64,000 nucleotides of DNA from Gemmatimonadaceae bacterium (GTDB taxonomy: Bacteria > Gemmatimonadota > Gemmatimonadetes > Gemmatimonadales > Gemmatimonadaceae): NCBI GenBank assembly GCA_037721215.1, contig JBBJNV010000009.1, forward strand, positions 1 to 64,000, written 5' to 3'. The position numbers were made by a program, and so were the translations under genes. Of this stretch, positions 1-64,000 are shown piece after piece. The stretch's first letter is position 1. Each line of letters starts with the position of its first letter. Below the pieces are notes generated by a model. It was not told the DNA's origin and ran no database searches. It saw only the letters and a list, made by a program, of their open reading frames with translations.

Positions 1-529
1 CAACCCCAGGTAGCTCCCGGTGCTGCACCCATGCGGCAACCATGCCCGCGGTGATGGCCGCTGCGAAAATGCTGGCAAGCTGCCCGCCGCTTATCGTCGC
101 CGACCCAAGCCCCAGCAGCCAAGGAATATTGATCATTATGGCAAAAACGGCGTTGAGCCCAAGGCTCTGCCGGATCGATGGCCGGAAATAACCGCCATAA
201 CAACCGCAATCGGTCACCTTGCCGGATCGGACTCCCCACCAGCTAAGTGCAGACAATCCGAACGGCAGCGCCAGCGAGCTCGGCCAGACAATCGAAGTGA
301 CAGCGGCCGCCAGAAGGGCAACTCCCAAGCCGGCCTCGACCGCTGCAGTCACGGTGACGGCCAGAGGCAGAAACCTTTCCGGTAGCAACCCGGGTGACGC
401 AAAGTGGCGGGAAAATCCGTACGGTGCTACCGCTTTGATGGATCCGGCGGCGAGGAAAGTTGCACCGCAATGCGGAGCTGTCGGACTCGCAGCAAAAAGG
501 CTTCCTTGCGGGAAGCCTTTTCCACTCAT
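1..529 (-). CDS. MauE/DoxX-like redox-associated membrane protein, C-terminus cut by window edge
   Basis: I read an open frame from ATG 529 down to base 1 with no stop, so the gene continues outside the window. It encodes a polytopic membrane protein. An early segment (GATFLAAGSIKAV) leads into a PYGFSRHF...GLLP stretch like the first helix-loop of MauE/DoxX-family proteins. Further hydrophobic segments follow, and in the middle sits the motif DCGCYGG, whose C-x-C pair is the expected redox site. MauE-type proteins are known partners of disulfide or cofactor maturation. The start is uncertain: ATG 529 places a perfect 11-bp hairpin inside the first codons, and no other ATG/GTG/TTG start occurs before the first membrane segment. 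The family call rests on motif and topology only. Confidence 0.55.
   Translation of the reverse strand, partial: MSGKGFPQGSLFAASPTAPHCGATFLAAGSIKAVAPYGFSRHFASPGLLPERFLPLAVTVTAAVEAGLGVALLAAAVTSIVWPSSLALPFGLSALSWWGVRSGKVTDCGCYGGYFRPSIRQSLGLNAVFAIMINIPWLLGLGSATISGGQLASIFAAAITAGMVAAWVQHRELPGV
495..521 (-). terminator. Perfect inverted-repeat terminator
   Basis: An 11-bp perfect stem (AAAAGGCTTCC / GGAAGCCTTTT) with a 5-base loop is followed on the minus strand by a run of five T. It lies about 80 bases downstream of the PqqD-like gene and is well placed to end that transcript. It also overlaps the apparent first codons of the MauE-like frame, so it may act as an attenuator. The reverse orientation ends in four T, so it could work both ways. 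Confidence 0.75.
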
Positions 530-602
530 CACCAGCGTAACGCTAATGTTCGACTTCTAAATTGGGTTTACCCGCACACCCTGCCTTGGCCTGGAGTGCC
601 GC

Positions 603-1062
603 TTAGGCAACGCAACCCATTTGGCAGTCGGCGCCCGTCTGACATGGGCTCCCCCCAGCCCCGGGAGATCCCTGCCCGTAGGCAGAAGTAGCGGAGAGCG
701 TAGCCACGGCAGGAATAAGGAGCGCGGCAGCACCGGTCAACGCAATCTTTCTCACAAGTTCACGTCGGGTAACATCCGGAAGGGCGGGCAGTTTCTGAGT
801 CGTTTCATCGAGCATATCAGCCTTGCGGAGTTCTTCGACGGACAGAGTGTACAGCCCTTCGTCCTTGGCTACGGCAATCGTGCGAGCAAGCTCGCCGGTG
901 ATCCCATCCGCTGTGCGGCCTCCCTCTTCCAGCAAGTCAAGGACGCACGCAGTGGTCGTATCGAGAAGGGTGCACCCGATCACCATTCGTATCGTAAATA
1001 AGCACCTGGCCACCCAGCTTGTGTTTCAGAAGTCCAGCGCGCACACTTGGAACAACGGACAT
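603..1062 (-). pseudogene. PqqD-domain protein with membrane segment and cysteine-rich tail, frameshifted
   Basis: Two frames join into one PqqD-like protein. The first, from ATG 1062 (GAGGGA ribosome site upstream), reads VPSVRAGLLKHKLGGQVLIYD and NGDRVH, then runs into a stop. The second continues with LLDTTTACVLDLLEEGGRT, the helical half of the PqqD fold. The switch lies at the CCC corresponding to 968-970. Removing one C restores a 152-residue protein. After the PqqD domain comes RRELVRKIA, then a hydrophobic stretch ending near SAYG, then a short tail with three cysteines (CQTGADCQMGC). PqqD proteins are peptide chaperones that bind leader peptides. Here the chaperone domain is fused to a signal-like segment and a cysteine tail. 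The lesion may be a true mutation or a single-base assembly error. Confidence 0.72.
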
Positions 1063-1492
1063 AAACGGCTTCCCTCGGGGTTTAGAAGACGACTGCATTA
1101 GTGGAATGGCAACAAAGATAGTGCTGAAAGAGCGAAACGGAATTTCGGAGATTGCCAGTGTTCGACGCAGCGACCAGCTGCGGCCCAGACAGCGGCGTCA
1201 TCCGCGCGTCACGATTCGATCGAGCACGACTGGACCAGCCCAGCACTGAGACCACGTTGGAGCCCGCACAGAGGACTATCCGGGGCCAAATGGTTACGTC
1301 GGGTCGGTCGTGGCCATCGAAAGGCCATCCAGAAGTCGCACCCCTTCTGCGGCGTCGTACGGCCGCGGTAGTGCTTCCAGGGACAGGATTCACAAATGGA
1401 GTGCTGGAAAAGTAAACCCTGGACTCTGTTTGGATGAGCAAGGAGCCTAAGTTCGATGGGGGCTTGCGCCGTTACCGTTAGATTCTCAACCG
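1063..1492. other. Divergent intergenic region, no gene supported
   Basis: These 430 bases separate the minus-strand PqqD-like gene from the plus-strand polysaccharide genes. Frames of 76-119 codons exist on both strands, but none shows a recognisable domain, a ribosome site or protein-like composition. The stretch should hold the promoters for both flanking genes. I found no convincing -35/-10 pair and no strong hairpin. Confidence 0.5.
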
Positions 1493-2278
1493 ATGCTTGA
1501 CTTCCATAACCATCTCATGCCTGCCGTCGACGATGGCGCCGGCGACATTTCCGAGTCCCGCACGGGCTTGCAAACATTGCAAAGTCAGGGAGTTCGGGAG
1601 ATCATCACGACTCCACACCTTCGCGGGTCTCTTACGCTTCGCCCGGGGGACCTTGCAGGGTTTCTTGGCATTCTCGACGAAGCGTGGGAATCACTCACCA
1701 CTCTCGCGGCTGAAGAGTTTCCCGATCTGCGCGTTGAGCGGGGCGTCGAGCTCATGCTCGACGTGCCGAACCCCAAACTCGATGACGCTCGACTTCGGCT
1801 TGCCGGAACTTCCTATGTACTTGTGGAGTTTCCTGCTTTTAACGTGCCCCCTCACAGCACGCTCGCACTACGGGAGCTGCGGCAGAGCGGCTGCACGCCG
1901 ATCATCGCTCATCCCGAGCGGTACTCCAATATGCCGGACAGCTACGACCTAGTGGCGGACTGGCGCGATGCGGGTGCGTTTATCCAGGTGAACTCGGGCT
2001 CGATCCTGGGCTATTATGGCCCGACGGCGAAGCGGCTCGCGTGGACACTGCTCGAAGCCGGTTATGTGGATTACCTCTCGAGCGACTACCACTCCCGGGG
2101 CAAGTGCGCGGTGGCGGAATGTGCCATGGTGATGAAGAGCAAGGGCGGCGTCGCACTCCACCGTTCACTGACCGATACCAATCCGCGGCGACTGCTCCGC
2201 GATGAAGGGCCGCTGCCAGTGCCCTCGTTCGAGTCCGGTGCTTCCCCATTCTGGAGCCGGGTGCTGCCGTGGCGCTGA
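1493..2278 (+). CDS. CpsB/YwqE-type PHP-domain tyrosine-protein phosphatase
   Basis: The 261-residue protein begins with MLDFHNHLMPAVDDG, the metal-binding opening of PHP phosphatases of the CpsB/CapC/YwqE group. Further metal motifs follow: TTPHLRG near residue 40, IIAHPERY near 137 and SSDYHSRG near 197. The basic, aromatic C-terminus is typical of the group. Family members dephosphorylate the tyrosine kinase (Wzc/CpsD) controlling polysaccharide chain length. No such kinase is present in this window, so the partner must be encoded elsewhere. The start is fixed because the family begins exactly at this motif. There is no clear Shine-Dalgarno sequence. The next gene starts 18 bases later, suggesting one operon. 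Confidence 0.9.
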   Translation: MLDFHNHLMPAVDDGAGDISESRTGLQTLQSQGVREIITTPHLRGSLTLRPGDLAGFLGILDEAWESLTTLAAEEFPDLRVERGVELMLDVPNPKLDDARLRLAGTSYVLVEFPAFNVPPHSTLALRELRQSGCTPIIAHPERYSNMPDSYDLVADWRDAGAFIQVNSGSILGYYGPTAKRLAWTLLEAGYVDYLSSDYHSRGKCAVAECAMVMKSKGGVALHRSLTDTNPRRLLRDEGPLPVPSFESGASPFWSRVLPWR

Positions 2279-2296
2279 TCGGCAGGTAGACGATCG

Positions 2297-3751
2297 ATGC
2301 TTTTCAATTCTTTCACGTTCCTGATCTTCTTCCCGATTGTGGCGACGATCTATTTTGTCATCCCGCATCGCCTCCGGTGGGCCTGGCTGCTTGCCGCCAG
2401 CTGCTATTTCTACATGGCGTTCATTCCCGTCTACATCCTTATTCTTTTCTTCACGATCGCGATCGATTATGTAGCCGGAATCCTGATCGAAAACGCTGAA
2501 GGAAGGCGAAGAAAATCACTGCTGGTAATGAGCATCGTCGCCAACGTCGGGGTGCTTGCCGTATTCAAGTACTTCAATTTCCTCAGTGGCAATGCGCGCG
2601 CTGTAGCGGACGTGTTCAATCTGCCGTACGACTTCGCGCTGCTCGACTTCATCCTCCCAATCGGCCTGTCGTTTCACACTTTTCAGGCGATGAGCTACAC
2701 GGTGGAGGTGTATCGTGGACGGCAGCGTGCGGAGCGCCACCTGGGGATCTATTCTCTGTATGTAATGTTTTTTCCACAGCTCGTTGCGGGCCCTATCGAG
2801 CGGCCGCAGAACCTGCTCCATCAATTCTACGAAAGACACGCTTTCGATTACGATCGAGTCACCAACGGGCTCCGCCGGATGGCCTACGGCCTTTTTCTGA
2901 AAGTCGTAATCGCCGATCGCCTCGCCGGCTACGTCAATCCCGTGTACAACGACGCTGGAAGCTACAAGGGTCTGACGTTCGTGGTGGCAACGATATTTTT
3001 TGCATTCCAAATATATTGCGATTTCGCCGGCTATTCCTACATGGCGATCGGATCCGCAGAGGTGATGGGATTCCGGCTGATGCGAAACTTCAACCGGCCG
3101 TATCTTGCGCGCTCGGTCAGCGAGTTCTGGGGACGGTGGCACATCTCGCTGTCAACCTGGTTCCGCGATTACGTCTACATCCCCTTTGGCGGCAATCGCG
3201 TCTCGCGCCGGCGATGGTATCTCAACCTGCTCATCACGTTCTTTTTGAGCGGTCTGTGGCATGGCGCCAACTGGACGTTCGTGATCTGGGGCTCGCTGAA
3301 TGGTGTCTATCTGGTCGCGTCACTGATTGCGATGCAGTTTCGCGAAAGCATCGCACGCGCCGCACGTGTCGCCGCGCATCCTCGCGTAAGAGCAGTGTGG
3401 GGTGTCCTGTTCACCTTCGCATTGACCTGCCTTGCCTGGGTCTTCTTTAGAGCCCCGAGTCTCGACGATGCGCTCTATATCATTCGGGCCACGATGACTT
3501 GGCCAATACCGCATGACGTGCTGCCCGATGCTTTGCGCGCCGAAGGTCTGACAAAGCCGGAGGTTCTTTACAGCGCGTTGCTCGTAGTCGGCCTGATGAC
3601 GTTCGAATACATCTCTGAGCGCGTTAATTTCCCCCGGCTGTTCGCGGCGCAGCCAGGCTGGCTCAGATGGTCGGTTTATTATTGCGGGTGCATGGCGATC
3701 TGGCTTCTGGGAATCAGTTCCGAAACGGCGTTCATCTACTTCCAGTTCTGA
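2297..3751 (+). CDS. MBOAT-family membrane O-acyltransferase (AlgI/DltB type)
   Basis: The 484-residue polytopic membrane protein opens with LFNSFTFLIFFPIV, a hallmark of AlgI-like MBOAT proteins. It carries PQLVAGPIERPQ near residue 160 and SGLWHGANWTFVIWG near residue 320, whose histidine is the family's catalytic residue. These enzymes pass acyl groups, usually acetyl, across the membrane onto polysaccharides. The next gene encodes an SGNH-type partner and starts inside this stop codon (TGATG), the arrangement seen for AlgI-AlgJ/AlgX pairs. Together they probably O-acetylate the exported polymer. The acyl group itself cannot be read from sequence. Confidence 0.92.
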   Translation: MLFNSFTFLIFFPIVATIYFVIPHRLRWAWLLAASCYFYMAFIPVYILILFFTIAIDYVAGILIENAEGRRRKSLLVMSIVANVGVLAVFKYFNFLSGNARAVADVFNLPYDFALLDFILPIGLSFHTFQAMSYTVEVYRGRQRAERHLGIYSLYVMFFPQLVAGPIERPQNLLHQFYERHAFDYDRVTNGLRRMAYGLFLKVVIADRLAGYVNPVYNDAGSYKGLTFVVATIFFAFQIYCDFAGYSYMAIGSAEVMGFRLMRNFNRPYLARSVSEFWGRWHISLSTWFRDYVYIPFGGNRVSRRRWYLNLLITFFLSGLWHGANWTFVIWGSLNGVYLVASLIAMQFRESIARAARVAAHPRVRAVWGVLFTFALTCLAWVFFRAPSLDDALYIIRATMTWPIPHDVLPDALRAEGLTKPEVLYSALLVVGLMTFEYISERVNFPRLFAAQPGWLRWSVYYCGCMAIWLLGISSETAFIYFQF

Positions 3752-4767
3752 TGCGCCGGTTCCTGTCGCGCGTGATTGCGCTTGCTGCGGCCATTGTCAT
3801 TTCCGGCATCCTCATCAGCCGGTACGACGCCCACGCGGCGGACGACAACTATCTCGCCGCGGTGCTGGAGAAAGACCGCCTCATCCGATCCACCCCTTCG
3901 CCGAAACTGATCCTGGTGGGCGGATCCAACCTCGCGTTCGGCATCGACAGCCGAATGCTGCAGGACTCGCTCGGGCTTCGTGTCGTCAACATGGGTCTAT
4001 ACGCGAAACTCGGCCTTCGATACATGCTGGCTCAGGCGCGGCCGTATATCGGGAAGGGCGACCTGGTCATTGTCGTACCGGAGTATGAACAGTTCTTTGG
4101 TGAGTTCGGCAATGGAGATTTCACGTTGAACACCGCGTTGCTTTACGCGCCGCTCGACCGGATTGGCGACTTCTCGCAATCATATTCTGTAATTGACGTC
4201 GTCCTCCGGCCGCGGGTTGAGAACACGCGACGGTCGTTTCTGAAGGGCCTCGCTCAGCTCACTGGACAGGGACAGGCGTACCAGCCGCAAGACACGAATT
4301 CATACTACAGCCGACAGGCATTCGACTCGCTCGGCGACATGGTTGCCCACCTCGGACGCTCAGGGCTGCATCCGGATTCGATCTACGTGAAAGAAATACC
4401 GCCCATGCGCGAGTTCAACGCCGAGATGGTTGACGAGCTGAACGTGGTGGCGGGCGTTGCCAGGAAGCGTGGAGCGCGCGCCTACTTCCTTTTTCCTGCG
4501 TACATCGACAGGTCGTACGAAGTCAGCCGGCCCCGCATCGACTCACTCCGCGCGCGTCTGGAAAGCGACATGCACCTTCCAATTGTCGGCAAGGCATCTG
4601 ATTTCGTTTTGCCAGCGCCCTTGTTCTTCGATACGCGGTACCATCTGAACCAGGAAGGACGGCGGCTTCGCACGTTGCGCATGATCCAGCTGCTGCGCCC
4701 CTACGCTCTCCGGGAAGTCTCCGCCGTGCGTACTTCGTCTTCATGCGCCGTTGCCGCGTGCGGATGA
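3751..4767 (+). CDS. SGNH-like (AlgJ/AlgX/DltD type) acyl-transfer partner
   Basis: I chose ATG 3751, which overlaps the MBOAT stop; an upstream ATG in frame is a shadow of the MBOAT gene. The 338-residue product has an N-terminal membrane anchor or signal (residues about 4-22). It then shows LILVGGSNLAFGIDS near residue 50, the GxSxxxxG block of SGNH enzymes, and near the C-terminus FFDTRYHLNQEG, supplying the Asp and His. Such proteins act in the periplasm with an MBOAT partner to acetylate polysaccharide. The last 22 codons overlap the 3' end of the convergent dehydratase gene, and that tail (rich in Ser, Cys and Ala) looks unconserved. Confidence 0.8.
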   Translation: MRRFLSRVIALAAAIVISGILISRYDAHAADDNYLAAVLEKDRLIRSTPSPKLILVGGSNLAFGIDSRMLQDSLGLRVVNMGLYAKLGLRYMLAQARPYIGKGDLVIVVPEYEQFFGEFGNGDFTLNTALLYAPLDRIGDFSQSYSVIDVVLRPRVENTRRSFLKGLAQLTGQGQAYQPQDTNSYYSRQAFDSLGDMVAHLGRSGLHPDSIYVKEIPPMREFNAEMVDELNVVAGVARKRGARAYFLFPAYIDRSYEVSRPRIDSLRARLESDMHLPIVGKASDFVLPAPLFFDTRYHLNQEGRRLRTLRMIQLLRPYALREVSAVRTSSSCAVAACG

Positions 4768-6635
4768 AAATCGGGCACCAGAGTCTGGAGAAGCTTCCTT
4801 ACTTCGTCGTCGGGCCGCCCCGCTTCGGTCGTACGCATCAGCGCGTCGATGCGACGGATTGTTCCCTCTGCGAGCAGCCCGTTGCGAGCGCGAAGCACCT
4901 TCGGGTGATCTGTAGGCAAGACATTCTCGGCGGTGAAGAACATTTCTTCGTAAAGCTTCTCACCAGGACGCACGCCGGTGAACTTGATCTCGATATCGGC
5001 ACCCACTTCGAGTCCTGACAATCTGATGAGATCGGTGGCGATGTCGACCACCCGGATCTGTTCGCCCATGTCGAGTACGAACACCTCGCCGCCCCGCCCG
5101 AGCGCTCCGGCCTGAAGAACGAGCTGCACCGCTTCCGGGATCGTCATGAAATAACGGCGCATCTCCGAGTGCGTAACGGTCACTGGCCCGCCGGCACGGA
5201 TTTGTCGCAGAAACGTCGGCACAACGGAACCGCGACTGCCGAGTACGTTGCCGAATCGCACTGAAACGAAGTTGCGGTGGTGCTTTGTGGCGGCGTGTTG
5301 TACAAGCTGTTCGGCGATTCGCTTGGTAGCGCCCATCACGCTCGTCGGCCGTACCGCCTTGTCTGTTGAGATGAGAACGAAATGCTGCACGTTGGCCTCG
5401 ACGGCCGCGTCGACGACATTTCGGGTGCCAGCGACGTTGTTGGTCACGGCCTCGAGGACATTGTCCTCCATCAGCGGGACGTGTTTGTGAGCTGCTGCGT
5501 GGAATACCGCGTGTGGCTGATACTGCTGGAAGATGTAGCTGATCCGCTGACGGTCGCGTACGTCGGCTATCACCGGAATGACCTGAACGTCCGGGAAGCT
5601 GAGTGTCAGCTCCTGAAAGATGTCGAAAATCGAGTTCTCGCCATGCCCGAGCAAAATCAGCCGTGTCGGTGCAAGGCGAGCCAGCTGGCGGCAGAGCTCG
5701 CTGCCGATCGAGCCGCCGGCACCGGTGATGAGAACCGTCTCGCTGGTGGCAAGCTCCGCGACTGCGGCGAGGTCTGTTTCGACGGCATCTCTACGCAGGA
5801 GATCCTGGATCTCCACTTCTCGCAGTCCGGTGGCATTCCCCTGCCGGGAGATGATCTCCGGGAGGCTTGGCACGGTTCGCGTCGGAATACCGCACGACAG
5901 CGCGGCACGCACTACCTGCCGGATTACCGTTCCAGGAGCCGACGGCATGGCGATGATGATCTCCGCCACGCCAAAGCGCTCGACGATCTCGGGAATGTGC
6001 GCGAGCGGTCCGAAAACTGGGAGACCGGCCAGTGTATGGCCGTGCTTTGTAACATCACTGTCGACGAATCCAATCGGCTCGAGCCCAAGCTGCCGCGTCG
6101 CGAACAATTCCTTGACGACCAGCTTGCCTGCGTCGCCCGCGCCGGCGATCAAAACCCGCTTCCCGATGTCGGTCTTACGGCGACGCAGAAACCCGTGTCG
6201 CTGTATGCGCACCATCAGCCGAGGCAGCGCCACCAGCGCACCGGTGAGGAACGCATCGATGAAGACGACGGAAAATGGAACCCGCGTCGCCGTGAGATTG
6301 AAGAGCGGAAGAGCTATGAGTCCGATCAATCCGCAGGCGACTCCGGCGCCCGCTGCCGCTCCGAGGATCGGCTTCAACTCCCCTACGCTCGCGTGCCTCC
6401 AGAGCCTGCGGTACATGCCGGCGGCGAAAAAGATCGCCAGGCGCACCGGCACCGACAGGAGCAGATAGAACGTGACGAGCCGTAGGTTGTCGCTGATCCA
6501 CTGCGGCTCTTCAAATCGCACCAGGAATGCGAGCAGCGTTGCGGCGATTACCGAGAACGCATCGGCGATGAAGAGGTGCCTGTTACGAAATGGCTTAAGC
6601 GTCAAAACGTTCGGTGGCCTGAGGTGGTTCAGCAA
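4701..6635 (-). CDS. Membrane-anchored nucleotide-sugar 4,6-dehydratase, CapD/WbpM/FlaA1 family
   Basis: The 644-residue protein has four hydrophobic segments in residues 20-145, then two Rossmann modules. The first is a CoA/NAD-binding-like domain (VLIAGAGDAGK at 161). The second is the catalytic SDR domain (VLITGAGGSIGSEL at 301, STDK at 423, SVMGATK at 432). Met434 replaces the usual SDR tyrosine, the hallmark of this family. Members convert UDP-GlcNAc to the 4-keto-6-deoxy sugar for QuiNAc/FucNAc or bacillosamine. The reductase at 51873 and the WecA-like enzyme at 52886 would use its product. The start is a TTG at 6635; TTG 6605 is an alternative. The 3' end overlaps the convergent SGNH gene by 67 bases. 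Confidence 0.9.
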   Translation of the reverse strand: MLNHLRPPNVLTLKPFRNRHLFIADAFSVIAATLLAFLVRFEEPQWISDNLRLVTFYLLLSVPVRLAIFFAAGMYRRLWRHASVGELKPILGAAAGAGVACGLIGLIALPLFNLTATRVPFSVVFIDAFLTGALVALPRLMVRIQRHGFLRRRKTDIGKRVLIAGAGDAGKLVVKELFATRQLGLEPIGFVDSDVTKHGHTLAGLPVFGPLAHIPEIVERFGVAEIIIAMPSAPGTVIRQVVRAALSCGIPTRTVPSLPEIISRQGNATGLREVEIQDLLRRDAVETDLAAVAELATSETVLITGAGGSIGSELCRQLARLAPTRLILLGHGENSIFDIFQELTLSFPDVQVIPVIADVRDRQRISYIFQQYQPHAVFHAAAHKHVPLMEDNVLEAVTNNVAGTRNVVDAAVEANVQHFVLISTDKAVRPTSVMGATKRIAEQLVQHAATKHHRNFVSVRFGNVLGSRGSVVPTFLRQIRAGGPVTVTHSEMRRYFMTIPEAVQLVLQAGALGRGGEVFVLDMGEQIRVVDIATDLIRLSGLEVGADIEIKFTGVRPGEKLYEEMFFTAENVLPTDHPKVLRARNGLLAEGTIRRIDALMRTTEAGRPDDEVRKLLQTLVPDFHPHAATAHEDEVRTAETSRRA

Positions 6636-6785
6636 AAGTGGTCAAAACACGTTCGCCGGGTCGTGACGACTGAGCACCCGGTCCATGCGGCATCGACGTC
6701 TCAATCTACGCGCAAAAGACCCCTGCACAATACGGATGTCAAACGATGGCGCGGACTTACGTTATTCGGGCTGCTGATAATCCAA

Positions 6786-6813
6786 TTGACTGACGGGAGC
6801 CCTGATGTGACAT
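6786..6813 (+). promoter_or_regulatory. Candidate promoter for the gmd-led block
   Basis: TTGACT and TGACAT are separated by 16 bases, about 100 bases upstream of gmd, in the 277-base divergent region 6636-6912. The -35 match is good and the -10 match is poor. On the opposite strand a perfect TTGACA at 6742-6737 points toward the CapD-like gene but has no good -10. The region contains no supported gene. Confidence 0.25.
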
Positions 6814-6912
6814 TTCCCATGCCTCAATCTCCCATTCAATATCTGTTCCGGCGAGCCGCAGCGGATGCCTATACCCGCGCGGAGCCTTGCCGTATCTTCA
6901 GGAATTTTCTGC

Positions 6913-8004
6913 ATGAAAACTGCGCTGATTACAGGCGTCACTGGTCAGGACGGGGCGTATCTGGCCCGGCTGCTGCTTGCCAAGGGGTATCTGGTCCACG
7001 GGCTCAAACGGCGCGCGTCCTCGTTCAATACGCAGCGTGTAGACGGCATATACTCGGAGCCGCAGGACGTTCATTCCCGGTTTGTCATGCACTATGGCGA
7101 TATGACGGACGCTACAAACCTCATCCGGATCATACAGGAGTGTCAGCCGGACGAGATCTACAATCTCGCCGCGCAGAGCCACGTTCAGGTGTCGTTCGAG
7201 ACGCCGGAGTACACCGGTAATGCCGACGGGCTGGGCACACTCCGCATCCTCGAGGCAATGCGAATTCTCGGCATGCTTGGCAGCGTCCGGTTCTATCAGG
7301 CATCGACCTCCGAGCTCTATGGCAAGGTGCAGGCTGTCCCTCAGAACGAGACAACCCCGTTTTATCCCCGATCGCCTTATGCGGTCGCCAAGCTCTATGC
7401 CCACTGGATCACGGTGAACTACCGCGAGGCGTACGGCGTGCACGCATCGTCGGGAATTCTTTTCAACCACGAGTCTCCTATCCGCGGCGAGACGTTCGTC
7501 ACGCGCAAGATCACGATGGCGGCCGCGCGCATCCGCGAGGGTCAGCAGGACAAGCTGTTTCTTGGAAATCTCGAAGCGCGGCGGGACTGGGGTTTCGCCG
7601 GCGATTATGTCGAAGGGATGTGGCGGATCGTGCAACACGAGACTCCCAGCGATTACGTTCTCGCGACTGGCGAAGCCCACACCGTCAGGGAATTCTGCGA
7701 GTTCGCGTTTGCACGTGCGGGCATCAATCTCGAGTTCCGCGGCGAAGGAGTGGATGAAGCAGGATTCGATGCGGCCACGGGAAAGGAGCTGGTGTCGATC
7801 GACCCGCGATATTTCCGTCCCACAGAGGTTGACCTTCTTCTCGGAGACTCTGGCAAAGCTCGCCGGGAGCTGGGCTGGGTCCCGCGCACCGGGTTTACCG
7901 AGCTCGTCGAGATGATGGTCGACGCGGATCTCGCTTCTGCCCAGTCAGGTGAGCCGTTCTCCGTCGAGTCGTCGTATGCGGCGCTTCACTCACTGTTGAA
8001 GTGA
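6913..8004 (+). CDS. gmd: GDP-mannose 4,6-dehydratase
   Basis: The enzyme converts GDP-mannose to GDP-4-keto-6-deoxymannose. I set the start at ATG 6913, directly before [12 protein letters not shown], the family's NADP-binding opening (GxxGQDG at residues 8-14). Catalytic residues are visible as [10 protein letters not shown] (Thr132, Ser133, Glu134) and YAVAK (Tyr156, Lys160). The block [16 protein letters not shown] is diagnostic of Gmd. Length 363 is normal for the family. The stop overlaps the next ATG (TGATG). The product can feed the fucose synthase next door or, in principle, the perosamine-synthase-like aminotransferase at 40293. Confidence 0.96.
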
Positions 8005-8969
8005 TGGCGAACGCCACCCGAAACTGTTTCGTTGCCGGACATCGCGGACTTGTGGGCTCCTCCATCGTGCGTGCGCTCGTAGCTTCGGGCTATGACGCCC
8101 CGACCGTGCGCGGCAGGGAAGAGCTCGATCTCCTCGACCAGGTTGCGGTCCGCGAGTTTTTCAATGCCGAGCGTCCGGATGTCGTTTTTTTCGCCGCCGC
8201 GAAAGTAGGAGGAATCAACGCCAACAACACACAGCGTTGGGATTTCCTTTTTGAGAACCTGGTCATCGAGACCAACGTGCTCGGCGCCGCGCTGGCGACT
8301 GGTGTGGACCGGTTGGTATTTTTTGGTTCGTCCTGCATTTACCCACGGCTGGCGCCCCAGCCGATCAGTGAAGATCATCTGCTCACCGGCCCGCTGGAAG
8401 AAACGAATGAGCCATATGCGATCGCGAAGATCGCGGGGCTCAAGCTGGTCGAAGCGGCCAATGCCCAGCAGGGCAGGCGGTGGGTGTCGGTTATGCCAAC
8501 CAACCTCTACGGCACCAATGACAATTTTGACCTTGACGGTTCGCATGTCCTGCCCGCTTTGATCCGGAAGTTCCACGAGGCGAAGGAAGCTGGCGATGCG
8601 GGCGAGGATGCGCGCGTGAGCTTATGGGGGCATGGCACCGCCCGGAGGGAGTTCCTGCATGTCGACGACGCAGCCGGTGCGGCCGTGGCGCTCATGGAAT
8701 CCGGAGCGACAGGGTTGTTCAATGTCGGATCAGGAGATGACCTCACAATCCGGGAGCTTGCCGAGCTCGTAGGCCGCGTCGTTGGGTATGATGGCCCGGT
8801 CGATTGGGATACGACAAAGCCTGACGGAACCCCGAGAAAGCTCCTCGACTCGTCAAAAATTCGGGCTACGGGATGGGCGCCGCGGATTTCACTCGAGGAC
8901 GGCCTGCGCGCCACATATGACTGGTACCGGGCCAGCCATCAAACAGCAACGCCGGGACTGGCACGTTGA
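8004..8969 (+). CDS. fcl: GDP-L-fucose synthase
   Basis: This bifunctional 3,5-epimerase/4-reductase completes GDP-L-fucose from the Gmd product. The 321-residue SDR shows VAGHRGLVGSSI at residues 10-21 (NADP binding), FGSSCIYPRLAPQPISED and YAIAK (Tyr138, Lys142), all diagnostic for the GDP-fucose synthase/WcaG family. ATG 8004 overlaps the gmd stop; a GTG one codon upstream is possible. Gene order gmd-fcl is the classic arrangement. The last bases overlap the TTG start of the Wzz-like gene. Confidence 0.95.
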   Translation: MANATRNCFVAGHRGLVGSSIVRALVASGYDAPTVRGREELDLLDQVAVREFFNAERPDVVFFAAAKVGGINANNTQRWDFLFENLVIETNVLGAALATGVDRLVFFGSSCIYPRLAPQPISEDHLLTGPLEETNEPYAIAKIAGLKLVEAANAQQGRRWVSVMPTNLYGTNDNFDLDGSHVLPALIRKFHEAKEAGDAGEDARVSLWGHGTARREFLHVDDAAGAAVALMESGATGLFNVGSGDDLTIRELAELVGRVVGYDGPVDWDTTKPDGTPRKLLDSSKIRATGWAPRISLEDGLRATYDWYRASHQTATPGLAR

Positions 8970-10084
8970 CCCGACCTCGCGTGACTGAATCGCTGGCGGT
9001 GGCAGGCCCTGTTGATGTGACGGGAATGCCATGGCCGCCGCCAAGCGAGATCTCGGTGATGAGCTTGTTCAACACGATCCTGCGCTACCGTTTCATGATC
9101 GCCTTGCTCACGCTCGCCTGTGGATTCTATGCGGGCTGGAAGAGCTACCGATCGCCGCGCTCATTCACCGCCGAAGCGCAGTTCATGCCCAAGGGAGGCG
9201 GCGGCCAAAGCCAGTTCTCCGGAATCGCTGCGCAGCTCGGAATCAACGTGACCGGCGGTGGCGGAGCGCAGAGCGCAGAGTTCTATATCGACCTCCTCGA
9301 GTCCCGGCCGCTGCTGGCCCTTGTCGCCGAGAAGACCTACACGATCCGCACCGACAGCGGCATCAGCACGGGAAATCTCGTCCGGATTTTCAGGATCAAC
9401 GACCCTCGCCCTGCAGTGAGGCGCGCTCGCGTCATCAACGGATTGAAGGCAGCGGTAAGCGCGACAGCGTCGGTCAAGACGGGGGTCATCACCATGCGGG
9501 TTACTTCCGGCAGCCCTCAACTCGCGCTGCAGATCGCGCAGAATCTGCTCGACCAGGTAAACGTCTACAATCTCGCGCGCCGCCAGGAGCAGGCTGCGCT
9601 GGAGCGCGGGTTCGTGGAACGGAGAGTGTTGGAAGCGCAGGTGCAATTGCGGCAGGCCGAATCGGAGCTTGGCTATTTTCTCAATACAAACCGCCAGTAC
9701 CACACGTCGCCGCAACTGACGCTCGAATACGGCCGCCTTCAGCGCACGATGGACATGCGGCAGTCGATTTACACGTCGCTGCTTCAGGCTTTTGAAACGG
9801 TAAGGATCGAGGAGATGCGCGATCTCCCTGTCATCACGATCGTCGAGCCGCCTGAACAGCCACTCGAGCCGAACAGGCGCGGCGGTGCGCAGAAGGCACT
9901 GCTCGGCATCTTCATCGGACTCGCTCTTGGCATTGCGCTGGCATTTCTGCGCGCGAAATTTGCCGCCAACCGCGCTGCCCAGACCGACGACTTCATGGAG
10001 TTCACAGCGCTCCGAAATGAAGCCCTTGGGGACATTACTCATCCCTGGCGCCCCGTAGCGCGCCTGTTTCGACCCAAGCTCTGA
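8966..10084 (+). CDS. Wzz/polysaccharide co-polymerase-like protein (copy 1)
   Basis: The 372-residue protein has a cytoplasmic N-terminal stretch, a membrane helix near residues 42-57, a long periplasmic domain with a coiled-coil-prone region, and a second helix near 311-330. That is the topology of Wzz/KpsE-type chain-length regulators. Just before the second helix it carries PVITIVEPPEQP, the proline motif typical of the family. Directly downstream lie an ABC exporter permease and ATPase, so this copy may work as the periplasmic adaptor of the ABC pathway (KpsE role). The longest start is TTG 8966, which overlaps the fcl stop; ATG 9026 is an alternative. A paralogue sits at 53911. Confidence 0.8.
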   Translation: MTRPRVTESLAVAGPVDVTGMPWPPPSEISVMSLFNTILRYRFMIALLTLACGFYAGWKSYRSPRSFTAEAQFMPKGGGGQSQFSGIAAQLGINVTGGGGAQSAEFYIDLLESRPLLALVAEKTYTIRTDSGISTGNLVRIFRINDPRPAVRRARVINGLKAAVSATASVKTGVITMRVTSGSPQLALQIAQNLLDQVNVYNLARRQEQAALERGFVERRVLEAQVQLRQAESELGYFLNTNRQYHTSPQLTLEYGRLQRTMDMRQSIYTSLLQAFETVRIEEMRDLPVITIVEPPEQPLEPNRRGGAQKALLGIFIGLALGIALAFLRAKFAANRAAQTDDFMEFTALRNEALGDITHPWRPVARLFRPKL

Positions 10085-10085
10085 G

Positions 10086-10958
10086 ATGACCGCCCCCGCA
10101 ACGGTTGCAACGCACGACGCCCACCTCGCGTCGGGACGCCGCCCAACGGTGGTCATCGAGCCCGCCAGCGGCTGGTCAGCGCTGAACCTTCGCGAACTGT
10201 GGACCTACCGGGACCTGCTGTTCATTCTCGCTGGCCGCGATATAAAGCTGCGATACAAGCAGACTGCTCTTGGCATTACCTGGGTCATCCTGCAGCCACT
10301 TGTCGCCGCCCTCATCTTCACGATCATGTTCGGCCGGTTTGCAAAACTCCCCAGCGACGGGCATCCCTACATCGTGTTCGTGTTCTCGGGTATCGTAGCG
10401 TGGAATTATTTCGCGGCCGTGCTGCAGCGTGCTGGTAACAGTCTCATTACAGACTCGAAGCTGATAACGAAGGTCTATTTCCCGAGACTCGCGATCCCGC
10501 TCGGCAGTACTTTTTCAGCGATGATCGATCTTGCGGTATCGCTCGGTGTTCTCGGCGTGATCATGCTCGTGTATCAGGTAACTCCGACGTGGCGGCTCGT
10601 TGTACTGCCGCTCTTCATCCTTCTGGCGGCAGTGACGGCGACCGGGGTGAGTCTCTGGCTGTCAGCGCTGAACGTCCGCTACCGCGACTTCGCACATGCG
10701 ATGCCGTTCATCATCCAGGTCTGGATGTTTTCCAGTCCGGTTGCCTATGCAACCACGATTGTCCCGGAGAAATGGCGGCTGTTGTACGGCCTGAATCCGG
10801 CGGTTGCGTTCGTCGAGGGCTTTCGATGGTCGGTACTCGGTTCGAGCTCGATAACGTTGCCGCTGGTGCTGGTGGCGTCTGCGCTCTCACTGCTGATCTT
10901 CACTGCCGGCGCGTTCTTCTTCCGCCGCGTTGAGCGCGGATTTGCGGACGCCGTATGA
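10086..10958 (+). CDS. wzm: ABC-2 type polysaccharide exporter permease
   Basis: The 290-residue integral membrane protein has six predicted helices after a cytoplasmic N-terminus. It carries RDLLFILAGRDIKLRYKQT followed by ALGITWVILQPL, the signature entry of Wzm/KpsM/TagG permeases. It should pair with the ATPase encoded next, whose ATG overlaps this stop by four bases (ATGA). Together they export lipid-linked polysaccharide across the inner membrane. The lack of any Wzx in the window makes this exporter the only visible inner-membrane translocator. Confidence 0.93.
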   Translation: MTAPATVATHDAHLASGRRPTVVIEPASGWSALNLRELWTYRDLLFILAGRDIKLRYKQTALGITWVILQPLVAALIFTIMFGRFAKLPSDGHPYIVFVFSGIVAWNYFAAVLQRAGNSLITDSKLITKVYFPRLAIPLGSTFSAMIDLAVSLGVLGVIMLVYQVTPTWRLVVLPLFILLAAVTATGVSLWLSALNVRYRDFAHAMPFIIQVWMFSSPVAYATTIVPEKWRLLYGLNPAVAFVEGFRWSVLGSSSITLPLVLVASALSLLIFTAGAFFFRRVERGFADAV

Positions 10959-12295
10959 GCGACATTGCGATAAGGGTCGAGGGGCTCGCCAAATCGTACA
11001 GAATCGCACGAGCGCTCGGACGCCAGCCGTATCGGACCCTCCAGGAAGAAGTCATCGCTCTGCCGAAGAACCTCTGGAAGCGGGCGCTTGGCAGAGCAGA
11101 GACCATGGAGACGTTCTGGGCGCTCGACGACGTGTCGTTCGACGTCAATCAGGGTGAAGTAGTCGGAATCATCGGCCGCAATGGAGCAGGGAAGAGCACG
11201 TTGCTCAAGGTCCTGTCCCGTATCACGCAGCCAACGCGCGGACGCGCCGAGATCTACGGCCGGATCGGTGCGCTCCTCGAAGTCGGGACCGGATTTCATC
11301 CCGAGCTGACAGGGCGCGAGAATATCTTCCTGAGTGGCGCAATACTCGGGATGCGGAAGACGGAGATTGCCCGGCAGTTCGACGCGATCGTGGGGTTTGC
11401 AGAGGTGGATCAGTTCATCGACACTCCCATAAAGCGTTACAGCAGCGGCATGTACACCAGGCTTGCTTTCGCGGTGGCCGCGCATCTGGAGCCGGAGATA
11501 CTTCTGGTGGACGAAGTGCTTGCGGTAGGGGACGCGTCATTCCAGAAAAAATGTCTTGGGAAGATGGAAGACGTCGCTGGCGAGGGCCGGACGGTGTTTT
11601 TTGTAAGCCACAACACGCAGGCCGTCCGACAGCTTTGCACGCGGGGAATTCTTATGGAACATGGACGGGTCGTGGCCGATGGTCCAACCGACGCGACGAT
11701 GGCTGTCTACAACCAGCGGCTCCGTGACATGCGCGTGGATGCCGAAACGGGAGTCAACAATCCCGAGAACCGTCGCGGGTCCGGCGCGGTCAGATTCACC
11801 GGCGTATCAGTAGAGGACCTGGACGGAAACGAGCGTTACTCGTTCGAGATGGGCGACAGCATTCGGTTCAGGCTTTCCATGGCGGTCAACACGCCGATGC
11901 GCGGCCTCGCTGTCGTGGTCGCCCTGAGGTCCGGATTGTCCCGCGAACTGGTGACGTCCGCGCGTCATGTTGTGACAACGGACGCGGTACCCGCAGGCGT
12001 TGTCTCGACCGTCGTGGTCGATCTCCCGAACATCTACATCCGGCCCGGGGAGTACCCGCTCTATCTCCAGGCTACGGAGGCCATCCAGTCGGCGACGAAC
12101 TATGACGTTCTTGATGACCTCACGCCGCCGCTGGTCGTTACCGGCGGCGCGAGGATGCCTTATGAAAATTTCGACCCAGCGCAGCCGTATGGCGTATTCT
12201 CCCTGCCGAGCGAGATGAGAGTCGAGCATGCTCCGTCGCCCAAGATTGCTGACGAGGTGCCGGCGAAACGTATGCGGCCCCATATAATGAGATGA
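10955..12295 (+). CDS. wzt: ABC exporter ATPase with C-terminal glycan-binding domain
   Basis: The 446-residue protein has a complete nucleotide-binding domain: Walker A GRNGAGKST near 74, signature YSSGM near 162, Walker B ILLVDE near 182, and the switch histidine in FFVSHN. Residues from about 270 onward form a separate beta-rich domain (VRFTGVSVED onward) that matches the Wzt C-terminal domain, which in O-antigen exporters recognises the finished chain's non-reducing end. This implies recognition of a capped polymer. The ATGA overlap with wzm shows translational coupling. The stop overlaps the ATG of a broken glycosyltransferase gene. Confidence 0.94.
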   Translation: MSDIAIRVEGLAKSYRIARALGRQPYRTLQEEVIALPKNLWKRALGRAETMETFWALDDVSFDVNQGEVVGIIGRNGAGKSTLLKVLSRITQPTRGRAEIYGRIGALLEVGTGFHPELTGRENIFLSGAILGMRKTEIARQFDAIVGFAEVDQFIDTPIKRYSSGMYTRLAFAVAAHLEPEILLVDEVLAVGDASFQKKCLGKMEDVAGEGRTVFFVSHNTQAVRQLCTRGILMEHGRVVADGPTDATMAVYNQRLRDMRVDAETGVNNPENRRGSGAVRFTGVSVEDLDGNERYSFEMGDSIRFRLSMAVNTPMRGLAVVVALRSGLSRELVTSARHVVTTDAVPAGVVSTVVVDLPNIYIRPGEYPLYLQATEAIQSATNYDVLDDLTPPLVVTGGARMPYENFDPAQPYGVFSLPSEMRVEHAPSPKIADEVPAKRMRPHIMR

Positions 12296-12517
12296 AGACA
12301 CCTTCCGGCTCGCATGTGCCTACCGTATCCCGTCGTCGCGGTTCGCAATCAGGAACGTTTCATCGGCCGTTGCGTGCGTTCCATTCTGAATCAGACGTAT
12401 GCGCGGTCCGACTTCGAAGTGATCGTGGTGAACGATGCCAGTGCAGACCGTACGCGGTACGCGCTGGAGCTGTTCGAGGGGGGATCATTAACTCCCACGT
12501 TCGCGCAAAGGCCGTGA
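12292..12517 (+). pseudogene. Remnant of a GT2 glycosyltransferase N-terminus, frameshifted and truncated
   Basis: ATG 12292 overlaps the wzt stop (ATGA), exactly as intact genes of this block do, and reads MKTPSGSHVPTVS before losing frame. From 12314 another frame reads VVAVRNQERFIGRC then SILNQTY and FEVIVVNDASADRT, the nucleotide-binding start of a GT-A/GT2 enzyme. The frames join if one C is removed from the CCC near 12334. The protein then ends after about 70 residues, while real GT2 enzymes have 250 or more. The catalytic DxD region and acceptor half are missing. This is a decayed gene start, not a functional short protein. Confidence 0.8.
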
Positions 12518-12569
12518 CGGAGGGATGAGCGATTCCGCCGGATGAATTCTGGTTGCGGCGCACACGACG

Positions 12570-13448
12570 GTGAACCGTTTTGCGCTCGGTACGGTGCAGC
12601 TGGGCATGGCATACGGGCGCAATCGCGAGTTGCCGATGATGACCGAACAAGCGGCATTCAGAATCCTCGACGCCGCGTGGGACATCGGGTTGCGTGTGTT
12701 CGACACCGCTGAAGCGTACGGTGCGTCGGCGCCGCGTCTTCGTCGATGGATAGATCTCCGCGGTTACGCCGACCGTGCAACTGTCGTGACAAAATGCACG
12801 CTCGGCGGCGCGTCACACGGCGCGGTTGGAACGTCCGAAAGCGCCGCTGCGGCACTCGCGCGCTTCAGTGGAGTCCATGCGCTGGTTCTGCTCACACACG
12901 GTGCCGCTGGCGCCGATGACTGGACGGCTGTGAGCACAATCGCGGCCCGCCATGTCACGGGCGCCGGGCAGAGTGTTTACACGCCCGAGGAAGTCATCTC
13001 GGCGTGTCGCATGCCTGGGACCGCTCGCGTACAGGCACCGGCCAACGTTCTGGACGAACGTGCCCTCGCCGCTCGCACCGATTCGCCGACCGCGCTCGAC
13101 GTACGCTCTGTCTATCTCCAGGGTGTTCTCCTCGAATCACCGGAGTCAGCCGAGCGGCGCGTGCCGGGTTCGGGTCGGATTGTAAGCGCGCTTCGATCGA
13201 CAGCCGATTCGCAGAATGTCGACCTTGCGCCGCTGCTGGTCGCGAGCATGCTGCAGAAGCTCCGGCGCGGCGACAGGGTGGTGCTGGGCGTCGATGACGC
13301 ATCCCAGCTCGAGGTGATTCCCGCCGCGATCGAGATAGATCATGACACGGTCAGAGATTTTGATACTGCCACCAGCCCCCTCAGGAAAGAAGCAATAGCG
13401 GAGTCGATACGCGACCCACGCGCCTGGACAGTCGGCAACGGCCGATGA
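12570..13448 (+). CDS. Aldo/keto reductase-family protein
   Basis: The 292-residue protein begins FALGTVQLGMAYGRN and contains VFDTAEAYGASAPRLR, the N-terminal barrel strand and active-site Asp/Tyr region of aldo/keto reductases. It is on the short side and the C-terminal NADP-binding part is divergent. Small AKR-like proteins of this type often sit beside SpsF-type cytidylyltransferases and NeuB enzymes in nonulosonic acid loci, as here. Its exact substrate is unknown. The start is GTG 12570, with no clear ribosome site. The stop overlaps the next ATG by four bases. Confidence 0.75.
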   Translation: MNRFALGTVQLGMAYGRNRELPMMTEQAAFRILDAAWDIGLRVFDTAEAYGASAPRLRRWIDLRGYADRATVVTKCTLGGASHGAVGTSESAAAALARFSGVHALVLLTHGAAGADDWTAVSTIAARHVTGAGQSVYTPEEVISACRMPGTARVQAPANVLDERALAARTDSPTALDVRSVYLQGVLLESPESAERRVPGSGRIVSALRSTADSQNVDLAPLLVASMLQKLRRGDRVVLGVDDASQLEVIPAAIEIDHDTVRDFDTATSPLRKEAIAESIRDPRAWTVGNGR

Positions 13449-15502
13449 AGGTCGTTGCGATTGTGCAGGCGAGAACGTTGTCGTCGCGGCTGCCGGGAAA
13501 AGTGCTGGCCTCGATCGGGCCGAAGGTGATGATCGAGCGGATGCTCGCTCAGTTGCGGGGCGCTGCCAGTATTGACGAGATCGTGATTGCAACGTCGCGT
13601 GATTCGAGTGACGATGCGCTTGCCGCGCGCGTTTCGAAGGGCGGCATCCGCGTTTTCAGGGGGGACTTGAACGATGTGCTCGGGCGGTACGTTGCAGCCA
13701 GTCAATGGGCCCAGGCTGACGTGATAGTTCGGTTGACGGGCGATTGCCCCCTTCATACTCCCGACACAGTCGATGAGGTGGTCGCCGCCTTCCTTGCCGC
13801 TGGAGTCGATTATGCGTCGAATAACGAACCCTACAGCAGGCCGGACGGTCTCGATGTCGAGGTATTCACAAATGACGTTCTCCTTCGAGCTGCACGGGAA
13901 TCAATTGCCGGCCCCGATCGTGAGCACGTAACACCTTTTCTCCGCCGGAACGCTGGAGTCCGGCGTTTACACCACATACATTCCACCGGACCCTACGGAG
14001 GCGGCGCGCGCTGGACAGTCGATGACCATGCCGACCTCGAGTTCGCCAGACGGGCCTGGGAAAAGCTGGATCTCGCCGGACCTGGTCCCCACGATTACGA
14101 GACGGTTATGACGGCCACAGTCAGCGTGGCGCCGACGAACTCCGGTGCCATCAACAATTTCGGTTACTACAAGTCGCTCCACGAATCTGCTGGAAGCGGC
14201 AAGGCTCCGCCGCTGCGGCTCACTGAGAGCGAGGCATTGCTCGAAAGGAGCAGTCAGGTGATTCCGGGCGGAGCACAGACTTACTCCAAGAGCTGGCGAC
14301 AGCATATCCGTGGCGTATCGCCGATTTTCCTCGAGCGCGGCGCAGGTGCGCGCGTCTGGGACGCTGACGGAAACGAGTACGTGGATCTGGTGCAGGGCCT
14401 GTTGCCCAATATTCTGGGCTATGCGCACCCCGCGGTGGACAGGGCGGCGTTCGAGCGGGCCGGGATGGGTCACAGTTTTTCGCTCCCAAACAAACTCGAG
14501 GTCGAACTAGCCGAGCGGCTCGTTGCGATCATACCGTGCGCCGAGATGGTTCGGTTTGCGAAGAATGGGTCGGATGCAACGTCGGGTGCCGTCCGCACCG
14601 CCAGGGCGTTCACCGGGCGCGATCGCGTAGCAATTTGCGGTTATCACGGGTGGCACGACTGGTATATCGGCACGACGACGAGATCGGCCGGCGTGCCCGC
14701 GGCTGTCCAGGGTCTGTCTCACACATTCCCCTACAACGATCTGGGTGCTCTCGAGACGCTGCTTGGCTCACGCCCCGGCGAGTTCGCCGCAGTTATCATG
14801 GAGCCGTTCAATTTCTTCTGGCCGGCTGACGGTTATCTGGAGGGAGTGAAGGAACTCGCGAAGAAGCATGGAGCCTTACTCATCTTTGACGAGATCTGCA
14901 CCGGTTTTCATCTCGGTCTGGGCGGAGCTCAGCGGCTTTTCGGCGTGACGCCCGACCTGGCGACGTTTGGGAAGGCCATGGGGAACGGCTATGCGATAAG
15001 CTGCGTTGCCGGAAGGCGGGACATCATGGAAACGTTCAACGAAGTTTTCATGAGCTTCACCTTCGCCGGTGACGTTTCGGCGATGGCTGCCTCCAGCGCC
15101 GTGCTCGACGTTCTGGAAAGCGGCGACGCCTACCATCGCATGGATGCCGCGGCAACCGCTCTGGCCGACGGCGCGCGGGCGCTCGCCGATCTCGGTGGGG
15201 TCGGTGAGAGATTCGTTACGCAAGGTCATAACAACTGGCTGCTGCTTCGGTTCATTGACGAGTCCGGCGCCGACGACCCGGTGTTGCGCGCCCTCTGGCT
15301 GCAGGAAGTGACCCGTCGTGGCGTGCTTGTAATCTCCACGCACAACATTTCGGCCGCACTGGGCCGTGCCGAGGTCGACCACGTCCTATCGGCGTACGCG
15401 GCAGCGTTCTCTTACATCGGTAGCTTGATCGCAGCCGGGGAAAATCTCGAATCAAGTCTGGACGGTCCCGTTCCAACCCCTGCCTTCCGGGTTCGCGGGT
15501 GA
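13445..15502 (+). CDS. Fusion of SpsF-type cytidylyltransferase and class-III aminotransferase
   Basis: The 685-residue protein has two enzyme halves. Residues 1-235 are a nucleotidyltransferase of the SpsF/CMP-sugar synthetase type: VAIVQARTLSSRLPGKVL at the start and VIVRLTGDCPL near 93. Residues 255-680 are a class-III PLP aminotransferase resembling glutamate-1-semialdehyde aminomutase, with IFDEICTGFHLG near 480 (PLP Asp482) and TFGKAMGNGYA near 507 (PLP Lys510). The first half probably activates a nonulosonic acid with CTP. The second may aminate a sugar precursor. The ATGA and GTGA overlaps on both sides argue that this is one true gene. The substrates are inferred from neighbours only. 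Confidence 0.88.
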   Translation: MKVVAIVQARTLSSRLPGKVLASIGPKVMIERMLAQLRGAASIDEIVIATSRDSSDDALAARVSKGGIRVFRGDLNDVLGRYVAASQWAQADVIVRLTGDCPLHTPDTVDEVVAAFLAAGVDYASNNEPYSRPDGLDVEVFTNDVLLRAARESIAGPDREHVTPFLRRNAGVRRLHHIHSTGPYGGGARWTVDDHADLEFARRAWEKLDLAGPGPHDYETVMTATVSVAPTNSGAINNFGYYKSLHESAGSGKAPPLRLTESEALLERSSQVIPGGAQTYSKSWRQHIRGVSPIFLERGAGARVWDADGNEYVDLVQGLLPNILGYAHPAVDRAAFERAGMGHSFSLPNKLEVELAERLVAIIPCAEMVRFAKNGSDATSGAVRTARAFTGRDRVAICGYHGWHDWYIGTTTRSAGVPAAVQGLSHTFPYNDLGALETLLGSRPGEFAAVIMEPFNFFWPADGYLEGVKELAKKHGALLIFDEICTGFHLGLGGAQRLFGVTPDLATFGKAMGNGYAISCVAGRRDIMETFNEVFMSFTFAGDVSAMAASSAVLDVLESGDAYHRMDAAATALADGARALADLGGVGERFVTQGHNNWLLLRFIDESGADDPVLRALWLQEVTRRGVLVISTHNISAALGRAEVDHVLSAYAAAFSYIGSLIAAGENLESSLDGPVPTPAFRVRG

Positions 15503-16704
15503 CGGAACTTTCGGGATCCATTGGCGCTGTCGGACGCCAGCTGCCGGTTATCGATCTCGTACGATGTGCGCGGTGTGGATTGCCGGAAACGTACGAGACC
15601 ATCGAGTTCGATCCGGCTGGGGTGTGCAACATCTGCCGCCAGAAGGAATTCCGCGACGATCAGATAGACTGGGAGGCGCGCGGATCGCAGTTCGCTGCAC
15701 TTGTAGAGGAATACCGCGGCAAATATGAATACGACTGCATCATTCCGTTTTCCGGCGGCAAGGATTCGACCTACACGCTTTATCACATGGTCAAGCGGTT
15801 CGGGATAAAGCCGCTGGTTGTGCAGTTCAATCACGGCTTCATGCGTCCAACGCTGCTCAAGAACAACGAGCGCACATTCCGGCAGCTGGGCGTCGAGGTG
15901 CTGACTTTCACGCCGAACTGGAAAGTCGTAAAGCGCCTGATGCTCGAAGCACTGATTCGCAAGGGTGACTTCTGCTGGCACTGTCACACGGGGATTTATT
16001 CGTACCCGATGCACGTCGCATTGAAGTACAACACTCCCCTCATCGTCTGGGGCGAACCGTCGTCGGAGTACACCGCGTATTACGACTATCGGGACGATGC
16101 CATTGAAGAGGTGGATGAAACCAGATTCAATCGCTTCATCAATCTTGGCATAACGGCAGAAGACATGGCCGGAATGATCAGCTCCGATTTCGACTTCGAT
16201 CCCCGCGACCTCGCGCCATTTACCTACCCGCCGGTACGCGATCTGCGCCGGCTCAAGTACAGATCTGTCTGCCTTGGATCCTTCATCCCGTGGGATACCC
16301 GCAATCAGGCGCAGACCATCGAGAGCGAGCTGGGCTGGGAAGGGGACGAAGTCGAGAACATGCCGCCCGGGCTATACCGTTACGAAAAAATCGAATGCTA
16401 TGTTCAGGGCGTTCGCGACTACATCAAGTTTCTCAAGCGCGGATACCATCGCGTCACTCAGATGACTGCGCTCGACCTTCGCAACGGGCGAATCGAGAAA
16501 GCCGACGCGGACCGGCTCGTGCGCGAATTCGAGAACCGGCGCCCCCCTTCACTCGACATTTTCCTCGAGTACCTCGGGATAAGCGAGGAAGAGTTCAACA
16601 GCATCGTTCTGAAGACCGTCGTCCCGCCGCACCAGCCTGATTTCGACGCGATAACCGCCGGTGACAAGACCTGGGATTTCGACCTCTGGTATCGCGAAAG
16701 ATGA
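15499..16704 (+). CDS. N-acetyl sugar amidotransferase (PseA/WbpG family)
   Basis: The 401-residue protein has an N-terminal zinc-type knuckle (Cys23, Cys26, Cys43, Cys46), then a PP-loop ATPase motif PFSGGKDSTYTLYH at about 83-96. This is the layout of PseA/WbpG proteins, which turn a sugar acetamido group into an acetamidino group using ammonia. The next two genes, hisH-like and hisF-like, form the ammonia-supplying partner, as in the WbpG-HisH2-HisF2 set of Pseudomonas aeruginosa. GTG 15499 overlaps the preceding stop by four bases and the ATG of hisH overlaps this stop. Confidence 0.92.
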   Translation: MTELSGSIGAVGRQLPVIDLVRCARCGLPETYETIEFDPAGVCNICRQKEFRDDQIDWEARGSQFAALVEEYRGKYEYDCIIPFSGGKDSTYTLYHMVKRFGIKPLVVQFNHGFMRPTLLKNNERTFRQLGVEVLTFTPNWKVVKRLMLEALIRKGDFCWHCHTGIYSYPMHVALKYNTPLIVWGEPSSEYTAYYDYRDDAIEEVDETRFNRFINLGITAEDMAGMISSDFDFDPRDLAPFTYPPVRDLRRLKYRSVCLGSFIPWDTRNQAQTIESELGWEGDEVENMPPGLYRYEKIECYVQGVRDYIKFLKRGYHRVTQMTALDLRNGRIEKADADRLVREFENRRPPSLDIFLEYLGISEEEFNSIVLKTVVPPHQPDFDAITAGDKTWDFDLWYRER

Positions 16705-17330
16705 GTAACGCTTTGATCGGAATCGCGAATCTCGAAATCGGAAATCTGAGATCAGTTGCCAATGCCGTAGATTCTTTCGGCTACGATCACTGCCTCATTG
16801 ATGCGCCGTCGCAGCTCCATTCGCTGAGCCACCTCGTTCTCCCCGGCGTCGGATCGTTCCACACGGCGATGCGCCAGCTCCACCTGAGTGGTATGTACGA
16901 GCCCATTCGCCAATTTGCGGACACGGGGCGGCCTCTCCTCGGTGTCTGTCTGGGCATGCAGCTTCTCGGCTCGCGCGGTATTGAAGGCGAGGAGACTACC
17001 GGGCTCGGGCTCATCCCCGGAGACGTTCGGCGGTTCGACGACGCGAGAGTCGGCTCGATTCCCCACGTCGGGTGGAACTCCGTCGACATTTGCGGCGATC
17101 ACCCGCTCTTTCATGGCGTGCGAACGGGTGTCGATTTTTATTTCGTTCATTCCTATCATTTGCGGCCTGAGAACGGCGACAGCGTGCTCGGCCGGACGGA
17201 ATGTGGCGAGTCCTTTGTTTCGGCGGCGGCCCGCGGCAACGTTGTCGGATTCCAGTTCCACCCCGAAAAGAGTCAGGCAAACGGCCTCCGTCTGCTCGAC
17301 AATTTTTGTGGATGGGATGGGCGTTGCTGA
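16701..17330 (+). CDS. hisH: HisH-like glutamine amidotransferase for acetamidino sugar synthesis
   Basis: The 209-residue class-I glutaminase has the nucleophile loop GVCLGMQLLG (Cys83) and the partner pair in FQFHPEKSQ (His187, Glu189), so it should be active. It resembles HisH of histidine synthesis, but its place between an amidotransferase and a HisF variant, with no other his genes nearby, marks it as the ammonia donor for sugar amidination. The ATGA overlap couples it to the preceding gene. Confidence 0.9.
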   Translation: MSNALIGIANLEIGNLRSVANAVDSFGYDHCLIDAPSQLHSLSHLVLPGVGSFHTAMRQLHLSGMYEPIRQFADTGRPLLGVCLGMQLLGSRGIEGEETTGLGLIPGDVRRFDDARVGSIPHVGWNSVDICGDHPLFHGVRTGVDFYFVHSYHLRPENGDSVLGRTECGESFVSAAARGNVVGFQFHPEKSQANGLRLLDNFCGWDGRC

Positions 17331-18088
17331 AGAAGAGAATCATACCGGTTCAGCTGCTGCTGGATGGCAGATTGGTGAAGACACGGCAGTTTGGTGGCTA
17401 TCGGGATGTAGGTGACCCCGTCTCGAGCTCGCGGGTCTACAACGCTCAGAACGCAGACGAGCTCGTCTTCCTCAACATCAATCGGCTCGCGCGGGACGTA
17501 GAGCCCCTGCTGAGACTGCTCGAGGCAGTATCGGCCGTCTCGTTCATGCCTCTTTCGCTTGGAGGCGGCATTACGGGGTTCGATGCCGCCCGGCGCCTGA
17601 TTCGCCTTGGTGCGGACAAGGTGGTCCTCAACTCTGCGGCATATGGTGACGGTCATCTGGTTTCGCAGATCGCCGACTCATTCGGGTCGCAGGCCGTCGT
17701 GGTGAGTGTGGACGCGCGTTTCGATGAAACGCGAGGGGACTATGTGCTTTATTCCGATTGTGGGCGCTTTGCACAGTCAGCGGAGCTCGATCACCATCTT
17801 CAGCGGGTGACAGCTCTGGGTGCGGGCGAAATCCTCATCAATTCCATCGACCGGGATGGGACGATGACGGGATACGACGTCGTGCTGCTCAAGCGGGCTG
17901 CCGCCGCCGTACGCGTACCGGTGATCGGGTGCGGAGGGGCGGGGAATTACAACCACCTCAAGGATGCGTTTCTGGCGACCAACGTGAGCGCGCTTGCGTG
18001 TGGCAGTCTGTTCAATTTCACCGACAGCAATCCCATACGTGCGAAAGCGTTTCTCTCGAACTACGGTCTCGCCTTCAAGACCGTCTAG
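17312..18088 (+). CDS. hisF: HisF-like acetamidino modification protein lacking a catalytic aspartate
   Basis: The (beta/alpha)8-barrel protein of about 258 residues follows HisF throughout (LSLGGGIT, ADKVVLNSAA, INSIDRDGTMTGYD). However, the N-terminal catalytic motif, normally CLDVKDGR with an essential Asp, reads VQLLLDGR here. The barrel-bottom VSVDAR aspartate is kept. Loss of the first catalytic Asp is expected in sugar-amidination HisF variants, which only channel ammonia. ATG 17312 overlaps hisH by 19 bases; TTG 17324, just before LLKKRIIP, is an equally possible start. Confidence 0.9.
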   Translation: MGWALLKKRIIPVQLLLDGRLVKTRQFGGYRDVGDPVSSSRVYNAQNADELVFLNINRLARDVEPLLRLLEAVSAVSFMPLSLGGGITGFDAARRLIRLGADKVVLNSAAYGDGHLVSQIADSFGSQAVVVSVDARFDETRGDYVLYSDCGRFAQSAELDHHLQRVTALGAGEILINSIDRDGTMTGYDVVLLKRAAAAVRVPVIGCGGAGNYNHLKDAFLATNVSALACGSLFNFTDSNPIRAKAFLSNYGLAFKTV

Positions 18089-18721
18089 ATGCACTCCGGA
18101 CGAACCCACCGGCCAGCGACCGGAGATGATGAAGTCCCCCGGCGGGTAATCGCCGATGGCGAGCGGCTTCCTGGCGACGGCATGTATCTCCGGCTGGTGG
18201 AGCTGAGTGATTGCGGAGATGTGTACCTCAGGTGGCTGCAGGACGATGACGTAACCCGTTTTCTGGAGACGCGATGGACGGAGCAGTCCGATCAGGCGAT
18301 GCGCGAGTTCGTCTGCGCAATGCGGAGCAGCCCCAGTGAGTATTTGTTTGCCATCGTGATGGTCGGCGGAGATCGTCACGTGGGGAACATCAAGGTTGGA
18401 GCGATTCACCCGGTTCACCGGCACGCGGACGTGAGCTACTTCATCGGTGAACGGGAAGAATGGGGCAAGGGCATTGCCAGCGAGGCGATACGGATTGCAA
18501 CTCGTTTTGCGTTCGAGCGGGCCGGGGTGCACCGCGTTCAGGCGGTGGTGCACGACGGCAATGCGGGAAGCGCTGCGGCACTCGAGCGTGCAGGATTTGC
18601 ACGAGAGGGCGTTTTTCGGCAGAAGCTCTGGATCGGGGACCGCTGGAGCGACCAGATCGCCTATGCGTTTGTGCGACCCGAAAGCATGGCCGGGATCGAT
18701 TATATTCAGCCGGAGGTTTGA
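18089..18721 (+). CDS. GNAT-family N-acetyltransferase (RimJ/RimL or PseH-like)
   Basis: The 210-residue protein has about 30 poorly conserved N-terminal residues, then MYLRLVELSDCGDVYLRWL, the usual opening of RimJ/RimL-type GNAT domains. The acetyl-CoA loop is EREEWGKGIASEAI near residue 130, followed by VVHDGNAGSAAALERAGF. In this setting it probably acetylates an amino group of a nonulosonic acid precursor, the job of PseH. It starts on the base after the hisF stop. Residue Met32 could also be the start. Confidence 0.82.
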   Translation: MHSGRTHRPATGDDEVPRRVIADGERLPGDGMYLRLVELSDCGDVYLRWLQDDDVTRFLETRWTEQSDQAMREFVCAMRSSPSEYLFAIVMVGGDRHVGNIKVGAIHPVHRHADVSYFIGEREEWGKGIASEAIRIATRFAFERAGVHRVQAVVHDGNAGSAAALERAGFAREGVFRQKLWIGDRWSDQIAYAFVRPESMAGIDYIQPEV

Positions 18722-18723
18722 CG

Positions 18724-18846
18724 GCGTGTCATTCCGTCATTGCGCACGAGCCCGAGTTCATTTGCGACCGTCTCATCGATGGCCGCGATTTCAACATGGA
18801 CGAGTCACTTGTGGCGCAGTCCCGACAAGCTGTTCCAGCCCTGTGA
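18724..18846 (+). pseudogene. C-terminal remnant of a paralogue of the 23030 glycosyltransferase
   Basis: In the 200-base gap before pseB one frame reads HEPEFICDRLIDGRDFNMDE and ends at TGA 18844-18846. The intact gene at 23030 ends with DPFIDFICDRLMDGEDF and a similar tail. The shared core (FICDRL, DG, DF, M) is too specific for chance. No start or body of such a gene remains upstream, where the intact acetyltransferase now stands. This is the scrap of a lost or replaced copy. Confidence 0.7.
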
Positions 18847-18922
18847 CACCGGTCAAGGTGGCGGCGGAGCAGCGGCATCCGGCAGAAAGTGCACGATTCA
18901 AGTTTGAAACCAGGGGCAGGGA

Positions 18923-19924
18923 ATGTTGAACGGAAAAACGGTTCTGATCACCGGCGGGACGGGCTCATTCGGGCAGCGTTTCACGGATATGGTACTCAGG
19001 GAATTCAGTCCGAAGCGCCTGATCGTCTTCAGCCGCGACGAGCTCAAGCAGTTCGAGATGCACTCGAGATTCGGTGAAGATGAGTATCCCAACATCCGGT
19101 ATTTTATCGGCGATGTACGCGACCGCGACCGGCTCTACCGTGCTTTCGACGGTGTGGACATCGTGGTTCATGCGGCAGCGCTCAAGCAGGTTCTGGCGGC
19201 GGAATACAATCCGATCGAAGCGGTCAAGACAAACGTGCTGGGCGCCGCCAACGTGATCGACGCTGCGATCGACCGTGGCGTGATGAAGGTGATCGCGCTT
19301 AGCACCGACAAGGCCGCAAGCCCGGTCAGCCTCTATGGAGCCACCAAGCTCTGTTCAGACAAGCTTTTTGTTGCGGCGAACAGCTATTCCGGACAGCATC
19401 GCACGCGGTTCAGCGTTGTGCGCTACGGTAATGTCCTGGGTAGCCGGGGCAGCGTAATACCGGTCTTCCAGCGACAGCAGAAAACCGGCCGGCTGTCGAT
19501 TACCGATCCTCGCATGACGAGGTTCTGGATCACGCTGGAACAGGGTGTGAGGTTTGTCCTGAATTGCCTGGATCACATGTCGGGCGGTGAGATCTTCGTT
19601 CCCAAGATACCCAGCATGAAGCTCATCGACCTGGCGCGCGTCATTGGGCCTGAGTGCGAGGTTGAGGTCGTCGGGAGGCGGCCTGGAGAGAAGCTCCATG
19701 AATTGATGGTAGGCGAGGATGATGCGCACAATACAATCGAATACGACGACTTTTACGCGATACTACCGACACTGCCTATCCTGAACAGGAATGAAACTGA
19801 GATGATGAACGGCGGGCGGCCGTGTCCCGAGGGGTTTCGGTACAGCAGCGAGACCAATGACAGATGGCTAACGGCGGCCGAGCTCGAGCAGATGATCGAT
19901 CAGAACGGCCCTGCCGGGCGCTGA
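18923..19924 (+). CDS. pseB: UDP-GlcNAc 4,6-dehydratase (inverting), PseB-like
   Basis: The 333-residue soluble SDR carries VLITGGTGSFGQRF at residues 7-20, STDKAASPVSLYGATK at 127-142 and RPGEKLHELM near the C-terminus, which together define PseB-type dehydratases. It makes the 4-keto-6-deoxy sugar that starts pseudaminic-type nonulosonic acid synthesis. It precedes an RmlD-like reductase and a NeuB-type synthase. AGGGA lies almost against the ATG, so a ribosome site is present but closely spaced. A dedicated PseC aminotransferase is not adjacent; the DegT enzymes at 40293 and 61560 or the fused aminotransferase could serve. Confidence 0.92.
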   Translation: MLNGKTVLITGGTGSFGQRFTDMVLREFSPKRLIVFSRDELKQFEMHSRFGEDEYPNIRYFIGDVRDRDRLYRAFDGVDIVVHAAALKQVLAAEYNPIEAVKTNVLGAANVIDAAIDRGVMKVIALSTDKAASPVSLYGATKLCSDKLFVAANSYSGQHRTRFSVVRYGNVLGSRGSVIPVFQRQQKTGRLSITDPRMTRFWITLEQGVRFVLNCLDHMSGGEIFVPKIPSMKLIDLARVIGPECEVEVVGRRPGEKLHELMVGEDDAHNTIEYDDFYAILPTLPILNRNETEMMNGGRPCPEGFRYSSETNDRWLTAAELEQMIDQNGPAGR

Positions 19925-19929
19925 GAGGA

Positions 19930-20847
19930 ATGCTCCTCGTGACGGGTGCCAGCGGGTTTCTTGGCAGCAACATCGCCAGAGAAGCTATCGTCGCCGGTGT
20001 TCCGGTAAGAGGTACGTATCACCGTAATGCATTCCGCATGGACGGCTTGCAGGTGTTCGGTGTCGACCTGTCTCAGGCAGCCGAGGTCCGAGACCTCCTG
20101 ACTCGTACGAAGCCAGATTGGGTCGTCAATTGCGCCGCATATACCAACGTCGACGACTGCGAAGTCAATCCCGATCGCGCGCGTTTGTTAAATGTCGGCC
20201 TGCCGCAGACGTTGGCAGCCGAATGCGCGAATGCGGGCATCCGCATGATGCATGTTTCGACAGACTCGGTCTTTGATGGCAGACGGGGAGGCTACAGCGA
20301 GGAGGATTCCCCGGCACCGCTCAACGTCTACGCGCAAACCAAGCTCGAGGGGGAGCACGCGGTAACTGCAGCGTTGTCCGGTGCCTTGGTGGTGAGGACC
20401 AATTTTATTGGCGTCTCGCCGGGAAGTGACGCCGGGCTGGCTGACTGGATCGCGGGAAAATTCGAGCGAAAGGAGCGGGTTTCGGGATTCACCGATGTCG
20501 TCTTTGCTCCGCTCCTGGCCAACGAGGTGGCCCGGATTGCACTGGAAATGATGCAGGTTGGCCTGCAGGGTCTCTATCATGTGAGTGCGCGGGATTCTGT
20601 GAGCAAGTACGAGTTCGCCTGTCGTCTCGGCGAGGCACTCGGTGCGGGCAGAGAGATGGTGGATCCGACTTCCATCGAGGCTGCCGGCCTGCGGGCGCGG
20701 CGCCCGATGAACACGTCCCTGTCACCCCGGAAGACGGAATGCGCGCTTGGCCGCCAAATGCCTGAAGTGGACGCCGCTATCGGCGCCTATGCGGAACTCC
20801 GCGCCGCGGAGACGGCGGCGGTGTCAGGCTTGTCGACCAGGGTCTGA
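19930..20847 (+). CDS. RmlD-like NAD(P)-dependent sugar reductase/epimerase
   Basis: I set the start at ATG 19930, preceded by GAGAGGA and followed by LLVTGASGFLGSN; the upstream frame is a shadow of pseB. The 305-residue SDR has NCAAYTNVDDCE, VSTDSVFDGRRGGYSEED and VYAQTKLEGE (the YxxxK pair), matching the RmlD dTDP-4-dehydrorhamnose reductase group. Its place between pseB and neuB suggests it acts on a keto sugar of the nonulosonic pathway, or reduces a side branch. The exact substrate is unknown. Confidence 0.82.
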   Translation: MLLVTGASGFLGSNIAREAIVAGVPVRGTYHRNAFRMDGLQVFGVDLSQAAEVRDLLTRTKPDWVVNCAAYTNVDDCEVNPDRARLLNVGLPQTLAAECANAGIRMMHVSTDSVFDGRRGGYSEEDSPAPLNVYAQTKLEGEHAVTAALSGALVVRTNFIGVSPGSDAGLADWIAGKFERKERVSGFTDVVFAPLLANEVARIALEMMQVGLQGLYHVSARDSVSKYEFACRLGEALGAGREMVDPTSIEAAGLRARRPMNTSLSPRKTECALGRQMPEVDAAIGAYAELRAAETAAVSGLSTRV

Positions 20848-20850
20848 TCG

Positions 20851-21915
20851 ATGCCGTCCCTGGAGATTGCCGGACGCGGCGTCGGAGATGCTCACCCCAC
20901 CTATTTCATTGCCGATATCGCCGCCAACCACGACGGAGATCTGGCACGCTCTGTCGACCTCATCCACCTCGCGGCGGAAGCGGGCGCCGATGCTGCAAAA
21001 TTTCAGCATTTTCGCGCCGAGCACATCGTGAGCCGGCTCGGCTTCGAGTCCGGACCGAAAGTGTCGCATCAGGGTGCCTGGAAAAAAACGGTGTTCGAAG
21101 TTTATCGGGCCGCGTCGGTTCCCTGGGAATGGACAGAGCACCTCAGCGCAGCGTGTGCGGACGCGGGCATCCATTTCTTCTCGTCACCTTATGATCTCGC
21201 AGCCGTGGACATGCTGGAGCCGTATGTGCCTGCATACAAGATAGGCTCGGGCGACATCACGTGGATTGAAGCCCTCGAACATATCGCAGCAAAGGGAAAA
21301 CCTGTTCTTCTCGCAACCGGCGCGTCCGATATTGGCGAGGTCGAGCGTGCGGTCGGTGCAATTCTTTCGATCAACCGACGGCTGCTTTTGATGCAGTGCA
21401 ATACCAATTACACGGGTAGCGCCGAAAATTACAGATTCGTCAATCTTCGGGTGTTGTCGCTGTTCAGGTCGATGTATCCCGCGCTCGTTCTCGGACTCAG
21501 CGATCATACACCGGGACACTCGGCAGTGCTGGGTGCGGTGGCGCTCGGTGCGCGTGCAATCGAGAAACATTTCACTGATGATCGCGGGCGTGAGGGTCCC
21601 GACCACCCGTTTTCGCTCGACGCCGCGGCCTGGCGTGAGATGGTCGACCGAACCCGCGAGCTTGAACAGTGTCTCGGCGACGGCCAGAAAATCGTCGAGT
21701 ACAACGAACGGGATACCGTGGTCATTCAACGACGCTGCCTGCGTGCGGCGCAGGATCTTAGAGCCGGCAGCATACTTTCCGATGAAGACCTCGAAGCCCT
21801 GCGGCCTGCGCCGCCGGACGCGATATTCCCGTTCGACAGGTCTCGTGTGGTCGGACGTCCGCTGAAGCGTGATCTCGAGCGCGGCGACTACCCCAGATGG
21901 ACGGATCTCGGCTGA
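20851..21915 (+). CDS. neuB: Nonulosonic acid synthase (NeuB/PseI/LegI family)
   Basis: The 354-residue protein condenses a six-carbon amino sugar with phosphoenolpyruvate to a nine-carbon acid. It shows FIADIAANHDGD near residue 15, GADAAKFQ, FSSPYDLAAVDML, YKIGSGDITW and GLSDHTPGHS, all conserved in the NeuB barrel. The C-terminal 70 residues form an SAF/antifreeze-like domain (DTVVIQRRCLRAAQDLRAG). Sialic, pseudaminic and legionaminic synthases cannot be told apart by eye; the nearby pseB argues for a pseudaminic-type product. The next gene's ATG lies 19 bases inside this one. Confidence 0.94.
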   Translation: MPSLEIAGRGVGDAHPTYFIADIAANHDGDLARSVDLIHLAAEAGADAAKFQHFRAEHIVSRLGFESGPKVSHQGAWKKTVFEVYRAASVPWEWTEHLSAACADAGIHFFSSPYDLAAVDMLEPYVPAYKIGSGDITWIEALEHIAAKGKPVLLATGASDIGEVERAVGAILSINRRLLLMQCNTNYTGSAENYRFVNLRVLSLFRSMYPALVLGLSDHTPGHSAVLGAVALGARAIEKHFTDDRGREGPDHPFSLDAAAWREMVDRTRELEQCLGDGQKIVEYNERDTVVIQRRCLRAAQDLRAGSILSDEDLEALRPAPPDAIFPFDRSRVVGRPLKRDLERGDYPRWTDLG

Positions 21916-23033
21916 AAGTCCTTTACGCTTCACACGGGTATACGACCCACGATTACCGTTTTCTACATTCGTTTGCTGGCGCCGGCTGGGACACTACCCA
22001 TGTTCCGATGCTGGACGACCAACTGGAGGCGCGGCCGCGCCCCGATGGTGTTTTGACCGAACGGTGGACCAGACACCAACGGGCACCGGCGAGTAGCGCC
22101 GATTGGCGGCATCGACGCGACCGGTTGGCCGAAATAGTAGAGCGGACGCACCCTTCAGTCGTCATTGCCGGCCCCATCCAGTCAGTGGCTTTTATCGCCG
22201 CCCTTGCTCGCGTCAGTCCTCTGATGGCCGTTTCGTGGGGATCGGATCTTCTGGTCGACGCTGACCTGACGTCCCGCTCGCAATTCGTTACCCGGCATAC
22301 GCTGGCGCGGTCTGACGCTGTGTTTGGCGACTGCCTCGCTGTCCGCGAGGCCGTGCGGCGCCATTCCTGCATTGCTGAGGGCCGCATCGTTACGTTTCCG
22401 TGGGGAATCGATCTTCGCCGGTTCAGTCCGGGTAAGTCGTCATTCGTGTTTCGGGACGAGCTTGGCTGGGAGTCGAACGAGATTTTCATCTCCACGCGAA
22501 GCTGGGAGCCGGTGTACGCGATCGAGGTGCTGGTCCATGCGTTTGCGAAGGTCGTCGGCCAGCGACCCCGGGCGCGACTGCTGCTGCTCGGCGATGGATC
22601 TCAGGAAGCATCCATCCGATCGATAGTGAACGACCTTGGGCTCGATGCTGTTGTACACGCGCCCGGAAGGGTGAATCAGGACCATCTGCCAGACTACTTC
22701 CGTCTTGCGGATGTTTATGTCAGCTCAGCGCTGAGCGACGGAACTTCGGTGTCGCTGCTCGAGGCAATGGCGTGCGGGCTGCCGGTTGTCGTCACCAATG
22801 CTTTTGGAAATCTTGAATGGGTGGAGGAGGGAGTGAACGGAGCATTGGCAACGCCGGGAAGCGTAGACGCGCTCGCGACCGCGATGCTGTCGATACCCGT
22901 CCGGCCCGCCGACAAAGCGGGCATGCGCGCTGCCAATGTAGCGAAGGCGCGCAGCCGGGCGGATTGGGACGCGAATTTTCCGGCGCTGGTAACGCTCGTT
23001 GAATCGCTGGCAGACTCCCTACGAAACGAATGA
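21897..23033 (+). CDS. GT4-family glycosyltransferase
   Basis: The 378-residue GT-B enzyme opens with LKVLYASHGYTTHDYRFLHS. It has the nucleotide-sugar-binding C-terminal block RLADVYVSSALSDGTSVSLL with EAMACGLPVV, where the paired acidic residues are the GT4 hallmark. It lies between the nonulosonic synthase and another glycosyltransferase and overlaps both neighbours, so it likely adds a sugar in the same repeat unit. Donor and acceptor cannot be read from sequence. Confidence 0.88.
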   Translation: MDGSRLKVLYASHGYTTHDYRFLHSFAGAGWDTTHVPMLDDQLEARPRPDGVLTERWTRHQRAPASSADWRHRRDRLAEIVERTHPSVVIAGPIQSVAFIAALARVSPLMAVSWGSDLLVDADLTSRSQFVTRHTLARSDAVFGDCLAVREAVRRHSCIAEGRIVTFPWGIDLRRFSPGKSSFVFRDELGWESNEIFISTRSWEPVYAIEVLVHAFAKVVGQRPRARLLLLGDGSQEASIRSIVNDLGLDAVVHAPGRVNQDHLPDYFRLADVYVSSALSDGTSVSLLEAMACGLPVVVTNAFGNLEWVEEGVNGALATPGSVDALATAMLSIPVRPADKAGMRAANVAKARSRADWDANFPALVTLVESLADSLRNE

Positions 23034-24796
23034 TCGAAAGCACTGAAACGACGCTGTCAGACGACGAGCACCGTCGGGGGTCGATCGACTGGGCACGATT
23101 GTTTCGCCGAGCAGCACCCCTCGTCGTGAGAGAAGCGGCATGGCGTGCAATCGACAAGCTCCCGCTCATTGCTCAACGGCGTTTCAGGCACACCGGTGAG
23201 CACAGACGGTGGAAGATGCAGCAGCTCTACGAACGTGAAGCCCGTCCACGGCTGGCCGCTCCGACCGTGCTATTCTGGATTCCAGGCGGCATGCATCTGT
23301 TGCTTCATGTCGAAACCGCGATCGCGGCGGCGCTTCGGCTGAGAGGCTACAACGTTCACGCGATCATCTGCGACTCGCCCTATCGCGCCTGTGTGCGACG
23401 GGAGGCAACCGACGGAATGGCGATTGAAGACTGGCGGAGCATCTGCCCGCGGTGCATCGCTTCGAATCGGGATGTGCTGGAAGTGATGGGCATTCCATAT
23501 TCCTCGGTCGGCGATTACGTAACGATGGAGGTTCGCGAGCAACTCCGCGCTCGGGCGGAACAATGCTCGGAATCCAATATTCTCGAACTGTCGCACAGAG
23601 GGTTGTTAATCGGTCGAAATGTGCTTTCAGCGGTAACGCGCTACCAGCAGGGCGCGTCTTGCTCCATTGATGAGCAGATCCTTCGCGAATACGCCTACAG
23701 TGCGTTAGTCTCGGCAGAAGCTGCGGCGCATGTCATGGACTGTTTCAAGCCGGATCGGGTGTTGATGTCACATGCGGTCTATGTCGATTGGGGGCCGGCG
23801 CTTAATGCAGCCATCAGCCGTGGCATTCCCGTCATCGGCTGGAAGGCTTCATATCTGAGTGCCCGTTTTTTTTTCAGGCATGTTACTGATCCCGAGCGCA
23901 TTGACTTCCATGCGGTGAGCGACAGAAGCTGGCAGGCCAGGGCATCTACGCCCCTGACGGATGAGGAAGACGCCGACCTCCAGACATTTCTTGACCGGCG
24001 CTACCGCCAGCGTGTGAGCTTTGACATGCGTAATCTGCAGGAATACACCGGAGAGACCGATCGCTTTCGCGCCAAATACCGGCTGGAAAAAGGGAAGCCT
24101 GTCTGGGGGATAATGGCTCACATCAATTGGGACAGTGTCTCCGATTATTCACCCATGGCATATCGTTCATTCGACGAATGGATAGTCGACACTGTAGAGC
24201 AGGTAAGCCGGATACCCGAAGTTCAATGGCTGATCAAGGTGCATCCGGCGGAAGTCGATTACGATCCCCGGAACGGTGTGCAGCGTTTCGTAGAGGCGCG
24301 CTTCGCGTCCCTGGCCTCAAACGTCAGAATCATCCCGGCAGGCGAGGAGATAAGCCCGCTCGAATTTTTTGACTTGGTCGACGGAGGCGTCACAGTGTAC
24401 GGGACTTCCGGGCTGGAACTTGCGCTTGCCGGAAAGCCCGTCATTCTTGCTGGCGAAGCACACTACGCGGGAAGAGGGTTTACCGAGGACGGACTGACGG
24501 TAGAGAGCTATCGCAGACTTCTTGCACGTGCGGGCACGATTGGTCGGCTTAGCCAGCGCAAGACTGCGCTGGCCCGGCGCTATGCCTACTCGCTATTCAT
24601 GGAGCGGCAGGTGCCGCTGCCCTTCGTGCAGGATCCGTCGTCGCCCTGGTGGACACTTCAACACGAAAAGCGGGATCTGTTAATCGAGGGTAAAGACCCC
24701 TTCATCGATTTCATATGTGACCGTCTGATGGATGGCGAAGATTTCATCATGAACCGGCATCTCGTCGAACTCGCGGAAGCGAATACCGCAGCGTGA
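23030..24796 (+). CDS. Capsule-type GT-B glycosyltransferase (KpsC/KpsS-like), candidate nonulosonic acid transferase
   Basis: The 588-residue protein has an N-terminal Rossmann-like half (TVLFWIPGGMHLLLHVETAI) and a second half with WLIKVHPAEVDYDP, FFDLVDGGVTVYGTSGLELA and LAGKPVILAGEAHY. That HP...GTSGLELA...GKPV pattern is shared with KpsC/KpsS and related CMP-sugar-dependent capsule transferases. Next to neuB and the cytidylyltransferase fusion, it is a good candidate to use the CMP-nonulosonic acid made here. The C-terminus (FICDRLMDGEDF) recurs as a scrap at 18724. ATGA overlap with the preceding gene. The function is inferred. Confidence 0.75.
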   Translation: MIESTETTLSDDEHRRGSIDWARLFRRAAPLVVREAAWRAIDKLPLIAQRRFRHTGEHRRWKMQQLYEREARPRLAAPTVLFWIPGGMHLLLHVETAIAAALRLRGYNVHAIICDSPYRACVRREATDGMAIEDWRSICPRCIASNRDVLEVMGIPYSSVGDYVTMEVREQLRARAEQCSESNILELSHRGLLIGRNVLSAVTRYQQGASCSIDEQILREYAYSALVSAEAAAHVMDCFKPDRVLMSHAVYVDWGPALNAAISRGIPVIGWKASYLSARFFFRHVTDPERIDFHAVSDRSWQARASTPLTDEEDADLQTFLDRRYRQRVSFDMRNLQEYTGETDRFRAKYRLEKGKPVWGIMAHINWDSVSDYSPMAYRSFDEWIVDTVEQVSRIPEVQWLIKVHPAEVDYDPRNGVQRFVEARFASLASNVRIIPAGEEISPLEFFDLVDGGVTVYGTSGLELALAGKPVILAGEAHYAGRGFTEDGLTVESYRRLLARAGTIGRLSQRKTALARRYAYSLFMERQVPLPFVQDPSSPWWTLQHEKRDLLIEGKDPFIDFICDRLMDGEDFIMNRHLVELAEANTAA

Positions 24797-24878
24797 TATC
24801 TGAAGCCCGCAGCCCTGCCTGTTATATTCAGATCACTCCGATCGACGCGAGCGCCCTGCATCAATACCAATCCGAAAG

Positions 24879-26417
24879 TTGAGTCTATCAGCCCCCTCTA
24901 TCCCGCATGAACGACTGACCGCACGGCCCGAGAACCCGGAACTGATCCGTCTGGTGGGGCTGGACGATGCCGGAGAGCCTTTCCTGAGCGGTGATCGCGT
25001 ATTGCGAGGCATTTATGCTGGCCACGCCTCCGGTGTGCGCGAAGTACTCGCTGTGTGCGAGGAAAACGACCTTTTTCGCCACGGGCTGGTAAGGACTCGC
25101 GAACTAGCCAGCGATCCGCATCCCGGCATTGGGTATGAGACAGTCCTGGAGCACGAGCGGGTTGAGTTCGTTACGTATCCTCACGAATGGCCGGCATCGA
25201 TGTTTAAGGAGGCGGCCCGATTTCACGTCGACCTTTTCGAACGTCTCCAGCAGCACGGGCTCACGCTCAAGGACTGGCACCCCTGGAATGTTCTTTTCGT
25301 CGCGACGACACCGGTATTCGTCGATTTCACGTCGGTCGTTCCGATTGAAGCCCTTTCTCAGCAGACGCATCTCGCCGGCGCACGATCCCCGAGAGGATTC
25401 GCCTCGCGATGGGATTCAGCGTCGATCGCGATTTACGAGATGTACCGAGTGATGTTCGAGCCGTACTTTGGTCTCCCTCTCGTGATGATGGATCGGGGGC
25501 GCCACGGCCAGGCGAGAAAGCGGCTTTTCGAGACGACTCTGAATGCGGCGGACTCGGTAATCAGCAGGCGCGAAGCATTTGCCGACGATCGCACAGCGCG
25601 ACTGGGATATGAGCTGGAGGATCGGCTGCTTCGCGCTTCGCTGATCGAGAAAGGACCAGTGAAGAAGCGCTTCTTCTCCCGCGTACGGAAAGCTATCGAC
25701 AGTCGGAATGTGGCAATCACGTCGAGTCACTACAGTTCATACTATGAGGAGAAACGGGAGGCTTTCGCCGCCGAGCCAGTGCCTGAGTGGACCAATAAGC
25801 AGCGCGTGGTGCACGATGCCATCGCGCGTTTTACGCCGCGCACCTTGCTTGACCTCGGAAGCAACACGGGCTGGTTTTCGATGCTCGCCGCAAAGATGGG
25901 GTGCTCGGTGGTTGCGGTGGACCTGGATGAGGCCTGCATAGACCGGCTGTTCCATGCCGCGAAGCTCGAGGGCCTGTCGATCCTGCCGCTTGTCGCCAAT
26001 CTCACTGCGCCTCTTCCGGAACTCAGGGCCAGGACCTACGCCGATGAGCCCGCGCGTTCGCTGATCGGTTCAGACGCACCACTGATTCAGTCGCCCGTGC
26101 GCAGGCTCCGCTGCGAAATGGTGCTGGCACTTGCCGTTGTCCACCACTTGGCGCTCGGCCAGGCACACAGCTTCACCAGCATCGCGTCCATTCTGGGCGA
26201 TCTCGCGACACGCTACCTTTGCGTGGAGTTCGTTTCGCTCGATGACCGTATGATAACCAGCGATCCGTCGTTTTTCCCCGCGTATGCCGCGGCGCGTGAG
26301 GACTTCAGCTGGTATAAGCAGGACAACTTTATTGCTGCCCTGAAGAAGCACTTCTCGACCGTCGAAGCGCTTCCATCCTATCCCGACTCGAGAACGCTTC
26401 TTATCTGTTCCAAGTAG
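24879..26417 (+). CDS. Class I methyltransferase with N-terminal kinase-like domain
   Basis: The 512-residue protein has two parts. Residues 1-270 show a degenerate small-molecule-kinase look (HGLTLKDWHPWNVLF and VFVDFTSV, echoing the HxDxxxxN and DF motifs). Residues 300-512 are a SAM-dependent methyltransferase (TLLDLGSNTGWFSMLA, VVAVDLDEA, VLALAVVHHLALG). This layout resembles NoeA-related nodulation methyltransferases. It probably methylates a sugar or a carried intermediate. The start is TTG 24879, 82 bases after the previous gene. ATGs inside the frame come too late to be likely. Confidence 0.75.
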   Translation: MSLSAPSIPHERLTARPENPELIRLVGLDDAGEPFLSGDRVLRGIYAGHASGVREVLAVCEENDLFRHGLVRTRELASDPHPGIGYETVLEHERVEFVTYPHEWPASMFKEAARFHVDLFERLQQHGLTLKDWHPWNVLFVATTPVFVDFTSVVPIEALSQQTHLAGARSPRGFASRWDSASIAIYEMYRVMFEPYFGLPLVMMDRGRHGQARKRLFETTLNAADSVISRREAFADDRTARLGYELEDRLLRASLIEKGPVKKRFFSRVRKAIDSRNVAITSSHYSSYYEEKREAFAAEPVPEWTNKQRVVHDAIARFTPRTLLDLGSNTGWFSMLAAKMGCSVVAVDLDEACIDRLFHAAKLEGLSILPLVANLTAPLPELRARTYADEPARSLIGSDAPLIQSPVRRLRCEMVLALAVVHHLALGQAHSFTSIASILGDLATRYLCVEFVSLDDRMITSDPSFFPAYAAAREDFSWYKQDNFIAALKKHFSTVEALPSYPDSRTLLICSK

Positions 26418-26441
26418 TGGTTGGGCAACCTGAATAAAACC

Positions 26442-26450
26442 GGGAGGAGA
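26442..26450 (+). promoter_or_regulatory. Strong ribosome-binding site of the acyl carrier protein
   Basis: GGGAGGAGA lies 7 bases before ATG 26458. It is the best Shine-Dalgarno sequence in the block, and most neighbours lack one. This fits a need for many copies of a carrier protein relative to the enzymes around it. Confidence 0.7.
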
Positions 26451-26457
26451 TAGCCGA

Positions 26458-26745
26458 ATGAAGGCCAGTTACGATGATGTCGAAAATTTTCTGCGTCAGG
26501 AGGTGGCTTCACTTACCGCCGCCGCGCTGGAGACCGTGAATGGCGAAACTGTGCTGGTTGGTGCCAATCGCGTGGTTGATTCGGCGGACCTGGTGATGCT
26601 GCTCCTGGCCGCCGAGGAATTTGCACGTGACAAAATGAATGTTGAGTTTGACTGGACCAGTGACAGCGCCATGTCCGAAGCGCGCAGCACCTTGCGGAAT
26701 ATTCGCACGCTGGCCCGCCATCTGGCCGATCTGCAGCCCGCGTAA
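26458..26745 (+). CDS. Acyl carrier protein-like protein
   Basis: The 95-residue acidic helical protein has VVDSADLVMLLLAAEEFARD around residues 39-58. Ser42 after Asp41 is the expected phosphopantetheine attachment site, and the following hydrophobic-acidic helix is typical of carrier proteins. It heads a four-gene set with a ketoreductase, an acyl-adenylating enzyme and an AAC(3)-type transferase, implying that an acyl group is built on this carrier and passed to an amino sugar. Its ribosome site is unusually strong. Confidence 0.82.
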   Translation: MKASYDDVENFLRQEVASLTAAALETVNGETVLVGANRVVDSADLVMLLLAAEEFARDKMNVEFDWTSDSAMSEARSTLRNIRTLARHLADLQPA

Positions 26746-26749
26746 CACG

Positions 26750-27439
26750 GTGGTGAACGACACCGTCATCGTCACGGGAGCATCGCGTGGACTCGGACGG
26801 TTTTGCGCCGAACGCCTGCATGCTGGCGGATACCGCGTCATAGGTATCGGCCGTACGCCTGGTGTCAGCGCATCATTCGAGATGCGCCCCGCGGACGTTA
26901 CGGATCCCGCTTCAGTTGCCACCGCGCTCTCAGACGTCCGCCGCGACGCGAGCGTTTATGCCCTGATAAACGCCGCCGGTATCGCGTCCATGAACCTCGT
27001 GGTCACAACTCCGGCGGCGACCGTGCGCCGCATCGTGGAGACCAATCTTCTGGGCACCATCTTTCTTTGTCAGCAGGTGGCCCCGGCCCTGATCAAGCGG
27101 GGTGGTGGGCGCATCATCAACTTCTCGACACTGGGCGTGCAGCTGGCGATCAAGGGTGAAGCGATCTATGTCGCTTCGAAAGCGGGCATCGAGGGGTTCT
27201 CGAGGGTTTTTGCCCGTGAGATGTCACCACACGGCGTTACGGTCAACGCGATTGCTCCCGGGCCGATCGACACGGCACTGATCGAGAAGGTGCCACACAC
27301 CAAGATCGCTGCCGTCGTCGGGCAGCAGATCATCCAGCGCCAGGGGCAGCCGGAGGATGTATGGAACATCGTCTCGCTGTTGCTATCACCGGCCAGCTCG
27401 ATGATCAGTGGCGAGACAATCCACGTCGGCGGGGCCTGA
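26750..27439 (+). CDS. FabG-like short-chain dehydrogenase/reductase
   Basis: I start at GTG 26750 (GTG 26753 is equally likely), just before DTVIVTGASRGLG; the longer frame upstream is a shadow of the carrier gene. The 229-residue classical SDR has NAAG, a serine in FSTLGVQLAIKG, YVASK (Tyr, Lys) and GPIDTALIEK. In the carrier-protein cassette it most likely reduces a 3-oxoacyl group to 3-hydroxyacyl, as FabG does. A role as sugar dehydrogenase is also possible. The stop abuts the TTG start of the next gene. Confidence 0.85.
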   Translation: MVNDTVIVTGASRGLGRFCAERLHAGGYRVIGIGRTPGVSASFEMRPADVTDPASVATALSDVRRDASVYALINAAGIASMNLVVTTPAATVRRIVETNLLGTIFLCQQVAPALIKRGGGRIINFSTLGVQLAIKGEAIYVASKAGIEGFSRVFAREMSPHGVTVNAIAPGPIDTALIEKVPHTKIAAVVGQQIIQRQGQPEDVWNIVSLLLSPASSMISGETIHVGGA

Positions 27440-28747
27440 TTGCAGATCATTCAAGAGCTTCGTACTCGGAATGCAGGCCGGCTCGAGCCGTTCCTCATCG
27501 GACCCACCGGCACTCTGACGTTCGACGACATCGCTGCGGCAGCCAGCTCTTCGACCATGGATACGTCGCGCATTGCCGCCGGTGATGTAGTTGCACTGGT
27601 AGGCGACTTCGATGGACCGACGATTGCGACAATGCTGCAGCTTCTCGACAGCGGGGTCATTCTCATGCCGCTCACGCCGGGCACGAGGGCGGACCACGAT
27701 TATTTTTTCGATAGCGGCGGAGCCAATTGGGTCATCCGTGGGCGAACTCTCGTGCGTCGCCAGCGGTTACCCGGTTTCGATAGCTCGCTGCTCGATGGGC
27801 TCCGTGTCGCAGGCCACGCCGGAATTATCTTCTATTCGTCGGGCACCACTGGACGGCCGAAGGCGATACTTCACGACTTCGACAGATTCCTGGAGCGTTA
27901 CGCCGTGTCGCGAGCGCCGCTAAGGGCGCTGAATTTCCTGCTCTTCGATCATGCGGGGGGCATCAACACCCTGCTGCATACGTTGTTCAACGGCGGTGTT
28001 GTCGTCGTTCCCACCGACCGCACACCGGAGACGATTGCTGCGGACATGGCCGCCCACGAAGTGGAGCTGTTGCCGGCCACGCCGACGTTTCTCCGGATGA
28101 TGCTGCTTGCCGGGGTGTTCGAATCGACCGCGTTCCCTGCGCTTCGTGTCGTTACCTACGGCACTGAGCGAATGGATCAGGGAACTCTTGACCGCCTCTG
28201 CGAACTGCTGCCGGCGGTGGACTTTCGCCAGACGTACGGGCTCTCGGAACTCGGGGTATTCAAAGTCAGGTCCAAGGCGCGCGACAGTCTGTGGATGCAG
28301 ATCGGCGGTGCGGGCATCGCAACGCGGGTAGTCAACGATGTGCTGCATATTCATTCCGACAACCGCATGCTCGGTTATCTCAACGCGCCTTCTCCGTTCG
28401 CGGATGGCTGGTATGATACGGGCGACATCGTCGAAATCAACGGTGATTACATCAGGATCGTGGGACGCGAGAATGAGGTCATCAACGTTGGCGGCCTGAA
28501 GATTCTTCCGGGTGAAATCGAGCGGGTCGCACTGCTCGATCCTGGTGTACTACGAGCCAAAGCATATGGCGTGTCGAATCCAATTACCGGTCAGCACATC
28601 GAAGTAATCTGCCAGCCGAAACCAGGTGCGAGTCTCGACCGTCGACAGTTGACGATGCATTTCCGGGCGCATCTGCAGAAGCAGCTTTGTCCGCACCGGG
28701 TGATCGTCGGGGAGGTACCCGTGAGCCACCGGTTCAAGCAGAAATGA
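27440..28747 (+). CDS. Acyl-adenylating (AMP-forming) synthetase
   Basis: The 435-residue member of the ANL superfamily has the phosphate loop FYSSGTTGRPKAILH near 131-145, QTYGLSELG near 269, GWYDTGDI near 322, and the hinge GRENEVINVGGLKI. The very C-terminus ends VSHRFKQK, supplying the catalytic lysine. It is shorter than usual (about 500), mainly in the N-terminal part. It should activate a small carboxylic acid and load it onto the adjacent carrier protein or CoA. The TTG start follows directly on the SDR stop. Confidence 0.87.
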   Translation: MQIIQELRTRNAGRLEPFLIGPTGTLTFDDIAAAASSSTMDTSRIAAGDVVALVGDFDGPTIATMLQLLDSGVILMPLTPGTRADHDYFFDSGGANWVIRGRTLVRRQRLPGFDSSLLDGLRVAGHAGIIFYSSGTTGRPKAILHDFDRFLERYAVSRAPLRALNFLLFDHAGGINTLLHTLFNGGVVVVPTDRTPETIAADMAAHEVELLPATPTFLRMMLLAGVFESTAFPALRVVTYGTERMDQGTLDRLCELLPAVDFRQTYGLSELGVFKVRSKARDSLWMQIGGAGIATRVVNDVLHIHSDNRMLGYLNAPSPFADGWYDTGDIVEINGDYIRIVGRENEVINVGGLKILPGEIERVALLDPGVLRAKAYGVSNPITGQHIEVICQPKPGASLDRRQLTMHFRAHLQKQLCPHRVIVGEVPVSHRFKQK

Positions 28748-28787
28748 TCGTGTACTCGCGGGTTTGGAAACCCAGGCCAGGCTTCGC

Positions 28788-29633
28788 ATGAGTGTCGCGG
28801 CAACGACGGTGGCGTTGCTGGCAGAGCTGGGCAAAGGCCCGGTGTTCGTGCACTCCGATGCTTTCCGCACTGCAAGGCTGGTTGGGCGAGCGCCCTCCCG
28901 GCCGGAGCTTCTCTCGGCGCATGTTGCAATGCTCAGAGAGATGGCTGCCGAGCGTGATCTGTGGTTGCCAACGTTCAATTACGATTTTCCGCGTACGCGG
29001 GTCTTCGACCTGTCTGTCGACGAGACGCAACTTGGCCCGATCCCTCAGCATTTTCTCACTACTGCCGCCGACTGGCGCAGTCCAATACCGATCTTTTCTG
29101 TAGCGGGCTCCGGGCACCAGCCGAGTGTCCAATGGGGCGATAACACCGATCCGTTCGGCGAGTCGTGCATATTCGCGAAGCTGGTGGAAGCCGATGGGGT
29201 GATTCTCTATTACGGCGACACGTTCAACTGCAGCACGATCGTGCATTACGCCGAACGGTCAGCGGGCGGACCTGCGTACCGCTACGACAAGCTGTTTCCC
29301 GGACGGGTGGTGATGCGCGATGGTACGAGCAGACGCGGGTCACTCTGCTATCACGTCCGGCCATTTGGCACTGGACTCGATTATGATTGGACAGGAATGC
29401 TGAAAGCGGCCCTCTCAGCGGGGGTCTGCAGGCGCGTGGAGGGGCACGACGAGCTCGTTGCCGCATCTGCGCGTGATCTATGCAGTCTCTGGGGCGGGGC
29501 CATTAAGGCCGACCCGCTCGCACTGCTGGACGCCGCCAGCCGTGGATGGGTGGCTCCCGCTCTCGATGGCCTCGGCCGCAGATTCCTCATCAGCGATTTT
29601 GAGTCACCCGAACCGCTCTGGTCCCCGGAATGA
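28788..29633 (+). CDS. AAC(3)-family N-acyltransferase
   Basis: I chose ATG 28788; a TTG eight codons upstream is possible. The 281-residue protein belongs to the aminoglycoside 3-N-acetyltransferase fold group (PVFVHSDAFRTARLV at 18-32, LWLPTFNYDF, and GDTFNCSTIVHYAER). In polysaccharide loci such enzymes acylate amino sugars rather than antibiotics. Behind a carrier protein, ketoreductase and acyl synthetase it is the natural transfer step. The stop overlaps the next ATG by four bases. Confidence 0.83.
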   Translation: MSVAATTVALLAELGKGPVFVHSDAFRTARLVGRAPSRPELLSAHVAMLREMAAERDLWLPTFNYDFPRTRVFDLSVDETQLGPIPQHFLTTAADWRSPIPIFSVAGSGHQPSVQWGDNTDPFGESCIFAKLVEADGVILYYGDTFNCSTIVHYAERSAGGPAYRYDKLFPGRVVMRDGTSRRGSLCYHVRPFGTGLDYDWTGMLKAALSAGVCRRVEGHDELVAASARDLCSLWGGAIKADPLALLDAASRGWVAPALDGLGRRFLISDFESPEPLWSPE

Positions 29634-30808
29634 CCGGCCCGTCGCTGCGGATTGCGATTCTGGCGAACAATCGCGATAGTTTCGTGCGGCCTACCGCTGA
29701 GGGCTTGCAACGCATGCTGTGCGCATCTGGTGCAGACGCGTGGGTGAGGTACGACGGTCTGCACCATCTGGGGTTACCAACCTCCGTCGATTGGTCGTCC
29801 GCGCGGTCGATTGCCGGCACCACGCTCCGGCTTTTGCCCCGTCGCCGTCAGCTCTCACGATTCGTCGACAGTATTCGCGGTTGTGACGTCGTGGTTGTCG
29901 TGGCTAACGTGCCGCTCAGTTTTTCGCGGGTTGGAATGCCGAACATCGAGTTGCTTCGCCGCCTGTTGCCGTCAATACCGATTGTCAACTACGATCTGCA
30001 CTATCTGCCAACGATCGTGAAATGGGGCCGCGCCATTCTGAATGGCGAGGATGCCGGGCTCACGGATGCGGACATGCAGGGAATCGAGCGGGGCGTGTTC
30101 GGTATGGACCGATACGACTGGTATCTGATGGCTTCGACGGCGAGCGAGTTGGCGATGCCTCCGGGTCGACAGCCCTGTACGGTAATCGGAATCGACCTTG
30201 ACGACGGCAGTCTTTTTCCGGACCAGGGGGGTGAGCTGAGAGCCCTCGTGGATTTCGCTGAGAACCGGAAGGATTATGCATCGTACCGACCGATGCAGCT
30301 CAGCGCGCTCGAGCGTGCCGGAATCCCGTACGAAGTTCTGAAGGGCTCATACACAGCCGCAGATATCCGTGCTATCTATCGACGGACAGGAATTTTCATG
30401 CTCGCACATCGGGAGAGCTTTGGACTTTCGATCTGCGAGTTGCAGGCGTGTGGCAGCCTTGTCTTTGCACCCCATGCAAACTGGGCTGGCGCTCACTGGA
30501 TGAAGGTCGATCCCGCCTCGGCTGGGCCCGGTGTCCATTCACCCAACTTCAGGATATACGACAACGACATTGAGCGGCTGAGCGCGCAGCTCGAAGAAGT
30601 GAAGCGCACATTCAATCCCGCCAGGGTGGTGGCCACCTTCAACGAGTATCAGCCACAGCTTTTCCGCGGCGACCGCGCCGCCCTGAACGGGTTTCACGAA
30701 ATGGTGAAAAGCGGGGCGATCCATGGCGGGCTGCATACCGAGCACGCATCAGTGGGCAAAGAGCAGCTCACCTCCGTGGCGCGGAGAGCGCCGGCCTCCA
30801 GGGGATGA
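29630..30808 (+). CDS. GT-B-fold glycosyltransferase-like protein
   Basis: The 392-residue protein starts LRIAILANNRDSFVRPTAEG and near residue 265 has AHRESFGLSICELQACGSLV, a GT4-like donor-binding block with paired acidic residues. The middle part (GIDLDDGSLFPDQGG) is not typical, so the family assignment is by fold rather than close likeness. It overlaps both neighbours by four bases. The donor sugar is unknown. Confidence 0.7.
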   Translation: MTGPSLRIAILANNRDSFVRPTAEGLQRMLCASGADAWVRYDGLHHLGLPTSVDWSSARSIAGTTLRLLPRRRQLSRFVDSIRGCDVVVVVANVPLSFSRVGMPNIELLRRLLPSIPIVNYDLHYLPTIVKWGRAILNGEDAGLTDADMQGIERGVFGMDRYDWYLMASTASELAMPPGRQPCTVIGIDLDDGSLFPDQGGELRALVDFAENRKDYASYRPMQLSALERAGIPYEVLKGSYTAADIRAIYRRTGIFMLAHRESFGLSICELQACGSLVFAPHANWAGAHWMKVDPASAGPGVHSPNFRIYDNDIERLSAQLEEVKRTFNPARVVATFNEYQPQLFRGDRAALNGFHEMVKSGAIHGGLHTEHASVGKEQLTSVARRAPASRG

Positions 30809-32118
30809 CCGTCAGCGAGGTGGATGCCGATGGACTGGAACGCGGCCGGCGCATGTACCGGTGGGCAACCGATCTCTTCCCGGTATGCAGAAGTATCACC
30901 GGCGACGGAGTGCGACAGACGCTGGCATATCTGAAGGAGATCGTGCCGGCGATGGCGGTGCACGAAGTGCCGTCAGGTACCGAGGCGTTCGACTGGACAG
31001 TGCCCGATGAGTGGAACATCAGGGCCGCATATATCGAGGATGAGAGCGGCAGGAGAGTCGTGGATTTCGCGAGAAGCAATCTGCATGTGGTGGGATACTC
31101 GGTCCCCGTCGACAACTGGATGACACTCGAAGAGCTGCAACCACACCTGCATTCGCTCCCGGAGCAACCATATGCGATCCCATACATCACCTCATACTAT
31201 GTGCGCAGGTGGGGATTCTGCATGTCTCACGCAGAGCGGGAGTCGCTTGAAGCGGGGAGATATCGTGTGGTCATCGACAGCACGCTTTCGGCAGGTTCAC
31301 TCACGTATGGAGAGGTGATTCTCAGGGGCCGGGAGGAAAACGAGATTTTGTTGTCGACCTACATCTGTCACCCATCCATGGCAAACAACGAGCTGTCCGG
31401 CCCCGTGGTCTGCACAGCTCTCGCCGAATGGCTTGCCTCGTTCGATGACCGGAGATTCACCTATCGGATAGTGTTCGTTCCGGAGACTATCGGATCCATT
31501 GTGTATCTGAGTCGCAACCTGGAGGCGATGCGAAGAAATACTGTCGCCGGGTTTGTAGTGACTTGTGTCGGCGACGAGCGAGCGTACACATTGTTGAGCT
31601 CGCGGCATGGCGATACCCTCGCCGACAGGGCGGCGCGGCTGGTGATGAGCGCGCACGCGCCGGACCACGTTCGCTACTCGTTTCTCGAGCGGGGGAGTGA
31701 TGAACGCCAGTATTGCAGTCCGGGGGTGGATCTCCCTGTTGTATCGATCATGCGATCAGGGTACAACAGCTACAGCGAGTATCATACGTCTCTCGACGAT
31801 CTCTCGCTGATCACCGCCGCCGGGCTGGCAGGCGGTTTTGACGCGCTGCGAAAGTGCATCGAGCTGCTGGAGAACAATCACACATACCGGGCAACCACTC
31901 TGTGCGAGCCCCAGCTCGGAAAACGTGGCCTGTATCCGACTCTCGGCACACGCGGCTCGGGCTTCACGGTGCGTGCGCTCACCAACGTGCTGGCGTATTC
32001 GGATGGCACCATGGACCTCGTCGACATCGCCACGCGAACCGGAATAAGCGCGCCGCAGGCGCTTGAAATTGCAGGGCAGCTCAAGAGCGCAGGACTGATC
32101 GAAGTATTGAACAAGTGA
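30805..32118 (+). CDS. DUF4910/DUF2172 aminopeptidase-like protein with winged-helix end
   Basis: The 437-residue protein matches the aminopeptidase-like family often found in sugar loci: RMYRWATDLFPVCRSITGDG at the start, STYICHPSMANNELSGPVV near residue 180, and SDERQYCSPGVDLPVVSIMR with YSEYHTSLDDLS near 290-330. Those blocks resemble M28-type metallopeptidase ligand regions. The last 70 residues form a winged-helix-like end (MDLVDIATRTGISAPQALEI). The role in polysaccharide synthesis is unproved; hydrolysis of an amide on an amino sugar is one option. ATGA and GTGA overlaps on either side. Confidence 0.8.
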   Translation: MTVSEVDADGLERGRRMYRWATDLFPVCRSITGDGVRQTLAYLKEIVPAMAVHEVPSGTEAFDWTVPDEWNIRAAYIEDESGRRVVDFARSNLHVVGYSVPVDNWMTLEELQPHLHSLPEQPYAIPYITSYYVRRWGFCMSHAERESLEAGRYRVVIDSTLSAGSLTYGEVILRGREENEILLSTYICHPSMANNELSGPVVCTALAEWLASFDDRRFTYRIVFVPETIGSIVYLSRNLEAMRRNTVAGFVVTCVGDERAYTLLSSRHGDTLADRAARLVMSAHAPDHVRYSFLERGSDERQYCSPGVDLPVVSIMRSGYNSYSEYHTSLDDLSLITAAGLAGGFDALRKCIELLENNHTYRATTLCEPQLGKRGLYPTLGTRGSGFTVRALTNVLAYSDGTMDLVDIATRTGISAPQALEIAGQLKSAGLIEVLNK

Positions 32119-34358
32119 TAATCCGCCTGACGTGGGATGCATGGCGTGCCGCAATAAGTCCGCTATGGGTGACTGGTCTTATCACACTTATCGTCGTTGC
32201 GGGCGCGGCATGGCTTCCACCGATCATCCGCTTCTTTGGACGAGGTGGCCAGCGGGAGACGGTGGAGTGGATTGTCTTTCTGGCGCTCGGGACTGCATTT
32301 CCCGTCGTTGCTGCAGGGTGGGCGGTATTTGGCCCTCGAATGTCAGGACAGCGCTTTCTCCGGGGAATCGACGGCGCCCTCGGCGTATTCCTGCTGGTTT
32401 GTGGCGCCGCCTTCGTCGGGACGTTTGGGCCGGCGGCGATTCTGATAAGTGTCGCGCTCACAGTGGTCACAATGATCGGCGCGGAATGGGTCAAGCCGGA
32501 ACGTCCGGATCGCAACCCCGCTTCTCTGATTGTTTCGGCAGTCATGCTCGCTGCTGTATGGTCATCGGTGATCACCCTTGCGTCATGGACGCGACCCGGG
32601 GACTGGGCTGTCCAGTCTTACCTTACGCCGCTGTTACTACTCGCGCTGATCGGTTGCGCTGTGCCGGTGCTATTTGCCGGAAGCCCGAACCGGGAGGAAG
32701 TCCGTGCGGTTGCTGGTGATCGCCGTTTCACGCCATCGGTCGCTGACATCCCGGCGCTGCTGGCATTCATCATTCTCTCGTTCCGCACGGCTCCGATCGT
32801 CGAATTTTACCACTGGAGCTTCTGGGTGGGGCCGATTGAAGCATTGAGACAGGGCGGCTGGTTGCTGTGGGACGTGCCGTCTCAATACGGCTTCTTCAGC
32901 GTCCTTATTCCCGCGCTATTGCCGCTCAACGATGCGTGGCAGGCGTTGTACCTCCTCCAGGCAATTCTCTACGTTGTCGTCGCCATGGCGATCTACGGCG
33001 TTGTGAAAGGCCTTCGGCGCGGCATCGCCGGGCGTGTGCTCGCCATCGCTTTCACCGCGTCAGCACTTTTCTTTCGTCCGCGAACCTCCGCGCTGATTTT
33101 ACCGGCGCAGATGACCCCCGCGGGTGGCCCGATGCGGTTTTTCTGGTGCTATGCGATACTGGCGGTGCTCGTGTGGAAATACAGGCGAGGCGACAAAGTA
33201 TCGGCGCGACGATTTGCGATCGTCGGAACGCTGGTGTGGATCGCCAGTGTGGCGTGGTCCGCGGAAAGCGCCATCTATTGCACAGTTGCCTGGGTTGGGG
33301 CGTTCGGAGTATTCGCCGTGCAGCGGGCATTTGTCGCGTTGCACCGGTCAGGCGAGGCTGCTTCAGAGATGCGGGCGACGAGTGGGACATCGCGGGTCAT
33401 GGCGAGATATGCCGCTGTCAGCCTGGGTTTGTTCACCGGGGGCATCCTGTCGGCGGTCGCTCTGACGAGCTTGGTCTACCAGATCTTCGAGGGTCACGCC
33501 CCCGATTGGGCGGCCTATTACGAATACGCGCTTTTGTTCAGTGGCGGGTATAGTGCGCTTCCGATAGACGGTTACGGTGCGGTGTGGTATCTGATCGTGG
33601 TCTTCGCGGCAGTATCCACCGCCGCCATTCAGTTTCTTATCCTCGACCCGCGCCATCCGCGCGTTTTCGTTGCGGTCGGCTCGCTGGGGATGATCTGGGC
33701 CATCTCGAGCTACTTCGTATCCCGCAGTCATCCGGTCAATCTTCTAAGTCTGATTCCGCTGCTGGTGTTTGCGTTCGCGATCGTCCTTCACCTCTGCCGT
33801 TCTCTATTGCAGGCGTACTGGGTTCGCCTGGTCAAGCTTGTGGCGGTGCCGCTTATCTGCTTTCCCGCCGCACTCACGTATGCGCACGGTGGATTCCCGG
33901 CCCTGCTGGGAGAACCACAGGTGCCGATGACGGCGATCTCCATGCAGGTGCCGGTCATGGAGCCTTCGCTTGCAACGCTCGCTGCTGAGGCGGGAATCGA
34001 ACGATCGGATCGGGTCTTCTTCACGAGCAATGGGAAGTTTCTGTTGCCACGCTGGCCCGCAACTTTTGGTGGGCAAGCCGCCACGAGTGAGCAGGCCTGG
34101 ATGCCCAAGCCCTACGAAGTGATCAGCACCCTCCCGCCAATTCGTCGCGATGCCTACGTCGAGCGGTTCTCCACCCGCATGGGAAGTGGAGGATGGCTCA
34201 TCCAGCAAAAGACGGAGATAAATCCGGGGTACGAAAGCGTTGTCAGACTGATCGAGAAATCACACACGCAGGTGGAGTCATTCGAAAATGACAGCTGGAT
34301 AATCAAACGGTACAGGCGATCGCTACACTCGCCCGTTGAGAGTGATCCATCTCCCTGA
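32115..34358 (+). CDS. Large polytopic membrane protein, function unknown
   Basis: The 747-residue protein has roughly 14-16 hydrophobic segments and a soluble C-terminal region of about 150 residues. A loop near residues 220-250 reads FYHWSFWVGPIEALRQGGWL and DVPSQYGFF. Such loops occur in membrane proteins that may be GT-C glycosyltransferases, but I see no decisive motif. GTG 32115 overlaps the preceding stop by four bases. It closes the long plus-strand block and its last 36 bases overlap the convergent beta-helix gene. It could be a lipid-linked-sugar transferase or an unusual polymerase. Confidence 0.7.
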   Translation: MIIRLTWDAWRAAISPLWVTGLITLIVVAGAAWLPPIIRFFGRGGQRETVEWIVFLALGTAFPVVAAGWAVFGPRMSGQRFLRGIDGALGVFLLVCGAAFVGTFGPAAILISVALTVVTMIGAEWVKPERPDRNPASLIVSAVMLAAVWSSVITLASWTRPGDWAVQSYLTPLLLLALIGCAVPVLFAGSPNREEVRAVAGDRRFTPSVADIPALLAFIILSFRTAPIVEFYHWSFWVGPIEALRQGGWLLWDVPSQYGFFSVLIPALLPLNDAWQALYLLQAILYVVVAMAIYGVVKGLRRGIAGRVLAIAFTASALFFRPRTSALILPAQMTPAGGPMRFFWCYAILAVLVWKYRRGDKVSARRFAIVGTLVWIASVAWSAESAIYCTVAWVGAFGVFAVQRAFVALHRSGEAASEMRATSGTSRVMARYAAVSLGLFTGGILSAVALTSLVYQIFEGHAPDWAAYYEYALLFSGGYSALPIDGYGAVWYLIVVFAAVSTAAIQFLILDPRHPRVFVAVGSLGMIWAISSYFVSRSHPVNLLSLIPLLVFAFAIVLHLCRSLLQAYWVRLVKLVAVPLICFPAALTYAHGGFPALLGEPQVPMTAISMQVPVMEPSLATLAAEAGIERSDRVFFTSNGKFLLPRWPATFGGQAATSEQAWMPKPYEVISTLPPIRRDAYVERFSTRMGSGGWLIQQKTEINPGYESVVRLIEKSHTQVESFENDSWIIKRYRRSLHSPVESDPSP

Positions 34359-35684
34359 GCCTGCATCGAACGTCATTACCGCCGCACCGCCAAATGCATT
34401 CGCGTTCGACGCCCCTGAAAACGTGTAGGCGCCGAGGATAATCGTGCCCTGCCCGTTGTTTTTTATCCCCCGTGCGTACGCCGGGCTTCGAGCATCAGTG
34501 GCGCGAACGTCAGTCACTGAACACCGATGACAGCCTTCTCCGACGCGAATCATGTAGGTGTCGTCCAGGCGCGTTGTGGCCGATGCGTGATCGCGTGACG
34601 TCACCGCTGAAATACTAATGTCGTCACAGCGATCGAGCCGCACAACGTTGCCAGACGAGTACGATGCTGCCACTCCGGAGACCTGAGATGAGTCACAGCC
34701 ATCCATCGAAATGCATCCGGTATCGTTTGCGCCACCGAGGTAATTGATAGCGGTTATCTGGGTCTGACGCGCGTTCACAACGCGGATGCCTCCAGCTCGC
34801 TTTGGGCCGGTCTGCTGAATGAAACAGCCTACGATGGATGTATACCCAACGTTCCTGTCGCCAGCTGAAACTCCCTCGATCAGAATGTTCTGGCCGACGT
34901 TTTCGCCTAGGTAACCTCCTATGACGGAGTTGATGAGATTGCTCGTGGTTCGGCCGGTAATGTGTATTCCGTGAGACCCGTTTGAGTTGATGAGGTTGTC
35001 AGTTATGCGATTTCCTCCGGCCGATACGACCAAGCCGATGCCTCCATTAGACCCGATTTCATTGCCCGAGAACCAGCCGTCACTGCTTGCCCGAACGCCC
35101 GCTTCACGATTGAACCGCACATACGATTGTCTGAGCTCGCACAGTCCCTGATTGAAGTAGATCCCGTACTTCGTAAAGCGATCAACGAGCAGATTGTAAA
35201 GGCGGGCTTTGTTACCGTGTTGCCCGTCCCAGCCGGTGGTTCCGATATTGTTGCCGTCCAGGTGGAGCATCGACAGTTCGATGCCATTGACCCCGCCTCC
35301 GGGCTGAAACATCGGCCGCGCGGATGCGGAGATGATGCGCGATGTCGCACCTGAGTCATAACTCCATCCCTGGCCGACGATTCGCAGGGTTCCTCCGTTG
35401 ACCACAGGGATGCGAATCGTATCGACGAGGTAGTCGCCCGAGGGAATCTCGACCACGCCCCCGCCTGCTGCAGCCACGGCATTCAGGGCCGCCTCGATGG
35501 CACGGGTGTCGTTCGCCCGACCGTCACCGCGTGCGAGGAACGGTGTGGCCCGGACGCTGACGGTGTGCGATTGCGCATTCGCGCAACCGGCTGGTGAAAG
35601 CGCCGTGGCGGGCGGTGTGACCCCGGGTCCGCCCGCAATCAGTCCGCCGCTTGCCGCGATAAATGCCCGCCGGTCGATGGTCAT
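34323..35684 (-). CDS. Tat-exported right-handed beta-helix protein (pectate-lyase-like fold)
   Basis: From ATG 35684 the product begins MTIDRRAFIAASGGLIAGG, a Tat signal with the twin arginine. An extra 13 codons upstream are possible but would bury the signal. The mature part opens with FLARGDGRANDTRAIEAALN, the entry to pectate-lyase/glycosyl-hydrolase-28-like helices, followed by repeating G-N-x-I turns (GNEIGSNGGIGL, GNRITDNLINSNGSHGIHI). Such proteins cut, epimerise or bind polysaccharides. It stands alone on the minus strand inside a plus-strand cluster, so it may process or tailor the polymer in the periplasm. The catalytic residues are not identifiable. Confidence 0.82.
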   Translation of the reverse strand: MTIDRRAFIAASGGLIAGGPGVTPPATALSPAGCANAQSHTVSVRATPFLARGDGRANDTRAIEAALNAVAAAGGGVVEIPSGDYLVDTIRIPVVNGGTLRIVGQGWSYDSGATSRIISASARPMFQPGGGVNGIELSMLHLDGNNIGTTGWDGQHGNKARLYNLLVDRFTKYGIYFNQGLCELRQSYVRFNREAGVRASSDGWFSGNEIGSNGGIGLVVSAGGNRITDNLINSNGSHGIHITGRTTSNLINSVIGGYLGENVGQNILIEGVSAGDRNVGYTSIVGCFIQQTGPKRAGGIRVVNARQTQITAINYLGGANDTGCISMDGCDSSQVSGVAASYSSGNVVRLDRCDDISISAVTSRDHASATTRLDDTYMIRVGEGCHRCSVTDVRATDARSPAYARGIKNNGQGTIILGAYTFSGASNANAFGGAAVMTFDAGSGRWITLNGRV

Positions 35685-35830
35685 TTTTTGTTCTTTGGAT
35701 GAAGATAGAGAAACTTGCGGCACGGTACCGCTACTCTAAGTTTACTGACGCACGGCCGTTGCGTCACGCGCCGCAGGTCGTTGCGGCCCCGCCATTTCTC
35801 TGCTCACCGATTCCTTCATTCCTATCCGAC

Positions 35831-36823
35831 TTGCCGATAGCCGAAGACCATCCTGTCATCTCGGTGGTAGTTCCCATCTTCAACGAGGAACTGGTCATCG
35901 ACGCGCTTCATTCGCGGCTGCTGCCCGTGCTCGAAGGAATGAATGCGTCGTTCGAGGTGATCCTCGTCAACGATGGCAGCCGCGACCGATCGGCGGCAAT
36001 GCTGGACGCGGTCTGCGATGAAGATCGTCGATTCAAGGCACTGCATTTCTCACGGAACTTTGGTCATCAGGCGGCTGTGACGGCAGGCCTTCACGCGGTC
36101 TCGGGCGACTGCGCGATCGTCATCGATGCGGATCTTCAGGATCCTCCCGAGCTGATCGTCGACCTCGTTTCGAAATGGCGCGAAGGATTCGAGGTCGTTT
36201 ACGCGCAACGTATAGCGAGACGCAGCGAGAGCCTTGCCTTCCGCGCGACAGCTTTCCTGTTTTACCGAGGGTTCGGCGCCCTCAGTGAAGTCAAGGTTCC
36301 CCCGGATACCGGCGATTTCTGCCTGATGGACCGCCAGGTGGTCGATCTCCTGAACGCCATGCCGGAGCGCAATCGCTACATCCGCGGGCTCAGAGCGTGG
36401 CTTGGGTTTCGGCAGACGGCGGTGCAGTTTGAGCGGCCGGGCCGGTTCGCGGGAGAAACGAAGTATTCGCTGGCGCGACTCTTTGGACTCGCGACGGACG
36501 CCATCTTTTCGCTTTCGAAGGCGCCACTTCGCCTTGCCACATATTTTGGGTTCGTCGTCTCCGGAGCGAGTTTCATACTCGGGGTCACGTTCATCATCGA
36601 GCGTCTTACGACTTCGGCCGATCTGGCACGCGGCTGGGCCTCGACCATTGTCGTGGTTCTGTTCCTTGGCGGAGTGCAACTCATCTGTCTTGGTCTGATC
36701 GGCGAATTCATAGGCCGTATTTATGACGAGGTGAAACAGCGTCCGCTGTATGTCGTCGACCGGTCGACCGGCATCGCGCCACCGGATTCGTCGCCGCGGA
36801 AAGCACGATCGATCGAAGGGTGA
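35831..36823 (+). CDS. GtrB/ArnC-type polyprenyl-phosphate glycosyltransferase
   Basis: The GT2 domain begins at ISVVVPIFNEE and has VILVNDGSRDRS, VIDADLQDPPEL (catalytic DAD) and FCLMDRQVV. Two membrane helices follow near the C-terminus, as in DPM1/GtrB enzymes that load a sugar onto undecaprenyl phosphate. Length from TTG 35831 (330 residues) fits the family. ATG 35699 or 35663 would add 44-56 atypical residues overlapping the promoter region of the divergent beta-helix gene. It probably supplies the lipid-linked sugar for the large membrane protein downstream. Confidence 0.85.
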   Translation: MPIAEDHPVISVVVPIFNEELVIDALHSRLLPVLEGMNASFEVILVNDGSRDRSAAMLDAVCDEDRRFKALHFSRNFGHQAAVTAGLHAVSGDCAIVIDADLQDPPELIVDLVSKWREGFEVVYAQRIARRSESLAFRATAFLFYRGFGALSEVKVPPDTGDFCLMDRQVVDLLNAMPERNRYIRGLRAWLGFRQTAVQFERPGRFAGETKYSLARLFGLATDAIFSLSKAPLRLATYFGFVVSGASFILGVTFIIERLTTSADLARGWASTIVVVLFLGGVQLICLGLIGEFIGRIYDEVKQRPLYVVDRSTGIAPPDSSPRKARSIEG

Positions 36824-36857
36824 AGCACGAAAAGGAAATTCAGCTGCCCCTGATCCG

Positions 36858-39116
36858 GTGACCGCTGACGCAGAGCCGGCTGACCACCCGCTTCAGAACG
36901 CCGTGAAACGGGAGAGGCGATTGGCCGATGAATCGTTCGGAACCGTCGTTGTCTGCTCCTCGGTTGCCGCTATTGTCATTGGTGCGGTTTACTGGATGAG
37001 CCGGAGCGGCTTTTCAAATCCGGTCGCGCCCGTGCTGAGGACCGTCGGCTTCAGTCTGTTCCTCATCTCGTTTCCGCACTCTGTACGGCATCTCATAGCG
37101 TTGCGGACCGGTAAGTATTCCTGGTTATCATCTTACTGCTTCCTATGGCTGGTGGCGCTCGCGTTCACTGCTGCCGCTGGGCGGATCGCTGGTGAAGGGA
37201 GTGTTAGTTCGGGTGCAGTGCTGGGTGTCGCGGGGGCGATTGCCTTCGTCCTGACCCTGATCAGCTGGTTGCAGCGTGAGTCTCCGCGAACCAGTGCCGC
37301 GATCATAGGCGGCAGCGGCGCGTTTGCGTTGTGGACATCCGGGGTGGTTTGGGGACGTATCTACAAGAATCCTCTCTTCTTCGAAAATCTCGCCGTCAGT
37401 GGTGTCGTGCATCATGACTCGCTGCCGCTGATGGCATTTGCCAGCATGCTCCGCACCTACGGCAGCGCGAGCACCGGATTAGATGGGCTCCCATATACTG
37501 CCTACCACTGGGGCTCGATGTGGCTCTTTGCTCAATGGTCGAACCTGCTCGGCGTTGACAGTCTGGATTTCTATCAGCTTGCCTTCCCAGTCATTGCAAT
37601 TCCGCTCTTCTTTGGCGCTATCCTGGCTGTAGCAACCGAAATCGGCCGGCTGTCCGGGACGGCCGCGCGTGGACCATTGAGCGGCGTTCGGCCATGGCTG
37701 GTTTTACTCGTTGCAAGCGTGGGAGTGATTCCGGTTTCGGCGATGGATTCGATGGGGGTGTGGACATCGAACGTGGTCATCTCAGAGTCTTATACAGTCG
37801 CGGTACCCGTCGCGCTGCTGTTGCTGGCAACCGCGTTCGTGTTCTGGAAGACGCGCGGAAACAAGGTGACGGATTCATTTTTTGTGCTGGCAATTTTCCC
37901 GCTGGGAATTGTCGCGCTGGGATATGTCAAGATCTCGCTGATGGTACTCGGGTTTGGCCTTTCACTGTACCTTGGGTTCCGGCTGCGCCTTTACAGGCAT
38001 CCTCTTTTTGCAGCGGCTGGCGTGGTGCTGGTGTTGCTCGTTTTTCTGACTTACGGTCGCGTATCGCAGCCGGCTCACAATGAAGGGTTTGCGGCGTTCG
38101 ATTTCCTGAACGCGTTCGTGCCTCGCCCGTGGTGGCCGTTCTTCTTCGTGATACATCTACTGTGGTCGTGGGTTTTCGTCGTGCTCAGGCTTCGGTACGA
38201 GGGTGTTCGGACTCTTGGCGATCTTTATGCGGCAATCAGGGAACGCCGGTTGCTCGACGCCGAGTCGGTCGTGGTGATCGCGGCGGCTGGAATCGCTCCG
38301 GGACTCGCAGTCCACATCGACGGTGGGTCGGCGTTCTACTTCTCCGATGTGCAGCGCTGGCTGTCGGTAGCGTTGCTCGTTGCCGCAGCCAATGTCCTCA
38401 TGCTCCCCAACAGGACCGGGACGGGCGAGCCTGGGATTCCGGCCCGGCCCGCGATACCGGCGGCCAGGGCTCAGCATTCACTGAGCCGCACTCCCGCGGT
38501 TTTTGCGCTCGTCGCGTTTATCGCCATTCCGCTGCTGATTTCCATGGGCGCGAATGCTCTGCGATGGCCCGCTCAGATGCTCCGGGATAACGCTGCGACC
38601 CGTCGCGCAGTTTACCAGTCCGACGGTGGCCCGCCATCTGCCGATGGAATCCGTGCATTGCCCCGGCTGATCGAGCCTGGAGTGTTGCAACCGGGCATCC
38701 GCAATTCGCGAAACATTCAGGTTCTCGACCAGCTGCGGGCATTGAGTCGACTGCCGCGTGACGAACGGCGAAGAACTGCCCTTTTTATTCCGCAGTCCGA
38801 GACTGCCTACTGGAGCATTCTCGCGCGACCTGGGGCTTGCACCTATGCATCATTCATTGCGCCCGCCCTTTCCGGGATGGCGATGATAGACGGAATGCCG
38901 GCATTCGGATGCAAGCTGAGTCGCTACTACGGGCTGGGGGCATATTCACCGAGGAGGCGCGCGCAAACTGCGGAGGATGAATCAGCGCCGGCTCTTTGTG
39001 CCCGCGCACGCCGGAGCCAGCTTGACCGGGTACTAATCCTCCGGTTCCAGGGTGCCGGGGTGTTGCGGTCTCAGCGTATCGACTGTCCGGCCGGCGCCGC
39101 ATTGTCGGCGATCTAG
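36858..39116 (+). CDS. Large polytopic membrane protein, probable partner of the GtrB-like enzyme
   Basis: The product of about 752 residues has 12 or more hydrophobic segments with a loop reading GLPYTAYHWGSMWLFAQW near residue 215, then a soluble C-terminal part of about 190 residues. Sitting directly after a GtrB-like gene, it is placed like a GtrC-type glucosyltransferase that moves sugar from the lipid carrier to the polymer on the periplasmic side; this is inference. The start is unclear: GTG 36858 and GTG 36903 lie after the GtrB gene, while ATG 36750 would overlap that gene by 74 bases and begin with a basic, shadow-like stretch. Confidence 0.68.
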   Translation: MTADAEPADHPLQNAVKRERRLADESFGTVVVCSSVAAIVIGAVYWMSRSGFSNPVAPVLRTVGFSLFLISFPHSVRHLIALRTGKYSWLSSYCFLWLVALAFTAAAGRIAGEGSVSSGAVLGVAGAIAFVLTLISWLQRESPRTSAAIIGGSGAFALWTSGVVWGRIYKNPLFFENLAVSGVVHHDSLPLMAFASMLRTYGSASTGLDGLPYTAYHWGSMWLFAQWSNLLGVDSLDFYQLAFPVIAIPLFFGAILAVATEIGRLSGTAARGPLSGVRPWLVLLVASVGVIPVSAMDSMGVWTSNVVISESYTVAVPVALLLLATAFVFWKTRGNKVTDSFFVLAIFPLGIVALGYVKISLMVLGFGLSLYLGFRLRLYRHPLFAAAGVVLVLLVFLTYGRVSQPAHNEGFAAFDFLNAFVPRPWWPFFFVIHLLWSWVFVVLRLRYEGVRTLGDLYAAIRERRLLDAESVVVIAAAGIAPGLAVHIDGGSAFYFSDVQRWLSVALLVAAANVLMLPNRTGTGEPGIPARPAIPAARAQHSLSRTPAVFALVAFIAIPLLISMGANALRWPAQMLRDNAATRRAVYQSDGGPPSADGIRALPRLIEPGVLQPGIRNSRNIQVLDQLRALSRLPRDERRRTALFIPQSETAYWSILARPGACTYASFIAPALSGMAMIDGMPAFGCKLSRYYGLGAYSPRRRAQTAEDESAPALCARARRSQLDRVLILRFQGAGVLRSQRIDCPAGAALSAI

Positions 39117-39794
39117 TACCGGTCATCGTTCCATGTCCAGCAGACGCGCGCCGGGGAGGGGTCGTCGGGTGATAAACAGGTCGGCCTGGCGACCCTCTGC
39201 CGGCGACACCACAAAAGCGGAAACTCCTGGGCAGTCGTGAAATGATATTTGCCAAGGCCCCGGAAATTGTCCCAACCCTTTCACTGCACAATTTTTTTTT
39301 TGCGACCGCTGAAGGCGCGCGGATGCATGCGGGTGAAAACTGCCACGTACATCTCGGAGTGCATAATGGCACAACCGGACACTCGTCATTCCGACTTTGA
39401 TCATGCTCTCTTTATCTATCTGCCGCGAGCTGGGATACGATATTCGCGAGGTGTCAGTGAACTGGACGCATCAGCCCGGTTCGAAAGTGGCAGTAGTTGC
39501 CGACGGTCTCCGGATGGTAGCTGATCTCGTTCGTATCCGGCAAAATGCCGCACGAGGTCTTTACAATGCCCCACGTCTCGGTGTTCACCCGGCCGATGAC
39601 AGCGTGCCCAATCCGGCATTGTCTGACCCAGGCACGTCGTCGAGCGCGCGGGAGCGTATATATGTGGCTGAAACAAATGCTCCCTGGTTGCACCGGTCGA
39701 ACTATATCGGCGACGGGCGCCGCCGCCCAAACGTATATTGCAGCATGATTCCCTATATCTCTGCGGCGTCGGTTCGCCTCTGCTGCGCCGGCCG
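39117..39794. other. 678-base gap containing gene debris
   Basis: No intact gene is supported here. The gap contains the GT2 remnant listed separately (39366-39545), a run of ten T at 39292-39301 without a strong stem, and AT-rich patches (GTATATATG near 39657) that might belong to a promoter for the cupin gene. The minus strand has an open frame of about 90 codons at 39123-39404 with no recognisable domain. Confidence 0.5.
39366..39545 (+). pseudogene. C-terminal remnant of a DPM1/ALG5-type GT2 glycosyltransferase with 4-base duplication
   Basis: One frame reads SDFDHALFI and, after a frame change, another reads CRELGYDIREVSVNW then HQPGSKVAVVADGLRMVADL and RIRQNAARGLYN. This is the C-terminal block of polyprenyl-phosphate GT2 enzymes (E-V-x-V-x-W, PGSKV, RM-x-x-DL). 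The frames join if one ATCT of the tandem ATCTATCT at 39414-39421 is removed. The catalytic N-terminal two thirds of the gene are missing. It is a decayed gene end. Confidence 0.75.
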
Positions 39795-40226
39795 ATGATA
39801 GAGACGCTGAAATCGGGCGACGACCTTCTGGCTGTAATCGTGTCTCGCGATTTTCATGAGCACGGAATCCACTTCTTCACACCTAACGATCTTTCGCAGC
39901 AGCTTGCATTCATGCGACATCCGGCGGGCAAGGTGATTGACCCGCACGTGCATAATCCGGTAGCGCGAAGCGTTCAGTACACGCAGGAAGTGCTGTTTAT
40001 CAAGAAGGGGCGCCTGAGGGTGGATTTTTATGACAGTTCTCAGGTGTATCTACAAAGCCGGATCCTCCATGCCGGCGACGTGATACTCCTTGCCACCGGC
40101 GGCCATGGATTCCAGGTCCTCGACGAGGTCGAAATGGTCGAGGTGAAACAGGGGCCATATGCGGGGGATCAGGACAAGACGCGGTTCGAGGGAGTAGCGG
40201 CCGACCGGGTGGAAATTCCCGGGTAA
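39795..40226 (+). CDS. Cupin-fold protein
   Basis: From ATG 39795 the 143-residue protein has a single cupin barrel: HFFTPNDLSQQLAFMRHPAG, IDPHVHNPV (metal-type histidines), TQEVLFIKKGRLRVDFYD and LHAGDVILLATGGHGFQVL. Small cupins of this kind occur in polysaccharide loci next to aminotransferases, as here, and may be sugar isomerases or regulators. The longer upstream frame overlaps debris and is less likely. Reaction unknown. Confidence 0.78.
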   Translation: MIETLKSGDDLLAVIVSRDFHEHGIHFFTPNDLSQQLAFMRHPAGKVIDPHVHNPVARSVQYTQEVLFIKKGRLRVDFYDSSQVYLQSRILHAGDVILLATGGHGFQVLDEVEMVEVKQGPYAGDQDKTRFEGVAADRVEIPG

Positions 40227-40292
40227 GGTTTTTCAGGCCCGCCCGCGCGGAGGCCATGCTCATGGCCCAGGCAAGGTGTATTTTCAATCGAT

Positions 40293-41414
40293 ATGACTGA
40301 CGCGTTTATCCCGGTGAACGAACCGGTCCTCGACGGTAACGAGCGTAGGTATCTCAATCAGTGCATCGACACCGGATGGATCTCATCGGAGGGCCCATTC
40401 ATCCGCGAATTCGAGACTCGATTCGCCGCAAGCGTTGGCCGTAAGCATGGAGTCGCGGTATGCAACGGCTCGGCGGCACTCGATGCGGCTGCAGCCGCAC
40501 TTGATATCGAGACCGGCGATGAAGTCATCCTTCCGACCTTCACAATCATTTCCTGCGCCTCGGCGATCTCACGGTTAGGGGCCGTTCCGGTCGTCATCGA
40601 CTGCGAGCCGGCTACGTGGAACATGAATGTTCGAGCGATCGAAAGCCGCATCACGTCTCGCACGCGCGCTATCATGGCCGTCCATATTTACGGTCTTCCG
40701 GTGGACATGAATCCGCTCCTCGACATTGCCGCCCGCCACGGGCTGTCGGTCATCGAAGATGCCGCCGAGATGATCGGGCAGACCTATCGCGGCAAGTCGT
40801 GCGGTTCCTTTGGCGACATCTCGACCTTCAGCTTCTATCCGAACAAGCACATTACCACCGGTGAAGGCGGAATGATTGTCACCGATGACGACGCGCTCGC
40901 CGAGCGATGCAGGTCGCTTCGGAATCTCGCGTTCACGTCGCAGCGACGATTTGTGCATGAGGAGCTGGGATGGAATTTCAGGATGACCAACCTGCAGGCG
41001 GCCGTTGGACTGGCTCAGCTCGAACGGCTCGATGAGTTCGTTGAGCGCAAGCGTCGCATGTTCGAACGGTATACCGATTTGTTTGCCGGCCTTGATCGCG
41101 TTCAGCTCCCCCTCGCGTCGACGGACTACGCCTGCAACGTGAACTGGGTATATGGGATGGTTCTGAACGATGACGTTCCGTTCGACGCAATTGAGGCGAT
41201 GAAGCGGCTGAGCGAGATAGGCATTGGCTCCAGGCCTTTCTTCTGGCCGATGCATGAGCAACCGGTGTACCGCCGCCAGGGCTTGTTCGCCGGCGAGAGT
41301 TATCCGGTCGCCGAGCGGATCGCAAGACGGGGATTCTATATTCCCAGCGGCCTGGCGCTGACGGAAGCACAGATGAACCGCGTTGTGGCAGGTGTCAGGA
41401 CCGTGCTATCGTGA
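40293..41414 (+). CDS. DegT/DnrJ/EryC1/StrS aminotransferase, perosamine-synthase-like
   Basis: The 373-residue PLP enzyme has GWISSEGPFIREFE near 28-41, VCNGSAALDAA, VIEDAAEMIG (Asp156) and FYPNKHITTGEGG (Lys185). WISSEG at the start and PNKHITTGEGG are common in GDP-perosamine synthases. With Gmd in the same window it could form GDP-perosamine, competing with fucose synthesis. It could also act as the missing PseC-like step. The stop overlaps the GTG of the methyltransferase. Confidence 0.88.
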   Translation: MTDAFIPVNEPVLDGNERRYLNQCIDTGWISSEGPFIREFETRFAASVGRKHGVAVCNGSAALDAAAAALDIETGDEVILPTFTIISCASAISRLGAVPVVIDCEPATWNMNVRAIESRITSRTRAIMAVHIYGLPVDMNPLLDIAARHGLSVIEDAAEMIGQTYRGKSCGSFGDISTFSFYPNKHITTGEGGMIVTDDDALAERCRSLRNLAFTSQRRFVHEELGWNFRMTNLQAAVGLAQLERLDEFVERKRRMFERYTDLFAGLDRVQLPLASTDYACNVNWVYGMVLNDDVPFDAIEAMKRLSEIGIGSRPFFWPMHEQPVYRRQGLFAGESYPVAERIARRGFYIPSGLALTEAQMNRVVAGVRTVLS

Positions 41415-42178
41415 CCGTATTTGGCGCCTATTCCCGCTACTACGATCTGCTATATCGCGGCAAGGATTACGCGGCGGAAGCAGGCTACGTTCGTGATCTG
41501 CTTGTGAACGCCGCGCCAACGGCTCATTCGCTTCTTGAACTGGGTTGCGGCACGGGGGCGCATGCGGCCGAACTGGCTGCACTGGGATACAGTGTGACTG
41601 GTGTCGATCTGAGCGAAGGCATGCTCGAAGCCGCGCGCAATCGAAAGGCCACGCTGCCGGAACCGCTCGCGGGCCGGCTCAGCTTCGAGCCCGGCGATGC
41701 ACGGACGGTTCGGCTTGAGCGGAAATTCGACGCGGTGATCAGCCTGTTTCACGTAATGAGTTACCAGACGACGAATGAAGACCTTGGCGCTGCCTTCGCA
41801 ACCGTCCGGGAGCATCTGGTACCTGGGGGCGTGTTCGTTTTCGATTGCTGGTATGGACCCGCAGTGCTTGCACAACGTCCGGCCGTAGCGGTGAAAAGGC
41901 TGTCTGACGATTGCACTGAAGTAACGCGGATCGCCGAGCCGGTTATGCGCCACCTGGAGAACGTTGTCGACGTCCACTACAGCGTAATGGTCGTGGACAG
42001 GGCCTCTGGATTAACGGAAACTCTCCGCGAAACCCACCGGATGCGATATCTGTTCGCGCCCGAAATCGAACTGGCCCTCAATGCATCAGAGATGACGCTC
42101 GTAGCGTCGCGCGCGTGGATGCTCGACACCCAGCCGGGCCTGGAAAGCTGGGGGGCGTGTTTCGTTGGGCGGGGATGA
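41411..42178 (+). CDS. Class I SAM-dependent methyltransferase
   Basis: The 255-residue protein begins FGAYSRYYDLLYRGKDYAAE and has SLLELGCGTGAHAAELA (motif I) and VTGVDLSEGML, the common layout of sugar or small-molecule N-/O-methyltransferases. It directly follows the aminotransferase with a GTGA overlap, so it may methylate the amino sugar made there. The next gene begins at its stop (ATGA). Confidence 0.85.
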   Translation: MTVFGAYSRYYDLLYRGKDYAAEAGYVRDLLVNAAPTAHSLLELGCGTGAHAAELAALGYSVTGVDLSEGMLEAARNRKATLPEPLAGRLSFEPGDARTVRLERKFDAVISLFHVMSYQTTNEDLGAAFATVREHLVPGGVFVFDCWYGPAVLAQRPAVAVKRLSDDCTEVTRIAEPVMRHLENVVDVHYSVMVVDRASGLTETLRETHRMRYLFAPEIELALNASEMTLVASRAWMLDTQPGLESWGACFVGRG

Positions 42179-43347
42179 AACGGATCGGCATTCTGCTGAC
42201 GTCTGAAGGAGGTGGCGGTGCATTCCAGTACACGCAAGCGGTGCTCGATGCTGTCCTCGCACTGCCACGTTCCGAATTCAGCCTCGTGGCTGCTGTTACT
42301 CATGAATTCTGGTTGCAGCGGCTCGACGCGGGGGTCGAAGTTGTTCAGCTGGAGAGTACCTCGTGGAACAACGCGCTGAATCGTGTGTGGCACTACTCAA
42401 GACTGCCGGTCAGCCTCTGGCGCCGTTCGGCAAGCCGTCTCGACTCGAATGTGAGAAAACTGATTTCTGCCGCGTGCGATCTGTGGGTTTGCCCAAACCA
42501 CGAACGGTACGCGTTCCGCGCCCCGGTGCCGACGCTGGGCACGGTCCACGATCTGATGCACCGCTACGAGTCCCGCTTTCCCGAGGTTGGGGACAATGGT
42601 GAGTTCGAATCACGCGAGTTTCATTTTCGGGAAACATGTCGCTGGGCGCGCGGCGTGATGGTCGATTCGGAAACAGGAGCGCGCCAACTGGTGGACTCCT
42701 ATGGAATCGATTCCCGAAAAGTATATGTGCTCCCATATATTCCTCCGGGGTATATCTTCGACCGCCCGATTGCCCGCGACAACCGTGTGGGGCGCGTTAT
42801 GGCACTGCCGCCAAAGTTTTTTTTCTATCCGGCCCAGTTTTACAGGCATAAGAATCACTCCGCGCTCATAACGGCTTTATCCCGCATGCTCGGTCAGTAC
42901 CCGGACGTGCGGCTTGTGCTGGCAGGCGCGACGGACCGGAACGCTTACAGCGATGTGAAAGAGCAGGTCAGTGCACTGGGCATGACGGAAAACGTCACTT
43001 TCATGGGATACGTGGCGGACGAGACGATGCCGGAGCTCTACATTCGCGCGCGCGCGCTGATCATGCCCACATTCTTTGGACCCACGAATATCCCCCAGCT
43101 CGAAGCGTTCGCACTTGGCTGTCCGGTTGCAACATCCCGAATCTATGGCATCCCGGATCAGGTCGGCGATGCGGCACTGTTGTTTGATCCGGCGTCGGTA
43201 GAGGAGATACATGAAGCACTTGTGCGGCTGTGGACGGACGACGCGCTTTGCGCCGTGCTGACGGCAAGGGGGTACGCCCATGCGAAACGATGGGGAAGGC
43301 CGCAGTTTCGCGGACGGGTGCGCGAAATCATAGAGGCGTTGGTGTGA
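42175..43347 (+). CDS. GT4-family glycosyltransferase
   Basis: I start at ATG 42175, overlapping the methyltransferase stop by four bases, just before KRIGILLTSEGGGGAFQYTQ. The 390-residue GT-B protein has GTVHDLMHRYESRFPE, PPKFFFYPAQFYRHKNH and ALIMPTFFGPTNIPQLEAFA, a mannosyltransferase-like GT4 pattern with the donor-site glutamate. It belongs to the run of transferases building the repeat unit. Confidence 0.87.
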   Translation: MKRIGILLTSEGGGGAFQYTQAVLDAVLALPRSEFSLVAAVTHEFWLQRLDAGVEVVQLESTSWNNALNRVWHYSRLPVSLWRRSASRLDSNVRKLISAACDLWVCPNHERYAFRAPVPTLGTVHDLMHRYESRFPEVGDNGEFESREFHFRETCRWARGVMVDSETGARQLVDSYGIDSRKVYVLPYIPPGYIFDRPIARDNRVGRVMALPPKFFFYPAQFYRHKNHSALITALSRMLGQYPDVRLVLAGATDRNAYSDVKEQVSALGMTENVTFMGYVADETMPELYIRARALIMPTFFGPTNIPQLEAFALGCPVATSRIYGIPDQVGDAALLFDPASVEEIHEALVRLWTDDALCAVLTARGYAHAKRWGRPQFRGRVREIIEALV

Positions 43348-44345
43348 CGGAATTGCCGCCGTTGCCGTTCATCTCAGTGATCATCCCGACTTTCAACCGT
43401 TCGAGAATGTTGAACGAGACAGTTGAAACCATCGTGCGTCAGTCTTATCCGGCTGAGAGCCGGGAGTTGATACTGGTCGACAACAACTCGACCGACAGCA
43501 CGAGCGCAGCGATCAGGGATCTGGCAAGATTGCACCCCGGCATCACCGGCATCACTGAACGGCGGCGCGGGGCTCATTTTGCCCGCAACACCGGCGCTCT
43601 GGCATCACGCGGCACGATTCTCTACTTCACCGACGACGACATGCTTGCCGACCCTCACATGTTGATGCGTATCGTCGAGGGGTTCGTTGACGGCGCAAAC
43701 GTGGCTTCCGTCACCGGCCGCGTTCTTCCCAAGTGGGATACAGAGCCTCCTCGGTGGATTCTCGAGCACTGCCGCAACGCGCTCCTCAGCCTCAACGACC
43801 TCGGCGAAAGCCTCATCGTCGCGGACGACGATCCTGGAGTCTTCAGTTGTCATCAGGCCATAACACGCGACGCTTTCATGCGCGCTGGCGGATTCAACCC
43901 GGATACCAACGCCGGGGAGTTTACCGGTGACAACGAGACCGGTCTCAACATCAAGGTGAAAAAACTTGGCTACCGGTTCGCGTACGTCCCCTTGGCGGTG
44001 ACGCATCACATCATTCCCGCTTCGCGAATGACACAGCGATATGTCAACTCGCGTCTCGCCGATCAGGGATACTGCGATAGCTACACTGATTACCGGAAGC
44101 TCGTGCCCGGACGGGCGCGATTGATCCGCCGTATCGCAGCACACTCGGGTTTTGCAGCTCGCGCGCTGGTGACCGCAGTTGCCCGGCGGGCAGCGGGGAA
44201 GTCGGCCTGGCGGATCGATCTGGCACGCGCCTTCTACCACCGCAATCGGGCCAGGTACGATGTGCGGCTCATACGGCACGAAGAGTGGAGGCGGTTTGCA
44301 ATGCGGGATGACTGGCTTGACACCCCGCAATCCGGCGACCGTTGA
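43344..44345 (+). CDS. GT2-family glycosyltransferase
   Basis: GTG 43344 overlaps the previous stop (GTGA). The 333-residue protein has ISVIIPTFNRSRML, LILVDNNSTDSTS, FTDDDMLADP (the DxD-type metal site) and GEFTGDNETGLNIKVKKLG, a GT-A fold with the acceptor-side ED-like motif. It ends in a basic C-terminal region of about 80 residues. The donor is unknown. Confidence 0.87.
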   Translation: MTELPPLPFISVIIPTFNRSRMLNETVETIVRQSYPAESRELILVDNNSTDSTSAAIRDLARLHPGITGITERRRGAHFARNTGALASRGTILYFTDDDMLADPHMLMRIVEGFVDGANVASVTGRVLPKWDTEPPRWILEHCRNALLSLNDLGESLIVADDDPGVFSCHQAITRDAFMRAGGFNPDTNAGEFTGDNETGLNIKVKKLGYRFAYVPLAVTHHIIPASRMTQRYVNSRLADQGYCDSYTDYRKLVPGRARLIRRIAAHSGFAARALVTAVARRAAGKSAWRIDLARAFYHRNRARYDVRLIRHEEWRRFAMRDDWLDTPQSGDR

Positions 44346-46282
44346 AGCTCGCGTACGTAACGACTTACGACGCGCACGACGCAAGTCAGTGGTCGGGAAC
44401 TGGAGCCCGCATGGCAAAGGCCCTCGAGGGACAGGGCGTCGACGTCACGTACGTTGGCCCCCTTGCAGATCCGGCCGGTGCGCAGCTGGCCGCGCGGCGA
44501 CTCTGGCATCGTTTAGCTGGAGGCAGGCGATTTCTCCGGGAGCGGCATCGACAGGTTACGCGTGGTTACGCGAGCCAGATCGAACAACAGCTCGCAGGCA
44601 GGGATATCGATATTGTTTTCTCTCCCGGCACAATTCCGATCGCTTCCTTTTCAGGCAAGGCGCCTGTGGTCTTCTGGACTGACGCGACGTTCGCACAAAT
44701 GGTGGGACTCTACCCAGAGTTCGAGAACCTTGCTCCTGCCTCGATAAGAGCCGGCAACGAGCTGGAACACGCCGCGTTGACGTCATCCTCGCTCGCAATC
44801 TACGCCTCCGACTGGGCGGCGCGCTCCGCGTTGAATGACTACGGGGCAGATCCATCGAAAGTTCACGTGATTCCATTCGGCGCAAACATCGATTGTGATC
44901 GCAGTGCGGTTTCAGTTTCAGAAATTGTCAGAGCGCGCGGCCGCGATGTATGCAGACTGCTCTTCGTCGGCGTAGATTGGACCCGGAAGGGCGGAGACAT
45001 TGCAATGGATCTCCTCACTACGCTTGCGGCGCGCGGGATTCCGGTAGAGCTCACAGTGGTGGGGTCAAGCCCCGTAGTCCCGGATCACCTGCATGACAAG
45101 GTTGTGGTTCGCGGCTACGTCGACAAGTCAACGACCATCGGCCGTCGGGAGCTCGACGGGCTTTTTGCGCGATCTCACTTTCTGGTCATGCCAAGCAGGG
45201 CTGAATGTTTTGGGATTGTCTTCTGCGAAGCGAGCTCGTTCGGCCTGCCGTCAATTGCATCTGATGTAGGTGGCATCCCTTCGGCAGTTTTGCACGGCCG
45301 CAGCGGGTATCTGTTCTCTCTCACCAGCCTGGTAGAGTCGGCGGCCTCGGAGATCACTGCATTGTGGAATGACCGTCAAAGGTACGAAGAGCTTTGTGCG
45401 ACGACGTTTCGCGCTTTTGAGGAGCATCTGAACTGGGAGGTAGCGGGGGTCGCCTGCGTGAGCCGGCTGAATGCCCTGTTGCACACGGGAGATCGGGCCG
45501 AACTCCCGCTCGTGACGGTCATCACGGTTGTGTACAATGGCGCCCGGCACCTCGAGGAAACCATCCAGGCCGTCGCCGCGCAAACATATCCGAACATCGA
45601 GTACATCGTCGTTGATGGCGGATCGACCGATGGAACCGTTGAGATTCTGGAACGGTGCGATAACCTCATTGATCGCTGGATTAGCGAGCCTGACAGCGGG
45701 CTCTACGATGCGATGAACAAGGCGGTCGGCTTTGTCTCGGATATGTCGTCATACATCGTCTTCGCGCACGCTGATGACACACTCGCGGGTAGTGATGTGA
45801 TCGAGCGCATCGTTGCACTGGGGAAGGGAGCCGACCTGATTTATGGCCGGATGCTATTCGTGGACGGCGAGACGTCGGGGGCCATGGGTCGCGCACTCGG
45901 GCTTTCTGATCTGTCGCGGGAGACACTCTGCCATCCCGCGACGTTCGTTCGTCGCCACGTATTCGATTCGGTCGGCCCGTTCGACACATCCTTCAGAATA
46001 GCGGCCGACCACGACCATATCGTCCGATGCTTCGCGCACCCGGTTTCGACGCGTTTCGCAGACGTCATCGTCACCAGGATGCGGATGAGAGGGCTCAGCG
46101 ATAATCAGTTCGTGGTCTCGTGCCGGGAACGCAAGCGTGTAATTCGAAAACACTTTTCGGGCGTCGCTCGCCTGGCGGGCGTCGCGCAGGTAAATTTGTA
46201 CGATATTCCACGCAACATTGCTCGTCATTTGCTCGACCGCGCCGGCCTGCTCGGCCACTGGCGAGCGTTGAAACGCCCGTAG
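44342..46282 (+). CDS. Two-domain glycosyltransferase, GT4 fused to GT2
   Basis: The 646-residue protein joins two transferases. Residues 1-385 are GT-B/GT4 (LKLAYVTTYDAHDASQW, LLFVGVDWTRKGGDIAMDLL, SRAECFGIVFCEASSFGLP). Residues 387-646 are GT-A/GT2 (LVTVITVVYNGARHLEETI, YIVVDGGSTDGTVEIL, FAHADDTLAG). A single enzyme may therefore add two sugars in succession. TTG 44342 overlaps the preceding stop by four bases. No internal start or stop suggests the halves are separate genes. Confidence 0.88.
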   Translation: MKLAYVTTYDAHDASQWSGTGARMAKALEGQGVDVTYVGPLADPAGAQLAARRLWHRLAGGRRFLRERHRQVTRGYASQIEQQLAGRDIDIVFSPGTIPIASFSGKAPVVFWTDATFAQMVGLYPEFENLAPASIRAGNELEHAALTSSSLAIYASDWAARSALNDYGADPSKVHVIPFGANIDCDRSAVSVSEIVRARGRDVCRLLFVGVDWTRKGGDIAMDLLTTLAARGIPVELTVVGSSPVVPDHLHDKVVVRGYVDKSTTIGRRELDGLFARSHFLVMPSRAECFGIVFCEASSFGLPSIASDVGGIPSAVLHGRSGYLFSLTSLVESAASEITALWNDRQRYEELCATTFRAFEEHLNWEVAGVACVSRLNALLHTGDRAELPLVTVITVVYNGARHLEETIQAVAAQTYPNIEYIVVDGGSTDGTVEILERCDNLIDRWISEPDSGLYDAMNKAVGFVSDMSSYIVFAHADDTLAGSDVIERIVALGKGADLIYGRMLFVDGETSGAMGRALGLSDLSRETLCHPATFVRRHVFDSVGPFDTSFRIAADHDHIVRCFAHPVSTRFADVIVTRMRMRGLSDNQFVVSCRERKRVIRKHFSGVARLAGVAQVNLYDIPRNIARHLLDRAGLLGHWRALKRP

Positions 46283-46289
46283 CCGGCCC

Positions 46290-47270
46290 ATGCTCCTCCA
46301 TCTTTCGGTCATTGTCGCATCCTACAGGCGTGTGGGGCCGCTGGAGGTCTGCCTCGAAGACCTGGCGTCCCAGAAAACAGCGCGTGCTTTCGACGTTGTG
46401 CTTGTGCTTCAGGGATATCCTGACGGAGCGGTGGCCGGCCTTCGCACTCGTTTCGGGACCCGTCTTTCACTGCAAATTGCCGAATTCGCTGATGGACTCG
46501 GTACATCCCGCGCGCGTAACGCCGGGTTGGCAATGGCTCAGGGCGATGTCGTCGCATTTCTCGACGATGATGTGAGACTTCCCGCTACGTGGGTGGAGGC
46601 CATGCTCGATTTTTACGATGATCCGACAATAGGCGGCGTTGGTGGATTCGTTGATCATCCCGGTCACTACAATCCCGCGCGGAACGCGGCCTATCGTGTG
46701 CTCGGTCTCACGTCAGATCGCTACCGGATCGACTGGGGCGGGTTCAATGTCGGCCCGGCAAGCCATCCCGCAGCAGACCAGCCGGCAGCCTGGCTCAGCG
46801 GGGGCAACATGTCGTTCAGACGCGAGGCAGTCGAGGCGGTTGGGGGGTTCGATGAGGCCCTGGGTAGTTTCTGGCATGAGGACGTCGACATTGCGCACAG
46901 AGTAGCAAGGTCGGGATGGAAGATGATCTCGTCCCGGAAAATGGCGATAGAACATTATCCGAGCACCGTCAATCGTCCTCCGCTGCACACACAGATGCGG
47001 GAGCGCGAGCGATCGCGAGTGTTGTTCGTCTGGAAGGCCATTGGCGACCGACCGCTCTGGCGCGCTCGGTATGCGGCGAGGTTGCTGCTGCACGCCGCCG
47101 CAATGGGTGTGGTTGGTCTGGTGAAGAGAGACCTTCGCATTCCCGCGAATGTCGTGCGGGGTGGCTGGGAGGGTTATCGCGGGCTCGATGCAGCGCGTGG
47201 CGCCAGCGAGGCCCGCAACATCGCGGTGGGACGCAATACCGGCGGCGCGTTAAAGGGGAAAGCGCCCTGA
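46290..47270 (+). CDS. GT2-family glycosyltransferase
   Basis: The 326-residue GT-A enzyme has LSVIVASYRRVGPLEVCLED, GTSRARNAGLAMAQGDVVAF, LDDDVRLPATW (metal site) and AWLSGGNMSFRREAVEAVGG with GSFWHEDVDIAHRV. The C-terminal 80 residues are basic and hydrophobic and may attach to the membrane. Seven bases separate it from the fusion gene. Confidence 0.87.
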   Translation: MLLHLSVIVASYRRVGPLEVCLEDLASQKTARAFDVVLVLQGYPDGAVAGLRTRFGTRLSLQIAEFADGLGTSRARNAGLAMAQGDVVAFLDDDVRLPATWVEAMLDFYDDPTIGGVGGFVDHPGHYNPARNAAYRVLGLTSDRYRIDWGGFNVGPASHPAADQPAAWLSGGNMSFRREAVEAVGGFDEALGSFWHEDVDIAHRVARSGWKMISSRKMAIEHYPSTVNRPPLHTQMRERERSRVLFVWKAIGDRPLWRARYAARLLLHAAAMGVVGLVKRDLRIPANVVRGGWEGYRGLDAARGASEARNIAVGRNTGGALKGKAP

Positions 47271-47275
47271 AACCG

Positions 47276-48166
47276 ATGATAACCATAGTCATCCCCACTC
47301 GTAACCGGATCAAGGCGTTGGAGGCAGTATGGCCTTCGTACCTGGTGCATCCGGGCGTTTCCAGGATCGTGGTTGTCGACGACGGCTCAACAGATGGTAC
47401 GGAGCAGCGCGTTCGCGAGCTCGCAAATCACACCGAAGTTCCAGTGACGATTGTCCGTCACGACAATCAACGGGGTCAGCCCCATTCCCGCAGATCGGGG
47501 ATCGCCGTTGCCGATACGGAATGGGTTCTTTTCGGAGAAGACGATGTGTGGCTTGCCACCGACTATTGCGCCGTGCTGTTGCGCGATGCGCGCTTACTCG
47601 ACGCCTCAATCATTGCCGGACGCCTCGTGACGGCCCGGATAAGCGGCGACTTCAACGCTTCGCAGTTGCTCGACCCTCCCCCAGCCAGGCAATTTTCTGG
47701 ATCGGTGTTCGATTTTGAGTTGATGGACGCCGATTTCTCTGTGACGACCGCGGCGCCGGTACCTGCGCCGTTTCTCCACTCGATAGCGCTGATACGAAGG
47801 GACGTTTTTTCGCAGGTGACTTTCGACACGTGGTACGCCGGAAACTCGTGGCGCGAGGAAACAGACTTCTATCTGGCGGCGAACGCGTGCGGCGCCAGGG
47901 CTTTCTTCTCGCCGAACACGGTCTGCTTCCATTTGCGTGGTCCAATCTCGGCGACAGGCGGGCATCGCATGAATCGTCTGTTATTCGAATATCGCGCATG
48001 GCGTAACACCCGGCATCTGGTTTCCAAGCACTGGAAGTACCTGGAACGCAGCCACGGCCTGCGGGGTTCGCCAACGAGCTGGATGCTTCGCTACTATGCG
48101 CGTCGCCAGATCGGCCAGCTCCGCCGCGTCGTTACGGACGGTATCCGATCCACGTATGATGGATAG
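47276..48166 (+). CDS. GT2-family glycosyltransferase
   Basis: From ATG 47276 the 296-residue protein has ITIVIPTRNRIKALEAV, IVVVDDGSTDGTEQ, EWVLFGEDDVWLATDY (acidic metal site) and SWREETDFYLAANACG. The upstream in-frame extension is a shadow of the previous gene. GGGGAAAG upstream may serve as a distant ribosome site. It belongs to the same transferase run. Confidence 0.85.
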   Translation: MITIVIPTRNRIKALEAVWPSYLVHPGVSRIVVVDDGSTDGTEQRVRELANHTEVPVTIVRHDNQRGQPHSRRSGIAVADTEWVLFGEDDVWLATDYCAVLLRDARLLDASIIAGRLVTARISGDFNASQLLDPPPARQFSGSVFDFELMDADFSVTTAAPVPAPFLHSIALIRRDVFSQVTFDTWYAGNSWREETDFYLAANACGARAFFSPNTVCFHLRGPISATGGHRMNRLLFEYRAWRNTRHLVSKHWKYLERSHGLRGSPTSWMLRYYARRQIGQLRRVVTDGIRSTYDG

Positions 48167-49553
48167 CATCATGAACGCGCCCGCGGAGCGTTTCCCGGAA
48201 TCTTCCGGGATACTTCTCGGTAGCGCGCTTTGCCTGCATCTGGCAGCGATCGTTTACCTCCCATTTGGGGAGCGTCTCGAAGCAGCGACCTGTTTCGTTG
48301 TCGGACAATTCCTGGCGGCGATGGGGCTTCTCCGGCTGTTCAACGGGCGGTGGGTGTTTCAGGACATTAGGATTTTTTTTGCGCTCTTTCTTTTTCTCTA
48401 TGGCGCAACCCTGCCGCTTGCAGCGCTGTTTGGAGTTGGCGGCGAAACCGGTGGAATGGCGAATGCCGCATTCGCCTATGGAACTGCTTTTCTGGGTTTC
48501 AACCTGGTGCAGTGGTGGTATCGCGTGCCGTGGCGGGATGTCTCGGCCGGGAGCATGGCGAGGATACGCCCAACGTTTTCCAATGCCGTGGTGATGCTCA
48601 TCGCATTCATTCTGATAGGCTTCTACGCACGGTCGGGCGGCGCGCAACTTGGATTGGTATTGAACCGACGGGACGGTGGCGCCTCGATTGGGACGCAGCT
48701 CTGGGTAGTCATGATGTTTCTGGTGAACGGTTTCGTGATGTATCTGATGGTTGGGTGGCCAGCGCTGACGGCAAGGGCCCGCTGGATTGTAATTGCGTCG
48801 GTAGGATCGTTTGTGCTCTTCCTGTTATCGATTGGAACCCGTCGGGACTTCCTGCCGATGTTCGTCTTTCTGGCCGGGGTCGTCGCCACGCGGCGTCGGG
48901 CTGTGATCCGCGCCGGCACGGTGGTGGTCGGGTTCGTTGCGTTCACTGCAATGACTGCAATCGGCATCTTCCGGCAGATATCGGATAACCCGGCGATTCT
49001 GGCGAGATTCAACCCGGTCGAGCTGCTCGTCACGCAGAGCGAATTTGTGTCGCCGATTCAGACGTTGATGCATTACACGATCGTCGACCGGCCGTTGCGC
49101 TGGGGACTGACCTATCTTTCGGCGCCATCGCTGTTTCTCCCGCGTGCATTCTGGCCTGAGAAGCCGGAGAGTCTGTCCCTTCAATTCATGAGGGATGCCT
49201 TCGCGTCGGTTGGTCTGATGGGTTTCGCGTATACCCCCGTAACCGAAGCGTTTCTGAATTTTGGCTGGCCGGGCCCGTTCATTGTTTTCGCGATTCTGTC
49301 GATCTTCCTGATGAAGCTCGTCCGAAACGCTGAGCTGTACCCCGGACTTTATTTTATTGTTTTTGCCTATACGCTCGACTTCAACCGCGGTGACTTCGGA
49401 GGGATCTTCTATTCCCTGGTGGTTGTCGGTACCGCATACAAACTGATGCAGCTCGTCTCACGGCTTCGCTGGGCCCCCCACGCACTTCGCCAGGTGTGGC
49501 CTGCCCCCGACAGGTCACTTCGCGCCCCCGCGTCTGGCTTGCTTGCGCGATGA
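48156..49553 (+). CDS. Wzy-like O-antigen polymerase/ligase membrane protein
   Basis: The 465-residue protein has about 11-12 hydrophobic segments and one large periplasmic loop (residues about 280-370: VELLVTQSEFVSPIQTLMHY, LPRAFWPEKPESL) containing FLNFGWPGPF. This is the layout of O-antigen polymerases. The sequences of that family vary widely, so topology and place (between glycosyltransferases, with Wzz and WecA genes following) carry the assignment. Start choice among ATG 48156, 48159 and 48171 is open; 48156 overlaps the previous gene by 11 bases. Confidence 0.75.
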   Translation: MMDSIMNAPAERFPESSGILLGSALCLHLAAIVYLPFGERLEAATCFVVGQFLAAMGLLRLFNGRWVFQDIRIFFALFLFLYGATLPLAALFGVGGETGGMANAAFAYGTAFLGFNLVQWWYRVPWRDVSAGSMARIRPTFSNAVVMLIAFILIGFYARSGGAQLGLVLNRRDGGASIGTQLWVVMMFLVNGFVMYLMVGWPALTARARWIVIASVGSFVLFLLSIGTRRDFLPMFVFLAGVVATRRRAVIRAGTVVVGFVAFTAMTAIGIFRQISDNPAILARFNPVELLVTQSEFVSPIQTLMHYTIVDRPLRWGLTYLSAPSLFLPRAFWPEKPESLSLQFMRDAFASVGLMGFAYTPVTEAFLNFGWPGPFIVFAILSIFLMKLVRNAELYPGLYFIVFAYTLDFNRGDFGGIFYSLVVVGTAYKLMQLVSRLRWAPHALRQVWPAPDRSLRAPASGLLAR

Positions 49554-50665
49554 TTATTGCGCTCAACTTGTTGTACCTCATTCCCGGGGTGGTTGGCGGG
49601 ACCGAAACGTACGCGCGGGCGCTGATCCACGCGCTTGCCGAGGAAGATACGGAAAACGAATACGTAGTTTTTCTCAACAGGGAATCGGCCGATCTCGATG
49701 TGACGCCTGGCCGGAACTTTCGCCGGGTTGTCTGTCCCTTCATCGCTCATCGGCGCGCGGTGCGCTATGCGTGGGAGCAGGCGGCGCTCCCGCTGCAGCT
49801 GATGAAGGCGAAGCCGGACCTGGTTCACAATATGGGCTACGTCGGCCCGCTTGCGGCCCGCTGTCCTCAGGTCGTAACGGTGCACGACCTGAACTATCTG
49901 GGACATCAGGGCAGGAGAACCGCCCTCGGTCGCCGGGCGTTTCAATTCTTCGTCGAGACCAGTATCTGGCGCGCGGATCGCGTGATTACCATCTCGAAGT
50001 TTTCGCGCGATGAGATTGTGCGGCACCTGCATGTCCGAACTGAAAAAATCACGGTTGTACATTCGGCTGGGCGGGAACCAGCCGATGTCCAACCGGGCGA
50101 ATCGATAGAGATAAGCGAAGCCGTCCGAAGCGTAACCCGCCCATTCGTAATGGCGTTCAGCAGCCTCAGCGCCCACAAGAATATTCCGCGTCTTATTTCT
50201 GCGTTTGCCAGAATATCCGGCGAGATTCCGCATTCACTGCTGCTGGTTGGCCACCTGCCGGAGAAGGCAGAAATACGGGCGGAGATTGAGCGGGCTGGAA
50301 GCGATCGCATCCGATTCACCGGGTATCTGCCCGACGAGGACGTGAGGGCGCTGATGCACGACACCTCGCTATTCGTGTTTCCGTCGGTGTACGAGGGGTT
50401 TGGCTTGCCCGTGCTCGATGCGCAGCATGCGGGCGTTCCAGTAGCATGTTCGTCGGCCGCCGCACTGCCGGAAGTCGCGGGAGAAGGCGCACTGCTGTTC
50501 GATCCCTTTTCCGTTGACGACATGGCGAATGCTCTCAAACAGTGTCTTGTTGACATGGATCTTCGAGAGCGATTGCTCGTGCGCGGTCACGAGAACGCGC
50601 GTCGTTTCTCATGGGCACGTGCAGCACGGGAAACGCTGGATGTTTACGGCTCCGTCACGCAGTGA
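49550..50665 (+). CDS. GT4-family glycosyltransferase
   Basis: ATG 49550 overlaps the polymerase stop (ATGA). The 371-residue GT-B enzyme has LNLLYLIPGVVGGTETYARA, VVTVHDLNYLGHQGRR, ITISKFSRDEIVRHL and FVFPSVYEGFGLPVLDAQHA with ACSSAAALPEVAGEGALLFD. These are strong mannosyl/rhamnosyl-type GT4 blocks, including the EGFG-x-PVLD acidic pair. A longer start at 49496 would overlap the polymerase. Confidence 0.9.
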   Translation: MIIALNLLYLIPGVVGGTETYARALIHALAEEDTENEYVVFLNRESADLDVTPGRNFRRVVCPFIAHRRAVRYAWEQAALPLQLMKAKPDLVHNMGYVGPLAARCPQVVTVHDLNYLGHQGRRTALGRRAFQFFVETSIWRADRVITISKFSRDEIVRHLHVRTEKITVVHSAGREPADVQPGESIEISEAVRSVTRPFVMAFSSLSAHKNIPRLISAFARISGEIPHSLLLVGHLPEKAEIRAEIERAGSDRIRFTGYLPDEDVRALMHDTSLFVFPSVYEGFGLPVLDAQHAGVPVACSSAAALPEVAGEGALLFDPFSVDDMANALKQCLVDMDLRERLLVRGHENARRFSWARAARETLDVYGSVTQ

Positions 50666-51876
50666 TGGCGTCAGGCCGAACCTTTCTGTTTCTGAGCCAG
50701 ACCTATGTGCCCGACCCGGCCGCCGTCGGGCAGCACATGGCAGATGCTGCCGAGGAGCTGGCGCGGCGGGGCCATCGGGTTGTGGTCTATACTGCAGACC
50801 GGGGGTACGACGACCCCTCGGTCACCTATCCGCGCCGCGAGCACTTCAATGGCGTCGATATTCGCAGAATCCCGTTTTCCTCGTTCGGAAAAAGTTCGAT
50901 TGCCATCCGCCTCGCCGGCGGCGTTCTGTTCGTGATGCAGGCGGTCGCACGGTCGGTTTCGCTGCGCGGCGTGGACGCAGTCGTAGTCAGCACTTCGCCA
51001 CCCGTTGCCACGCTCGGTGCAGTAGTGATGGGCGCAATTCACCGGGCTAGCCTCAAATACTGGGTGATGGACGTCAATCCCGATCAGATTGTTGCCCTGG
51101 GCATGGCAAACCCCGAGTCGTTTCCGGTGAAAATGTTCGACTGGATGAACAGGGTCGTCCTGCGACGGGCGTCGGATGTAATTGTCCTGGACCGGCTCAT
51201 GGCCGAGCGAATCAATCGCAAGGTGGATGTCACCGCCAAAATCACCACTCTTCCACCGTGGCCGGCGGAAGACCCGCAGGCGTTGATTGCGCATGGGGAC
51301 AATCCGTTCAGGCGCGCTCATAAACTGGCCAGTCGCACTGTCATCATGTACAGCGGGAACCACGGACCGTCCAATCCGGTGACAACGATCCTCGCCGCTG
51401 CGCGGAGACTGACGGATGAACAGCGGCTGGTCTTCGTTTTCATCGGAGGCGGCGTGGGCAAGCGCGAGATCGACGACGCTGCGCTCCCGAATGTCGTCTC
51501 GCTGCCCTACCAGCCGCAGAGCGAGCTGAGACACTCACTGTCGGCCGCGGATGTGCATGTCGTTACCGTCGGCGACGCGATCCCGGGAATCGTGCACCCC
51601 AGCAAGGTTTACGGTGCAATGGCCGTAGGCCGGCCAATTCTTCTCGTTGGACCAGACGAGAATCATGTGGCAGACATTCTTGCGAGCGCCGATGTCGGCT
51701 GGCACGTACGGCATGGGGATGTCGACGGCGCCGTACGGGTTCTCAAGGATATCGTTGCGCTTGACCCATCCCGCCTGAGCGAAATGGGGAACCGGGCCAG
51801 GGCGGAAATCGAGGCGAGTGGGGGAAAGTCGGGTGCCTGCTCCCGCCTTTGCGATGTATTGGAGCGCGGTGTTTGA
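50665..51876 (+). CDS. WbuB-like GT4 glycosyltransferase
   Basis: ATG 50665 overlaps the previous stop (TGATG). The 403-residue protein has FLFLSQTYVPDPAAVGQHMA, VVVSTSPPVATLGAVVMG, YWVMDVNPDQIVALGM and GIVHPSKVYGAMAVGRPILL. The WVMD...P and P-S-K-x-Y-x-M blocks are typical of WbuB/FnlD-type transferases that act on N-acetylated 6-deoxy sugars. Its neighbours, an epimerase/reductase and a WecA-like initiator, fit addition of the second sugar of a repeat unit. Confidence 0.88.
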   Translation: MASGRTFLFLSQTYVPDPAAVGQHMADAAEELARRGHRVVVYTADRGYDDPSVTYPRREHFNGVDIRRIPFSSFGKSSIAIRLAGGVLFVMQAVARSVSLRGVDAVVVSTSPPVATLGAVVMGAIHRASLKYWVMDVNPDQIVALGMANPESFPVKMFDWMNRVVLRRASDVIVLDRLMAERINRKVDVTAKITTLPPWPAEDPQALIAHGDNPFRRAHKLASRTVIMYSGNHGPSNPVTTILAAARRLTDEQRLVFVFIGGGVGKREIDDAALPNVVSLPYQPQSELRHSLSAADVHVVTVGDAIPGIVHPSKVYGAMAVGRPILLVGPDENHVADILASADVGWHVRHGDVDGAVRVLKDIVALDPSRLSEMGNRARAEIEASGGKSGACSRLCDVLERGV

Positions 51877-52886
51877 CTGATATTCAGGGAGCCCGGCGCA
51901 GAATCGTCGTGACCGGTGCAAACGGGTTTATTGGCCGGGATACCTGCGAGTCGCTGATGCAGGGTGGACACCGTGTGGTTGGCATGACCCGGTCAGGAGC
52001 CCCGATCCCGGTTGCGGGCATAGAAACCATATTTGCTCGCGATATCATGGACGGCGAGGCGATCCACAAAGCCATGCGCGGAGCGTCCACGGTCGTCCAT
52101 CTGGCGGCCCGGGTACATGCTGCGGCGGCAGGTCCGGACGATCCCGCCTCCGAGTGCATGCGGATCAACGTGGAGGGTACGAGGCTTGTCCTCGAGTCGG
52201 CCCTTGCGGCTGGAGTTCGCGAATTCATCTTCATCAGCTCGGTCAAGGCCGTCGCTTCGGAGAGCAGCGCCATGCTGACGACGGAGACCCCGCCTCAGCC
52301 CACTGACGCATACGGCCAGAGCAAGCTCGAGGCAGAACGCCTGGTTCGTACCCTGGCTTTGCGAAACGAAATGCATGCCCCGATTCTCCGTCTTCCCCTG
52401 GTGTATGGACCGGGTATCAAGGCCAACATGCTGCGGTTGTTCAAGGCAGTCGACTACGGCATCCCGCTTCCGTTCAAACGTATTGCCAACCGCCGCAGTT
52501 TTGCGCATGTCCGAAACGTTTCGGCGGCGATTGAGGCAGTGATGCTGGCCCCGCGAGCTGCGCATGAAACTTTCTACGTGAGTGATGAGTACGACCTGTC
52601 GACTCCCGAACTCCTGCGAGCTGTTGCGACCGCCCTCGGCAAAAATGCGAGGCTTGTTCCAGTGCCTTCAGTGTTCATGCGGGGTGCGGGGCGCGTTGGG
52701 GACTTGCTCTCGCGATTCGTTCCCGCCCATCTTACAACCGAATCCATTGCGGCCTTGACAGGATCGCTATTCGTCGACACCTCGAACCTCCGGGAGATGA
52801 CGGGCTTTCGTGCACCGATGACGGTTGACGAGGGAATGGCTCAGACTGCCCGGTGGTACCGCGCGCGTGCGAGAGCAGGGAACTGA
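51873..52886 (+). CDS. NAD-dependent epimerase/4-reductase of UDP-amino sugars (WbpV/WbpK-like)
   Basis: TTG 51873 overlaps the preceding stop by four bases, matching the local pattern; ATG 51849 is an alternative. The 337-residue SDR has RIVVTGANGFIGRDTCESL, VVHLAARVHA, FISSVKAVASESSAML and DAYGQSKLEAE (Tyr and Lys). Proteins of this type directly before a WecA/WbpL-like gene reduce the 4-keto sugar from CapD/WbpM enzymes to UDP-QuiNAc or UDP-FucNAc. The CapD-like enzyme at 4701 would supply the substrate. Confidence 0.87.
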   Translation: MTDIQGARRRIVVTGANGFIGRDTCESLMQGGHRVVGMTRSGAPIPVAGIETIFARDIMDGEAIHKAMRGASTVVHLAARVHAAAAGPDDPASECMRINVEGTRLVLESALAAGVREFIFISSVKAVASESSAMLTTETPPQPTDAYGQSKLEAERLVRTLALRNEMHAPILRLPLVYGPGIKANMLRLFKAVDYGIPLPFKRIANRRSFAHVRNVSAAIEAVMLAPRAAHETFYVSDEYDLSTPELLRAVATALGKNARLVPVPSVFMRGAGRVGDLLSRFVPAHLTTESIAALTGSLFVDTSNLREMTGFRAPMTVDEGMAQTARWYRARARAGN

Positions 52887-53911
52887 TGCTGGAACGCCTG
52901 GTGTTCATCGTCGCTGCGGCAATTCTGAGCTGGCTGCTTGCAAGCCGCGTTCGTCTTTACGCGCTCGACCGGCTACTGGATATCCCCAACGAACGGAGCT
53001 CGCATTCCGCGCCCACGCCGCGGGGCGGAGGGCTTGCTATCGCATTCACCGTTCTTGGTGGAATTATTCTCGCGGCAATGTGGCATTGGATAGAGTGGGA
53101 ACTTGCGCTGGCGCTCGTGGGCGGCGGCGCGATGATTGCCGCCGTCGGTTGGATTGATGACCACCGCGATCTCCCTGCACTCGTGCGGTTTGCAGTGCAC
53201 TTTTTATCGGCGGGATGGGCGATGTACTGGCTCGGAGGGCTGTCCGCTCTCAGTGTCGGCTCGACCCAGTTGTTGCTCGGACCCGCAGGAACGGCGCTCG
53301 GGGTAATTGGGATTGTGTGGGCCATAAACCTCTACAATTTCGTCGACGGCATCGACGGTCTCGCCGCCGGAGAAGCGATTACAACAGGTGTAATCGGCGG
53401 TCTGATTCTGCTGGTAATGGGTCACGAAGGACTGGCGATGGTATCCCTGCTCATAGCCGCAGCCAGCGCGGGATTCCTTCCTCTCAACTGGGCGCCGGCA
53501 AAACTCTTCATGGGCGACGTCGGCAGCGGCATGCTAGGCTATCTGTTTGCAGTTCTCGCCATCGCTTCAGAGAACGCCGGGGCTATCCCGCTTCTCATCT
53601 GGGTTCTGCTTCTCGGGGCATTCGTGTTTGACGCCACCGTTACGCTCTGCCGGCGGATTGCGCATGGTGAGCGCTGGTATCACGCGCACCATAGTCATGC
53701 ATACCAGCGAATGGTGCAGGCCGGCCGCAGTCACGCCCAGGTCAGCTCGATGATTGTGTTGATAAACATGATTCTCGCGTTGCTTGCAATTCTGGCCTGG
53801 CTGCGGCCTACCTTTTTCCTGATCGCGATCGGCGCGGGCGCCCTGCTACTGAGCATTCTTTACCTGTCAGTCGAGCGGATCAGGCCAATGCACGCGCGCG
53901 CCAGAAGCTGA
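52886..53911 (+). CDS. WecA/WbpL-like polyprenyl-phosphate N-acetylhexosamine-1-phosphate transferase
   Basis: ATG 52886 overlaps the preceding stop (TGATG). The 341-residue protein has about 10-11 membrane helices and the family's cytoplasmic motifs: RSSHSAPTPRGGGL near 37, the DD pair at 91-92, NLYNFVDGIDGLAA near 148-161, KLFMGDVGSGMLGY near 206-219, and HHSHAYQRM near the C-terminus. It starts repeat-unit synthesis by moving a sugar phosphate, probably FucNAc/QuiNAc-1-P, to undecaprenyl phosphate. A second, unrelated initiator is at 58741. Confidence 0.93.
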   Translation: MLERLVFIVAAAILSWLLASRVRLYALDRLLDIPNERSSHSAPTPRGGGLAIAFTVLGGIILAAMWHWIEWELALALVGGGAMIAAVGWIDDHRDLPALVRFAVHFLSAGWAMYWLGGLSALSVGSTQLLLGPAGTALGVIGIVWAINLYNFVDGIDGLAAGEAITTGVIGGLILLVMGHEGLAMVSLLIAAASAGFLPLNWAPAKLFMGDVGSGMLGYLFAVLAIASENAGAIPLLIWVLLLGAFVFDATVTLCRRIAHGERWYHAHHSHAYQRMVQAGRSHAQVSSMIVLINMILALLAILAWLRPTFFLIAIGAGALLLSILYLSVERIRPMHARARS

Positions 53912-55020
53912 TGAGCGAGAACCCCGCCGCCGTGCCGATGGCGCGTGCCCGGGTTGCCAACACGGATGGATCGCGCGAGGAAACATCGCTTCTCGCGTTT
54001 CTGAGCGTACTGCTGAAATACCGACGTACGCTCGCGCTTACATCTCTGATTGGCGCACTGATACTCGCCGTGACGTCCGTCACCGAAGCAAGCCTGTATG
54101 AGGCCCGGGCATCGTTCGTTACCCGAGCGGCCCGGTCTGTTTCGCAGGCACCGGGCCCGATGCAACAGCTCGGGTTTGCGGCTGGGACTGGGACCGATCC
54201 ATCGCAGACAACGGTCTTCTACACTGAGCTGGTCAAGAGCAAGGCGATACTTGGTCCGGTCTCCCGGGCGCAGTATGTGGTCGTTACCGACAGCGGCCGT
54301 TCTCGAGGAACGCTCGCATCGTTTTACGGCTTCGGCGGCCAGAACCCTGCTGTTGGCGCGGCGCGCGTCGTCGACGAGCTGCTGAAAAACGTGGATGCAA
54401 GCCTCTATTCACGCACAGGTATCGTCATCGTGAAGGTAAAATCAATCCGGCCGGAGCTGGCGAGCCAGATTGCGTCGAACATACTTGCAGAGCTGAATGC
54501 TCACACCGTGAAGCGCCGGCGGGGTGATGCGATAGCAGAGCGGGCATTTGTTGAACAGCTGCTTGGAGAGGCACTCGCGCGCCTCAGAATTTCAGAGGAG
54601 GACATGAGTCGCTTCCGCGAAATGAACCGCGACTACGAAAACTCGGCGCAGCTTCGCATGCAGAATGACCGGCTCGCTCGCGCCGTCAGCATGCAACAGG
54701 AGATTTACACCCGGATGGCAGGAGCATACGAGCAGGCGAGGATCGAGGAAGCGCGGGACCTTTCCCCAATAACGATCGTAGAACCGCCGGAGACCCCAGT
54801 GTCACCTGAGACCGGCACCGCGGTACGCAAAACCCTGCTCGGTCTGATCACCGGCCTGCTCGTGGGAATCGTCGCCGCGTTTCTCACGGAGCGCATGAGG
54901 GAGACTCGAGCGGCGCGCACGCCCGCGCTCGCGGAACTCCGCCGGCAGCGTGCTGAAGCGCTGGCCGGCCTCGCAACCGCGGTACCCTTTGGGCGGTTGC
55001 TCGGGCGGCGCGAGAAATAA
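53911..55020 (+). CDS. Wzz/polysaccharide co-polymerase-like protein (copy 2)
   Basis: The 369-residue protein has a membrane helix near residues 42-60, a periplasmic domain with helical stretches (RISEEDMSRFREMN), the motif DLSPITIVEPPETPVSP near 285, and a second helix near 310-328. It is a paralogue of the protein at 8966; both share ITIVEPPE just before the second helix. With the Wzy-like and WecA-like genes nearby, this copy is likely to set chain length in the Wzy route. It begins at the WecA stop (TGATG). Confidence 0.83.
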   Translation: MSENPAAVPMARARVANTDGSREETSLLAFLSVLLKYRRTLALTSLIGALILAVTSVTEASLYEARASFVTRAARSVSQAPGPMQQLGFAAGTGTDPSQTTVFYTELVKSKAILGPVSRAQYVVVTDSGRSRGTLASFYGFGGQNPAVGAARVVDELLKNVDASLYSRTGIVIVKVKSIRPELASQIASNILAELNAHTVKRRRGDAIAERAFVEQLLGEALARLRISEEDMSRFREMNRDYENSAQLRMQNDRLARAVSMQQEIYTRMAGAYEQARIEEARDLSPITIVEPPETPVSPETGTAVRKTLLGLITGLLVGIVAAFLTERMRETRAARTPALAELRRQRAEALAGLATAVPFGRLLGRREK

Positions 55021-55152
55021 TCCATAGACTCAACTAGTTGTCCGCAGTCCGAAGCAAGTCTTTTGATCCGCAATCAGTCCGCAGTTCGCACTGGCCGTTA
55101 GTACGCAGTCCGCATTGACCGTCCGTTCATCGTTCGCTACTCACGCCGACCG
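55021..55152. repeat. Convergent intergenic spacer with short CAGTCCGCA-type repeats
   Basis: The spacer between wzz copy 2 and the minus-strand Wzi gene contains several imperfect copies of a nine-base word: CCGCAGTCCG, CAGTCCGCAGTTCGCA, CGCAGTCCGCA and related CCGTCCG/GTTCG pieces within about 90 bases. No U-tract terminator is visible. The palindrome CAACTAGTTG at 55031-55040 is the only clear inverted repeat. Confidence 0.5.
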
Positions 55153-56892
55153 TCAGAAATTCTGCCTGACCACCAGAGCCAGCGTACCATTCAACCTGTC
55201 CCCCCTGAAATTACGATTTAAATTCGACGTAACGACAGCTTTTCCTGTAATGTCAAACGGTCCGACGAATCGACCCACCTCTGTGCCCAGGGAGTTCTGG
55301 ACGTCAACCGGCTTGGCTATGGCTGGCCCGGTCACGTACCCCGGCGATTGAAGTTCCCGATTGGTCACCCTCGATACAAAGGCCGTAATCCGCCCTCGCT
55401 GCGTAAACCGGTCGAAGGCGAACATCTGCGCCGAGCCGCTACCCGGTCCAACGTTTGCTCCAAGCATCTGACCGCGGTTGGTGTGTCCCTGGCGAAGCGG
55501 CGCGTGCAGATAGATGGAGCCCTCTCCACGCGTGCGCGTGCCCGCCGAGGCTTCGAATGTGAAAACCTCACCGCGAATTGCGTTCATTACGACAGGTCCG
55601 AGCCAGGCCTTTCTGAATCCGATATTGGTCGTCGCCGCGTGATCGGGCTCCAAGAGAAGATCGCGGAGATCGGCGGCAAAGTCTTCGCGTCCGTACTCTC
55701 CGTAAACCTCGAAGCCACTCGCGGGCGGAGCCCATCTCAGGAATAGCGAGGCAAGCTGGTTTTCTCTCAGACTCGTGTTGTCGCCGAGCACAACAGTGTC
55801 TTCGGCCTGGAGGCGCCGCTTGAAGATATTCTGAAGCGGCAGCTTGAGGTTGCTCGCTGAGAAACCGCTTTCCTGGGTTGCCGCGTGGAAGAAGCGGGTT
55901 CCTCCGATCTCGAGGCCTCTTATGCCCCGAATCTGAGCAACGCCGACGAGCCCAGCCATAAAGCGACGCTTGCCTGGCAGCTCGAAATTCTGGAAATAAT
56001 CGGGCCCTGTCACCGAAGAGTAAGGCGATTGATCGAGCGTACCGTAAACGAGACGGCCGTGGAGTGATCCGATACCGATGCTGGCAGGACGGGAAGAACC
56101 GATGAACGCGTGCGGAAACCCGCCGGCATTGTTGCCTAGCACATACGGATACACCGTAGTCGGGCCCCACCATTGGCTCGCCGTCGACAGCCCGGCACCG
56201 ACTCCCCCGGCATCCACCCGGATGGTGCTCTCGCCAAGATCAATCCGGGTGTAAGGAGCGGTCCCAAACCGCTGCGGACGATCGATTCCGAATGGAAACT
56301 GTCCGTCGGCAAAGCGAAGGCGTCCGTTGAGGCCGTTGGACAGCAATGGAAACGACTGGTTCTCCGCCCGGAAAGCCACGGGTGCCAACGTCGCTGAAAA
56401 TGCCCCGTAGCGTGCGGCCACCCCGGCCTGGAACGTCGTCGTCAGTCCCTTACCCGTCCACACGACCCCATCGTTCCCTCCGAAGGGGTAAGCGGAATTC
56501 ACCGAAAACCCCAGCGTGGGACGTATGTAGTCCCATGTAAATCCGGTTCGTGACTGCCTGCCCAGAGAGTACCTTGCGGCCCATGGATGACGCGCGTCTG
56601 TCGACGCCAGACCGTCCACCTCCGACGGAGAGAACCCGCGTATGCTCCATGTATAGGGAGGCGACTTGCCAGCTGTCTGAATGTACCGCAGATAGCTTTC
56701 CATCTCGCTTCCGGCAAAAACTTCGCTTCGGCCCCCGGCATTGGACTGGCCATACGCAGGTGTGTTCACCAGCGCCATCGCCGCCACAAGCATGTATGCC
56801 TGCGCCGGACCTCTGCACCACGAAACGGCTCGAGTCCCGCCAGGGATAAGCAGCACCCGGGCAACGGGACAGACTTTACTCATTACTCTCAC
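55153..56892 (-). CDS. wzi: Wzi-like capsule-assembly outer-membrane barrel (copy 1)
   Basis: The 579-residue frame contains a signal sequence ending near residue 49 (MLVAAMALVNTPAYGQ), so the true start may be the Met at residue 34 (base 56793) rather than 56892. The mature protein alternates short polar and hydrophobic strands and carries QWWGPTTVYPYVLGNNAGGF PHAF, the Wzi signature. It ends VVRQNF, a terminal aromatic expected for barrel insertion. Wzi-like proteins anchor or organise capsule at the outer surface. A divergent paralogue lies upstream. Confidence 0.85.
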   Translation of the reverse strand: MRVMSKVCPVARVLLIPGGTRAVSWCRGPAQAYMLVAAMALVNTPAYGQSNAGGRSEVFAGSEMESYLRYIQTAGKSPPYTWSIRGFSPSEVDGLASTDARHPWAARYSLGRQSRTGFTWDYIRPTLGFSVNSAYPFGGNDGVVWTGKGLTTTFQAGVAARYGAFSATLAPVAFRAENQSFPLLSNGLNGRLRFADGQFPFGIDRPQRFGTAPYTRIDLGESTIRVDAGGVGAGLSTASQWWGPTTVYPYVLGNNAGGFPHAFIGSSRPASIGIGSLHGRLVYGTLDQSPYSSVTGPDYFQNFELPGKRRFMAGLVGVAQIRGIRGLEIGGTRFFHAATQESGFSASNLKLPLQNIFKRRLQAEDTVVLGDNTSLRENQLASLFLRWAPPASGFEVYGEYGREDFAADLRDLLLEPDHAATTNIGFRKAWLGPVVMNAIRGEVFTFEASAGTRTRGEGSIYLHAPLRQGHTNRGQMLGANVGPGSGSAQMFAFDRFTQRGRITAFVSRVTNRELQSPGYVTGPAIAKPVDVQNSLGTEVGRFVGPFDITGKAVVTSNLNRNFRGDRLNGTLALVVRQNF

Positions 56893-57053
56893 TCTTAACG
56901 GAAGGTTTGCAGGGCTCTGGCGCGAGCGCTAGCTTAACGCGTGCCGCGCCGATGCGGACAGCCAGTATAGTTACTGTCGCGCACGACGTGGAGCAAGCAA
57001 TTCGCCTTGGCCCGATCCGCATCGCGCGACAATTTACCATATTTTCATCTAAA
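56893..57053. promoter_or_regulatory. Divergent promoter region between two Wzi paralogues
   Basis: About 160 bases separate the two barrel genes. A TATACT (minus) / TATAGT (plus) element overlaps at 56966-56972 and could serve as a -10 in either direction, though neither has a good -35 at 17 bases. An AT-rich stretch lies just before the plus-strand ATG. An in-frame plus extension up to 56907 exists but lacks a signal peptide at its start. Confidence 0.3.
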
Positions 57054-58718
57054 ATGCGTCCAGACCTGCGCTTGCAGCGTTTTATCTTTGCCGCGTCGTT
57101 GAACGTCCTCTTGATCGGCGCGCCTGAGCGATCGGGTGCACAGGCTGCCCCGGAACCGATCGCGTTGACCCAGGGAGTCATCACCGTCAGCGGAGACTCC
57201 GTCGACAGATTGCGACTCGCTCAACTGGAAGGCCGTGCCCCGTTGGGCGGTCTCATGCTGCGATCAACGTCGTCCCTCATGGATGCCCGCCCTGCCGGTA
57301 CTGCGGCGCGCGCATTCACCATCGTCTTTCCACAGTTCACCTTTATCGCCAACAGCGAGCTCCCGTTCGGTCAGAACGATGGCTCGCTCTGGGCGGGAAA
57401 GGGCGCGAACGCGCGCATCCTTGGCGGGTTCACGGCGACTCTTGGCCCCATCCGGGTTGTGGCCATCCCGGAGTTCGCTTACTCAGCCAACAACCGACTT
57501 TCGATCAATCCAATCGACGAGCGATTTGCCCAGCCACTTCCGGCCGGTCGCAGCCGGTTCTCATCGCCGTTCAATATCTATCCGTACTCAGCGGACATGC
57601 CATACCGTTTCGGCGATAAGTCAATGAGCAAGATCTCGGGCGGTCAGTCGTCGGTCACGTTCTCGGCAGGGCCAATTCAGGCAGGCGCGGCAACCGAAAA
57701 CGAGTGGTGGGGCCCGGCAATACGGAATCCGATTGTGATGAGTGACAACGCACCTGGATTCCCGCATGCGTTTCTGCGAACCGGTCGGCCGGTTGAGACT
57801 TTTCTCGGGCTTCTCGAAGGGCGGTGGATAGTAGGCGGGCTGAAGGAGTCGGACTTTTTTAACGACGATATCACCGACGATGTACGCTCGCTGAGCGCTC
57901 TCGCGGTGACCTGGAGGAGAAACGCAGCGTCGGGGCTGACACTAGGGGCGACGCGTTCTGTGTTTGCCCCGGCCAACGGTTACAGCGAGGTCCCCGCGAG
58001 CGCGTTCGACGTCCTCAGGAACACAGGTCATCCCAATGCCCGTGCGATAGACGATTCGGCAACTGTGACCGGCCCCGATCAGATACTGTCGGTTTTCGCC
58101 CGATGGGCCTTGCCACGGTTCGGCCTCGAAAGCTATGTCGAGTGGGGTAGAGCCGAACTACCCATTTCGCCCCGGGATTTTTTTGAACAGCCGAATCATA
58201 CGCGGGGATATTCCGCAGGCCTCCAGTGGGTGCGCCCACTTGGGACGGAGGGATCGCGGCTTCGAATTCAGGGTGAGCTCACCAACGTCGAGCAAAGCAC
58301 CTCCTACCGATTTCGTCCCGGTGGTTCATTTTACACCAGCCGCGCCGTCGCTCAGGGTTACACGAACGAAGGCCAGCTGCTCGGAGCAGGACTGGGCCCC
58401 GGCTCATCCGGCCAATGGGTGGCTGGTGACTACTACAACGGACCGTGGCAGTTCGGCCTCAATATCGGTCGCATTCGCTTCAACAACGACGCGTTCTTCC
58501 GGCAAACGTACGCCCACCGCTGCGGCCACGACGTCACTGTATACCCGGGTTTGCGGGCGAGCTACTCCAGCAGCTACTTTCGCTTCTCGGCCGATTACGC
58601 GTCAGCAAGCCGGTACAATTCGTTCTTTCAGAACAAATTGAGCTGTGAAGGGGGCGGCGAAGGGAGCGACCGGTCGAACAGATATCTGGCGGTCACGCTT
58701 ACGACGTTCGGATTCTGA
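57054..58718 (+). CDS. wzi: Wzi-like capsule-assembly outer-membrane barrel (copy 2)
   Basis: ATG 57054 gives a proper signal peptide (residues 1-27, ending SGAQA) on a 554-residue protein; longer starts do not. The mature part has NSELPFGQNDGSLWAGKG, ENEWWGPAIRNPIVMSDNAP and GFPHAF, matching the Wzi family and the minus-strand paralogue (the shared NDG-x-x-W-GKG, WWGP and GFPHAF blocks). It ends LTTFGF, an aromatic barrel terminus. Two differing barrels may serve two polymers or form a mixed assembly. Confidence 0.86.
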   Translation: MRPDLRLQRFIFAASLNVLLIGAPERSGAQAAPEPIALTQGVITVSGDSVDRLRLAQLEGRAPLGGLMLRSTSSLMDARPAGTAARAFTIVFPQFTFIANSELPFGQNDGSLWAGKGANARILGGFTATLGPIRVVAIPEFAYSANNRLSINPIDERFAQPLPAGRSRFSSPFNIYPYSADMPYRFGDKSMSKISGGQSSVTFSAGPIQAGAATENEWWGPAIRNPIVMSDNAPGFPHAFLRTGRPVETFLGLLEGRWIVGGLKESDFFNDDITDDVRSLSALAVTWRRNAASGLTLGATRSVFAPANGYSEVPASAFDVLRNTGHPNARAIDDSATVTGPDQILSVFARWALPRFGLESYVEWGRAELPISPRDFFEQPNHTRGYSAGLQWVRPLGTEGSRLRIQGELTNVEQSTSYRFRPGGSFYTSRAVAQGYTNEGQLLGAGLGPGSSGQWVAGDYYNGPWQFGLNIGRIRFNNDAFFRQTYAHRCGHDVTVYPGLRASYSSSYFRFSADYASASRYNSFFQNKLSCEGGGEGSDRSNRYLAVTLTTFGF

Positions 58719-58740
58719 CAAGCGCTGCTTCGCAGCGATC

Positions 58741-59481
58741 CTAGGCGACAGCGGCGCGACTTCGCACGATTTGCGTTGCGCCGGGAGGGGGGCCGGCCGG
58801 CAATGGCCGCTCGCGCTTGACGATTTCGAGTAGTTCAGGCGTCGCGCCGAGTCCGCTGGCCATCGCGTGTACGGCAACGAGTGCACTTGCGCGGTTCATT
58901 GCCCCCAATACCGTCAGGTGAATCACCCTCAGGTCACGCGCGATGCTTGGATGAGCATTCACGTATAAAAGACCGAGCCGCGATTTCCACGGACGTATGA
59001 CCTGATTGTATCTGAGATCGGGGTCGTCACTTCCTTCCAGTATCTCGCCTTCATCCGCAAATACTATCGATGCGAGATCGGTGATACCCGGGCGTACAGT
59101 CAGCAGCTGTTTTTCATCGGGGGTGTAGAGCGCGGTCTCGCGCTCGACGTTCGGTCGCGGGCCAACAAGCGACATTTCGCCGCGCAGCACATTCCACAGC
59201 TGTGGAATCTCGTCGAGCTTGAACCGGCGGATAAATCTGCCCAGTGACGTGATGCGCGGATCGTTGCCAGCAGTCGAGTCGACACCGGAGGTGTCGGCGC
59301 GAATTACCATCGAGCGGAACTTCACCATCCGGAACGTTCTCTCACCCCGCCCAACGCGGTTTGCGATGTAGAAAGGCGAGTGATAATCCTGCAGATAAAT
59401 TGCGATCGAGAGTACGACAAGAAGCGGCAGCAGCGCGACGAGTCCAGCGAGCGCAACCGCGATGTCCAGCGTACGCTTCAT
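58741..59481 (-). CDS. Bacterial sugar transferase (PglC/WcaJ C-terminal type), polyprenyl-phosphate glycosyl-1-phosphate transferase
   Basis: The 246-residue protein has a short N-terminal membrane segment (residues 8-28) and the full catalytic domain: RTFRMVKFRSM, RFIRRFKLDEIPQLWNVLRG and EMSLVGPRP, then VRPGITDLASI. It lacks the multi-helix N-terminal part of WcaJ/WbaP, so it is the small PglC type. It moves a sugar phosphate to undecaprenyl phosphate. As it duplicates the role of the WecA-like enzyme, it may start a second glycan. Its ATG overlaps the stop of the E1-beta gene. Confidence 0.93.
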   Translation of the reverse strand: MKRTLDIAVALAGLVALLPLLVVLSIAIYLQDYHSPFYIANRVGRGERTFRMVKFRSMVIRADTSGVDSTAGNDPRITSLGRFIRRFKLDEIPQLWNVLRGEMSLVGPRPNVERETALYTPDEKQLLTVRPGITDLASIVFADEGEILEGSDDPDLRYNQVIRPWKSRLGLLYVNAHPSIARDLRVIHLTVLGAMNRASALVAVHAMASGLGATPELLEIVKRERPLPAGPPPGATQIVRSRAAVA

Positions 59482-60491
59482 TCGAACGTTTCTTGCTGTG
59501 CTCCGACGAGCGCGAGTCCGCGCTGGACGATGTAATCGACGGTGGGATAGTAGCTGCGCTCGAGCGGATTACTCGTTGGCGCAGGTGCGTCAGGGAGAGT
59601 CACTCTCCGCGGCGATGCGCGCATGAGTCGGGGATCGACGGCTTCGACGATTGACGCGATAACCTCAGCAGCCATGCCACAGCTTCGCCAGTCACCGTCC
59701 ACCGCCAGCACACGCCCCGTTTTCCTCACTGACTTGATCATCAGAGTTGCATCGAGCGGGTTGAGCACTCTGATATCGATGACATCGCATTCGATTCCAT
59801 TTGCGCTAAGCCGCGCCGCGGCCTCGCGGCACAGGTGCGCGCTGTAGCTGCAACCCACGAGCGTCAAATCCTGCCCCGACCGGGTGAGGCGCGGGCCCTC
59901 GCTCGCAAGGTTCCGCTCTTCAATCGGAGGGAGCTCTTCTTCAAGTCCGTAGAGCCATCTGTCATCGAGGTACAGCACTGGATCATCGGACAGGACACTC
60001 GCGATAAGAAGGTCGCGTGCGTCCGTCGGTGTCGACGGCATCACCACTCGTAAACCGGGGATGTGAGCGAACCAGGATTGCAGTGACTGTGAATGCTGAG
60101 CGCCCTGTTCGCCCCCGCGGTTTATGATCGCCCGGATAGTAATTGGAGCGGACACCTGTCCGCCAAACATCGATCGCCACTTTGCGGCCTGAGTGACGAT
60201 CTGATCGACCGCGAGCAGCATGAAGTCGACCCGCGGATGAATGACGATTGGGCGGTATCCGCAGAGAGCGGCGCCCAGTGCAGCTCCGGTGCATCCAAGC
60301 TCGGACACCGGCGTGTCGATCACGCGCTCGCGCCCAAACTGGCTATCGAGGTCGGTCATCGAGTTGCCGACGTACCACGGGCTCCACAATCCCTGGCCAA
60401 TTGTAAATACCGAAGGATGACTCGCCAGCAGATACTCGAAGCCATCACGAATGGCGGCGCCGTACCCGGTGGTCACTGGCGCCTGCTTCAA
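59478..60491 (-). CDS. Thiamine-diphosphate enzyme, 2-oxoacid dehydrogenase E1 beta-like subunit
   Basis: TTG 60491 overlaps the E1-alpha stop by four bases (GTG 60476 is an alternative). The 337-residue protein has TGYGAAIRDGFEYLLASHP, VIDTPVSELGCTGAALGAAL, RGGEQGAQHSQSLQSWFAHI and PGLRVVMPSTPTDARDLL, the transketolase-type middle and C-terminal domains of E1 beta. With E1 alpha it forms an alpha2-beta2 decarboxylating unit. No E2 or E3 gene is nearby, so it probably works without lipoyl transfer, perhaps adding an activated two-carbon unit to a sugar. Substrate unknown. Confidence 0.88.
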   Translation of the reverse strand: MKQAPVTTGYGAAIRDGFEYLLASHPSVFTIGQGLWSPWYVGNSMTDLDSQFGRERVIDTPVSELGCTGAALGAALCGYRPIVIHPRVDFMLLAVDQIVTQAAKWRSMFGGQVSAPITIRAIINRGGEQGAQHSQSLQSWFAHIPGLRVVMPSTPTDARDLLIASVLSDDPVLYLDDRWLYGLEEELPPIEERNLASEGPRLTRSGQDLTLVGCSYSAHLCREAAARLSANGIECDVIDIRVLNPLDATLMIKSVRKTGRVLAVDGDWRSCGMAAEVIASIVEAVDPRLMRASPRRVTLPDAPAPTSNPLERSYYPTVDYIVQRGLALVGAQQETFE

Positions 60492-61612
60492 CGCTTCTGG
60501 GCCATGGTGCCGCTGTAGACGCGAGTCAGCAACGCCTTCGCGGGCGGGTAACCGTCGTGAGTCGCGGTTGCCCACGCTTCTTCGACGACCGCGTGTGCGT
60601 CGGTCCAGTAGCTTTTCAGCTGCTGGCGGTTGAGCGTGCCGAGCTTGTCCAGCGCAACTGCCAGCCGGCTGATGGGGTCACGCAGCTTCCAGCGCGTGAG
60701 GTCATCCTTTCGCTTTACTCCGACATCCTCGTCCTCACGGTGACCAACGTGCCCGCGCCACCGATATGTAACGAGCTCGAGGAAGCGTGGTCCCTCGCCG
60801 GCACGAATTGCATCCACCGCTTCCTTTGTAACTGCGCGTACCGCCACCAGATCGTTGCCGTCGGCGCGGGCCCATGCCACCCGATGCGCCTCCGCGTAAC
60901 GGCAAACCGAGGAGTCCGGCTGACGCAGATTGATGTGCAGATGGCTGGAGAAAAAATTGTTTTCGCAGACGAAAAGCACCGGGGCCTTCAGTACCGCCGC
61001 CAGATTCATCGACTCGTGGAACGCACCTTCCTCGGTCGCCCCGTCTCCGAAGAAAGAGACTGCCATTTCTCCCCGACCGTCCATCTTTGCGGCGAGGCCG
61101 GCACCAACGGCGATCGGAATGGTGGCCCCGACAATTGGCACGGTGCCGAACAAGCCGTTCGGGATATCGATGAGGTGCATGGATCCACCCATTCCGCGCG
61201 ACACCCCTGTGTCCTTGCCCTGAACTTCCGCAAGCAGTCCGTGCGGTGAGCCCCCGAGAGCGAGATAGTGCCCGTGCGAGCGGTGGGCCCCGAATACTCG
61301 GTCGCCCTGCCTGACAAATCCCGCTACGCCAACGGCCGGCGCCTCCTGCCCGATGGCAAGGTGACAGGGGCATTTCACGACGCCTTGCGAGACCATATCG
61401 CCAATTTTTTCCTCTACAACCCGGATCAGTATCATCCGTTGCAATCCCGGCAACAGCGCTTCCGTATCGTCCCGGTCTATCGAGATGGGCTCATGGTACC
61501 GTTCTGCATCGGCGAGGATCCCAAGCGACGATGCATCACGGTGAGCGTTGGAGCCAATGCTAACTGAGATAGAAGCTCCTGACGCGGTCGCAGATGTATT
61601 CCACTTCATCAT
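60488..61612 (-). CDS. Thiamine-diphosphate enzyme, 2-oxoacid dehydrogenase E1 alpha-like subunit
   Basis: The 374-residue protein carries the thiamine-diphosphate motif FFGDGATEEGAFHESMN at 187-203 ending in VCENN at 215-219, plus CPCHLAIGQEAPAVGV and GAHRSHGHYLALGG, all typical of E1 alpha. The N-terminal 50 residues are atypical and overlap the end of the aminotransferase gene by 53 bases; ATG 61612 or 61609 is the likely start. It sits between an aminotransferase and its beta partner, not in a pyruvate dehydrogenase operon, so a sugar-specific role is likely. Confidence 0.88.
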   Translation of the reverse strand: MMKWNTSATASGASISVSIGSNAHRDASSLGILADAERYHEPISIDRDDTEALLPGLQRMILIRVVEEKIGDMVSQGVVKCPCHLAIGQEAPAVGVAGFVRQGDRVFGAHRSHGHYLALGGSPHGLLAEVQGKDTGVSRGMGGSMHLIDIPNGLFGTVPIVGATIPIAVGAGLAAKMDGRGEMAVSFFGDGATEEGAFHESMNLAAVLKAPVLFVCENNFFSSHLHINLRQPDSSVCRYAEAHRVAWARADGNDLVAVRAVTKEAVDAIRAGEGPRFLELVTYRWRGHVGHREDEDVGVKRKDDLTRWKLRDPISRLAVALDKLGTLNRQQLKSYWTDAHAVVEEAWATATHDGYPPAKALLTRVYSGTMAQKR

Positions 61613-62690
61613 CCGTAAGGGACGTATTCATCGGCAGGAGGAAGCATCGCGTAAAGAGCAGGTCCGTGAACGGCAGTCGAACGTTCTTGAAGCCGAGCCC
61701 CTCGAACTGATGCACGGGTTTGCCTGCCCACTGGATTATCGTCCGAACCCCATCCTTTTCGAGCTGAGCGCGGAGCTCGTCACGACGTCCAGACTCGACC
61801 TCGTAGTTCTGGTAGACGTCGAAATGATCCGGATCGTTATCCGGGCCGGCAGGCAGGACGAGATCGTCAATCATGCCAAGGCCCTCGCGGTAGAGTCGCG
61901 CGATTTGGCGGCGGCGGTCGATCTCGCTGTGCATTTGCCGGAACTTCACGTTGAGAACCGCCGCGTGGAGGTTGTCCAGCCGTGAATTCAATCCCCACGT
62001 GACAACTGTCCCGCTGTCGTCGCGGCCGTGGTCACGCAGCAATCCCATCATTCTCGCCATCTCCGGATCGTTCGTCGTCAACCCCCCGCCATCACCAAAA
62101 CAGCCCAGGATTTTTGCCGGATAAAAACTGAATTCGGCGGCGGCGCCGAAACTTCCGGCGTTGCGACCTTTGAACTTCGACCCGAGCGCCTGAGCTGCGT
62201 CTTCGATGATAAGGAGCTGGTGCCGGCTGGCAATCGTCTGGATCGCAGCCATGTCGCAGGTGCGGCCGTTCAGCTGGACGGGCATGATCGCACGTGTACG
62301 CGAAGTCACTGCTGCCGCTGCCGATGCGGGGTCGATCATATGGTCGGCTCCACATTCCACGAGGACAGGCGTGGCCCCGGCAAAGTGAATGGAAGCCGCT
62401 GATGCGACATAGGTGTGTGATGGCACTATGACTTCGTCGCCAGAACCGATTCCCGCTGCTCTCAGCGCGATGATCAGCGCATCGGTCCCGTTGGCGACAC
62501 CAAGCCCGTACTTCGTCCCCGTAAAGCCTGCCAGCGCAGTCTCGAACTCGACGAGATCGCTCTGAAGTATGAACGCGCCCCTGTCCATGACGGCCGTCAT
62601 GACAGCAAGTATCTCATCTCGCTGCTGAGCGAAAAGATGAGGATACCGGAAAAAGGGAATCGACATCGAGGTGGACGAGGGGGCTGTCAT
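61560..62690 (-). CDS. DegT/DnrJ/EryC1/StrS sugar aminotransferase
   Basis: The 376-residue PLP enzyme has LGVANGTDALIIALRAAGIG, VPSHTYVASAASIHFAGATP, IIEDAAQALGSKFKGRNAG (Asp164) and FSFYPAKILGCFGDGG (Lys193), matching QdtB/FdtB-like 3-aminotransferases. It would add an amino group to a keto sugar. Placement directly before the E1 alpha/beta pair suggests the three act in one branch. The start ATG 62690 follows 134 bases of spacer; Met9 (base 62666) could also be the start. Confidence 0.9.
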   Translation of the reverse strand: MTAPSSTSMSIPFFRYPHLFAQQRDEILAVMTAVMDRGAFILQSDLVEFETALAGFTGTKYGLGVANGTDALIIALRAAGIGSGDEVIVPSHTYVASAASIHFAGATPVLVECGADHMIDPASAAAAVTSRTRAIMPVQLNGRTCDMAAIQTIASRHQLLIIEDAAQALGSKFKGRNAGSFGAAAEFSFYPAKILGCFGDGGGLTTNDPEMARMMGLLRDHGRDDSGTVVTWGLNSRLDNLHAAVLNVKFRQMHSEIDRRRQIARLYREGLGMIDDLVLPAGPDNDPDHFDVYQNYEVESGRRDELRAQLEKDGVRTIIQWAGKPVHQFEGLGFKNVRLPFTDLLFTRCFLLPMNTSLTDDEVEYICDRVRSFYLS

Positions 62691-62824
62691 GCTTTGATGC
62701 GAATCAGTTTCCGAAACGGGTGGCGGAGAGCCCGGCGACGCTTCGCGAGAAAGTGCTCAACTCGCCAACTGTTTGTCAGGGTGCAATTTATCTCACCTGA
62801 GGCCGGGAGTGCCAGTGTACCCCT

Positions 62825-63712
62825 TCAAACCGTGAGGCTGAAATAGTGCTTTCGAGCCATGCGTTCCAATTCGTACTTGGGTTCCGTCAACTGCACGCCG
62901 GTGGTGCTGTGCTCGCGGTGCGATACCTTGAGGTCGGGAACGTGCCAGACCCCCAGCTTCAGATCGTGCGCCACGGCGGCAAGGGTCAACTCTTCCGCAA
63001 ACATCGGCACCGTCGTGTCGAGCACTGCGCCCGAATCGAAGAACGCCTTCGAGAAAATGACAAACGCCCCGTGGGGTGCATAGATCTTTCGCTGTGCCGC
63101 TTCGCCTTGACGCGCGCGACGAAGCGGCGAATACCGCGCGGCAACCCGCATCGTGGCGTGCTTCATGACACGATGTGTCGCAAGCATAGCTGTCGCAACG
63201 CGGTAATCGACGTCGTAAATGCGCCACTTCAGCCGTTTCAGGGGGCCTGCTGGCTCGATCAGAAACGGATTCTGGTCCTTGCCGGTCGCTTCGGAAATGA
63301 TGGTGGGCGCGACAATAGGGTAGCTCGACGGATCCAGCGATCGGAGCCGCCTAAGAAACCACGGATCTTTGATATCGACGTCGTTGTTACAGACGATCAG
63401 CCACTGCGGGTGCGGCATTCCCGACCCAGACAAGGCTTCAATTGCAACCGCTGCGCCGCCCCAGTAGTAGAGATTGCGCCGCGGCCGGATAAGGCGGACC
63501 GCACAAGGCGCGTTATCGCAGATTTTTTGCAGTTCCGCCGAATCCGCTCCGGTCGAATCGTTGTCCACAATGATAAGCTCGCAACCGGCAATACCCTCGA
63601 TACGACCCAGACACGCAACGAACGAGGCAGTGTCGGCAACATTTTTGTACTGCACCGTGATGATCACGATGTTTGGCGCAGTTTCCGCGTCTGACCGGCT
63701 AACGAGTGTCAC
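62825..63712 (-). CDS. GT2-family glycosyltransferase
   Basis: The 295-residue protein (GTG 63712) has NIVIITVQYKNVADTASFVA, CELIIVDNDSTGADSAEL, LIVCNNDVDIKDPWFL (metal site) and YAPHGAFVIFSKAFFDSG. It matches rhamnosyltransferase-like GT2 enzymes. It is eleven bases after the short ORF upstream and 134 bases before the aminotransferase. Confidence 0.87.
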   Translation of the reverse strand: MTLVSRSDAETAPNIVIITVQYKNVADTASFVACLGRIEGIAGCELIIVDNDSTGADSAELQKICDNAPCAVRLIRPRRNLYYWGGAAVAIEALSGSGMPHPQWLIVCNNDVDIKDPWFLRRLRSLDPSSYPIVAPTIISEATGKDQNPFLIEPAGPLKRLKWRIYDVDYRVATAMLATHRVMKHATMRVAARYSPLRRARQGEAAQRKIYAPHGAFVIFSKAFFDSGAVLDTTVPMFAEELTLAAVAHDLKLGVWHVPDLKVSHREHSTTGVQLTEPKYELERMARKHYFSLTV

Positions 63713-63723
63713 GAGTTCGAGCG

Positions 63724-63969
63724 CTACCCCAGCCGGCCAGCACAGAGTATCACCTGGTGCACGGCGTCGGGGCGATTGATCTCGAGTTGCACCGGTGCGA
63801 CATCCGGGCCCGGAATCAATGCAATGTCCGTCGGCATTGGTTGGAGACGGCCAAAGACGATCCGCTTAAGGACGCGCCGGGCCTGCATGCTTTCCGGAAT
63901 CATGTTGAGACGCACCGCAAGCCGCTTGAAAGGCCGAAACGCCTTGGTTCTTATCGACGGCTCATTCAT
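63724..63969 (-). CDS. Short ORF of unknown function, possibly a truncated gene start
   Basis: The 81-residue basic protein (IRTKAFRPFKRLAVRLNM, VLKRIVFGRLQPMPTD, INRPDAVHQVILCAGRLG) ends abruptly before the GT2 gene. The latter part faintly recalls the lead-in region of FkbM-type methyltransferases (RPDAVH), in which case the catalytic body has been lost. That is a weak impression. There is no strong ribosome site. It could also be a genuine small protein. Confidence 0.35.
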   Translation of the reverse strand: MNEPSIRTKAFRPFKRLAVRLNMIPESMQARRVLKRIVFGRLQPMPTDIALIPGPDVAPVQLEINRPDAVHQVILCAGRLG

Positions 63970-64000
63970 GGGAATGATCCCAAAACATTCCGGGGTGAAG

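What the first reader, a model, noticed from the sequence alone, without database searches (positions are those of the whole stretch)
603..1062. PqqD chaperone domain fused to a signal-like segment and a three-cysteine tail
A peptide-chaperone fold (normally a leader-peptide binder) is joined to a twin-arginine-flavoured hydrophobic segment and a 20-residue Gly/Cys tail. If the tail is cut off after export, the protein would carry its own cargo. A MauE/DoxX-like membrane protein with a C-x-C site lies next to it and could oxidise or reduce those cysteines. This looks like a possible self-contained peptide or redox system.
Basis: partly seen in the sequence, partly recalled or inferred. Interest (0 to 1): 0.55.

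Follow-up and report, generated by a model that had tools for sequence, protein, structure and literature searches.

The report
Broken copy of exported knotted-peptide precursor
The window holds a damaged copy of an apparently undescribed bacterial protein design in which a peptide-handling domain carries its own export signal and a cysteine-rich mini-protein cargo, and relatives in several phyla suggest what a known but unexplained kinase system works on.

Summary
Intact relatives occur in the genus (54-62% identity), across Gemmatimonadota, in Acidobacteria and in a few other lineages. In 44 aligned proteins the two arginines are invariant and the tail is hypervariable, mostly cysteine-rich with even cysteine counts (35 of 37), often C-C-CC-C-C as in knottins. 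Usual neighbours are an HprK-like kinase and an NTP_transf_5 enzyme. A MauE-thioredoxin fusion occurs in 5 of 395 phylum genomes, all with the Cys-tail protein. The key comparison: in HPr-rel-A systems with kinases over NCBIfam's cut-off, 26 of 30 loci of another phylum and 3 of 3 in Acidobacteria carry a separate twin-arginine-signal protein gene beside the PqqD gene. So the fused protein looks like PqqD chaperone and exported substrate in one chain. Best reading: self-guided precursor, Tat export, cleavage, release of a disulfide-rich mini-protein. Export, cleavage, modification and disulfides are inferred. The window copy is probably decaying; its genome's kinase is a remnant. Novelty: new variant of RRE-guided systems.

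The parts
603..1062 (-). frameshifted gene of the PqqD/RRE - Tat-like signal - Cys tail family (152 residues when the two frames are joined; stop at 603-605)
   Evidence: intact relatives at 54-62% identity
810..1062 (-). PqqD/RRE-like domain, residues 1-84; frame changes near 970
   Evidence: beta3-alpha3 model; TbiB1/TfuB1 Z 10.4, PqqD 5sxy Z 7.6
672..770 (-). twin-arginine signal-like segment, residues 98-130 (RR at 762-767), possible cleavage after A-Y-G
   Evidence: RR invariant in 44 of 44; TatC present in the genome
606..671 (-). short Gly-rich tail with three cysteines (residues 140, 146, 150)
   Evidence: the four nearest relatives have 6-10 cysteines here
2..532 (-). MauE domain with C-x-C, cut off by the contig end; relatives continue into a thioredoxin-like CxxC domain
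   Evidence: PF07291 E 1.1e-12; matches MauE-Trx models at positions 20-170 and 21-170; alignment A4

Best explanation
The window gene is a decayed member of a family of self-guided precursors derived from HPr-rel-A-like systems. (1) The N-terminal PqqD/RRE domain is the recognition half of the precursor itself; it recruits the tailoring enzymes encoded beside it, an HprK-like kinase and an NTP_transf_5 nucleotidyltransferase. (2) The internal RR-x-hydrophobic segment is a Tat signal that threads the C-terminal tail across the inner membrane. (3) A signal peptidase cuts near A-x-A/G, leaving the RRE domain inside and releasing the tail. (4) In cysteine-tail members the tail becomes a small disulfide-bonded, often knottin-like, mini-protein; in part of the Gemmatimonadota a MauE-thioredoxin fusion handles the disulfides. 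In the unfused form of the system the same roles are split between a PqqD protein and a separate signal-bearing substrate. Shown by sequence: domain order, invariant RR, Cys enrichment and parity, neighbours, the separate substrate genes, co-occurrence of MauE-Trx. Inferred: recruitment, the chemistry of kinase and nucleotidyltransferase, Tat use, cleavage, disulfides. The window copy has a frame change and a short odd-Cys tail, and its genome keeps only a remnant of the cluster kinase, so here the system is probably dying.
For: Order: 44 of 44, RR at two invariant columns although mean column identity is 31%. Unfused form: 30 loci with a kinase over the TIGR04352 cut-off in the phylum of G403 (the best 30 of 60 positive genomes among 398): 22 have a same-strand RR-signal protein gene just upstream of the kinase's PqqD-sized neighbour by motif, four more by eye (L218, L220, L221, L235), one on the other strand (L234), three none (L236, L237, L243). 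Acidobacteria: kinases over the cut-off in L188, L189, L191 (376, 280, 330 bits), each with a small RR-signal gene directly upstream of PqqD. Gemmatimonadota L134, L137, L142: PqqD, methyltransferase (PF13649/PRMT_C), then RR-signal peptide genes overlapping the methyltransferase by 4 bases or abutting it. Tail: mean pairwise identity 0.17 against 0.35 (PqqD part) and 0.40 (signal); Cys 14.7% against 1.5%; C-C-CC-C-C in 23 of 44 against a shuffled mean of 1.96, maximum 7 in 1000; even Cys number in 35 of 37. Profile of 12 such tails meets knottin-type peptides in PDB (best E 6e-4); one tail modelled at pLDDT 88. Kinase or NTase in 33 of 41 loci, median gaps 82 and 59 bases. MauE-Trx. Decay.
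Against: 7 of 44 tails have no cysteine and one has two, so the disulfide part holds for a majority only. In the unfused form the substrate gene lies before PqqD, whereas in the fused protein PqqD comes first, so the fusion is not a plain join of neighbours. Three of eight loci with PqqD over its cut-off and a kinase nearby (L190, L192, L193) showed no such gene. Seven of 12 Cys-tail genomes of the phylum draw lack MauE-Trx, and so does G040, which has a separate six-cysteine RR peptide. The knottin match rests mostly on cysteine spacing, Z is at most 4.2, and only a chosen subset was modelled. The Tat-signal matches in PDB are at chance-level E (0.1-0.6) among unrelated chains such as Psb31. 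Eight of 41 loci show neither enzyme. The frame change could still be a sequencing error.
Confidence: 0.63

Rival explanations
1. Uncleaved membrane protein: the RR segment is a permanent anchor, the RRE domain faces the cytoplasm and presents another peptide to kinase and nucleotidyltransferase, and the periplasmic cysteine tail is a sensor or docking piece.
For: An A-x-A was not found by a strict rule in 10 of 47 rows. RRE domains of lasso systems bind a separate leader (5v1u, 6jx3 are leader complexes by their titles).
Against: Tails vary in length and sequence while domain and signal are conserved; in the unfused systems the signal-bearing protein is a gene of its own next to PqqD, which makes it a client rather than an appendage.
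Confidence: 0.2
2. The window copy is intact in nature: the frame change is an assembly or sequencing error, and the three-cysteine protein works as it stands, perhaps as a redox peptide with MauE.
For: Both halves are well conserved and the frame change is the only interruption seen; the genome keeps an intact MauE-Trx gene at C16 and a long open nucleotidyltransferase frame at C6.
Against: An odd, short cysteine tail is unusual (35 of 37 are even); the cluster kinase in the same genome is a remnant in two frames that lacks its P-loop and what follows.
Confidence: 0.2
3. ToxR-like transmembrane regulator: the N-terminal winged helix binds DNA, followed by a membrane segment and a periplasmic cysteine domain.
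For: The fold list also holds ToxR and response-regulator winged helices (Z 7.0 and below); the domain order is similar.
Against: Lasso B1 proteins rank higher (Z 10.4); the sequence profile meets PqqD and lasso B1 first; partners are an HprK-like kinase and NTP_transf_5; invariant RR is not expected of a plain anchor.
Confidence: 0.04

Closest known systems
HPr-rel-A system (TIGR04353 PqqD_rel_X, TIGR04352 HprK_rel_A)
   Same: All 13 members of A2 match TIGR04353 at E up to 1 and 19 of 44 members of A5 at E 0.01 or better; four cluster kinases match TIGR04352 (E 4e-24 to 2e-12); same gene set with NTP_transf_5; the true members have a separate RR-signal substrate gene.
   Different: Window protein 22.6 bits against 35, cluster kinases 46.7-85.3 bits against 200. 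Of 13 TIGR04353-type ORFs recognised in 30 loci, 12 have no signal or tail, 11 of them 93-128 aa. Fusion of domain, signal and tail is the new part.
Lasso peptide tailoring pair of paeninodin and pseudomycoidin (HPr kinase homologue, nucleotidyltransferase, B1/RRE)
   Same: RRE, HPr-kinase homologue and nucleotidyltransferase in one cluster; closest folds are lasso B1 proteins (PMC8498205, passages).
   Different: RRE fused to signal and tail; no lasso B2/C pair stood out; the C-terminal Ser of those peptides is not a feature here.
SynChlorMet cassette (ScmD PqqD-like, ScmC kinase-like)
   Same: 28 of 44 members match TIGR04248 at E 0.01 or better; two of four kinases weakly match ScmC.
   Different: Its radical SAM enzymes (recalled) were not seen: no such motif ORF in 41 loci.
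DUF2282 precursors with DUF2063 RRE partners
   Same: RRE-linked precursors with an export signal (PMC12710340, passage).
   Different: Sec signals and an RRE on a separate protein there; Tat-like signal and RRE in cis here.
Inhibitor cystine knot peptides (knottins)
   Same: C-C-CC-C-C in 23 of 44 tails; PDB sequence and fold matches of a 12-tail subset.
   Different: Bacterial and attached to an RRE domain; the match rests on cysteine spacing, common ancestry is not claimed; the window tail does not fit.
TIGR04117 Cys-Xaa-Xaa-Xaa repeat radical SAM target
   Same: One A5 member and the separate L133 peptide match weakly (E 9e-6, 0.0016).
   Different: The L133 peptide is far below its cut-off (18.5 against 50 bits).

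Membership tests
RRE / PqqD (PF05402) | beta3-alpha3 winged-helix fold | tested here: met
   E11-16 E19-24 E29-33 H35-46 H51-62 H68-80; TbiB1 Z 10.4 rmsd 2.5 over 86, PqqD 5sxy Z 7.6
RRE / PqqD (PF05402) | score over Pfam's cut-off | tested here: not met
   Window protein 13.1 bits against 23.4; 12 of 13 A2 members match at E up to 1, best 2.4e-9
HPr-rel-A system (TIGR04352/TIGR04353) | PqqD member over 35 bits and kinase over 200 bits | tested here: not met
   22.6 bits; kinases of four fused loci 46.7-85.3 bits
HPr-rel-A-like neighbourhood | kinase and nucleotidyltransferase genes beside the PqqD gene | tested here: inconclusive
   Family: 27 and 27 of 41 loci, either in 33; in the 21 loci L061-L081 not used to build the models 10, 14 and 16. 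Window: contig end; NTase and a kinase remnant lie on contig C6
Tat substrate | S/T/N-RR-x-hydrophobic motif, hydrophobic stretch, A-x-A-like site | tested here: met
   RR 44 of 44; S, T or N before RR in 39 of 44; TatC in genome. Window: TRRELVRK, A-Y-G
Tat substrate | transport depends on TatC; cleavage | not testable with these tools
   No signal predictor and no experiment available
Inhibitor cystine knot | six or more cysteines in C-C-CC-C-C order | tested here: not met
   Window tail has three cysteines; family: 23 of 44 tails fit
RiPP | core residues modified by the cluster enzymes under RRE guidance | not testable with these tools
   No mass data; gene neighbourhood only
Lasso peptide cluster | B2 peptidase and C cyclase beside the RRE | not tested
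   No profile scan for them was run on the loci; none stood out among the recurrent neighbours listed

The most novel reading that the evidence does not exclude
The substrate of HPr-rel-A-like systems is a Tat-exported, often cysteine-bearing protein encoded beside its PqqD chaperone; in Gemmatimonadota, Acidobacteria and others chaperone and substrate have fused into RRE-in-cis precursors that shed hypervariable disulfide-knotted mini-proteins, tailored by a lasso-type kinase/nucleotidyltransferase pair and, in some genomes, oxidised by a dedicated MauE-thioredoxin protein: a new class of bacterial peptide product.
Probability: 0.48. Interest if true: 0.82.

Novelty: new variant of a known kind. 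Interest (0 to 1): 0.67.

Why it matters
Knottin-like peptides are mainly known from animals, plants and sponges (recalled); a cross-phylum bacterial family with its own recognition domain, export signal and tailoring enzymes would be a new source. More widely it proposes the missing client of HPr-rel-A, a kinase/PqqD set that NCBIfam names; no product was met in the searches, and ten of the client proteins match no NCBIfam model over its cut-off. A 2025 survey counts 21% of PF05402 proteins as over-long without a further Pfam domain (PMC12710340, section 6 read); members of this family that reach PF05402 would fall there. The MauE-thioredoxin link is directly testable.

Tried and rejected
Conserved three-cysteine motif: rejected, spacing and number vary. 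Radical SAM partner: none by motif. Programmed frameshift: rejected, the 45 relatives read through without one; the only other broken copy noticed is L054. Three of the 20 positive phylum genomes (G076, G227, G223) were dropped as false after (G076 is a Tat-signal cupin-like protein, named by eye), leaving 17 of 395. In one search the weak hits G014 (a transporter by eye), G040 (discrete PqqD) and G026 (tail without Cys) were not counted as fused Cys-tail. One search also gave four genomes (G191, G061, G062, G066) with partial MauE or Trx matches (E 1e-6 to 5e-9), not counted as MauE-Trx. The 395-genome draws have the same size and share the handles shown; the full lists were not shown. The L133 peptide is weaker than I first thought: it lies antisense to the far end of the kinase ORF, where that frame no longer looks coding. 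A hand-made Tat-peptide rule was too strict: it missed the Gemmatimonadota peptides and L188, L189, found only L191, and nothing in the 64-kb window. A looser rule listed 19 candidates in 11 loci; I accepted five by eye (L134, L137, L188, L189, L191), the rest are Arg-rich overlapping frames or lack the pattern. In one search the 22 genes were picked by motif and the model then built from them, so their matching it is by construction; the position beside PqqD is the independent part. The PqqD-sized ORF in those 30 loci was seen by position for the loci printed, not scored by a profile in each. The other 30 positive genomes were not examined. Rows left out of A5: L048 and the third L069 copy; L054 (broken), a truncated second L078 ORF and the five duplicates L056-L060; A5 has 44 rows. 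A6 holds 12 tails chosen because they fit the six-Cys pattern. The scan used PqqD-part patterns but confirmed hits against a tailed query, so untailed relatives were disfavoured. PDB matches are called knottins from their names (recalled); Dickkopf-4 rows are among them. Probabilities ignore shared ancestry. A wide fold-list absence is not used as evidence. Literature: searches gave no paper describing this architecture among the listings seen; preprints and subscription papers are mostly not held. Between the first and this filing I added; they raised the confidence slightly (0.60 to 0.63) and the novel case (0.42 to 0.48), because the separate-gene form proved to be the rule in true HPr-rel-A loci.

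Full report
What is in the window. On the minus strand an ATG at 1062 starts a frame reading MSVVPSVRAGLLKHKLGGQVLIYDTNGDRVH and then runs into a stop; the continuation is in the next frame, the listed ORF 603-1013. Profile matches of the two halves abut at 970/971. The window is bases 1-64000 of contig C9 of a 3.5-Mb, 45-contig genome, so the MauE gene at 2-532 is cut by the contig end. The genome belongs to Gemmatimonadota by inference: the same-order genome G246 carries the family protein on a contig of 11825 bases, the length of the named contig in which L056 (100% identical to that protein) was found, a Gemmatimonadetes bacterium.

The domain. Sequence evidence for PqqD is weak for this copy but the family is clear: 12 of 13 diverse members match PF05402 and all 13 TIGR04353 at E up to 1. 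A profile of the 13 meets PqqD structures 3g2b and 5sxy first (E 0.0036, 0.0063), then TbiB1 and TfuB1. The AlphaFold model of the window protein has the beta3-alpha3 order and is closest to lasso B1 proteins solved with leader peptides (Z 10.4).

The relatives. Four intact copies lie in three genomes of the same genus (62, 55, 54 and 56% identity). Of 395 genomes of the phylum 20 gave a match, of which I keep 17. A scan of the named genome collection with patterns from the PqqD part, confirmed against a tailed query, returned 26 loci: Gemmatimonadota, Acidobacteria (Blastocatellia, Pyrinomonadaceae, Vicinamibacteria and others), Myxococcales, a deltaproteobacterium and Devosia; five repeat loci already held. 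Each has at least one copy with RR, hydrophobic stretch and a Cys tail. The 44-row alignment A5 has both arginines invariant, with S, T or N before them in 39 of 44. Further fused members in Acidobacteria came (L195, L209, L212, L215, two in L216).

The signal. Two NCBIfam Tat models match some members (TIGR01409 6 and TIGR02811 2 of 13 at E up to 1; 4 and 3 of 44 at 0.01); the family signal model finds the N-terminal signal of an unrelated cupin-like protein; TatC is present in the genome. Matches of the profile's middle to NosZ and MelC chains are at chance-level E (0.1-0.6); that those two go by Tat is recalled. No signal predictor was available.

The tail. It is the least conserved part: mean pairwise identity 0.17 against 0.35 (PqqD part) and 0.40 (signal). 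Cysteine makes 14.7% of tail residues against 1.5% of the front; 36 of 44 tails have three or more cysteines, 34 six or more, 7 none. Among the 37 with any cysteine the number is even in 35; the two odd ones are the window copy and one short L069 tail. The order C-C-CC-C-C fits 23 of 44, against a mean of 1.96 and a maximum of 7 in 1000 shuffles. A profile of 12 such tails finds 59 PDB sequences at E up to 10, by their names nearly all venom, plant or sponge knottins (best E 6e-4); one tail is modelled at mean pLDDT 87.8 and resembles knottin structures (TM about 0.7 for the best rows, E 0.45 and worse; Z up to 4.2). The scores are modest and the sequence match rests on cysteine spacing. The window tail, three cysteines, fits none of this and is modelled at pLDDT below 60.

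The partners. In 41 non-redundant loci an HprK-like kinase is present in 27, NTP_transf_5 in 27, both in 21, either in 33, with median gaps of 82 and 59 bases; in the 21 loci L061-L081, not used to build the models, the numbers are 10, 14 and, for either, 16. Examples match TIGR04352 below its cut-off and PF14907 above it. In lasso clusters such a kinase phosphorylates a C-terminal Ser and such a nucleotidyltransferase adds hexoses (PMC8498205, passages). Several loci lie in or near polysaccharide gene clusters by my reading of the neighbours, as does the window (CpsB/CapC and MBOAT).

MauE. In these Gemmatimonadota the MauE gene is fused to a thioredoxin-like domain with C-x-x-C and has an invariant C-x-C in the MauE part (6 sequences). 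Among 61 relatives it occurs in five genomes, the five with a fused Cys-tail protein. Among 395 phylum genomes full-length matches occur in five, all with such a protein, out of 12 Cys-tail genomes counting the window's; the other seven lack it, and none of the three genomes with cysteine-free tails has it. Against the link: G040, with a separate six-cysteine RR peptide, lacks it. Four of the first five are one genus, so the events are fewer than the counts. In the window's genome an intact copy sits about 1.2 kb from ftsZ on C16.

The unfused form. This is the result that changes the picture. A search for the curated kinase model TIGR04352 in the phylum of the Devosia genome found it over its cut-off in 60 of 398 genomes; the best 30 came as loci. 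In 22 of them a same-strand gene of 82-228 codons just upstream encodes an arginine-pair signal such as ARRRKLLKGLAAGVPAIITLQSGAALAA near its start, followed by a variable body that in most printed cases ends near SCWxSF. Four more loci have a like protein by eye (L218, L220, L221, L235), L234 has one on the other strand, and L236, L237, L243 have none and no clear PqqD there. In Acidobacteria the three loci with a kinase over the cut-off (L188, L189, L191) each have a small RR-signal gene directly before PqqD: L188 5701-5937, L189 5542-5913, L191 6276-6485. Of 11 loci with PqqD over its cut-off in two phyla, 8 have a kinase nearby and five a signal gene; L190, L192 and L193 have a kinase and none was found. 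In Gemmatimonadota L134, L137 and L142 the order is PqqD, a methyltransferase, then one or two RR-signal peptides of 76-98 aa that overlap the methyltransferase gene by 4 bases or abut it. Ten such proteins match no NCBIfam model over its cut-off. So a signal-bearing protein beside PqqD is the rule in true HPr-rel-A loci, and the window family joins the two roles in one chain, though in the opposite order.

State of the window copy. Besides the frame change and the odd short tail, the genome's cluster kinase is a remnant: two pieces (query residues 9-52 and 94-121 of 276) in different frames, P-loop and what follows gone, next to an open nucleotidyltransferase gene and an integrase-core (PF00665) ORF on contig C6. 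I read this as a system in decay, with sequencing error as the live alternative for the frame change itself.

Verdict. New are the architecture, RRE domain, Tat-like signal and mostly disulfide-rich cargo in one chain, and the proposal that its unfused counterpart is the client of HPr-rel-A systems; what the products do is unknown.

Noticed in passing
L088 (G000:C6) 8322-12489: A second PqqD set in the same genome: asparagine synthase (PF00733), discrete PqqD (10243-10635) and an HprK-like gene (11410-12489), lasso-like in make-up.
   Followed up: partly
L088 (G000:C6) 2116-4592: Kinase remnant in two frames between an integrase-core (PF00665) transposase-like ORF and an open NTP_transf_5-like gene.
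   Followed up: yes
L087 8948-9913 (G000:C16): Intact MauE-thioredoxin gene near ftsZ, with no PqqD-tail gene in the 19 kb fetched.
   Followed up: partly
L218-L247 upstream genes: RR-signal proteins of 160-240 aa beside true HPr-rel-A PqqD genes, many ending near SCWxSF; no NCBIfam model over cut-off in the ten scanned.
   Followed up: partly
L134, L137, L142: A methyltransferase with PRMT-like C-terminal part sits between PqqD and the RR-signal peptide genes.
   Followed up: partly
L042, L043 7154-7594, L044 9830-10366: Family members of two genomes of one genus with Gln/Asn-rich tails and no cysteine; L043 and L044 hold two copies each.
   Followed up: no
L142 9689-9919: Separate RR-signal peptide with a Met-Gly repeat tail.
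   Followed up: no
L195 5944-6609: Fused Acidobacteria member whose tail is a long Gly/Asp/Thr/Pro repeat, no cysteine in the part printed.
   Followed up: no
L069 6006-11332: Three family genes within 6 kb in a Chloracidobacterium contig without kinase or nucleotidyltransferase in view.
   Followed up: no
window 1493-15500: Polysaccharide cluster: CpsB/CapC and MBOAT by Pfam; sugar epimerases, chain-length protein and ABC exporter by eye.
   Followed up: no
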